Virus record (IMG/VR): IMGVR_UViG_3300042518_000366
Coordinates: 1 to 28,946 of that record
DNA: 28,946 nucleotides
Source of the DNA: a virus
Direction: 5' to 3' (one strand)
Shown here: positions 1 through 28,946 of the stretch, in pieces
How the letters are laid out: each line of letters begins with the position of its first letter
How positions within the stretch are numbered: position 1 is the first letter of the stretch
Notes under the pieces: generated by a model
Seen by the model: the letters and a program-made list of their open reading frames with translations, nothing else
Told to the model about the DNA's origin: nothing
Databases searched by the model: none
Position numbers and translations under genes: made by a program

Positions 1-201
1 CACGAACCTGGTCAGGTCGATAGACCGGCGTACATCGCCCCAGTCCTGGATGAAGCCGTGAATGGTGTCGGCACCGATGGCGCCGTCCCGATCCGACAGG
101 TGTAGCTCGTTCCCCAGGTCGTCGAAAAGCCACAGGCCCCAGGTCTCTTGCACATTGGCGCCCCGGCTGAACGCCTGCCAGGTTGCGTTGCTCAGGCTCA
201 T
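1..201 (-). CDS. Tail tip protein, partial variant N-terminus
   Basis: The first 67 codons of a gene that starts at 201 and runs off the left edge. The ATG overlaps the tape-measure stop (ATGA), exactly as in the full-length copy at 26845-28869. The protein is clearly the same as that copy's N-terminus (starts MSLSNATWQAFSRGAN), but with about ten substitutions in 67 residues, for example a Gly for Val after ETW, DLGN for DSAN and FIQDW for FVEDW. Most base differences sit in codon third positions, which indicates a functional allele rather than sequencing error. I read it as a second strain's version of the same gene, not as a paralogue. Its truncation is purely the contig edge. Confidence 0.8.
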   Translation of the reverse strand, partial: MSLSNATWQAFSRGANVQETWGLWLFDDLGNELHLSDRDGAIGADTIHGFIQDWGDVRRSIDLTRFV

Positions 202-278
202 GCCATGCCCCTCCCCACGGCCTTCCTGACCTCCGGCACGATGTAGTCCCGCACGAATGCGCGGTCAGTGACCGGCCC
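1..278. repeat. Left copy of imperfect terminal overlap
   Basis: Bases 1-278 align without gaps to 28669-28946. Positions 152-278 are identical to 28820-28946 (127 bases), while 1-151 differ from 28669-28819 at roughly two dozen positions. An exact 127-base match is a common maximum k-mer of short-read assemblers, so I infer that the contig closes on itself and the first 151 bases are a divergent variant tip. A true genomic duplication is less likely because the gene order continues correctly across the junction. Confidence 0.85.
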
Positions 279-2111
279 GGTGAAGTTGATCGTGAGGCCG
301 CCACCCGTGCCGCCACCAGCGTTGAGCCGGTCGATAGCGGCCTCGCCTCCGATGCGGGCCACAGTGGCCGCAGTCAGCACACCTTCCCCAGCAGACAGCC
401 TGGCGTCCACCATATCGCTGCGACCGCCTCCGTGCCCGCGCACATAGCCGCCGGAAGCATAGCCCGTCTTCTCGATCATGGCCACATTCGCGATACCCGT
501 TGCCACTGCAGCCAGCATGAATGGAATGGTGAAAGGCGGGCCAGGAGGATTCTTAAGCGCCTCATTCGCTGCGGCATAGGTATTTACGATGGCCTGTGCC
601 TGTGCAATTCTCTTCGCCGCCATGGCCGTCTTCTTGTTCATCGCTCCGAGCCGCGCAAAGGAACTGACCATGCTATTCGTGCCCTGCGCAAGCGTGGACT
701 GTTGGAGCTGGAAAACGCCCACATTCTGCGCCGCCACAGCACCTGACTTCTGCTGTTCTTCATTGAATTTGCGCATTGCTTCGGTGCCGTTGTCATACTC
801 CTCCACCGGAATATTCGGCTGCGTGTTTGCGTCGAAGCCCTCCGGAAGTGGCGCCCCTTCAAGCGCAGCATCCCGCGCAGCTTGCATCGCGTCCAGCATG
901 CGCTGTGCGCGCAGCTCGGCAATCGCAGCAGCTTGCATGCGAGCAGCCTCAGCGGCCCTTTCAGCGCGGCGCTTTGCCTCTTCCTGCGCTCTGTTGTGTT
1001 CTTTTTGCGCCGTCGTTTCAAGGTTGAGCGCAAGGGCTACATCTGGGCGCTCCTCCTGTATCCTTTTGATGGCCTCCTCTGTTACGGCCTGTTTTTCCGC
1101 CTGCTCGATGTAGCCCTCAACCGCAGATGCAAGGTCTTCCGCGCTTATCCCAGCCGCCTTTGCCGCATCATCATATTGCCGCACCCAGCTCGTCGCGTCG
1201 ACAGCGCTATCGGCAACGCTGGTGAAAGCATTGGCCGCCTCTGTGTTGGCCCCAGTCAAATTCCTGACCGGGTTCAGGACATCATCTTCAACTTGCGCGA
1301 ACCCTTGCCACGCTGATTTCCAGTCTCCAACCATTAAATCGCCAATCGCATCCAGCCCGTGCATGAACCCGGTGACGATGCCTACGGATTCGCTGACTAC
1401 AAACGCCACGGCCTCTATGACTGGGATCAGCCCGAGAAGCGACGTACCCACATCTTCCCACGCATTGCCCCATGCGTTGATCGCCTGCGTGGCCTTCCCA
1501 CCAGCAGTCTGAGCCTCGAGCTCAGCCGCATTGTTGGTCAGTTCATCGAGCTTGGTGGAGAGTTCTGTGGCGGACATCCCGCTGGTATCCATCGTTATGC
1601 CCATTTTGCGCAGCGCCATACCGCTTCCGGCTGCGGCCTTAGCGACCGCCTCAGTTGCGGTGAGCAGATCTTTCCCTGTTCTGCTCGCGAGGTTCTGCGA
1701 GGCAATGGTGAGGGATTTTATCGCGGCCTCATCCTTCGTCACCATGGCAATGCGGGACATGGCCGCAATGGTTGCGTCATCCTCGTAGACGGTGGCGCGC
1801 TGCCGCGCCTCTGCGAACTCGATCAGCGCAGCGGATGAATGCCCGACAGCGGTACTGAGCCGATACGCGGCCTTGTCAGCCTCTATGGCTGATTTCACAG
1901 CGCCCATGAGCCCGGCCACCACGGCGCCAGCAGCCATGGCAGTCAGATTGAAGCTTCCAGCGATCTGCGAGCCGAAGCTTTTGACTTCCCCGCTTACCGT
2001 TTTGCTCTTGTCGCCCACATCCTTGACGCCCTTGGACACCCGCTCAAGGCTCACTACAGCCTCGCCAGTCCCATCCACAGCGAGCCGAATTCTCACCTGC
2101 TTGTCAGCCAC
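198..2111 (-). CDS. Tail tape measure protein
   Basis: A 637-residue protein that fits a tape measure protein, which sets tail length and passes through the tail lumen. The start is GTG (M-ADKQVRIRL), overlapping the end of the chaperone frameshift product, with a run of G residues upstream as the ribosome site. The N-terminal part is helical with Gly/Ala-rich hydrophobic stretches (MAAGAVVAGLMGAV; GLIPVIEAVAFVV). The middle (about residues 330-430) is a charged Ala/Glu/Arg coiled coil. The C-terminal region has the motif often seen at tape-measure ends, GGYVRGHGGGRSDMVDARLS followed by GEGVLTAATVARIGG. It lies directly after the tail chaperones and before tail-tip genes, the conserved siphovirus order. 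At about 1.5 angstrom per residue it implies a tail of roughly 95 nm. The short length fits the small genome. Confidence 0.9.
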   Translation of the reverse strand: MADKQVRIRLAVDGTGEAVVSLERVSKGVKDVGDKSKTVSGEVKSFGSQIAGSFNLTAMAAGAVVAGLMGAVKSAIEADKAAYRLSTAVGHSSAALIEFAEARQRATVYEDDATIAAMSRIAMVTKDEAAIKSLTIASQNLASRTGKDLLTATEAVAKAAAGSGMALRKMGITMDTSGMSATELSTKLDELTNNAAELEAQTAGGKATQAINAWGNAWEDVGTSLLGLIPVIEAVAFVVSESVGIVTGFMHGLDAIGDLMVGDWKSAWQGFAQVEDDVLNPVRNLTGANTEAANAFTSVADSAVDATSWVRQYDDAAKAAGISAEDLASAVEGYIEQAEKQAVTEEAIKRIQEERPDVALALNLETTAQKEHNRAQEEAKRRAERAAEAARMQAAAIAELRAQRMLDAMQAARDAALEGAPLPEGFDANTQPNIPVEEYDNGTEAMRKFNEEQQKSGAVAAQNVGVFQLQQSTLAQGTNSMVSSFARLGAMNKKTAMAAKRIAQAQAIVNTYAAANEALKNPPGPPFTIPFMLAAVATGIANVAMIEKTGYASGGYVRGHGGGRSDMVDARLSAGEGVLTAATVARIGGEAAIDRLNAGGGTGGGLTINFTGPVTDRAFVRDYIVPEVRKAVGRGMA

Positions 2112-2780
2112 GGGCCCCCCCTTGCGCCTTTCGGATGTGCGCCATCTCGTGATCGATCACCAGCGCCGCCTCAGCATACATCGCCGGGACCTGATCCAGC
2201 GTGGCGGCTATCGGCACGCCCAGCGCGTGGCTCATGCGCCAGTCGTCCAACAGGCTGTTCGCATCCGCGTGATACAAACGCGCAGGATTGATGCAAAAGC
2301 AAGCCTGCTTGTATATAGAACGGCCCGCAGACCAGCTGGTGCCTTGCGCCTCAGCCGCCATGCGGGCCACCTCCTCTTGGATCACGGTATCTGTGAACAC
2401 AATGCGCCTGCCCAGCGTCGGGCTCTGCGCCTCATACTCTCCTTCGACGGGCCACGGTGATTCTTGGGGGCCTAAGTGCGCTGCCCAAAGCGCGTAGATC
2501 AGGCCCCATAGCCTTTTCCCGCCAGGCCCGTGGAGTACTCCTGGGCCAGCGCCAGGAGCAGACTGTTCTCTTCGATTGGGCTCAGCGCCATGAGCAGATC
2601 ATCTGTCAGACCGCTCATGGCGAAAACCGCCTCGAACAGTTCGTGGGCACGATGCCCGTCGAATCCAACGCCCCCGTCCGACTGCTTCAGCGCCGCCAGG
2701 TACAGAGCGGCCACCTTGCGCCGCTCTGCCCTGGTGATGTCGCGCACCGTGTAGGATGCACCGTTGTGGTCGAAAGTCAT
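2104..2780 (-). CDS. Tail assembly chaperone GT-type fusion (-1 frameshift product)
   Basis: Inferred 225-residue product of -1 ribosomal frameshifting. Translation starts at 2780, reads 89 codons in frame 0, slips on the G GGA AAA heptamer at 2520-2514 and continues from base 2514 for 136 codons to a stop at 2104. The downstream frame is open without interruption from the slip site (RLWGLIYALWAA...) through the segment ending RKAQGGARG, and it has no convincing independent start or ribosome site. This mirrors lambda G/GT, where a minority fusion product acts with the unfused protein to hold the tape measure during tail assembly. The position between tail tube and tape measure genes is the standard one. 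I saw the heptamer and the open frame; I did not test for a downstream stimulatory RNA structure. Confidence 0.82.
2499..2780 (-). CDS. Tail assembly chaperone, G-type (frame 0)
   Basis: A 93-residue acidic/helical protein (MTFDHNGASYTVRDITRAER...) starting at an ATG behind an AGGGGG ribosome site, just after the major tail protein gene. It contains a domain of the kind found in siphophage tail assembly chaperones, with an N-terminal strand pair and helices (LYLAALKQ, ELFEAVFAMSGL). It is the major product of the locus; a -1 slip at its 3' end makes the longer fusion. It should act in the cytoplasm on the tape measure protein and be absent from the finished virion. The assignment rests on order and on the slip site rather than on a recognised sequence family. 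Confidence 0.82.
   Translation of the reverse strand: MTFDHNGASYTVRDITRAERRKVAALYLAALKQSDGGVGFDGHRAHELFEAVFAMSGLTDDLLMALSPIEENSLLLALAQEYSTGLAGKGYGA
2514..2520 (-). promoter_or_regulatory. -1 frameshift slippery heptamer GGGAAAA
   Basis: On the minus strand the sequence reads GCG GGA AAA GGC in the frame of the upstream gene. The heptamer G GGA AAA is therefore a correctly phased X XXY YYZ slip site, close to the lambda G-T heptamer GGGAAAG. The zero frame ends only 15 bases later (GGC TAT GGG GCC TGA), and the -1 frame stays open for 136 codons. Confidence 0.85.
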
Positions 2781-2798
2781 GGTTCCCCCTGTGTTTGG

Positions 2799-3836
2799 TT
2801 AAGCGCCGATCCAGTTCTCGTTCAACCCGTCGGCAACAATGATGGTCGCAGCAGCCGTGGTGCTTTCTGTGACAGCGCGGAAGGCGTAGGTGGTGAAAAC
2901 ACCCTTCTCCGTTCCGGCAAGCGCAGGCTGCGCCGTGGGGATCGTGTGCAGCGTGATGCTCATGTAGTCCACTTCGGTGTTAGCAGAATGCACCAGCACC
3001 AGGTCGCTGTCAGCGCTGCCAGCTGTGGGAGACAGCAGCCACTTGTCCACGAGATCTTTGGTGTTCGCATCGAACTTCGCCTCGATGGAGCCTGTGACCT
3101 CGATGCCATTCATCGCCATGCCTTCGGCGTTCCCCGTGGTGCCGTAGCCTACCCTCGTGGCGCCGTTCTCGATGGTCAGCTCGTACTTGCCGAGCACCAG
3201 GTCCGCGCTCGCCAGCGTCTTCGTCTGAAGCAGTTGCCCCAGGTAGTAGGTAACGCCAGGCGCCACCCAGCTGGCAGGCGTCGCAGTCGCACCGAAGGTC
3301 GGCATGGCGCCGGTCACGAAGGTAGCCGTGAAGGTGGCCCGCCCGCCGTTAGAAGCCGGGTCACACGAAATGGTCAGCGTCTTGACCACGCAGTCCTTCA
3401 GGCTGATGTGCTCCGTTGTGGAAGGGTTGTAGAAAAGCATGCTGAAGAATCTGGCAGGCGTGTGGCTTGCGCCAATGCTCGTGCCGTCAACCTTGAAGGT
3501 CTTCGGATAGGGCGAGGAATCGGTCTCAGCGCTGATGTTCTGCGTGGCGCCGTAAAGCAGCTTTCCCACCACCTTGTTCGTCAGCGTGCCAGCGACAGTG
3601 ACCGTGTACTCGCTGCCTGCGTTTGACCGGAAAACATCGGTCACATCCAACACTTTCAGACCGTTGGAGCGCTTCGTTTCGTCCGACAGGATGCCGCTGA
3701 AATCAGGCAGCACCAGGTCGGTCACATGGAACTCGTGGAAATCGCCCTGCGTGGTGTTGGCCGTGCCCCATGCCGCCTGCTCAGCGAAGGCGACGCGGAA
3801 CTCAGACGCCGCGTAAACTGAAGATGAAACCGCCAT
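2799..3836 (-). CDS. Major tail tube protein
   Basis: A 345-residue beta-rich, low-cysteine protein starting MAVSSSVYAASEFRVAFAEQ, with AGGAGA 9 bases before the ATG. The repeated pattern of alternating hydrophobic and Thr/Ser residues (for example EYTVTVAGTLTNKVVGKLL and RATFTATFVTGAMPTFG), an N-terminal extension and a C-terminal beta-sandwich-like stretch fit phage tail tube proteins of the TTP type. It sits between the tail terminator and the tail chaperone genes, the canonical place for the tube subunit. It should polymerise into hexameric rings around the tape measure. The C-terminal part (YAFRAVTESTTAAATIIVADG) may be surface-exposed. Family membership is inferred from order and texture, not from a diagnostic motif. 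Confidence 0.82.
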   Translation of the reverse strand: MAVSSSVYAASEFRVAFAEQAAWGTANTTQGDFHEFHVTDLVLPDFSGILSDETKRSNGLKVLDVTDVFRSNAGSEYTVTVAGTLTNKVVGKLLYGATQNISAETDSSPYPKTFKVDGTSIGASHTPARFFSMLFYNPSTTEHISLKDCVVKTLTISCDPASNGGRATFTATFVTGAMPTFGATATPASWVAPGVTYYLGQLLQTKTLASADLVLGKYELTIENGATRVGYGTTGNAEGMAMNGIEVTGSIEAKFDANTKDLVDKWLLSPTAGSADSDLVLVHSANTEVDYMSITLHTIPTAQPALAGTEKGVFTTYAFRAVTESTTAAATIIVADGLNENWIGA

Positions 3837-3854
3837 TTCCCGTCTCCTTAGCTG

Positions 3855-4310
3855 TTAGCCGATAGCTTCCGTTACAGTGCACGCCCACTGCAGGCGCACA
3901 GCCAGCAGGCCGTCATCCGCCCGCTCCGTCATCGGCACGGCGTACTCGATATTCCCAACCTGGCCGTCGTGCCAGACATAGGTTGCGCCGTCTTTCAGGT
4001 GGCTGTTGTCCACAAGCACCCGTTGCAGTCGCTGCGCGATCTCAAGCCGCTGGACCTGGCTGCGCAGATCATCCTCACCCTTGTTGCGCTTGCGAAGGTA
4101 AAGCAGCTCGATGGCGTACCGGCGCACCTCCGCGAATGCGTGCACAGGCTCGGCGCTTTCGCTGGACACCAGCCGGACCTCGATCCATTCCGGTGCGCGT
4201 GACACATCCTCAGCCTGCGCCCACAGGACCGGCACCTTTCCTGCGAACTCCCCCACGAGCAGGTCACGAAGCTGCGTGAGGATGCCGCCCGCCACATTCG
4301 TGTAGGACAT
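3855..4310 (-). CDS. Probable tail terminator / tail completion protein
   Basis: A 151-residue protein (MSYTNVAGGILTQLRDLLVG...) whose ATG overlaps the stop of the connector gene (TAATG), with CGGAGG upstream. It has an N-terminal helix followed by strands and a basic helix (ELLYLRKRNKG, LEIAQRLQRVL), ending in a strand-rich C-terminus. Size and position between connector and major tail protein match minor tail/tail-terminator proteins, which cap the growing tail tube and bind the head connector. No catalytic signature is present. An alternative is a head-closure protein of similar size, since both types occur in this interval. Confidence 0.6.
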   Translation of the reverse strand: MSYTNVAGGILTQLRDLLVGEFAGKVPVLWAQAEDVSRAPEWIEVRLVSSESAEPVHAFAEVRRYAIELLYLRKRNKGEDDLRSQVQRLEIAQRLQRVLVDNSHLKDGATYVWHDGQVGNIEYAVPMTERADDGLLAVRLQWACTVTEAIG

Positions 4311-5305
4311 TAGAGCCTCCGCAGCTCGATGGACTTCGCCTTCACGCCGGCCTCCGGATCACTGCCGCGCACTTCGATCTCCCACTCGTCCGATACCGTG
4401 TACTTGCCAACGCTGAAGCGCCCGTAGATCCCATGTGCCAGGTACTGATAGGAACCGTCGATCACCACGCCAGACTGTGCCAGCGTGGTCTTCAGGCCCG
4501 TTGAGCTGCCCGTGTAGACGCTGAAGACAACAGTGCTGGCGCTGCCTTCGCTGATCGTGCCTCCGGTTGTGATGAGCACCTTCACCAGATCGAATACAGT
4601 CGCAGCCGTGCCAATGGTATCGATGATCGCCCCGGTGGAGCTGATGTCCTGGTTCACCTCCCGCACAGCGCCGGAATTGTAGGCTCTCGATACCTCGTTC
4701 CACAGCGCAATGTCCCCGCGCTTAATCATATCCAGCAGGCCGGAATTGACCGTGCTCACCCCGAATTCGCTGTTATAGGCCCGCAGGCGCAGCGCCGCGG
4801 CCTTCTCTGCGTCGTATGGCTCGATCAGATAAGAGCACGCCAGATAGGCCGCAGACTGGATGATAACATCGTCCCATTCGCGCAGGCTGTCGCCCTGCAC
4901 GCCGGTTCCGACGCGCTTCAGGATCGGCTTATTCAAGTAGACACGCACGAATTCGGACGCCCGCGCAACGGCCTCAGACTTCACATCAGACCACGCACGC
5001 CCAGCCTGGTAGCGGTGCACCGTGTCGGGGTTGCCGGTTGTGCAGACGGTCAACAGGTCAGTTGTACTGTCGTAATGCCATTCGCCGTCCGCGTTCACAG
5101 CAGCAGCCGTGGCCTGCGCCGCCCCAAGCGTCACGCCGTCACGCCACAGCGCCGTGATATAACCCACATCCCCGCGCGTATACACGCCATCTGTGACATG
5201 CGTGAAGCCTTCCACGACGCGCTTTGTGTCGAATGAATCAATCTGCGGCTCGACCTGGATCAGGTCCGTTGTGGTGTTGCAGTAGCTTTCCCAGCGTGTG
5301 CTCAT
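4310..5305 (-). CDS. Probable head-tail connector / adaptor protein
   Basis: A 331-residue protein. The ATG of MSTRWESYC overlaps the preceding stop (ATGA); an in-frame upstream ATG would invade the preceding gene. Residues around 100-190 are helical and contain an adaptor-like core (WSDVKSEAVARASEFVRVYL ... AAYLACSYLIEP ... AALRLRAYNSEFG), resembling gp6/gp15-type connector helices that dock on the portal. The C-terminal third is beta-rich (VVFSVYTGSSTGLK ... YGRFSVGKYTVSDEWEIEV) and could be an extra Ig-like or decoration-type domain. The protein is longer than typical connectors (100-200 aa), so a two-domain composition is likely. The connector role is an inference from position and helical pattern. 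Confidence 0.55.
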   Translation of the reverse strand: MSTRWESYCNTTTDLIQVEPQIDSFDTKRVVEGFTHVTDGVYTRGDVGYITALWRDGVTLGAAQATAAAVNADGEWHYDSTTDLLTVCTTGNPDTVHRYQAGRAWSDVKSEAVARASEFVRVYLNKPILKRVGTGVQGDSLREWDDVIIQSAAYLACSYLIEPYDAEKAAALRLRAYNSEFGVSTVNSGLLDMIKRGDIALWNEVSRAYNSGAVREVNQDISSTGAIIDTIGTAATVFDLVKVLITTGGTISEGSASTVVFSVYTGSSTGLKTTLAQSGVVIDGSYQYLAHGIYGRFSVGKYTVSDEWEIEVRGSDPEAGVKAKSIELRRL

Positions 5306-5520
5306 TGGATCGCCCTCCACACCATATGCCCGAGCAGGGTGCCCAGCAGTGTGCTGAGCAGCCCTGTCAGGCCGTAGATTAGCAATGCCCGCAGCGAAGC
5401 ACCCACCGCAAGATCTTCGAGGCGGTCAAGCGCCATGCGGTCGTTCCGGCGCTGGTGGAGCAGCTGCACCACGCCATCCGCCATCCGCCGTGTCACAGCG
5501 TCTCGCGTTGCGTCGTTCAC
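5302..5520 (-). CDS. Small single-span membrane protein
   Basis: A 72-residue protein with a GTG start preceded by GAGG, translationally coupled to the connector gene. Residues 1-40 are charged and helical (VVQLLHQRRNDRMALDRLED), and residues 44-70 form a hydrophobic membrane segment (ALLIYGLTGLLSTLLGTLLG). The layout, a soluble helix then one C-terminal span, matches the 73-aa protein at 25629-25850. It immediately follows the exported beta-helix gene and could be a membrane partner of that protein, a holin-like factor or an envelope protein. No family is recognised with confidence. Confidence 0.65.
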   Translation of the reverse strand: MNDATRDAVTRRMADGVVQLLHQRRNDRMALDRLEDLAVGASLRALLIYGLTGLLSTLLGTLLGHMVWRAIQ

Positions 5521-5527
5521 CTCGTCC

Positions 5528-7621
5528 TCACTGGAAGGCCCGCCTCACCTGAAGCGTATCCCCGGACACCTGCTGGAAGGTTCCGGCTCCATTCGTGTGC
5601 GGCGAGAACTGCCACACCTTCAGATTCGCTCTTGCCTGCGGATCTGGCGCGTACATATCCAGCGTGACATCCTTGAGCGCCCCGATGGAGCGGATGCTCT
5701 CCAGCGCCTCCACCGGGTGGCGGAAGCCAGGCTGCGTCTTGCTGATCGCTGGCTGCCCCGGCGATGTAGTGCTGATGCCGACTCGCTGGAAGCCTTCGGC
5801 GGAATCTGTCATCCCCGTAAGGCCGCCGCGCCCGCCGTAGTCCATGCGCCATGATGTGGAGTCGGTGAAGGATGTCGCCGCCATTGAATCGCCGTCGAAA
5901 TCGAACCGCGTCAAATAACGCAACGCCCAACAGTTATTCCCTTCACTCCATCCACTCCCATTTCCACTGCTGCTCATGAAGACATAATCAGCGGCACCTC
6001 TGACGGTGTTGTTGTGGAACCGGTTACCTTTCGCCTGCACGCCTTCCCACGCCCCATCGTCTAACACGTAAGACGTCCCGGCGTCTGTTACTGTCACATC
6101 GTTGTTGTAAAATTCGCAAGAATCGCCGACCGCGAAATATACTCGGCTCACGTCCCCAGTTGACCCGTGATCGATGAAAGTGTTGTTGTAATAGTGGTTC
6201 GCTCGGCCCTTGTCCACGATGCCGTAATGAATCGAGCTGGTCGCCAACTGCTCGAAATAATTGTCGTGCGCCTCGACGTGAGACGCGCCATGCGCGTTAT
6301 CTGCTGCACGCCATGACGCTGCTGGGGTGTCGTCGTTATGAATGACGATGTGACTTGTGCCGTTCGAGATGATTCTGTTATTGGTGAGCGTCACTGAATC
6401 TGGGCATAGGGTGAGCATCGCACTCACCCCAGAAGTTGGGCTCCAATTCGTGTGGTCGATGACGTTAGAATCGAAAGTCCATCGCGACCCAAGTGATGCC
6501 GCAAGCGTGTCTGCGGCAGTGTTCGCGATGAATGCGATGTTCGTTGCGTAGAGCGAGTTCGAAGATATTGTGCAGTCGCTCCCGTAGCTGTAAGCGTAAA
6601 TGAAGTAATCGATTTCGGTTGCGTTGACAACATTAAAGGTGTTGCCAGTTATGTGCCATGTCGGCCCCGCGTCTTTATCGACTGCATATATCATTGCAGC
6701 GCCACTCGCAACAGGTTTCGTCTTGGAAAGCGTGATCGTGTTGTTGGTGAACCAGACTGTTTTGGGGCGTGCCGCCGTTGTCGCGTCAGCGAAATAAAAC
6801 AGGCAGGACTTCCCGGCACTCGCTAAGGCCCAGTATCTGATCGTGCACGAATTTATTCTTACAAGACGGGCGTCGTTGAAGTTAACGTCAGAGTAAGTTG
6901 CGGAGTCGGCTTGAAATGTGCATGTCTGAAAACTGATGGAGTCTACATCACAAGATGCTGTGAAAGACAGCAGGGGGCTGTTGTCAACGCTACCTCCCGT
7001 GAATGTGCACCCGCTGAACATTATTTTGCCAGAGGGATATGCCGCCCACCCGATCTGGTCGCAGGTGTTGATCGTGCAGTTTGAGAAGGTTTGATCCGCT
7101 GCAAGAGATGTACCGCTGAAAAAATAAACCTCTCCAAAGTCCCCAGTTTGTGTTGTGCACGAGTCTAAGGTGCAGTTCGTCATTGCTAGTGGATTGGCGT
7201 CGAAACCGATTCCCCACCCTGTTACTGCGACTTCCGTCCCACTGCCTGGGTGCTTAAATGTGCAGCCCGTGGCGTTAAACGCAAGCGAACTCTTATTAAC
7301 GTATACGGCTGCCGTCAGCCGCAGATTTGTCATCGTCAGCGTGCCCGTCCCGCTGAAAGTGACCTTGTACGCCGTGACTGTCGTTGTCAGGTTCGTGGCG
7401 CCGACAATAACGAGAGCCTTGTTTGAGCACGTATAGGCCGATGCAAGCGCCTCGGTCGACGCCCCAACCTGCTGCAAGGTATCTCCAGAAGACGCGGCCG
7501 TGAGCGCCGCTGTGAAAGTGGCGTGCGTGCCCGTATTGCCAAAGGTGCGGGTGGTGGCCTGCGCGTCCCACACCACAGCCAATAACAGGGCCGTGATACA
7601 TGCGAACAGGTTGCGCCTCAT
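5528..7621 (-). CDS. Exported right-handed beta-helix protein
   Basis: A 697-residue protein. Start chosen at 7621, where the ATG overlaps the stop of the 109-aa gene (ATGA). It begins with a clear Sec signal peptide: MRRN, a hydrophobic core LFACITALLLAVVW, and a probable cleavage after AQA. The rest is a long run of short strand repeats with recurrent Asn/Cys/Thr turns (MTNCTLDSC, FSNCTINTC, FSGCTFTGG, FTNNTITLS, ITGNTFNV, FYNNDVTV, FHNNTVRG), the signature of parallel beta-helix proteins such as pectate-lyase-like enzymes, tailspikes and adhesins. The last ~75 residues form a separate module that matches the C-terminus of the neighbouring 109-aa protein. No catalytic residues can be assigned. 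A Sec signal is unexpected for a virion protein, so export by the infected host is the simplest reading. The central part is visibly less GC-rich than both ends. Confidence 0.8.
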   Translation of the reverse strand: MRRNLFACITALLLAVVWDAQATTRTFGNTGTHATFTAALTAASSGDTLQQVGASTEALASAYTCSNKALVIVGATNLTTTVTAYKVTFSGTGTLTMTNLRLTAAVYVNKSSLAFNATGCTFKHPGSGTEVAVTGWGIGFDANPLAMTNCTLDSCTTQTGDFGEVYFFSGTSLAADQTFSNCTINTCDQIGWAAYPSGKIMFSGCTFTGGSVDNSPLLSFTASCDVDSISFQTCTFQADSATYSDVNFNDARLVRINSCTIRYWALASAGKSCLFYFADATTAARPKTVWFTNNTITLSKTKPVASGAAMIYAVDKDAGPTWHITGNTFNVVNATEIDYFIYAYSYGSDCTISSNSLYATNIAFIANTAADTLAASLGSRWTFDSNVIDHTNWSPTSGVSAMLTLCPDSVTLTNNRIISNGTSHIVIHNDDTPAASWRAADNAHGASHVEAHDNYFEQLATSSIHYGIVDKGRANHYYNNTFIDHGSTGDVSRVYFAVGDSCEFYNNDVTVTDAGTSYVLDDGAWEGVQAKGNRFHNNTVRGAADYVFMSSSGNGSGWSEGNNCWALRYLTRFDFDGDSMAATSFTDSTSWRMDYGGRGGLTGMTDSAEGFQRVGISTTSPGQPAISKTQPGFRHPVEALESIRSIGALKDVTLDMYAPDPQARANLKVWQFSPHTNGAGTFQQVSGDTLQVRRAFQ

Positions 7622-7947
7622 CGGTAGACCCTCCCGATCCGCAGCGTGTCTTGGCAAGTCTTCGCCCAAGTCGAATCCCCATTCGTATGCAGCCCATGGA
7701 GCCACAGGTCCAGGTTCGCAATGTCTGATTCACTTGGCGCCCAATAGTCCAGAGTCATGGGAAGGGTGAGCCCAGTGGAATCGCGGATCGAATACACAGC
7801 CTCAATGGGCGATTCATATCCGGCCTGGTTGCGGTTTATTTCCAAACCGTGGGATGCCACGGCGAGGAGCAGCGTAACACACAGCAGGAGCAGCATGCCA
7901 GCCGCCCAGCCGAACACGCCGCGCCCGTTTTCGTTTCTCGATTCCAT
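7618..7947 (-). CDS. Membrane-anchored protein sharing the beta-helix C-terminal module
   Basis: A 109-residue protein with a hydrophilic N-terminus (MESRNENGRG), one strongly hydrophobic segment at about residues 11-32 (VFGWAAGMLLLLCVTLLLAV) and a ~75-residue soluble domain. That domain aligns with the C-terminus of the adjacent 697-aa protein: P-(I/V)-E-A..SIR, a TLD followed by AP, ANL-(D/K)-.W, HTNG and DTL, about 35% identity by eye with one gap. The hydrophobic stretch may be a membrane anchor or an uncleaved signal, since no convincing signal-peptidase site follows. The gene is coupled to the beta-helix gene by ATGA. The shared module suggests that the two act together outside the cytoplasm. 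Function unknown. Confidence 0.7.
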   Translation of the reverse strand: MESRNENGRGVFGWAAGMLLLLCVTLLLAVASHGLEINRNQAGYESPIEAVYSIRDSTGLTLPMTLDYWAPSESDIANLDLWLHGLHTNGDSTWAKTCQDTLRIGRVYR

Positions 7948-7955
7948 GCGCCCTC

Positions 7956-8111
7956 CTACAGACCGAGTTTCTTGGCCGTCTCGTCCACCCTGCGCTTCAG
8001 GCGATCCGTGTGCTCACGATGCCAGCGTTCAGACTTCACGCCGGAAGGCACCTGCTCACGGATGGTGCGCAGGCGCTCCAGATCGCTCGCCAGCTGTTTC
8101 TTTTCATCCAT
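7956..8111 (-). CDS. Small charged helical protein downstream of capsid gene
   Basis: A 51-residue open frame (MDEKKQLASDLERLRT ... DETAKKLGL) with a GGAGG ribosome site 6 bases before the ATG, lying between the capsid hairpin and the 109-aa gene. The composition is highly charged, with heptad-like spacing predicting one long helix or coiled coil. It could be a head-completion or chaperone-like factor, but nothing in the sequence decides this. Confidence 0.6.
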   Translation of the reverse strand: MDEKKQLASDLERLRTIREQVPSGVKSERWHREHTDRLKRRVDETAKKLGL

Positions 8112-8134
8112 CAGCAGCCTCCAGAAAGGCAGCA

Positions 8135-8150
8135 GGGCGCCGAAGCGCCC
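8135..8150 (-). terminator. UUCG-loop hairpin after capsid gene
   Basis: Minus-strand GGGCGC-TTCG-GCGCCC, a 6-bp GC stem with the very stable UUCG tetraloop, lies about 20 bases past the capsid stop. No U-run follows (TGCTGCC), so it is more likely a partial attenuator or a 3'-stability element that raises capsid mRNA over downstream genes than a full intrinsic terminator. Confidence 0.55.
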
Positions 8151-8168
8151 CGCATGCCTTGGCTTTTT

Positions 8169-9032
8169 TTAGCCGTTGACAATCTTCAAAACGCCGTAAG
8201 CGTTAAGCACGGTGCAACCCATGACATCGTGCACCGCGAAGCCTTCACCCACATGCAGGGGCTCGGGCGTCGGGCCGATGATACGCACGCCGCTGTGCGC
8301 GAAGCCCAGGGCGCTGGGGTGCCAGATGGTGGCGCACTCATCCGTGGTGCCACTCGTCCAATCGGAGCTGATGAAAACACGCATGCCGAGAACAGTCCCC
8401 TCGACACCGGTGGCAGGGAATTCCTGCGCCTGCGTCCCACGGTAGGCCGCGCTGTAGAACTTGTCTCCCCAGTCGGCAACCGACAACTCAAAGGCACCAG
8501 GCGCAATGCCCATCGCGCAGTTGCGGATCTGGATGCGGTTCGCGCCGAAGGTACTCTGCGCCGTCAGCAGGTTGGCCCAGGTCACCGTGTTGTTCGTGCC
8601 CGTGGTGATGGCAGTATTCGTGGTCTCACCCTTAACGGTAGTGGCGAGCAGGCTGTCCAAGCTGTTGGAGAGGCTCTCACCAGCCATGCGGGCGAAGCTG
8701 TTGAAAATGTCCACCGAAGTCTGGAGCTGAGTGATGTCCTCGATCAGGTAGGCCAGCGCATACTGCGAGCTCATTGTGATCGTGGGAGCGCTTTGAACCG
8801 TGCCAGCGCCGTACACCAGCGTGGTCTGCGTGGTCTTGGCCACAGCGGCGTCCTTCGAGATGTGCGGCACAGTGATAGCCTTGTTGCCGGGTGTGGCCAG
8901 GCTGGAGTAGTCCGTGGCAGCGTTGCTGATGCTGGAGTACTCAGTCCAATAGCCTGCCACCGCAGGCGCGAAGGTGGTCTGGAGGAACGCGGCCATCGCC
9001 GTGTTGCCCAGCAGGTAAGCCTCATTCGCCAT
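8169..9032 (-). CDS. Major capsid protein
   Basis: A 287-residue protein starting MANEAYLLGNTAMAAF, with AAAGGA upstream of the ATG. It follows the scaffold gene and is followed by a strong hairpin, as usual for the most abundant phage protein. The texture fits HK97-fold coats of the P22 or generic phage-capsid type: an N-terminal arm, beta strands around AITVPHISKDAAV, a long spine-like helix (SVDIFNSFARMAGESLSNSLDSLL) and strand-rich A-domain segments (GTVLGMRVFISSDW; VHDVMGCTVLNAYG). No N-terminal maturation-protease delta domain is evident, which agrees with a separate scaffold protein and no protease gene nearby. It forms the icosahedral shell. Confidence 0.85.
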   Translation of the reverse strand: MANEAYLLGNTAMAAFLQTTFAPAVAGYWTEYSSISNAATDYSSLATPGNKAITVPHISKDAAVAKTTQTTLVYGAGTVQSAPTITMSSQYALAYLIEDITQLQTSVDIFNSFARMAGESLSNSLDSLLATTVKGETTNTAITTGTNNTVTWANLLTAQSTFGANRIQIRNCAMGIAPGAFELSVADWGDKFYSAAYRGTQAQEFPATGVEGTVLGMRVFISSDWTSGTTDECATIWHPSALGFAHSGVRIIGPTPEPLHVGEGFAVHDVMGCTVLNAYGVLKIVNG

Positions 9033-9048
9033 TGTCGTGTCCTTTCAA

Positions 9049-9588
9049 TTAAGTGCCGGTGATGGCACTCCAGTTTTCGCGTAGGAACTTCTGCCCGCCA
9101 TCGCGAACGCCCTTCTGCACCTGTTCGGGCGTCAGGCGTCCCGAAGGAACCGGGCTACCAGGTCGCGCAGGCGGCTGGACAGCGGGTTGCCCTGCCGGTG
9201 CCTGCTGCTTCAGGCGCTCTACAAGCACCTCAAGCTTTTCCAAAGGAAGCCCATCGGCTAGGGTCTTGTCTGCGTCTGTCAGCCCTGCGAGAAGCGTCTC
9301 GCGGCGTTGGGTGACGTAGGCATCGAACTGCTCAGCCTTCGGAAGCACGGCAGCAAGCTGCTCCTCGTACTTGGCCCGCAGCTCTTCCCACTTCCCCTTG
9401 GCCTCCAGATCGGCCCGTGACCGCGCCTCTTCGGCGTCCACCAGTTGCGCCAGCTTGCGCTCGGCCGACTTCATCCGGCTATTCACCTCGTCGAAGCGTG
9501 CCTTCGGGATCATGCCCCCAGCCTCGCCAGCATCCGCGCTGGCCTGCGGATTCACCTGTGCGCCGGTGGTCGCGTCATTGTCCGCCAC
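9049..9588 (-). CDS. Capsid scaffolding protein
   Basis: A 179-residue, highly charged protein with a GTG start preceded by AGGAGG. Residues ~25-85 form a Glu/Lys/Ala coiled coil (FDEVNSRMKSAERKLAQLVD, EARSRADLEAKGKWEELRAK). A Pro/Ala/Gln-rich flexible linker follows (about 128-150), then a C-terminal helical tail (LTPEQVQKGVRDGGQKFLRE). Position immediately upstream of the capsid gene and the coiled-coil/linker/helix layout fit an internal scaffold that directs procapsid assembly, its C-terminus contacting the coat. No protease signature is seen, so the scaffold is probably released rather than processed in cis. Confidence 0.8.
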   Translation of the reverse strand: MADNDATTGAQVNPQASADAGEAGGMIPKARFDEVNSRMKSAERKLAQLVDAEEARSRADLEAKGKWEELRAKYEEQLAAVLPKAEQFDAYVTQRRETLLAGLTDADKTLADGLPLEKLEVLVERLKQQAPAGQPAVQPPARPGSPVPSGRLTPEQVQKGVRDGGQKFLRENWSAITGT

Positions 9589-9597
9589 AAGGGCCTC

Positions 9598-10107
9598 CTA
9601 GCTTTTGCCGATGTTTATGTCGATGGGCTCCCTTGCCCACTTCTCTAGCTTCTCGTCGGTATCGATAGCAATTGCTTCCAGCACCGCCGCGGTCAATTGC
9701 GGATGCGGCTCTGCGTCGTTCGAGAAATCGATGATTGCGCGGCCCATGTCCGCATTCCAAGACGCGCGATCTCCGAAGGTTGCCCAGCCGATGTGAGAAC
9801 CATTCTCGTCTGCTCCCAAGGTCTTCAAGTCGCGCATCATGTCGCCGGAAAAGCGCAGGTCCGGCGGTGATATCCGCGTGCTTGCTTGACGGAAACCGGC
9901 CCCTGCCTCCTTGAGCGTTTTGTTCTTTTGGCGAGGCAATTTCTTTGATTTTTGATCAGCGTATTCCTGACAGTACTGCGGAAAGGCCTCGCCTTTATAA
10001 TCGACGCCCTTGTCTGTGATCGCCTTCAGCAGCATTACGCACTTGTCCCCCAGCTTCTTCCAGAATTCAGGCGTGCGGTTCACGACGTCGGCTAGTTCAA
10101 GCGCCAT
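9598..10107 (-). CDS. Unknown virion-module protein
   Basis: A 169-residue protein (MALELADVVNRTPEFWKKLGDKC...) overlapping the end of the head morphogenesis gene by 11 bases. It is lysine-rich in the middle (YADQKSKKLPRQKNKTLKEAG) and contains a segment (PPDLRFSGDMMRDLKTLG followed by SHIGWATFGDRASWNADMG) that recalls the LRxSG...DL...IGW pattern of small virion-morphogenesis and neck proteins. It lies between head morphogenesis and scaffold genes, so a role in head assembly or stabilisation is plausible. I cannot place it in a family with confidence. Confidence 0.6.
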   Translation of the reverse strand: MALELADVVNRTPEFWKKLGDKCVMLLKAITDKGVDYKGEAFPQYCQEYADQKSKKLPRQKNKTLKEAGAGFRQASTRISPPDLRFSGDMMRDLKTLGADENGSHIGWATFGDRASWNADMGRAIIDFSNDAEPHPQLTAAVLEAIAIDTDEKLEKWAREPIDINIGKS

Positions 10108-10954
10108 CGTCTCTCTCCCGCGCAGTCAAGGGTGTTCCCCACGTCCCTTCTTCCTCACGCGCCGCGATGGCTTCAGCAGCGGCCTCAGGATCAACTTCAA
10201 AGGCTGCATCCGCTGGCTCCCACGAGTGACGGCAGTTCCACCCGCCGCCATCAATGAATGCGCCCGGGAACTGCTCCTCAATTTCGGCCAGCGTTAAAGC
10301 CCCTGCGGCAGCCATCTCTAGGCAGATGTCACGTGTGATGTCGTCGAGCGGCCCCTCGTATAGGTACTCAGTGTCGGGCGGATCTTGTTTCGCCATTTCG
10401 TACCCGACAGCACGAGAGAAGGTGCTGAGTGCCGTCGCTGCTTCTGTTTGCGCATTAGCGAGAGCTGCTTTACTACCGGCCTCAGCGTTCTTGATGAATG
10501 CCGCAAGATTCTTTTCAACGTCGCTCGTCCGCCCGCCACCGAGAACAGTTTTAATCAGCTCCCCTTTCAGTTGCTCCGGCATGGCGCTGGCCTTCGCGAG
10601 GAATGAATCTCGCGTGAAGGACTGCAGCGCCACCAGCTGGGACTCGGCCACAGGATGGCGCCCGATGGTGTTGGCAAGCACTTCGGCATAGGCTGTGCCC
10701 ATCTGGGACAGCGCTTTCCCAAAGCCGCTGGACTCTGCAAGCGCCCTGAAGTCTGTGGCGCCAAGCACGCGCACCAACTCGTCCGGCGTTATCCCACGCG
10801 AAAGCAGGCCGTCCACCAGCGTGACCACGGATTGGTTGAAGGATGAGAAGGCCCGCGCATACTGCCCGCTGCGCGTATCGATCAGGTCACGGATGCCGAC
10901 AGCGCCGCGCTCCAGCACCTTCTTCCTGATCGGAGTGACCACGACGCGTGCCAT
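10097..10954 (-). CDS. Phage head morphogenesis protein (SPP1 gp7 / Mu F-like)
   Basis: A 285-residue protein coded directly downstream of the portal, with GGAG before the ATG. The N-terminal two thirds is helical. The C-terminal part has the pattern typical of minor head proteins in this family: a YEGPLDDITRDICLEM segment, then EEQFPGAFIDGGGWNCRHSW and a trailing Pro. In relatives this protein is packaged in the procapsid with the portal and is injected or helps DNA entry. The two Cys and the His in the conserved segments could bind a metal. The Ala/Glu-rich C-terminal tail (residues ~250-280) is low-complexity. The family call is fairly secure; the exact role is inferred. Confidence 0.82.
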   Translation of the reverse strand: MARVVVTPIRKKVLERGAVGIRDLIDTRSGQYARAFSSFNQSVVTLVDGLLSRGITPDELVRVLGATDFRALAESSGFGKALSQMGTAYAEVLANTIGRHPVAESQLVALQSFTRDSFLAKASAMPEQLKGELIKTVLGGGRTSDVEKNLAAFIKNAEAGSKAALANAQTEAATALSTFSRAVGYEMAKQDPPDTEYLYEGPLDDITRDICLEMAAAGALTLAEIEEQFPGAFIDGGGWNCRHSWEPADAAFEVDPEAAAEAIAAREEEGTWGTPLTARERDDGA

Positions 10955-10960
10955 ATCGCG

Positions 10961-12301
10961 TTACTCCACCGGCGCTGCAAGAAGCTCCGACAGCGTAGGC
11001 TGGCGCACAGGCGGGGCTGTGATATCCACCTGGCGCTCCTGGGCCACAGCCTGAAGCTTCTGCGCTACCTGTTCGTCCGAGATGTCAGGGTTCGACAGCC
11101 GGAAGTAGTCTGCCTTCGTGGCAAGCCCGTTGTCGTACTCAAATTTCCATCGCGCCATCTTCTGCTCGTCCGACAGCGGGATATTTGGCTCTACGAAATC
11201 CACAGCCAGAAGCTCGCCCAGGTTGCCCAGGCCGTGCCGCTCTGCCACGGCCACGCAGCGCTCGTGTAGCTCGCGCTCCACATAACGCCAGGTTGCGAAG
11301 TCGCCGCTGATGGAATTCGTGAGCTCGATCTCAAGAATGCGCTGGTGCTCGCCGGATGTCGCGCCACCGTCTGCGGCCCACTTCGCCTTGATTCCATACC
11401 GGAAGCATAGCGCGTCCATCTTCCAGCGCTGCGCATCCATGATCTGGCCAAGCTGTCCGGGCGGCGCAATCATTTCGAACCGGGCCTGCGGGTCGTGCAT
11501 CGTCACAACCTTATTCGCCCCCAGCCGGATCTGATCCGTTTCCATCGATCCGGTGGCCACAGCCTGCCCCAGCGCCTGGAACAGAAGCCCCGCGTTGTGC
11601 TGCGTGCCCAGGACATTGTAGGTCAGCTGGGCCTCCAGAACATCGTGTGCGATAGGCCGCCACCACGAAGTCCCTAGCTGGTGCCCACGATGCGCGAACA
11701 CTACCGGCACAATGCCGTAGGGATTTTCCATCTCTTCGGCTGGCGTGAGCACGCGGCCCGACCCGTCCACATGGATGCGTAGGGCGTCCGTCCAGCACTC
11801 CCACTCCTGATCCACGGCGTCCGGCTTCCGGTTCGCAAAAACAGGATAACAGACGCCAACAGGCTCGGGGTCAGCGCCCACGAAGATCGGCTCCATTTCG
11901 GTCATGAGGACGAAGTGCAGCCGCTTGTCCTCCTCGTCAACCGTGACCACCAGGCCCTCGGTGCCCAGCAGCCCCGTCAGGCGCTCGAATATGGGCATGA
12001 TGCTATCCCGGTTGCCCCAGACCATTGGGTCTGTATCGACCGAGTACAGCCGCCCCGGGGCCTCACGGTACACGCCATAGCGCGTGTCGATCACCTTGCC
12101 AGCCACGGGCAGCGTGTCCACCGTGATCTGCTCCAGGAGCCCACGGTCGAAAAGCTTTTCCACATCGCCGCGCAGGCCAATGCCCTGGTAACGATCCACA
12201 GCGCGTCTACGCTCTGCCAGGTGCGCCATTCCGCCAAGCTGGCGGCTCAATGCACTGATGCCATGGGCAATGGCGGCAGGGGTGATTTCGTCCAGGATCA
12301 T
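10961..12301 (-). CDS. Portal protein
   Basis: A 446-residue protein beginning MILDEITPAAIAHGISALSR, two bases after the terminase stop. An in-frame upstream ATG would overlap terminase and is less likely. The mix of an alpha/beta N-terminal region and long helices in the second half (HDVLEAQLTYNVLGTQHNAG, FATWRYVERELHERCVAVAE) fits a portal stem and crown. Position between the large terminase and the head morphogenesis gene is canonical. It should form the dodecameric DNA channel at one vertex, bind the packaging motor and later the connector. The C-terminus ends in a short Pro-rich tail. No motif alone proves it, but context is strong. Confidence 0.85.
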   Translation of the reverse strand: MILDEITPAAIAHGISALSRQLGGMAHLAERRRAVDRYQGIGLRGDVEKLFDRGLLEQITVDTLPVAGKVIDTRYGVYREAPGRLYSVDTDPMVWGNRDSIMPIFERLTGLLGTEGLVVTVDEEDKRLHFVLMTEMEPIFVGADPEPVGVCYPVFANRKPDAVDQEWECWTDALRIHVDGSGRVLTPAEEMENPYGIVPVVFAHRGHQLGTSWWRPIAHDVLEAQLTYNVLGTQHNAGLLFQALGQAVATGSMETDQIRLGANKVVTMHDPQARFEMIAPPGQLGQIMDAQRWKMDALCFRYGIKAKWAADGGATSGEHQRILEIELTNSISGDFATWRYVERELHERCVAVAERHGLGNLGELLAVDFVEPNIPLSDEQKMARWKFEYDNGLATKADYFRLSNPDISDEQVAQKLQAVAQERQVDITAPPVRQPTLSELLAAPVE

Positions 12302-12302
12302 G

Positions 12303-13508
12303 CTACCACCTCGGCTTTGAGACGACTTCGCGCGATGCCACTGGATAGCAATATTCGACAGCATAGGTGGCGGCGTCCATTGCGTGCGGGTCGTGCGCCT
12401 TCTTGTCGATGCCGCCGTCCGCCGTTCGCTGCGTGCGTTCGCAGTCCCGAATAAAGGTCTTGCACTTCGGATCGATCCAGATGCGCTGGCGTCCGCTGGC
12501 GTCCATCAGCATCCGGTTGAAGGCGTTCATGCGGTCCAGGTGCTCAGGCGCGTGCCGGTGAGCGTGGATCGTGTAACCTGCCTCGCGCAGGATGTCATGG
12601 TTGGTTTTCCTGAAACTGGTGCTCCGGCTGGCCCCCGTCGGGTCAGGGTAGATATCGCGCACCTGTGGCCAGCGCTCCTTCAGCCTCTTCGCCATCAGCT
12701 CCGTGTAGGCGTTGTTACCGATCACGATCTCGTCCACATAGTGGATTCCTTCAGGCCGCAAGTCCATGACCTCACAGACCATCGGCTCCACATTGAAGTC
12801 GAGCCCGGCAACCAGGCGGACATAGTTCCCGTTGTGTTCAGCCACATGAATGGCCCTGTCGAACATGTACGCCGCCCGGTTGCCTGAGCTCTCGAAGGAT
12901 GCTTCATACTCCTGCGCGTAAAGCCACGGGTCCATGTCGGCCCGGGCTGCTTCGACTTCGGCAGGGTCCACGAATGGGGATTCCGCCGTAGTCGAATGCC
13001 AGCTCATCCACTCGGTGTTTCCAGGGTCTTGACCCTTCGCGTGCAGGTCGTAGTGGTGGTTGAAACCACGCGGCGTCGAAGGGAAGAACGCAGGACCCTT
13101 AGACTGCGTGAGCATCGGTCGCAGGATGCCATCCCACACATCCGGCTTTGACCACAGCGCGAACTCATCACAGACCACCTTGGCCAGGCCCACGCCCACC
13201 AGCCCATCGGGATTGTCCGCCCCATGCAATTGCGTCTTCGCGCCATTCGCCCATGTAACGGTCAGCTCGCTCTCGCTGATGCCCTTCGCGCCGATGCCGT
13301 TGGCACGGGCCAGCTTCTTCACCAGCGGCCACATGATTTGCTTGGCCTGCTTCCGGAATGGCGCCACATACCACAGCAGCCCTTCCGGCACCACAAGCCC
13401 GCTGTGCAGCCACAGGCAGGCCTCCCGCGACTTCCCAGACCTTCGCCCCCGCGTCGCCACCTTGAACCGCGCAGGGTGGCGCAGCGTTGCGCGAACAACA
13501 TCCGTCAT
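12303..13508 (-). CDS. terL: Terminase large subunit
   Basis: A 401-residue packaging motor and nuclease when started at the ATG at 13508. A TTG at 13526 behind GAGG is an in-frame alternative that adds six residues. Visible motifs are a Walker A variant GRRSGKS (residues 21-27), a Walker B VVCDE (111-115) with its catalytic Glu, and a coupling motif STPRG (144-148). The C-terminal RNase H-like nuclease has acidic residues at GLDF (D237), around YVDE/YPDP (260, 288) and HAMDAA (D378). It translocates DNA into the procapsid through the portal and cuts the concatemer. Cutting mode (headful or cohesive) cannot be read from the sequence, though circular closure of the assembly fits circular permutation. 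Confidence 0.93.
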   Translation of the reverse strand: MTDVVRATLRHPARFKVATRGRRSGKSREACLWLHSGLVVPEGLLWYVAPFRKQAKQIMWPLVKKLARANGIGAKGISESELTVTWANGAKTQLHGADNPDGLVGVGLAKVVCDEFALWSKPDVWDGILRPMLTQSKGPAFFPSTPRGFNHHYDLHAKGQDPGNTEWMSWHSTTAESPFVDPAEVEAARADMDPWLYAQEYEASFESSGNRAAYMFDRAIHVAEHNGNYVRLVAGLDFNVEPMVCEVMDLRPEGIHYVDEIVIGNNAYTELMAKRLKERWPQVRDIYPDPTGASRSTSFRKTNHDILREAGYTIHAHRHAPEHLDRMNAFNRMLMDASGRQRIWIDPKCKTFIRDCERTQRTADGGIDKKAHDPHAMDAATYAVEYCYPVASREVVSKPRW

Positions 13509-13515
13509 GCGCAGG

Positions 13516-13881
13516 TCAGGAATCAACCGATGAATCCTCGGTAGTTTCGTCGGCGTCTTGCGGCGTCGGGTCGCCGTCGTAATCGATGATCTTGATTGCG
13601 CGAACCACCTCAACATCCGCCTGGATCTGGTCTCGCACCTTGCCTTCTGTGCGCTCGGCGATGAATTGGACGGCCCAGCTCTGGCCCTTCAGCGCATAGC
13701 CGAACACAGCCCGCAGCACGGCCTCCAGCTTCGTGATCGTCTGCCCCTGGTGGACCAGCTCCTCTTCCCCGATGCGCTGGAGGATGGCCTCGATTCGGCG
13801 CGGCGACTTGTGCCGCCCACCCATGCGCGGGTGAGCAGCACCAGCCACGAAGCGGCCTGCGTTGTCCCGACCCTCAGCCAT
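13516..13881 (-). CDS. Probable terminase small subunit
   Basis: A 121-residue protein directly upstream of the large terminase and overlapping the methyltransferase stop. A basic N-terminal region (RMGGRHKSPRRIEAILQR) leads into a helical core (EELVHQGQTITKLEAVLRAV, QSWAVQFIAERTEGK), and an acidic disordered tail ends the protein (PQDADETTEDSSVDS). The basic helix could bind the packaging site, and the acidic tail could contact the large subunit. The N-terminus also recalls DUF5681-like phage proteins often annotated as packaging factors. The assignment rests mainly on position and size. Confidence 0.65.
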   Translation of the reverse strand: MAEGRDNAGRFVAGAAHPRMGGRHKSPRRIEAILQRIGEEELVHQGQTITKLEAVLRAVFGYALKGQSWAVQFIAERTEGKVRDQIQADVEVVRAIKIIDYDGDPTPQDADETTEDSSVDS

Positions 13882-15115
13882 CGATCAACTCCGGCGTCCC
13901 GCCCGTCGCGTCAGCCCAGCGCTGGATTGCGACGGCCACATAGCCGGGACTGATTTCAATCGCCCTACACTTCCGACCGAGTTGCTCGCAGGCGATGATC
14001 GTCGTCCCGCTGCCGCTGAATGGCTCGTAAACGATTTTAGCAGCGTGATTTTTTATTATCCTTGAACACAACTCTACCGGTTTTGATGTTGGATGAAGCC
14101 TGGTCTCTCCAGATGCTCCTTGTTGCCTTTTAAAGTCTAGAACAGTCGGCTCATTATTTAGCCCAATCCAGCTTCTATTCTTTCCTTTCCACCCGTAAAA
14201 CACCGGTTCGTGCTGTGGTTTATAATCCCACCGAGCGATAATTAGACTCAACTTGTTCCAGACCAAGTCGACTTGAAAATGCCACTTGTCCCAAGGCCAT
14301 GCGCTCCAAAAGTGACGGCCTTCCGCACCGGGCGGGTGCCAGATATAAATAGCCGCTCCCTCCGATAAAGCCGAATCAGCGACCAAGAAGCAATTTTTTA
14401 ACCATTCGGAAAAATCATCTATTGAATCCTTAAAGGAATTCCCATTCCATATTTTATCTTCACCGCCAAGAATCTTCCCGCTTTGAATGTAGTTTCCTTC
14501 ATAGGCTACGTTATATGGCGGGTCGGTGAACATCATCTCGGCTATATCTCCACTCATAACGCGCTCGACATCCTCGACCTTCGTAGAGTCGCCGCAAAGA
14601 ATCCGGTGCGAACCGAGTTCCCAAAGCTGCCCGGTCTCTACTCCCCACTTCTCGCGCAACTCCTCGGCCTTGTCTTCCTGCGGCTCGGCGTCCACGTCGG
14701 TTGGCTCGATGGTCTGCCCCAGAAGCGCGGCGAGGTCGGCATCGCTGAAGCCCAGCAGCTCCGGGTCGAAGCCCAGCCCGCTCAGGTCGTCCAGCTCCAG
14801 CTTGAGCATGTCCGCCTCCCAGCCGGCATGAGTCGCCAGTTGGTTGTCTGCCAGCACGTAGGCACGCGCCTGGGCCTCGGTGAGATGCGAGAGGAAGATG
14901 GCAGGCACGGTGTCCATGCCCAGCTTGCGGGCTGCCAGAACGCGCCCGTGGCCTGCGATGATCGTGAAGTCGTCACGCAAGAGAACGGGGTTGTTGAAGC
15001 CGAACTCCTTGATGGAGGCAGCGATCTCGGCCACCTGCTCGGGCGAGTGTGTGCGGGCATTCCTGGCGTAGGGGATCAGCGCATCAATCGGCTGATTCTG
15101 GACATTAAGGTCCAT
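13874..15115 (-). CDS. ParB-domain / DNA adenine methyltransferase fusion
   Basis: A 413-residue bifunctional protein. The start at 15115 sits behind GGGAGGG; an upstream in-frame ATG adds 17 residues but lacks such a site. Residues ~5-95 form a ParB/Srx-type domain (LIPYARNARTHSPEQVAEIA, IIAGHGR). The rest is a beta-class N6A/N4C methyltransferase with motif IV TDPPYN first (197-202), then the target-recognition region, then the AdoMet motif FSGSGTT (366-372). Relatives methylate phage DNA against host restriction or for regulation. Bases ~14035-14500, which encode the target-recognition region, are clearly AT-richer than both ends of the gene. The gene lies just upstream of the terminase pair, possibly linking methylation to packaging. 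Confidence 0.9.
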   Translation of the reverse strand: MDLNVQNQPIDALIPYARNARTHSPEQVAEIAASIKEFGFNNPVLLRDDFTIIAGHGRVLAARKLGMDTVPAIFLSHLTEAQARAYVLADNQLATHAGWEADMLKLELDDLSGLGFDPELLGFSDADLAALLGQTIEPTDVDAEPQEDKAEELREKWGVETGQLWELGSHRILCGDSTKVEDVERVMSGDIAEMMFTDPPYNVAYEGNYIQSGKILGGEDKIWNGNSFKDSIDDFSEWLKNCFLVADSALSEGAAIYIWHPPGAEGRHFWSAWPWDKWHFQVDLVWNKLSLIIARWDYKPQHEPVFYGWKGKNRSWIGLNNEPTVLDFKRQQGASGETRLHPTSKPVELCSRIIKNHAAKIVYEPFSGSGTTIIACEQLGRKCRAIEISPGYVAVAIQRWADATGGTPELIDG

Positions 15116-15140
15116 TAGTCCCTCCCAATTTTGGCCAACC

Positions 15141-15464
15141 TTAGCACTCCTCCTCCGCTTCGGCACGGGCCTTCGGGCCGTATCGATACCGCCCGTCCTT
15201 GCGTTCTTCTATGCGCGACAGCCACACCAGCGCTTCCATGTAGTCCACCCACAGGTGGCCGGATGCGTCAACAGGGCCTGCACCGAAGGCGGCGGCGTGA
15301 GCCCAGAATACATCGTTGCGGCATGCGCTGCGCAGGCTGGCCTCGTCGTGAACCACCTGCTCGACGATTTCAGGGTAGCGCCGGAATTGACGCGGCCGCC
15401 AGTTCGGGTCAGGTGCGTATGGGTCCAGGGCGTCAAGCTCAGCATCGGTCAGCGTCTTACGCAT
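15141..15464 (-). CDS. Hypothetical protein upstream of methyltransferase
   Basis: A 107-residue protein (MRKTLTDAELDALDPYAPDP...) with AGGAGG 6 bases before the ATG, overlapping the resolvase stop by 8 bases. It is rich in Trp, Arg and acidic residues, contains helices (RYPEIVEQVVHDEASLRSAC) and ends in a charged tail (GPKARAEAEEEC). No family is recognised and no catalytic motif is seen. The position between resolvase and methyltransferase suggests a DNA-metabolism accessory. Confidence 0.7.
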   Translation of the reverse strand: MRKTLTDAELDALDPYAPDPNWRPRQFRRYPEIVEQVVHDEASLRSACRNDVFWAHAAAFGAGPVDASGHLWVDYMEALVWLSRIEERKDGRYRYGPKARAEAEEEC

Positions 15465-15930
15465 GGCCGTCCTCCTGCTGTTTCAGGTACGTGAGCCCTA
15501 CTGCCAGCGCGGCCCATGCGTCAGCAGATACGCCGTGCAAGGCGCCACCCTTCTTGGTAGCAGTAAGCCCGCCATAGATGTCTATAATCGCCTGCCGGAT
15601 GTTGGCGTCCTTTGCGCGGGTATTCCCGCACAGGGCCATCTTTACCTCGTGCCGCTTGATTCGGTGCACGCGCAGCCCGGCCTGGTCCGCGTGTTCGTGG
15701 AAGCGTCCACCCCAATGCACGGCTTCCAGGGTCTCCTCACCCACTGCCATGCCCATGCATGCGAAGCGCTCGATCACCACATCGGCGCCATGTCCCCAGA
15801 TCGCTGCCAGCACATCGGCATTCGGGCATTTAGCCACGCCCCGCACAATGCGCGGGGGGAACCTGGTTGTGTCGAGCTCCACCAGGCCGGAAGTCACGGG
15901 TCCTGGGTCGATGCACAGCAGGTAGCTCAT
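15457..15930 (-). CDS. RuvC-like Holliday junction resolvase
   Basis: A 157-residue RNase H-fold nuclease of the RuvC type. The ATG at 15930 overlaps an upstream TGA (ATGA) behind GGTGGAG. The first strand carries the catalytic Asp (LLCIDPG, D8) and the second acidic motif is VVIERF (E54). The C-terminal block has H132 and D137 (GGALHGVSADAWAALAVGL), where RuvC proteins place their last catalytic acid. It should resolve branched DNA before packaging and fits functionally with the RecE/RecT-like pair. In the same frame, the open reading frame runs 54 codons further upstream to a GTG at 16092, but the low GC at third positions just before 15930 argues that this is not coding. Confidence 0.82.
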   Translation of the reverse strand: MSYLLCIDPGPVTSGLVELDTTRFPPRIVRGVAKCPNADVLAAIWGHGADVVIERFACMGMAVGEETLEAVHWGGRFHEHADQAGLRVHRIKRHEVKMALCGNTRAKDANIRQAIIDIYGGLTATKKGGALHGVSADAWAALAVGLTYLKQQEDGHA

Positions 15931-16092
15931 GGCTTCTCCACCAGCTTGCGCAGGCGATCCAGTGCCAGCTTGAACTGGTCTTCGTTGTAGGTCGCACAGG
16001 GCTTTGCTGCGCAGTGCCCGCAGCTCGGCCAGCTCTTCCTGCGCTTTGGGATTGCCGGCGCACACATCGTCCAGGTCTAAGTGGGTACTCAC
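15927..16092 (-). CDS. Small gene with possible +1 frame break
   Basis: Two open frames overlap here. Frame A starts with a GTG at 16092, which overlaps the previous stop (GTGA) and has AAAGGG upstream. It encodes STHLDLDDVCAGNPKAQEE, then runs into the resolvase frame with AT-ending codons that look non-coding. Frame B, shifted +1, has an ATG at 16067 and encodes CGHCAAKPCATYNEDQF and KLALDRLRKLVEKP before a TGA that overlaps the resolvase ATG. Codon third positions favour A at the 5' end and B at the 3' end. Either a 46-aa Cys-rich protein starts at 16067, or a ~54-aa protein is made by joining A to B, by frameshifting or after a single-base error. I cannot decide between these. Confidence 0.4.
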
Positions 16093-16184
16093 TGCATCGC
16101 CCTTTCGCCGCTCAGCCACGAGGCGAACGGGTGGACGATCTCCAGCGTCCAGCCGGGCCGGGTGTTCACGCGCTGCGCTTTCAC
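16089..16184 (-). CDS. 31-aa ORF sharing the PAPS-reductase N-terminus
   Basis: A 31-codon frame with a GTG start overlapping the previous stop (GTGA) and followed by another GTGA overlap. It encodes KAQRVNTRPGWTLEIVHP and ends SGERAMQ. The segment RVNTRPG is shared with the N-terminus of the PP-loop protein just upstream, and the DNA for it is a perfect 25-bp repeat. It could be a small functional peptide or the scar of a duplication of the PP-loop gene's 5' end. No ribosome site beyond coupling is evident. Confidence 0.4.
   Translation of the reverse strand: MKAQRVNTRPGWTLEIVHPFASWLSGERAMQ
16150..16174. repeat. 25-bp direct repeat, copy 1
   Basis: The plus-strand sequence starting cagccgggccgggtgttc is perfectly repeated at 16941-16965. 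This copy lies in the 31-aa ORF just past the PP-loop gene stop. The two copies flank almost the whole PP-loop gene, 791 bp apart. Confidence 0.9.
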
Positions 16185-16984
16185 TCAGTCGCCCCCATGC
16201 AGTCGCAAGCGGCTCCCCCGTCAGTTTCGTCAAACAGGTCGGGGCTTCTGTCCAGGCGCTCGCGCAAGGCGCGCATAGTCAGAGGAGTCGCCGCTCCGCC
16301 ACTCCGGTCTTTCATGATGGACACGTCCTGCTGAAGGAAGTCCCGCATCCGCTGCTCTTCTTCCTCGTGGTACAGGTACAGGCATCGGTTATCCCTCAAG
16401 AGGTGCGCGAACTGGCGTTGGCCAGCCTTGAAACAGAACCCGCCGCAGTTGTTGTGTTCGTACCCGCGCCGGTACAGGGATGGGATCTCGATGCCGAGTT
16501 CCGAGATGATCCGCTTTGCGTCCCATCCGCACACGATGGGCTTGTCGATCAGCGGGAACCAGCACGGGAACTCCGACCCCTTTGCCCTTCGCTCGGCTCG
16601 CTCCGGCTCCTCTGCGCTGAACCCATAGACGACAAGCTCCGGCTGGTAGTCTCTCATCAGCTTTGCGAACAGATCACGCTTGAGGATTCGGCTGCATTGG
16701 CCGGTTTGGCTGTTCGGGATGAACATCACGTCCCTGGCCACTTTCCACAGGGTGCGGCCATCGGCTATCCTGAGAGTCTTGACTCCGAACGCCTTATCAC
16801 AGTCATCGAGGAACCGATGGAGATCCGCATCCTCTGCCTTCGTATCGCAAAACACCGGCAGCACACCATCTGGCCCGAACATCTCCACCGCCCGGAGGAG
16901 TGCCACGGCAGAGCATACCCCGCCAGAGACGCTCACCACGCAGCCGGGCCGGGTGTTCACGCGCTTGCACTTCACCTCATCCAC
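16181..16984 (-). CDS. PAPS-reductase-like PP-loop protein
   Basis: A 267-residue member of the adenine nucleotide alpha-hydrolase (PP-loop) superfamily, close to phage 'phosphoadenosine phosphosulfate reductase' proteins. The start is GTG at 16984 with GAGGAGG six bases upstream. The nucleotide-binding PP-loop is VSVSGGVCSAVA (SGGxxS at 20-25). A Cys pair in HNNCGGFCFKAGQ (C180, C184), plus C97 in TGQCSR, resembles the metal or Fe-S/disulfide motif common in phage homologues and DndC-like proteins. Classical assimilatory PAPS reduction is unlikely in a phage. Roles in nucleotide, DNA or tRNA modification or in evading host defence are possible but unproven. The gene is flanked by 25-bp direct repeats, one of which is its own 5' coding end. 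Confidence 0.8.
   Translation of the reverse strand: MDEVKCKRVNTRPGCVVSVSGGVCSAVALLRAVEMFGPDGVLPVFCDTKAEDADLHRFLDDCDKAFGVKTLRIADGRTLWKVARDVMFIPNSQTGQCSRILKRDLFAKLMRDYQPELVVYGFSAEEPERAERRAKGSEFPCWFPLIDKPIVCGWDAKRIISELGIEIPSLYRRGYEHNNCGGFCFKAGQRQFAHLLRDNRCLYLYHEEEEQRMRDFLQQDVSIMKDRSGGAATPLTMRALRERLDRSPDLFDETDGGAACDCMGATE
16941..16965. repeat. 25-bp direct repeat, copy 2
   Basis: Identical to 16150-16174. It encodes the RVNTRPG part of the PP-loop protein's N-terminus, so both copies are read in the same protein phase. Confidence 0.9.
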
Positions 16985-17050
16985 GGTTCACCTCCTCGCC
17001 GCCTGCGCGGCAGTAAGGGGAGCCAGCCCATGCCGACTCCCCGCGTTGAG

Positions 17051-17323
17051 TCAACCTTCGCCGAAGCCCGAGCCGGAGCCGTAGCCGTAGCCATCGCCCC
17101 AGCCTTCGCCGGAGCCGGAGCCGTAGCCGTAGCCCGAGCCGTAGCCGTAGCCGTCGCCGTAGCCCGAGCCGTAGCCGTAGCCGTCGCCGTCGCCGTAGCC
17201 GGAGCCGGAGCCGTAGCCGTAGCCGTCGCCGTCGCCGTAGCCGGAGCCGGAGCCGTAGCCGGAGCCGGAGCCGTAGCCGGAGCCGGAGCCGTAGCCCTCG
17301 CCCGAGCCGTCGCCGTCTGTCAT
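17051..17323 (-). CDS. Gly/Tyr/Ser low-complexity repeat protein (GYGSG type)
   Basis: A 90-residue protein starting MTDGDGSGEGYGSG, its ATG overlapping the stop of the DUF6948-like gene (ATGA). After the first residues it is built entirely of G-Y-G-S/D-G dipeptide-like repeats and ends GSGFGEG. It has no Lys or Arg and alternates Gly with Tyr, Ser, Asp or Glu, so it should be disordered and acidic. The DNA is a degenerate hexamer-type tandem repeat. Its twin at 17760-18002 uses Trp instead of Tyr and ends with the same GEG-stop. The two flank the DUF6948-like gene. Coupling and the paired arrangement argue for real genes; function unknown, with condensate-forming or sticky scaffold roles possible. 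Confidence 0.6.
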   Translation of the reverse strand: MTDGDGSGEGYGSGSGYGSGSGYGSGSGYGDGDGYGYGSGSGYGDGDGYGYGSGYGDGYGYGSGYGYGSGSGEGWGDGYGYGSGSGFGEG

Positions 17324-17694
17324 GCAGTCCATACCGGCACCCCATCGATGCTGGCCTTGGCCTTCGCGCTCACCGAAAGCACCTCGATCACCTCGGTTAG
17401 GGTCACTTCCGGCACCTCACAGGGAAACTTGCACTCGCCAGGGGACTTCGTGCCATGCTGGCTGAGCTCGCTCAGGCTCGCAGCCCCAGCCCACCGCCAG
17501 ATCCGGCGGGCATTGAGGAGCACGGCCTCTTTGCCATCGCGGCACTTCAGGAAGCCAGCGAACACACCAGCCGAGTAGGTTCGGCACATCACATAGGGCA
17601 TCCCGTCCACGGGTTCCGCCATGCCAACTACCGAGTCAGCAGGCACATACCGGACGCCGTTCACTACGATCTCGGTCGCTTCGATTTTGGTCAT
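17320..17694 (-). CDS. DUF6948-like protein
   Basis: A 124-residue protein (IVVNGVRYVPADSV, PYVMCRTYSAGVFAGFLKCR, DGKEAVLLNARRIWRWAGAA, SLSELSQHGTKSPGECKF, VTLTEVIEVLSV, ending VPVWTA). This succession of motifs is one I associate with a phage/prophage family of unknown function, DUF6948, whose members often lie beside Gly-rich low-complexity genes. It seems to be a compact alpha/beta domain, with 'VRTRSAGVFAG...NARRLWYWAGAASL' being the recurrent core. There is no membrane segment or catalytic motif. It is coupled to the GYGSG gene by ATGA and follows the GWGSG gene by 65 bases. Function unknown. Confidence 0.7.
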   Translation of the reverse strand: MTKIEATEIVVNGVRYVPADSVVGMAEPVDGMPYVMCRTYSAGVFAGFLKCRDGKEAVLLNARRIWRWAGAASLSELSQHGTKSPGECKFPCEVPEVTLTEVIEVLSVSAKAKASIDGVPVWTA

Positions 17695-17759
17695 TTCTCG
17701 ATCCTCGCTTTAGTTACTGCCCGTCAATCTTCTCATCGATGAAATTCTCGCCGTCGCCG

Positions 17760-18002
17760 TCAACCTTCGCCGGAGCCCTGGCCCTGGCCACAGCCTTCGC
17801 CATCGCCCGAGCCCCAGCCATCGCTGTCGCCCGAGCCCGAGCCCCAGCCCGAGCCCGAGCCGTAGCCCCAGCCCGAGCCATCGCCCTCGCCCGAGCCGTA
17901 GCCCGAGCCCCAGCCATCGCTGTCGCCCGAGCCCGAGCCCCAGCCCGAGCCGTCGCTGTCGCCCTCGCCGTCGCCCGAGCCCGATCCGTCGCGAATCTTC
18001 AT
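17760..18002 (-). CDS. Gly/Trp/Ser/Asp low-complexity repeat protein (GWGSG type)
   Basis: An 80-residue protein starting MKIRDGSGSGDGEG. Start chosen because AAGGAGG lies at ideal distance from this ATG; an in-frame ATG 30 bases upstream lacks such a site. The repeats are G-S-G-D-S-D-G-W-G-S-G, with Trp as the periodic aromatic, and a late Cys-Gly-Gln segment (EGCGQGQGSGEG). Net charge is strongly negative. It has the same architecture and ending as the Tyr version at 17051-17323, with DNA repeats built from the same gcccgagcc-like unit. The twin arrangement around the DUF6948-like gene suggests duplication and divergence. Function unknown. Confidence 0.6.
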   Translation of the reverse strand: MKIRDGSGSGDGEGDSDGSGWGSGSGDSDGWGSGYGSGEGDGSGWGYGSGSGWGSGSGDSDGWGSGDGEGCGQGQGSGEG

Positions 18003-18099
18003 GCATCCTCCTTTTTCATTCGGTCGATCCATAATCTGCCCGTAGCGGGCTCCAAATTGACTAACCCATGGCTTGGTACTACTGAGCGTAGATCGTGGC

Positions 18100-18744
18100 T
18101 TAGAGTGGCGTTTCTGTGCGAAATACGGGCATCCCTGTGATTCGTGCCCAGCTTCCCGGGAACACAGCACCTTCGATTTCTTCTTGGGGAATCATTTCGC
18201 GCAGGATGAACATGGCCTCGCGGATCGTCCACTCCGCCAGCGTCTCGTACCGGTTTGCCCATTCTAGATGCTGCTTGCGTTCCCGCCAGGTGGTGACCAG
18301 CGCGTCCGGAAACACAGCGCCACCACGGCATGTGCAGTCGCACGCGGCCTGTACGCAGGTTTTTTGCTGCAGGGCCATCTTCAGGCCTGGCACCCTAGGG
18401 ATGCTTTTGCATTCGACGGAATCCGGCACGCGGTACTGCCCGGGGTGGTAGACGCGCGGCAGAAGGACATACCCGGTGCCGCCGCAGAACTGGCAGGCGT
18501 TGGCGTCACCCTTCACCTGGCGGGCCGATGCGCGTTCCATCGCATGCTGCCTTGCTTCAGCTATGGCCGTGGCGAAGTTGGCGCCTTGGCTGCGTTCCAG
18601 GTGCCACAGGGCGTCAGACACGAATCCTTCGCTTTGGCCTTTCCCGATTTCCTGCCATGCGCGGGACTCCTGTGAAGCGTTGGCTGTCTTGCCGCGCAGT
18701 TGCATGGTTTCGTTGAACCGGCGGATGAATTCACTTTCGATCAT
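18100..18744 (-). CDS. Cys-rich protein following the replication initiator
   Basis: A 214-residue protein (MIESEFIRRFNETMQLRGK...) with AGGAG five bases before the ATG, nine bases after the initiator stop. Residues ~85-145 contain Cys pairs (ACQFCGGTGYV; then CVQAACDCTCRGG), suggesting a DnaJ-like zinc-binding module. The flanks are helical (ATAIAEARQHAMERASARQV; REAMFILREMIPQEEIEG). Its place after the initiator is where lambdoid phages encode the helicase loader, so a helicase-loading or primosome role is possible, but no AAA+ or lambda P-type signature is visible. I treat it as unknown with a probable zinc finger. Confidence 0.7.
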   Translation of the reverse strand: MIESEFIRRFNETMQLRGKTANASQESRAWQEIGKGQSEGFVSDALWHLERSQGANFATAIAEARQHAMERASARQVKGDANACQFCGGTGYVLLPRVYHPGQYRVPDSVECKSIPRVPGLKMALQQKTCVQAACDCTCRGGAVFPDALVTTWRERKQHLEWANRYETLAEWTIREAMFILREMIPQEEIEGAVFPGSWARITGMPVFRTETPL

Positions 18745-18752
18745 GTCGTCTC

Positions 18753-19439
18753 CTAACCCAGTGCCCGCAGTCTGGCGGCGCGGCGTTCGATGTCCAGTTC
18801 GTACCTGTCTACCACCTCATCTTCCCAGCGGCGTTGGTTCAGCCAGGTCGACGCGTGCGGGATGAATGCCCCGCCGTCCTTCATCCACTGTTCGTTTTGC
18901 TTCTGGGCTTCAATTGCCGCCATGATCGTCTGGTGTGCGTCTGCTGGGATCTTCGCCCACGCCTTTTCCGCTGCGGCCTTGGCTTCCTTTCGTGGATAAG
19001 AACTCCAGAATTCGGCGAACCCTTCTAGCGGGCGCTCGCGCACGCGGGTTTTGTCTCTTCTCTTCTCTGTCTCTTCTCTTCTCTTCTCTGTCTCTGTCTC
19101 TGGTCTAGCATTTGTGTGCATCGTGCTAGCATCACGCTTGCAAGCCGCTAGCAATCCGCTAGCATCGATTAGGAAGCCGCTGTCAATCAATGGCTTGAAA
19201 TCCGGCGGGTGATTGAGATACGCCACGCGCTGCACAAACGCCGGGTTGGCAGGGACGCGCCCGTCGTGGCGGGATGCTATCAACATGCACGCAATTGCTA
19301 GCACCCTGCTAGCATCGTCAAGCGCGACCCAAGTCTCACCGGAAAGAAGTGTGTAGTGGAGTTTCACCCATGGCGGATTCCTTTCTTTGTAGTGCTGAAA
19401 TTCATTCCAGTTCGCCACCGTGAAGAACTCGCCATTCAT
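18753..19439 (-). CDS. Replication initiator protein (winged-helix, lambda-O-like layout)
   Basis: A 228-residue protein; the ATG at 19439 has AAGGGG five bases upstream. Residues 1-95 look like a phage replication winged-helix domain (FFTVANWNEFQHYKERNPPW, WVALDDASRVLAIACMLIAS, VQRVAYLNHPPDFKPLIDSG). Residues ~96-133 are a charged, low-complexity linker (ETETEKRREETEKRRDKTR). Residues ~137-215 carry the C-terminal motif common in such initiators (FAEFWSSYPRKEAKAAAEKA ... DGGAFIPHASTWLNQRRWED). The linker and domain-1 DNA contain phased CTAGCA repeats and a polypurine tract, so the protein probably binds an origin inside its own gene and recruits the host replisome. No phage DNA polymerase was found, consistent with host replication machinery. 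Confidence 0.82.
   Translation of the reverse strand: MNGEFFTVANWNEFQHYKERNPPWVKLHYTLLSGETWVALDDASRVLAIACMLIASRHDGRVPANPAFVQRVAYLNHPPDFKPLIDSGFLIDASGLLAACKRDASTMHTNARPETETEKRREETEKRRDKTRVRERPLEGFAEFWSSYPRKEAKAAAEKAWAKIPADAHQTIMAAIEAQKQNEQWMKDGGAFIPHASTWLNQRRWEDEVVDRYELDIERRAARLRALG
19049..19101 (-). repeat. Polypurine tract with tandem repeats inside initiator gene
   Basis: The plus strand is almost pure pyrimidine with regular single G interruptions (repeats of tctcttctct and tgtctc). The minus strand is the purine strand and encodes the charged ETETEKRREETEKRR linker. It is directly adjacent to the iteron-like CTAGCA array. Such strand-asymmetric tracts melt or form triplexes easily. Confidence 0.85.
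19103..19169. repeat. Iteron-like CTAGCA array (candidate origin)
   Basis: CTAGCA occurs at 19105, 19126, 19148 and 19159, i.e. spaced 21, 22 and 11 bases. Degenerate units (gtgcatcgtg at 19116 and cttgcaagccg at 19137) fill the gaps, so the stretch reads as six ~11-bp units, one per helical turn. Two further copies at 19298 and 19309 are also 11 bases apart. The tetramer CTAG is usually scarce in proteobacterial and phage DNA, so this density is notable. Lambda has its iterons inside the O gene in the same place. Confidence 0.7.
19298..19314. repeat. Second pair of CTAGCA repeats
   Basis: Two copies of gctagca spaced 11 bases apart within the winged-helix part of the initiator gene, in the same orientation as the main array and 139 bases from it. 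They could be an auxiliary initiator-binding or looping site. Confidence 0.6.
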
Positions 19440-19441
19440 GG

Positions 19442-19621
19442 CTACCCCTTCCGCGTCGCCAAATGGTGTTTCCCTGCGTATGCCAGAATGTCGGTGGCCA
19501 GCCACTTCCCATCGTCGCCGCGTGGCGGGAAATCAGGCTTTGCCTTCATCCAGTTGTAGACAGTTTGGATGGTGATGCCAAACACATACGCCACCACTGT
19601 CATGTCCCATCGCTCTTCCAT
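19442..19621 (-). CDS. Small HTH DNA-binding protein (excisionase/MerR-like)
   Basis: A 59-residue protein (MEERWDMTVVAYVFGITIQT ... VYNWMKAKPDFPPRGDDGKW) with AAGGAGG six bases before its ATG. The pattern 'V..VFGIT.QTVYNW......FPPR...GKWLATDILAY' is the winged helix-turn-helix layout of small excisionase/AlpA/MerR-like proteins, with the recognition helix near TIQTVYNWM. It is the first gene after the promoter at 19642-19670 and immediately precedes the replication initiator, so it probably regulates the replication operon. With no integrase found, a true excisionase role is unlikely. The best alternative is a terminase-small-subunit-like HTH, but its location argues against that. Confidence 0.72.
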   Translation of the reverse strand: MEERWDMTVVAYVFGITIQTVYNWMKAKPDFPPRGDDGKWLATDILAYAGKHHLATRKG

Positions 19622-19641
19622 TGCGCCTCCTTGTTTTCAAT

Positions 19642-19670
19642 ATTTTAGTAAAGTGCTTAAATAAAATCAA
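19642..19670 (-). promoter_or_regulatory. Sigma70-like promoter for replication operon
   Basis: Reading the minus strand: TTGATT (-35, plus 19665-19670), a 17-base spacer, then TAAAAT (-10, plus 19642-19647), in an AT-rich 50-base gap between the FmdB-like and HTH genes. The expected start is near 19635, leaving a short leader with AAGGAGG before the ATG at 19621. Confidence 0.65.
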
Positions 19671-19679
19671 GCGCCTTTT

Positions 19680-19865
19680 CTACTTCTTGCCCTTGTAGTC
19701 GGTAGCGTAGAAGCCTGTCCCATTGAAGCGCAGGGCCGACGGCTGGATGATGCGCAAGAGGCGTTCACCACACAGCTGGCAGCGGTGTTGCGCCTGGTCT
19801 TCCATGCGATGCACAATGTCTTCCGTGGCGCCGCAGCTGGTGCAACGGTAGTTGTAGGTTGGCAT
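19680..19865 (-). CDS. FmdB-type zinc ribbon protein
   Basis: A 61-residue protein starting MPTYNYRCTSCGATEDI, its ATG overlapping the previous stop (TAATG). Two CxxC knuckles (CTSCG at residues 8-12 and CQLCG at 29-33) form a zinc ribbon. The C-terminal LRIIQPSALRFNGTGFYATD fits the FmdB/CxxC_CXXC_SSSS family of putative regulatory proteins ('...FKGSGFYxTDY'). It ends with a basic tail, KGKK. Phage copies are common, but their function is unknown; nucleic-acid binding is possible. It is the last gene before the second promoter. Confidence 0.85.
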   Translation of the reverse strand: MPTYNYRCTSCGATEDIVHRMEDQAQHRCQLCGERLLRIIQPSALRFNGTGFYATDYKGKK

Positions 19866-20026
19866 TATTTCCGCTCCTTCAGGTGTTTGCGCAGGGCGAT
19901 GCGCGACGCAATCCGCCACCAGTCCAGCAGCGTCTCATAGGCTTCCGCTGTGCGCCGGTTCGGATTCATCTCGTATTCAGCCCGGGCCATTCGCATGGCA
20001 AACAGCAGTTCGTGGATTGGCTTCAT
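19865..20026 (-). CDS. Small hypothetical protein
   Basis: A 53-residue helical, Arg-rich protein (MKPIHELLFAMRMARAEYEM ... RIALRKHLKERK). Start at 20026 because GAGGAG lies eight bases upstream and the ATG overlaps the preceding stop (ATGA); a GTG seven codons upstream is an in-frame alternative. No family recognised. Confidence 0.6.
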   Translation of the reverse strand: MKPIHELLFAMRMARAEYEMNPNRRTAEAYETLLDWWRIASRIALRKHLKERK

Positions 20027-20226
20027 GCGCACTGCTCCTCGGTGCACCAGCGCCCTCCGGAGTAGATCAGGCCGGTTGTTCCGTCAACCAGTCGTGGCTG
20101 TGCGTTCGGTAGGCAGCGCACAAGGCTCTCGTATTTCAACCGCGCCTCCAAGAAAGCACGCTCACCCTTATAGTGCCGCTCCATCAGCGGCCCGCGCGGA
20201 TGAAACCAGCGCACGATGTATTTCAT
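20023..20226 (-). CDS. Small hypothetical protein
   Basis: A 67-residue protein (MKYIVRWFHPRGPLMERHYK ... GGRWCTEEQCA) in an ATGA-coupled series of small genes. It begins with a strand-like MKYIVRWF and then a helix (ERAFLEARLKYESLVRCL). It shares with the next two upstream proteins a short N-terminal strand followed by a helix, which suggests a set of small related alpha/beta proteins, but identity is too low to claim homology. Function unknown. Confidence 0.6.
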   Translation of the reverse strand: MKYIVRWFHPRGPLMERHYKGERAFLEARLKYESLVRCLPNAQPRLVDGTTGLIYSGGRWCTEEQCA

Positions 20227-20486
20227 GCGATGTCCTCCGGCGCCAGTTCGCCGCCCACATTGCGTGGGAAGATGATCTCTCGCAGGCGGTCTTCGGTTTC
20301 GATCATGCTGTGGTCCAGGCTGGCATAGGTCACGCGGTCAGGCATGCGCAGGATGTGCACCCACGCCAGCTCAGGCCGCAGCTCACGGCAGATGTTCGAA
20401 AACGCCCGCTGCGCTGTCTCCAGCGTCAGGCCGTCCACGGTGTGCACCTGGTCATGGTCGCACCAGACGAGGCGGTACTCTTTCAT
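20223..20486 (-). CDS. Small hypothetical protein
   Basis: An 87-residue protein (MKEYRLVWCDHDQVHTVDGL ... FPRNVGGELAPEDIA), coupled by ATGA on both sides. The predicted layout is strand (YRLVWC), helix (LETAQRAFSNICREL), strand (AWVHILRM), then helix (EDRLREIIF), a compact alpha/beta fold. Similar in outline to the small proteins next to it. No motif or family recognised. Confidence 0.62.
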   Translation of the reverse strand: MKEYRLVWCDHDQVHTVDGLTLETAQRAFSNICRELRPELAWVHILRMPDRVTYASLDHSMIETEDRLREIIFPRNVGGELAPEDIA

Positions 20487-20767
20487 GCGGTCCTCCAGAT
20501 GCGAAGGTGGATGTAGTCGAAGCGGTAGACGCCCTGCAGGTTGAAGGCGGCTTTGATTCGGCGGTGGTCCTGATAAGCCGTGTCTTTCGGCAGCGTCTTG
20601 TACGCCAGGCTGATCCTCCGCCACTCGTCCACCTGCATGTCTAGCATATCGTTGGCCAGGTCTTCGACGCGTTGGCACATTTTCAGCCGCTTATCCGTTG
20701 CGCTTCTGAACTTGCGCTGGCCATAGCGCGGGTCTGGCATGGGAAAATGTGTGACTCTGATTTTCAT
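20483..20767 (-). CDS. Small hypothetical protein
   Basis: A 94-residue protein starting MKIRVTHFPMPDPRYGQRKF with an AGGAGG ribosome site. Upstream in-frame codons were rejected because they would cross the strong hairpin at 20787-20821. It is basic at the start and helical in the middle (CQRVEDLANDMLDMQVDEWR). It contains two aromatic strands at the end (VYRFDYIHLRIW). First gene of the ATGA-coupled small-gene series. Function unknown. Confidence 0.62.
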   Translation of the reverse strand: MKIRVTHFPMPDPRYGQRKFRSATDKRLKMCQRVEDLANDMLDMQVDEWRRISLAYKTLPKDTAYQDHRRIKAAFNLQGVYRFDYIHLRIWRTA

Positions 20768-20786
20768 TGCATCCTCCTGTGAAGGT

Positions 20787-20821
20787 GGCGGGGCCTCGGC
20801 CTGGGAAGCTCTGGCCCCGCC
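20787..20821. other. Strong stem-loop between early genes
   Basis: A perfect 9-bp inverted repeat, ggcggggcc at 20787-20795 and ggccccgcc at 20813-20821, with a 17-base loop. It lies just after the stop of the 62-aa gene and before the AGGAGG of the next. No U-run follows on the minus strand, so it may be an attenuator, RNA-processing site or mRNA 3'-end protector. Confidence 0.6.
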
Positions 20822-20832
20822 TGCTTGCACAT

Positions 20833-21021
20833 TCACACAGCGGTAGAGGTAGGCATGGTCTTGGTGAGGCGCATGGCCTCGTCCAGGCGTTCGCCTGCGC
20901 GGCTCCAGCATTCGCAGCTCCATCCGCTCGGGCCATTCACATGGTGCTCGGCGATGGCCAGGCCTTCGTAGTAGTCGGCCTCTTCAATCAGCTCGCGGAT
21001 GATGATTTCGGTCTCGGTCAT
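20833..21021 (-). CDS. Small hypothetical protein downstream of recT-like gene
   Basis: A 62-residue acidic protein (MTETEIIIRELIEEADYYEG ... SGWSCECWSRAGERLDEAMR) with GAGGA a few bases before the ATG and three bases after the RecT-like stop. Helical at both ends with a CEC motif and two Trp in the middle. It could be an accessory to the recombination pair. Nothing diagnostic. Confidence 0.6.
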   Translation of the reverse strand: MTETEIIIRELIEEADYYEGLAIAEHHVNGPSGWSCECWSRAGERLDEAMRLTKTMPTSTAV

Positions 21022-21024
21022 GGC

Positions 21025-21741
21025 TCAGTCCTCCAGATCGAAAGCGTTCCCAGCGGGCGGCGTGAGAACCAGGTCTTCCGGCTGATTCGCCCACGCAGGG
21101 ACAGTATCGGCATGGGGTGGGACATCTTTAACGGCGTCAACCACTTCCACCACTTCGGCCTCGGCAATGGCCTGCGTCAGGTCGGCGCCGGAAGTTCGTG
21201 CAGGGCGTTCCATGCGTTCGGCCTCGTCAGGCTCCATGATGCCGCTGAAACCGAAAGCGTACCGGATGGCCTGGATGGCGGCCTTGTGCCGGAGCATCCG
21301 CGCAGGCCACTGCTTCCATGTGTCGGTGTTTCGCGCGCACTCAGACATGTACTCTGTGACTTCGATTGGGTGCTCACGATCCTTCCGGTGGACCTGGGCG
21401 GTCACGCTGAACAGCTTGCCGTTCTCGATCCTGTCCACGAAGGTGATGCCGTCGAAGTTCGGTTGCCGGTTCGCCATAGTCATCCAGCCGTCGATGGAGA
21501 CGATGGCCTGCACGCCGCCACCCTTGCCGGGGAAGGCGAAAATTTCACGCGTGAATGGATTCAGGCTGTGCTTGTGCGCGACCATCAGGAAGGCTGCAAC
21601 CTGCTCCTTCGATGCGTTAGGGCTTGGCATGACCGTTTTGGTCAAGGTCTCGTAGAACTCCCGCGTGCCCATGCCATAGGTCTCGGCCATGGCTGCGACC
21701 AGGCTGCGCTCACGAACAGGGGTGGTTATTTCGTTGGCCAT
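21025..21741 (-). CDS. RecT-like single-strand annealing protein
   Basis: A 238-residue protein. Start at 21741 by TAATG overlap with the RecE-like gene; a longer in-frame start would lie inside that gene. The RecT-family core is plain: MGTREFYETLTKTVMP, KEQVAAFLMVAHKHSLNPFT, REIFAFPGKGGGVQAIVSID, GWMTMANRQPNFDGITF, then WKQWPARMLRHKAAIQAIRY and AFGFSGIMEPDEAERM. Residues beyond ~190 are an acidic, Pro-rich tail. It binds resected DNA and promotes annealing, working with the adjacent nuclease in phage recombination and concatemer formation. Confidence 0.93.
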   Translation of the reverse strand: MANEITTPVRERSLVAAMAETYGMGTREFYETLTKTVMPSPNASKEQVAAFLMVAHKHSLNPFTREIFAFPGKGGGVQAIVSIDGWMTMANRQPNFDGITFVDRIENGKLFSVTAQVHRKDREHPIEVTEYMSECARNTDTWKQWPARMLRHKAAIQAIRYAFGFSGIMEPDEAERMERPARTSGADLTQAIAEAEVVEVVDAVKDVPPHADTVPAWANQPEDLVLTPPAGNAFDLED

Positions 21742-22562
21742 TAGATCATCTCCCCTTTCAGCATCCACGCGGGCGGGTCTGCATCGGTGATCGCATCCTC
21801 GAAGCCAGGCCATTCCCCCTGGGCCACGCACTCGGCATGCTTCACCTTAAGCACAGCCAGCTCGGCCTCGGCGATGTCGATCCATAGCTGGTTCAGTAGC
21901 GTTGCGCGGGCTTCATACGGGGCCACGTTTTCCACCCACACAATCACGGCATGGTCCACCGGCTTTCCGACAGCGGCCAAGCCCTGCATGTACAGGGCCA
22001 TCTGTAGATGGTAGCCGAAGCTCAGAATGGTGCGCTCGATGCCCCTATCCGAAATGTCCGCCGTGGTCTTCAGGTCCACCAGGATGGAAGGCGACTGCAC
22101 CAGCTTGTCCGGGCGGGCGCGGTAGTCCAGCGTCACGCCGGTGAGACGGTCAGTTTCGCTCCACAGGACACTGGCCTCCACAGGCCCGGCGCCACGGATC
22201 AGGCGGGAAATGGTTGGCTTGCGCTCGATCCACCTGGCCATGGCGCAGGCCTCAGCATACTCGCTGCCTTTAATCAGCTCGCGGCCCGGGACCTGGGCAG
22301 CGGCCCATTCCTTCCACTCCTTGGTGTTTCGGGCAGCGTCCGGCCCGACAGCGTAGCGGGCATTCATCTCGCCCGGCTCAAGCACCAGCGTGTGCACCAG
22401 GCTTCCCATGCGCATGCCAGCAGTCTGTTCCACCGTTTCATTCATGGCGTGATAAGCGTGGGCACTGCTCTTGCGGTGCGCCATCAGGACACTTTTGGAC
22501 ACCCGGTTTGGCAGCGCGAAGTACTGCGCGGCGGGCAGGTTCTCATAAAATCCGTTGGTCAT
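21741..22562 (-). CDS. RecE/exonuclease VIII-like PD-(D/E)XK nuclease
   Basis: A 273-residue protein with GAGGAGG upstream of the ATG. It matches the exonuclease VIII C-terminal/DUF3799-type nucleases: ISK-like N-terminal segment (NRVSKSVLMAHRKSSAHAYH), GSLVHTLVLEP (H57), then the catalytic block LDYRARPD (D152) with ILVDLKTT (D163, K165) and the QxxxY motif YHLQMALYMQG (Q187, Y191). It digests the 5' strand of double-stranded ends to give 3' tails that the next gene's RecT-like protein anneals. Shorter than E. coli RecE, as in many phages that keep only the nuclease domain. Confidence 0.92.
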   Translation of the reverse strand: MTNGFYENLPAAQYFALPNRVSKSVLMAHRKSSAHAYHAMNETVEQTAGMRMGSLVHTLVLEPGEMNARYAVGPDAARNTKEWKEWAAAQVPGRELIKGSEYAEACAMARWIERKPTISRLIRGAGPVEASVLWSETDRLTGVTLDYRARPDKLVQSPSILVDLKTTADISDRGIERTILSFGYHLQMALYMQGLAAVGKPVDHAVIVWVENVAPYEARATLLNQLWIDIAEAELAVLKVKHAECVAQGEWPGFEDAITDADPPAWMLKGEMI

Positions 22563-22581
22563 TTCGGTTCCTCCTCTGTGG

Positions 22582-22740
22582 TCATTTCCAGATGCTGGGG
22601 ATTTCCTGCGTGTACTTGAACAGCCCTGTGCTGGTGCGCGGGCCGGTTACTATGCCCAGCGCAATGGCCTTGCGGGCGCGGGCGGTGGCCCACATGTACC
22701 CGACGGCCAGGCCGATGGCGAAGGCAGCGATGCTACTCAT
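22582..22740 (-). CDS. Small membrane protein
   Basis: A 52-residue protein whose ATG overlaps the end of the upstream gene. The N-terminus is one hydrophobic span (MSSIAAFAIGLAVGYMWA) followed by a basic segment (TARARKA) and a soluble tail ending EIPSIWK, so it is probably anchored with the tail in the cytoplasm. Function unknown; early membrane proteins of this kind sometimes affect superinfection or host physiology. Confidence 0.6.
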   Translation of the reverse strand: MSSIAAFAIGLAVGYMWATARARKAIALGIVTGPRTSTGLFKYTQEIPSIWK

Positions 22741-22921
22741 TGGGCTCCTCCAATGCTGTGAAAATGATGCTGCGTGCCAGCCACGCCACGGGAAGGTGCA
22801 TGCGTTCGGCCCGCTCCAGCAGCAGCCCATAGGTGCGCGGCGTCATGCTCACCACCACGCTATGACTCAGCTTGGCATGGGGCGGCTTCCGCGGGCGCCC
22901 CATCCGCTTCTGATCTGACAT
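22733..22921 (-). CDS. Small basic protein, possible ribbon-helix-helix
   Basis: A 62-residue protein (MSDQKRMGRPRKPPHAKLSH ... IIFTALEEPNE) with GGAGG before the ATG. The motif GRPRKPP followed by a strand (SHSVVVSMTP) and two helices (RTYGLLLERAERMHL, PVAWLARSIIFTALE) fits a CopG/Arc-type ribbon-helix-helix DNA-binding fold. As the second gene after the main early promoter it could autoregulate it. The fold call is by pattern only. Confidence 0.65.
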   Translation of the reverse strand: MSDQKRMGRPRKPPHAKLSHSVVVSMTPRTYGLLLERAERMHLPVAWLARSIIFTALEEPNE

Positions 22922-22930
22922 GAATCCTCC

Positions 22931-23101
22931 TTAGCTCCAGCCGTTTTGAACGCGAATCTCAAGCGCCGCATTCAGTTGCATAACGCGGCGGGTATAGTGG
23001 ACGCTACCGGGGTAGGCTGCCAGGCCACCGGTTGCGGCGGCGAGCTTATGCTCGATCTGGGCGCGCGTGAACTGGCGGGCGATCTGTTGCGTGCGTGTCA
23101 T
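22931..23101 (-). CDS. First early gene, small hypothetical protein
   Basis: A 56-residue basic helical protein (MTRTQQIARQFTRAQIEHKL ... ALEIRVQNGWS). The ATG at 23101 has AGGAGAAGG upstream and lies about 40 bases from the predicted transcription start, so upstream in-frame codons can be excluded. It is the first gene transcribed from the strong promoter. No family recognised. Confidence 0.68.
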   Translation of the reverse strand: MTRTQQIARQFTRAQIEHKLAAATGGLAAYPGSVHYTRRVMQLNAALEIRVQNGWS

Positions 23102-23147
23102 CGGTCCTTCTCCTGTTTGCTTGGTCTGTGCCTCAATCACGGGGGTC

Positions 23148-23176
23148 AATATATGTCGCCCGGTTGGTTTTGTCAA
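23148..23176 (-). promoter_or_regulatory. Strong sigma70-like early promoter
   Basis: On the minus strand: consensus TTGACA (plus 23171-23176), a 17-base spacer, then TATATT (plus 23148-23153). This is close to the ideal E. coli-type promoter. It lies in the only sizeable gene-free gap (23102-23316), just beyond the late terminator, and points into the early genes. Confidence 0.85.
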
Positions 23177-23180
23177 TAGG

Positions 23181-23200
23181 AAAACTGCTGAAAACTGCTG
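23181..23200. promoter_or_regulatory. Tandem 10-bp repeat next to the -35 box (candidate operator)
   Basis: aaaactgctg occurs twice head to tail at 23181-23190 and 23191-23200, ending four bases upstream of the -35 element. Spacing of one helical turn suits a protein that binds cooperatively as activator or repressor. The surrounding DNA is AT-rich. Confidence 0.6.
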
Positions 23201-23250
23201 AAATGTTTGATTTATTTTTGAAGTGGATGATGCGCAATGCAATCCGGCAC

Positions 23251-23292
23251 AATAAAAAGCCCCGGTGACCAGCCGGGGCCGCCCCGAAGGGC
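23251..23292 (-). terminator. Tandem-hairpin intrinsic terminator of the late transcript
   Basis: On the minus strand, after the endolysin stop: a small GCCC-TTCG-GGGC hairpin (plus 23281-23292), then GCCCCGG-loop of 7-CCGGGGC (plus 23259-23279), followed at once by TTTTTATT (plus 23258-23251). This is a textbook rho-independent terminator, placed between the last late gene and the early promoter. Confidence 0.9.
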
Positions 23293-23316
23293 TCCGAAAC
23301 AGGAGGAACCGATGGC

Positions 23317-23655
23317 TTATTTCATTCCCTCGTGCGCCAGGCTGTAGTGGTTCGGGTCTTTGAAGCGCCCGCCCCAAGTCCCGCCCTGCGCTTCCCACCA
23401 TTCGCCCAGCGCCCGGTGCGCATCGGCGCCCTCAAGGTAGGTACCGTCGGGCGCGAACAGGTTCAGGTCGATGGCAAGGCGAACCTTGTGGCAAGACCTG
23501 GCGTGCCCGTAGGCACGCGCAACGCCGACAGGGCCGTGTACCCTTGGATCGCGGTACGCGTCGCCCAGCGTGACTGTCATTCCCATTTCCTGGGCTTTCA
23601 GCAGCAGCCGCGCCACCAGCATGGCGAACCGGTGTTGCTTCGCAACCAGACTCAT
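23317..23655 (-). CDS. Endolysin, M15-family peptidase
   Basis: A 112-residue protein, ATG overlapping the previous stop (ATGA). It has the M15 (VanY/D,D-carboxypeptidase or L-Ala-D-Glu peptidase) zinc motif: SCHKVRLAIDLNLF supplies H56 and D63, and WGGRFKDPNHYS supplies H103. The preceding Trp/Gly-rich GEWWEAQGGTWGG is typical of phage endolysins of this family. It cleaves peptidoglycan stem peptides at the end of infection. There is no signal peptide, so it needs a holin-type partner. It is the last gene before the terminator. Confidence 0.93.
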   Translation of the reverse strand: MSLVAKQHRFAMLVARLLLKAQEMGMTVTLGDAYRDPRVHGPVGVARAYGHARSCHKVRLAIDLNLFAPDGTYLEGADAHRALGEWWEAQGGTWGGRFKDPNHYSLAHEGMK

Positions 23656-23918
23656 TCTTCTTCCCCTTCGGCGCCATCCTCGTGGACGCGCACTCCCTCG
23701 CCCGGGCCGAAGTCATCCGCGTGAAGGGGCCTGCCGTCCATCATGGCAGCAGTCAGCTCCTCGCCGTACATCTCCAGGTGTTCCGCCCCCTGGCTCAGGG
23801 TGTAGCTGATTCCGCCGCCCACCCATTCGGTCACGCCTATGACCATCAGCGGTCCCTGCGCCATGTTCGTGATCATAGAGACCAGGTCGCCTGGCTGGTA
23901 CCTAGATCCTGTGACCAT
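23652..23918 (-). CDS. Small hypothetical protein in lysis region
   Basis: An 88-residue acidic protein (MVTGSRYQPGDLVSMITNMA ... VHEDGAEGEEE) with GGAGG before the ATG. The N-terminal 'YQPGDLVSMI...GPLMVIGVTEW' resembles a small SH3-like barrel, of the kind used for YodC-like or KOW-type folds. The last ~15 residues are strongly acidic. It follows the tRNA-like element and precedes the endolysin with ATGA coupling. Function unknown. Confidence 0.6.
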   Translation of the reverse strand: MVTGSRYQPGDLVSMITNMAQGPLMVIGVTEWVGGGISYTLSQGAEHLEMYGEELTAAMMDGRPLHADDFGPGEGVRVHEDGAEGEEE

Positions 23919-23941
23919 GTTGCCTCCTTCGCTATAGATGC

Positions 23942-24007
23942 CACGCGCCGACGGGACTCGAACCCGTATTTGTGGCGGACTGCCACCTCTTACCCTGGGA
24001 ATGATCA
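23942..24007 (-). tRNA. tRNA-like element, degenerate (possible tRNA-Asp remnant)
   Basis: The minus strand contains a perfect T-arm (ACGGG-TTCGAGT-CCCGT, plus 23951-23967), a 15-base anticodon-arm-like hairpin (gtggc...gccac, plus 23972-23986) whose 7-base loop reading would put GTC at the anticodon, and a D-arm-like GGGTAAGAG before it. The T-arm and following C match bacterial tRNA-Asp (CGGGTTCGAGTCCCGTC). Against a working tRNA: no 5' acceptor strand pairs with CGGCGCG, U33 is missing, and no CCA is encoded. It fills the 86-base gap after the phosphoesterase gene. It may be a decayed phage tRNA, a tRNA-mimic or an attachment-site remnant. Confidence 0.42.
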
Positions 24008-25096
24008 GGCCCCGGAAGCCTTGCCCCTACCTGATCTGGCCGCCATTCCGGCGGACTTAGACGACGCACGCATGGCCGTCAGGACTCGCGCCCCCAGCTC
24101 GACTGATTGGAAAACCAGCACCCGTTCGGTCTCAGCCTCGGCTGTCGGGTCGATGATGGTGAGAACCGATGGAGAGTAGTTGTTCCGCGGGAAGCCGCGT
24201 TGGTCGGCGTAATCGTCCAGCATCTTATAGCTGCCCACCTGGCAGCAGTGGGACAGCCGCCCAGTGTGCGCGTTGTAGTATGTCATGTATCCGCCCTGGT
24301 GGCGGTGGCCGCTCACAATGATGTGGTCGCTCATGCCCTGGTATGCCGCCTTCCCCTGCCCGAAAGCCGGGTTGAACTGCGACATGCCCGGCCAGTCGTG
24401 CCGGGCGTTCATGATGATTGGATGCCCGTCAGGGACGCTGAAAACGATCCGCACGCCATGCGCCTGCTGAACTGCCGCGTGGCTGCGCATGATCCACTGT
24501 AGCGGGTCGCCGGGGCCACTCCATGCGTCGTGGTTCCCCCCAACCAGATAGACCAGCCGCGGACCCACCTTCGCCAGCATCGCCTCCACCAGGCGCCATG
24601 ATTCGCGTGCCGACACGCTTTGCACTGCGTAAAGCCTGGCAAGGCGCCCAACCCAGTTGTTCTGCAGGTCGCCCAAGATGCCAGCGTAAAGGCCTGGCGT
24701 GTCCACCACCAGCTGCAAATGCTGCCACAGAAGGGCGAAGTTGCAACCCGGATCATCCACATGCGGGTCGCCGATGTGCAGGATGCCGACAGGGCCCGTT
24801 TCATGGATCGCCACGCGGTGCATCTCGCCGTGGTCCAGCCGCTCCTGGACGCGGCCTGAATCGCGCAGGCGGCGGGCGATCAGCTCCTCAAGCGGCTCAT
24901 CCAGTGTGGGTGGCTGGCTCATGACTGTGTGGCGGTAGAGGAGCCCTTCGGCGTCCAACCGGGCAAGCCGCTCGCGGTAAGACATGCGCGAGATCCCTGC
25001 GGCTTTCGACGCATGCGATATATTTCCCGGGAACCTTGCGTGCGCGTCTAGGATCTGATCGTCTGTCGCGACCTGGTTGCAGGCCCGGCGCTTCAT
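24005..25096 (-). CDS. Metallophosphoesterase with N-terminal HTH
   Basis: A 363-residue protein; ATG at 25096 overlaps the previous stop (ATGA). Residues ~12-57 look like a helix-turn-helix (ATDDQILDAHARFPGNISHA, SKAAGISRMSYRERLARLD). The rest is a calcineurin-like phosphoesterase with the full metal-site series: GDPHVD (D110, H112), GDLQNN (D143), GGNHDA (N188-H189-D190), ARHDWPG (H233) and VSGHRHQGG (H264, H266). Such phage enzymes are nucleases or phosphodiesterases related to Mre11/SbcD or to lambda phosphatase. Fusion to an HTH suggests a DNA target. The location inside the tail/lysis block, not with replication genes, is unusual. Confidence 0.87.
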   Translation of the reverse strand: MKRRACNQVATDDQILDAHARFPGNISHASKAAGISRMSYRERLARLDAEGLLYRHTVMSQPPTLDEPLEELIARRLRDSGRVQERLDHGEMHRVAIHETGPVGILHIGDPHVDDPGCNFALLWQHLQLVVDTPGLYAGILGDLQNNWVGRLARLYAVQSVSARESWRLVEAMLAKVGPRLVYLVGGNHDAWSGPGDPLQWIMRSHAAVQQAHGVRIVFSVPDGHPIIMNARHDWPGMSQFNPAFGQGKAAYQGMSDHIIVSGHRHQGGYMTYYNAHTGRLSHCCQVGSYKMLDDYADQRGFPRNNYSPSVLTIIDPTAEAETERVLVFQSVELGARVLTAMRASSKSAGMAARSGRGKASGA

Positions 25097-25632
25097 AGCG
25101 TTACCCTGAACGCTGTGCGGAGCCCTCCGTAAGCCTGGGAGACATGCACAGGCCAGACCTCTGAAGGCTCCGGCCACATGGTTTTGAATTGCGCAGGGCG
25201 GGCCTCTCCACGGGCAAGCGCCTCAATCTCCGAGCAGAACCAGCGGTCGTTGTCCTTGACCTTGCGCCCCATGGCCACGCGGGTGAGCATGGCTAGTGGA
25301 GCTTCGTACTTCGCTCCCAGCAGACTAAATAGCGCAGCCTGGTACTTGCGTTGTTCCTTCTCTGAAAAGCGGGCAGGCCACCAGTAGATCCCGCCTTTGC
25401 TGCGCTCCGAGATCCAGCGGGACAGCGCAACCAGGTGGACGCCGGTGCCCAGCGTTGTCTCCAGAACCATGCGCCGCCCGGCCACCACCACAATGCCGCA
25501 GACATGCGAGACATCGCCCTTGGTCACCAGCTTGATGCCCCGCTGGATCAGCCCCGGCGTATCGGTTGCCAATAGGTCTCCGGTCTGCATGAGCTGGGAA
25601 GCGGCACCGTAGGACATGGTGCCCGCCGTCAT
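25093..25632 (-). CDS. Permuted papain-like hydrolase (YiiX/NlpC-P60 type)
   Basis: A 179-residue protein, start by ATGA overlap with the XhlA-like gene. The order of catalytic motifs is inverted, as in YiiX/YebB-type circularly permuted NlpC/P60 enzymes: the His segment comes first (GDVSHVCGIVVVAG) and the Cys segment last (DRWFCSEIEALARG). The N-terminal TGDLLATDTPGLIQRGIKLV also fits this family. It probably cleaves peptidoglycan cross-links, lipids or amides; in this place it may help local cell-wall digestion at infection or lysis. Catalytic identity is inferred from motif order, not proven. Confidence 0.8.
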   Translation of the reverse strand: MTAGTMSYGAASQLMQTGDLLATDTPGLIQRGIKLVTKGDVSHVCGIVVVAGRRMVLETTLGTGVHLVALSRWISERSKGGIYWWPARFSEKEQRKYQAALFSLLGAKYEAPLAMLTRVAMGRKVKDNDRWFCSEIEALARGEARPAQFKTMWPEPSEVWPVHVSQAYGGLRTAFRVTL

Positions 25633-25850
25633 TGGATGGCCACTTTCAGCAGCGCAAAGGCCCCAGCAACGGCAGTCAGCGTGAACGCCACGCCGCCGGT
25701 CAGGTATGATCTCCAGCGCTCAAGCTTCCCAACCCGGCCATTGGTGGCGCGGACATGCGTCAGGATCTCGCCAAGCTTCTCCTCGATCCCATCCAGTCGC
25801 GTCTCTAGCACGGCGATTTTGGCCGTGTGCAAAGTGCAGTCGTCCGGCAT
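25629..25850 (-). CDS. XhlA-like coiled-coil membrane protein
   Basis: A 73-residue protein with a G-rich ribosome site before the ATG. Residues 5-45 form a coiled coil (AKIAVLETRLDGIEEKLGEI), then WRSYLTGG and a C-terminal membrane span (VAFTLTAVAGAFALLKVAIQ). This is the plan of hemolysin XhlA-like proteins that act with holins and endolysins at the membrane. The position between tail tip and cell-wall hydrolase genes fits a lysis role. It is the best candidate for the holin function here. Confidence 0.7.
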   Translation of the reverse strand: MPDDCTLHTAKIAVLETRLDGIEEKLGEILTHVRATNGRVGKLERWRSYLTGGVAFTLTAVAGAFALLKVAIQ

Positions 25851-25861
25851 CGCGTCCCCCC

Positions 25862-26848
25862 TTAGAACTCTTCCGAAATAGTGGCAGAAACAGTCCAGAC
25901 CTTCGGCGCCACCTGGGTCTCATCGCCCGGCTCGATGCGTGCGAACAGGTAATCGCCGGAAGTGGTTGAAGTCCCATCAGGGGTGAAGATGGAGGGGATG
26001 GCACCCGCACCCGTCAAGCTCATGATATCGCGCCACTTGGCCGTGGCAGTGCCGTCGCCGAGAATCCCTTCGCTGAAGTCCTCTTCCTCGACAGCCGTAT
26101 CGGCCAGCCGTGAAAAGGTCATCTCGTACTGCCGCCGGCCTGTATGATGCTCGTAGATCGTGTCCACGGCATCGGTGCGGAATGGAGCGCCGAATGGAAG
26201 GGCAGCACCTTCGCTTCCTGTCAGCCATCCGATGCTTGCGTGGCGCTTCCCGCCTCGCGTCTCATTTATCTTCACGCCGTCGTGCATAAGGCGCCTGCGC
26301 ACCTGCAGGTCCGGCGCATATGGCGCATCCCAGTAGGTGCCCAGCATGATCGAGCCGATCTGAATGTCTGCGCCGAAGGTGGCGCCAGACTCGCTGATCT
26401 TAATCGCATAATGCGCTGCGAGAGTGGTGGCGAATGTGCCGATGTAAGAGTCGTCGGAGTCTACCGTGCCGCTCGTCAGGCCACCAACGACATCGGTAAG
26501 CGCGATCTCAGTTGCACTCGCGATGGTGCTACTGGTGATCGCCGCCGTGTGGCGGTAGAGCCGGAACACACTGCCGACCGTGTGCATGTTGTGACACAGG
26601 ACCGCCACGAAAGAAATATTCACAGACTGCGGAAAGTCGAAACTGATGATCACATCGGTTGTTTCGCCGCTGGTGTCGATGGCCGTCACAGCCTGCGGGC
26701 GCATGGCGATCAGATCCGTGATGTTGGAGCCGGTCTGCACGCCGTTCGACTGGATGGAGACGATGCTGGTGGGTGCATAGCCACGCAGTGCCATGTGCGC
26801 GGCCTGGCAGGCGTAGATTCGCGGCTTGAGGATTCGCCCGTAGCTCAT
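25862..26848 (-). CDS. Tail tip / baseplate protein
   Basis: A 328-residue protein (MSYGRILKPRIYACQAAHMA...), ATG overlapping the previous stop (ATGA); a longer in-frame start would lie within the upstream gene. It is beta-rich with a jelly-roll-like N-terminal half (TTDVIISFDFPQSVNISFVA, VLCHNMHTVGSVFRLYR) and a second half with strands and short helices (GRRQYEMTFSRLADTAVEEE). No catalytic site is visible. It follows the large tail-tip protein and precedes lysis genes, so it is probably a distal tail component, possibly carbohydrate-binding. Confidence 0.65.
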   Translation of the reverse strand: MSYGRILKPRIYACQAAHMALRGYAPTSIVSIQSNGVQTGSNITDLIAMRPQAVTAIDTSGETTDVIISFDFPQSVNISFVAVLCHNMHTVGSVFRLYRHTAAITSSTIASATEIALTDVVGGLTSGTVDSDDSYIGTFATTLAAHYAIKISESGATFGADIQIGSIMLGTYWDAPYAPDLQVRRRLMHDGVKINETRGGKRHASIGWLTGSEGAALPFGAPFRTDAVDTIYEHHTGRRQYEMTFSRLADTAVEEEDFSEGILGDGTATAKWRDIMSLTGAGAIPSIFTPDGTSTTSGDYLFARIEPGDETQVAPKVWTVSATISEEF

Positions 26849-28869
26849 GCGTAGACCTCCCGCGCTGTGATGGACAGGCGCCCTTGTGTGCGCCGCTCGT
26901 CCGTGATCATATAGTACCGAACATCTTCGTCGAATTGCACGACGTCCCCGATTTCGAGGATGAAGTGGCGCGGATTCACGATATCGCAGGACACGATGCG
27001 CTTCAGGTCGCCGAAGATGTTGTCTCGGATCGAGGCCCATATCTCGACTGCAATACCGGTCAGCATGTCGAGCCCCGTCGTCTCCACGTTCTCTAGCGTC
27101 TGAATGTTCCACGCCGTGCGGGCCGTGGAGTTGGTGGCCTGATGCTGATAGATATGCCCATCGATAGCTGGATGGCGCTGGTAGTTGATCGTTTGCTTGG
27201 TCACCAGCTCATCGAATGGCGTGTGCTTATAGCTGAGCCCCAGCGTGTCGTCTGTTTCCGAAATGGTTGCCGCCACATCGCCTGCGCTGTAGGAGTTCTT
27301 CACGAACAGGTATCGGCCCGTGCCAGCGGCAGTCATCGACCAGATGAAAATGAAGGCCCCCTCATACTGGGCCTGCTCCAGCACCTTCTGTAGGTCTTCC
27401 TGCTCGTGCAGCCACCAGCGGATAGTCCATCCGTTCCTCGCTATATCGAGGGCACTCCATCCATCTGGGGTGCTAGTTACCCCGGCATACCTGTAGAGGG
27501 CCTCGCGATGGAATTCGTGGATCTCTTCAACGACTCCAGATGTCCAACTTTTGGCGACACCATTACCGCTGAAATAGAGGTGCTCAATGCTTTCTCTCGC
27601 GTTCGCTTGCGCAAGGTCATCATCCCCAGCGGAAATCCCGGAAGAGATCGTAACGACCACATCATATACCCTGATATTGAGCCACGCAGACACACTCCCA
27701 TAGACCTCGCCGCAGATCTGACACTCGCTCGGGGGGGTCTTCCCTGTAAGTGAAAAAGTGGCTGTGTGTAGCGACCCGTCTGCTGTTATGGCCGCGTAGT
27801 CAAGGCTGGTCTCGCCGCTCCTGATGCGGATACCCTTCGATGAGATGGTTCCGCCAGTGGTTGCGCTGTAGGTGATCGCCACCGAGATATCTGAAAATGT
27901 AAACGTCGAGAACGGGATAGCGATCCCCATTCTTACTGCGCCTTCGTAGTTCGTTCCGTTGAAAAAATCTGCCGTAGCTGTCCCCACCGCATAGGTAGTC
28001 GTTTCATCAGCTACAGGAGAATCATATGCGTTTGCCTGGTCGGTGAACTCGTCGCCCGTCCATGTTGTAGCGGTGTCGGCGTAGGTCGGTTTTATTTTGA
28101 ATGTATGATCCACCTCCCACGGTGCGCCGCAGTAATAATAGCCTCCACCGTCTGCCAGGTAAAAGTTCTCAGCGTAATCAGCCCCGTCCAAAATGGGGAC
28201 CATGGCGCTTGAATTCTGCTCGTAGACATACGCGCGCGGTGGGCCTGAAATTTCTGCGACAGGGCAGATTATTTCTCCGTTTTCTCTCCGCGCCACAGGC
28301 AACGGAAACGGAGACAGTAACCTGCAGAAGCCTGGTGAGCTAGATGTCGAGTCTATTGAGGAGATCGCGCCGACCAAAATAGGGGCGTAGACTCCCTCCA
28401 CATCGGTCAGTGTGTCTGGAATCCGGATGAAGTCCCACGGCTGGGCCTGCTCGATGTCCAGGTCGATGCTATCGGCAGTCCAGGATACATTGCGCAGGCG
28501 CCCCGTATAGATCTGCATTTTGCTGGCAGCGTTGCCGTTGAGGTAGGAATAGATCCGCGCCTCTCGGTTGATCCACTTCCCAGTGGCATGCGGGCCGATG
28601 GTCTCGATCAGCTTCTCGCCGTGATACAAGCCGTTGTGCAGCTTGATGGAAAGGTTGTCCACCTTTGCGCTGAACTTCGTCAGGTCGATAGACCGGCGCA
28701 CATCGCCCCAGTCCTCCACGAAGCCGTGCATGGTGTCCGTCCCAATGGCGCCATCCCGGTCACTCAGGTGCAGCTCGTTGGCGCTGTCGTCGAAAAGCCA
28801 GAGCACCCATGTCTCTTGGACATTGGCGCCCCGGCTGAACGCCTGCCAGGTTGCGTTGCTCAGGCTCAT
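26845..28869 (-). CDS. Large tail tip (hub/baseplate) protein
   Basis: A 674-residue protein, ATG overlapping the tape measure stop (ATGA). The conserved-looking N-terminal region (residues 1-150: DWGDVRRSIDLTKFSAKVDN, YTGRLRNVSWTADSIDLDIE, QPWDFIRIPDTL) and the C-terminal region (about 480-674: VVEEIHEFHREALYRYAGV, KVLEQAQYEGAFIFIWSM, IGDVVQFDEDVRYYMITDER) resemble a tail hub that organises the tip. The middle (about 170-460) is Thr/Ser/Gly-rich beta structure and is coded by less GC-rich DNA (~27430-28350), suggesting an exchangeable receptor-binding insertion. A divergent allele of its first 67 codons occurs at 1-201. Confidence 0.75.
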   Translation of the reverse strand: MSLSNATWQAFSRGANVQETWVLWLFDDSANELHLSDRDGAIGTDTMHGFVEDWGDVRRSIDLTKFSAKVDNLSIKLHNGLYHGEKLIETIGPHATGKWINREARIYSYLNGNAASKMQIYTGRLRNVSWTADSIDLDIEQAQPWDFIRIPDTLTDVEGVYAPILVGAISSIDSTSSSPGFCRLLSPFPLPVARRENGEIICPVAEISGPPRAYVYEQNSSAMVPILDGADYAENFYLADGGGYYYCGAPWEVDHTFKIKPTYADTATTWTGDEFTDQANAYDSPVADETTTYAVGTATADFFNGTNYEGAVRMGIAIPFSTFTFSDISVAITYSATTGGTISSKGIRIRSGETSLDYAAITADGSLHTATFSLTGKTPPSECQICGEVYGSVSAWLNIRVYDVVVTISSGISAGDDDLAQANARESIEHLYFSGNGVAKSWTSGVVEEIHEFHREALYRYAGVTSTPDGWSALDIARNGWTIRWWLHEQEDLQKVLEQAQYEGAFIFIWSMTAAGTGRYLFVKNSYSAGDVAATISETDDTLGLSYKHTPFDELVTKQTINYQRHPAIDGHIYQHQATNSTARTAWNIQTLENVETTGLDMLTGIAVEIWASIRDNIFGDLKRIVSCDIVNPRHFILEIGDVVQFDEDVRYYMITDERRTQGRLSITAREVYA

Positions 28870-28946
28870 GCCATGCCCCTCCCCACGGCCTTCCTGACCT
28901 CCGGCACGATGTAGTCCCGCACGAATGCGCGGTCAGTGACCGGCCC
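28669..28946. repeat. Right copy of imperfect terminal overlap
   Basis: Aligns gaplessly to 1-278; 28820-28946 is identical to 152-278. Together with uninterrupted gene order across the join this supports a circular or circularly permuted genome of about 28,668 bp. Confidence 0.85.
28866..28946 (-). CDS. Tape measure protein, 3' end (terminal repeat copy)
   Basis: The last 26 codons and stop of the tape measure gene, identical to 198-278 and cut by the right contig edge. It is the same gene as 198-2111 seen again through the terminal overlap, not a second gene. Confidence 0.85.
   Translation of the reverse strand, partial: GPVTDRAFVRDYIVPEVRKAVGRGMA

Follow-up and report, generated by a model that had tools for sequence, protein, structure and literature searches.

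Receptor-type beta-helices of phages are usually regarded as parts of the virion. Glycan-directed tailspikes are known to swap receptor domains even between phage genera (PMC10408124), and a tailspike-like beta-helix is also found in WceF of Pantoea stewartii, an exported bacterial enzyme that cleaves exopolysaccharide (PMC7949094). Exported phage products include Llp, which enters the envelope of the T5-infected cell (PMC9586334), and Lys44, the signal-peptide endolysin of Oenococcus phage fOg44 (PMC6116005).

Here we describe a gene pair, P0002 and P0001, in a 28,946-nt stretch of viral DNA (positions 1 to 28,946 of IMG/VR record IMGVR_UViG_3300042518_000366, hereafter the window). Like phage tailspikes and depolymerases (P22, HK620, LKA1 gp49; PF13229-type folds), P0001 is a predicted right-handed beta-helix encoded among virion genes, and, as in tailspikes, its core appears to have passed from one phage to an unrelated one, with the phage-specific ends left in place (PMC10408124). 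Unlike tailspikes, P0001 has a predicted signal peptide in place of the N-terminal virion-binding domain, shares its C-terminal module with P0002, a small exported-type partner, and could not be matched in sequence to anything in 50,697 phage records. WceF likewise combines a beta-helix with a cleavable leader and serves as a precedent for extracellular action of a tailspike-like protein, but it is a bacterial Tat substrate from a biofilm operon (PMC7949094). Llp shares with the predicted P0001 its route into the infected cell's envelope; Llp, however, is a lipoprotein of small size, and exclusion proteins are described as early products, whereas P0001 is a large beta-helix encoded by a late operon. 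Lys44 resembles it as a lytic-phase phage protein that uses host Sec, and a P0001 homologue in a second phage abuts lysis genes; unlike Lys44, P0001 carries no peptidoglycan hydrolase domain, and the M15-family endolysin candidate of the window (23317-23655) lies away from it.

Layout of the gene pair

The window phage encodes a RecT recombinase and is proposed to be tailed, with its genes in siphovirus-type order. The sequence-only reading had placed a coupled gene pair at 5528-7947, between capsid and connector genes. The ORF positions bear out these coordinates (Table 1), and the capsid assignment stands on a profile match; the "connector" (4310-5320) has no family match and is assigned by position only. 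The pair follows the capsid gene, from which it is parted by a hairpin that is likely a terminator setting the capsid level above that of the genes downstream. The TGA of P0002 and the ATG of P0001 (at 7621) overlap as ATGA, which points to translational coupling, and both genes have Shine-Dalgarno sequences, TAGGAGGG for P0002 and GGGAGGG, 8 nt upstream of the start, for P0001. Any signal for a promoter of the cassette's own was no better than chance, and no tRNA or Rfam features were found. The small ORF upstream of P0002 matches no family above cut-off. The gene of the 72-aa protein starts 7 bp downstream of P0001, and its product has no family match in Pfam/PHROG-type profile searches.

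Table 1. Features of the cassette and its flanks (window coordinates; a slash marks the predicted cleavage site)
Feature	Coordinates	Strand	Basis
72-aa protein with C-terminal membrane span, possibly a cassette member	5302..5520	(-)	hydropathy 1.85 at residue 45
P0001, 697 aa, exported-type right-handed beta-helix protein (predicted)	5528..7621	(-)	ORF and Shine-Dalgarno, PF13229, L003 homologue
Module copy 1, about the last 66 residues of P0001	5528..5728	(-)	similarity to copy 2
Probable foreign beta-helix core of P0001, codons 57-588	5858..7453	(-)	codon comparison, GC, nucleotide match
Predicted Sec signal peptide of P0001, residues 1-22, SPase I site AQA/TT	7556..7621	(-)	rule-based scan
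P0002, 109 aa, signal peptide or signal anchor (residues ~11-31) plus module	7618..7947	(-)	leader rule, Shine-Dalgarno
Module copy 2, about the last 65 residues of P0002	7618..7815	(-)	similarity to copy 1
51-aa charged small ORF upstream of P0002, same operon	7956..8111	(-)	translation
Strong terminator-like hairpin directly after the capsid stop codon	8107..8160	(-)	RNA fold, z = -3.6
Major capsid protein	8169..9032	(-)	phrog_267, E 1.3e-11

Export signals and the shared module

Export was assessed with a rule that combines a hydrophobic 10-mer, an A/V-x-A site at fitting distance and a non-negative n-region, applied uniformly to 70 ORFs from the window and from a second viral contig, IMGVR_UViG_3300044858_004797 (L003), which encodes an 846-aa homologue of P0001 at L003:5866-8406. 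At plausible starts the rule was passed by only three of the 70 ORFs, namely P0001, P0002 and the L003 homologue; it was also passed at one internal start of a C92-type protein, an unlikely gene start, and shuffled N-termini pass in 1-4% of cases. The leader of P0001 is of the classic Sec type (MRRNLFACITALLLAVVWDAQA, with the predicted cut before T), with a hydrophobic 10-mer mean of 2.97 and an n-region charge of +2, in support of the signal peptide first noticed by eye. The leader of the L003 homologue is different in sequence and keeps the AQA/TTRTFG junction; such retention of the cleavage motif behind an independent leader, in an unrelated phage, strengthens the export reading. The hydrophobic segment of P0002 is also there, but it ends AVA/SHG, which fits a cleavable signal peptide equally well, and the earlier description of P0002 as membrane-anchored is thus uncertain. 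Neither protein has a lipobox: the P0002 leader reads LLLLCV without a [GA]C site, and P0001 has an A-x-A site. Taken by these sequence rules, export of the pair is well supported.

The two proteins share one plan, a leader followed by a passenger in P0001 alone and then by the module, which makes up nearly the whole mature part of P0002. Across 65 aligned columns the two module copies are 41% identical and 26 positions are invariant; searching the window links them at E 5e-13, and their local score of 131 lies far above a shuffle mean of 21 +/- 4 (z = 28, with 0/5000 shuffles reaching 131). The module is therefore real, and more alike between the copies than the 35% first estimated by eye. 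Identity falls to only about 54% at the DNA level, which marks the duplication as old. Searches of genomes, viruses, phages, Pfam, PHROG and the PDB confirmed no relative of the module; those of genomes and viruses relied on short patterns, two of them against 84,980 species genomes. A host sorting tag of T9SS-like kind was considered and is little favoured for want of such relatives, which is weak evidence given short-pattern scans. AlphaFold confidence (pLDDT) stays below 50 across the module in both protein models. The module may plausibly serve in docking, multimerisation or retention.

The beta-helix core and its homologue in an unrelated phage

The claim of a 697-aa beta-helix protein is borne out by a PF13229 (Beta_helix) match above the curated cut-off (E 9.7e-10, 38.7 bits against 25.9). 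P0001 contains 16 cysteines and many repeated F-x-N-[C/N]-T-[I/F] turns; the beta-helix begins right behind the predicted cleavage site, and no other domain was detected, an N-terminal virion-binding domain of tailspike type included. It matched no enzyme family, and no catalytic residues could be recognised. AlphaFold models, built from two sequences, were weak (mean pLDDT 51 and 47.5), and fold searches with them returned mostly beta-helices, including tailspikes and alginate lyases, none of them significant; the best match to a solved tailspike had E 0.01 from a weak model.

The L003 phage is probably podoviral, judging from gene order, and its portal belongs to phrog_156. Outside the beta-helix gene its DNA is unrelated to that of the window, and only the lysis proteins are similar (~42-52% in amino acids). 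Ahead of the homologue lie a 185-aa gene and a tail-fibre gene (phrog_24210, E 1e-4); behind it comes a lysis cassette of a small holin-like membrane protein, a C92-like/amidase-like protein and an M15-type endolysin. Its last ~220 residues (L003:7747-8406) are unrelated in sequence to the window module, and the C-terminal part reaches the tailspike Ig-like family PF20745 only below threshold (E 0.0045), with no other family match. We note that this region holds three degenerate, helical-looking repeats of ~60 residues (W..xPKPxNxSD...Y..LP.AT); kinship of these repeats with the module, suggested by an SDxAxFxIW-like motif seen by eye, was rejected after scores equal to those of shuffles.

Window positions 5799-7569 match L003 at 95.7% in nucleotides, and the match is sharply partitioned. 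Codons 20-56 of P0001 have diverged from the homologue, codons 57-247 differ by about 4%, and codons 248-588 (1,023 bp) are identical in DNA; past codon 588 the two diverge, with homology still continuing to about codon 608. The boundaries at codons 56/57, 247/248 and 588/589 are abrupt. The GC content of P0001 is 63% in codons 1-56, 53% in codons 57-588 and 64% in codons 589-697; the window as a whole has 60.5% and the L003 record 54%. The lower GC of the core, its L003-identical DNA and the phage-specific ends around it together suggest that a lower-GC, L003-like core probably replaced the resident beta-helix core by recombination, with the leader and the module left in place. The same phage is represented by another contig, L006, which is identical to window positions 6684-12857 and includes the N-side junction at codon 56/57. 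L006 ends within the 1,023-bp L003-identical stretch, so the C-side junction is carried by the window contig alone.

Searches for further kin of P0001 gave none in the 50,697 phage records, in 72,556 plasmids or, by pattern search, in the 84,980 species genomes; a sequence search of the PDB found no WceF-like protein, and four viral scans with different patterns returned L003 and L006 alone. Pattern scans detect close relatives only, and such absence is therefore weak evidence; no source of the beta-helix turned up among bacteria, plasmids or isolated phages. A terminase and capsid search for relatives of the phage gave the near-identical L006 and distant terminases, with no informative cassette. 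Among isolated phages the terminase had distant matches only, spread across many hosts, and the portal had no match.

Possible roles of the putatively exported pair

We tentatively favour a reading in which P0001 is a late-expressed, Sec-exported, glycan-directed beta-helix that works at the envelope or in the surroundings of the infected cell, held or multimerised by a phage-specific module; we put it just short of an even chance. P0001 would be made late, alongside the virion proteins, pass through host Sec, be cut after AQA and fold outside the cytoplasm, where its right-handed beta-helix would bind or cleave a surface or extracellular glycan of the host. The module would multimerise P0001 or retain it at the envelope, with P0002 as a membrane-side or capping partner. 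By masking or stripping the phage's own receptor glycan, P0001 could keep progeny from being trapped on debris or exopolysaccharide at lysis. The beta-helix would be an exchangeable specificity part passed between phages of the same host, the leader and C-terminus remaining phage-specific. The sequence itself carries the leaders, the module, the operon and the core replacement; export as such, the glycan target, the role of the module and the benefit are inferred. Glycan-directed tailspikes evolve by swapping the central beta-helix while their ends stay phage-specific (PMC10408124), which makes a host glycan the probable partner of the P0001 core. Judging by the leader, this encounter would take place outside an infected cell rather than on a virion, and expression late in infection would fit a task during lysis and release, such as removing or masking receptor or exopolysaccharide, better than an early, Llp-type exclusion (PMC9586334). 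The sequence-only reading had left an adhesin, a depolymerase, a decoy and a superinfection blocker side by side. The post-capsid position, the placement of the L003 homologue, with a tail-fibre gene on one side and lysis genes on the other, and the core swapping favour a late glycan- or receptor-directed protein, and an early superinfection blocker loses ground.

The same fold and the same location among virion genes would also suit a virion spike, on tail or head, whose N-terminus is unused for export or which joins the virion after export, with the module docking and P0002 as docking partner. Swapped beta-helix cores are typical of tailspikes (PMC10408124), and the L003 homologue follows a tail-fibre gene and has the sub-threshold PF20745 match. 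Yet two divergent leaders have been retained as signal peptides with the same SPase I site, the mature protein would start directly with the beta-helix in place of the usual N-terminal virion-binding domain, and the window gene adjoins the capsid gene, distant from the tail-tip genes. We regard a virion spike as unlikely, although it is the strongest competitor.

For P0002 itself, doubtful but compatible with any reading of P0001, is the view that it is a functionless remnant of a duplicated P0001-like gene that has lost its passenger. Its composition of leader and module is what such a remnant would look like, but the ORF is intact, with a good Shine-Dalgarno sequence and the ATGA coupling, and the module is 41% conserved with its motif residues kept. 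P0002 is also identical in L006, though that copy is too close for a test of selection.

Phages are known to encode exported accessory proteins, such as lambda lom, among their structural genes, and this counts for a reading of P0001 as a superinfection-exclusion or decoy protein on the infected cell that would block the phage's own receptor in the manner of T5 Llp, with no glycan cleavage. Llp sets a precedent, being exported and blocking the receptor of T5, but exclusion proteins are described as early (PMC9586334), which sits poorly with a gene behind the capsid gene, and P0001 lacks a lipobox and is far larger than Llp; we think this role improbable. The core replacement could, finally, be an assembly chimera in which L003-type reads were joined across the shared stretch, as the identical 1,023 bp and the end of L006 within them might suggest, but this is very improbable, since L006 is a separate record that contains the N-side junction, the ~4% difference in codons 57-247 means that these were not copied from the L003 contig, the frame is open across both junctions with homologous residues running past codon 588, and the module on either side of the core ties the flanks together.

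A broader class may be envisaged, possible though on balance rather unlikely: Sec-exported, glycan-directed phage beta-helices whose receptor-type core is traded as a cassette between morphotypes on one host and whose leader and phage-specific module, the latter also carried by a small partner, fix their place outside the cell, in effect a secreted or surface-displayed "tailspike" of the infected cell and not of the virion. Independent leaders in two unrelated phages, together with a recent exchange of the core only, suggest that phages also trade such domains for off-particle use. Were this true, those annotating metagenomes should be wary of labelling each phage beta-helix as a tailspike.

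Several minor observations concern the remainder of the two genomes. At the protein level the lysis cassette is common to the window phage and L003, with an M15-type endolysin nearby in L003; C92 YiiX-like permuted-papain proteins are encoded at window 25093-25850 (just below the PF05708 cut-off) and at L003:8416-9140, each beside a small holin-like protein. Upstream of the terminase genes of the window, the ORF at 13874-15166 combines, by eye, a ParB-like N-terminus with a DNA methyltransferase. The window ORF at 16181-16984 resembles a PAPS-reductase/PP-loop protein, again by eye. GYGSG-rich repeat genes with a six-base period and 42 copies of a 6-mer lie at 17051-18006, and the 16-18 kb stretch around them is 79-86% identical to L006, against 100% around the capsid gene.
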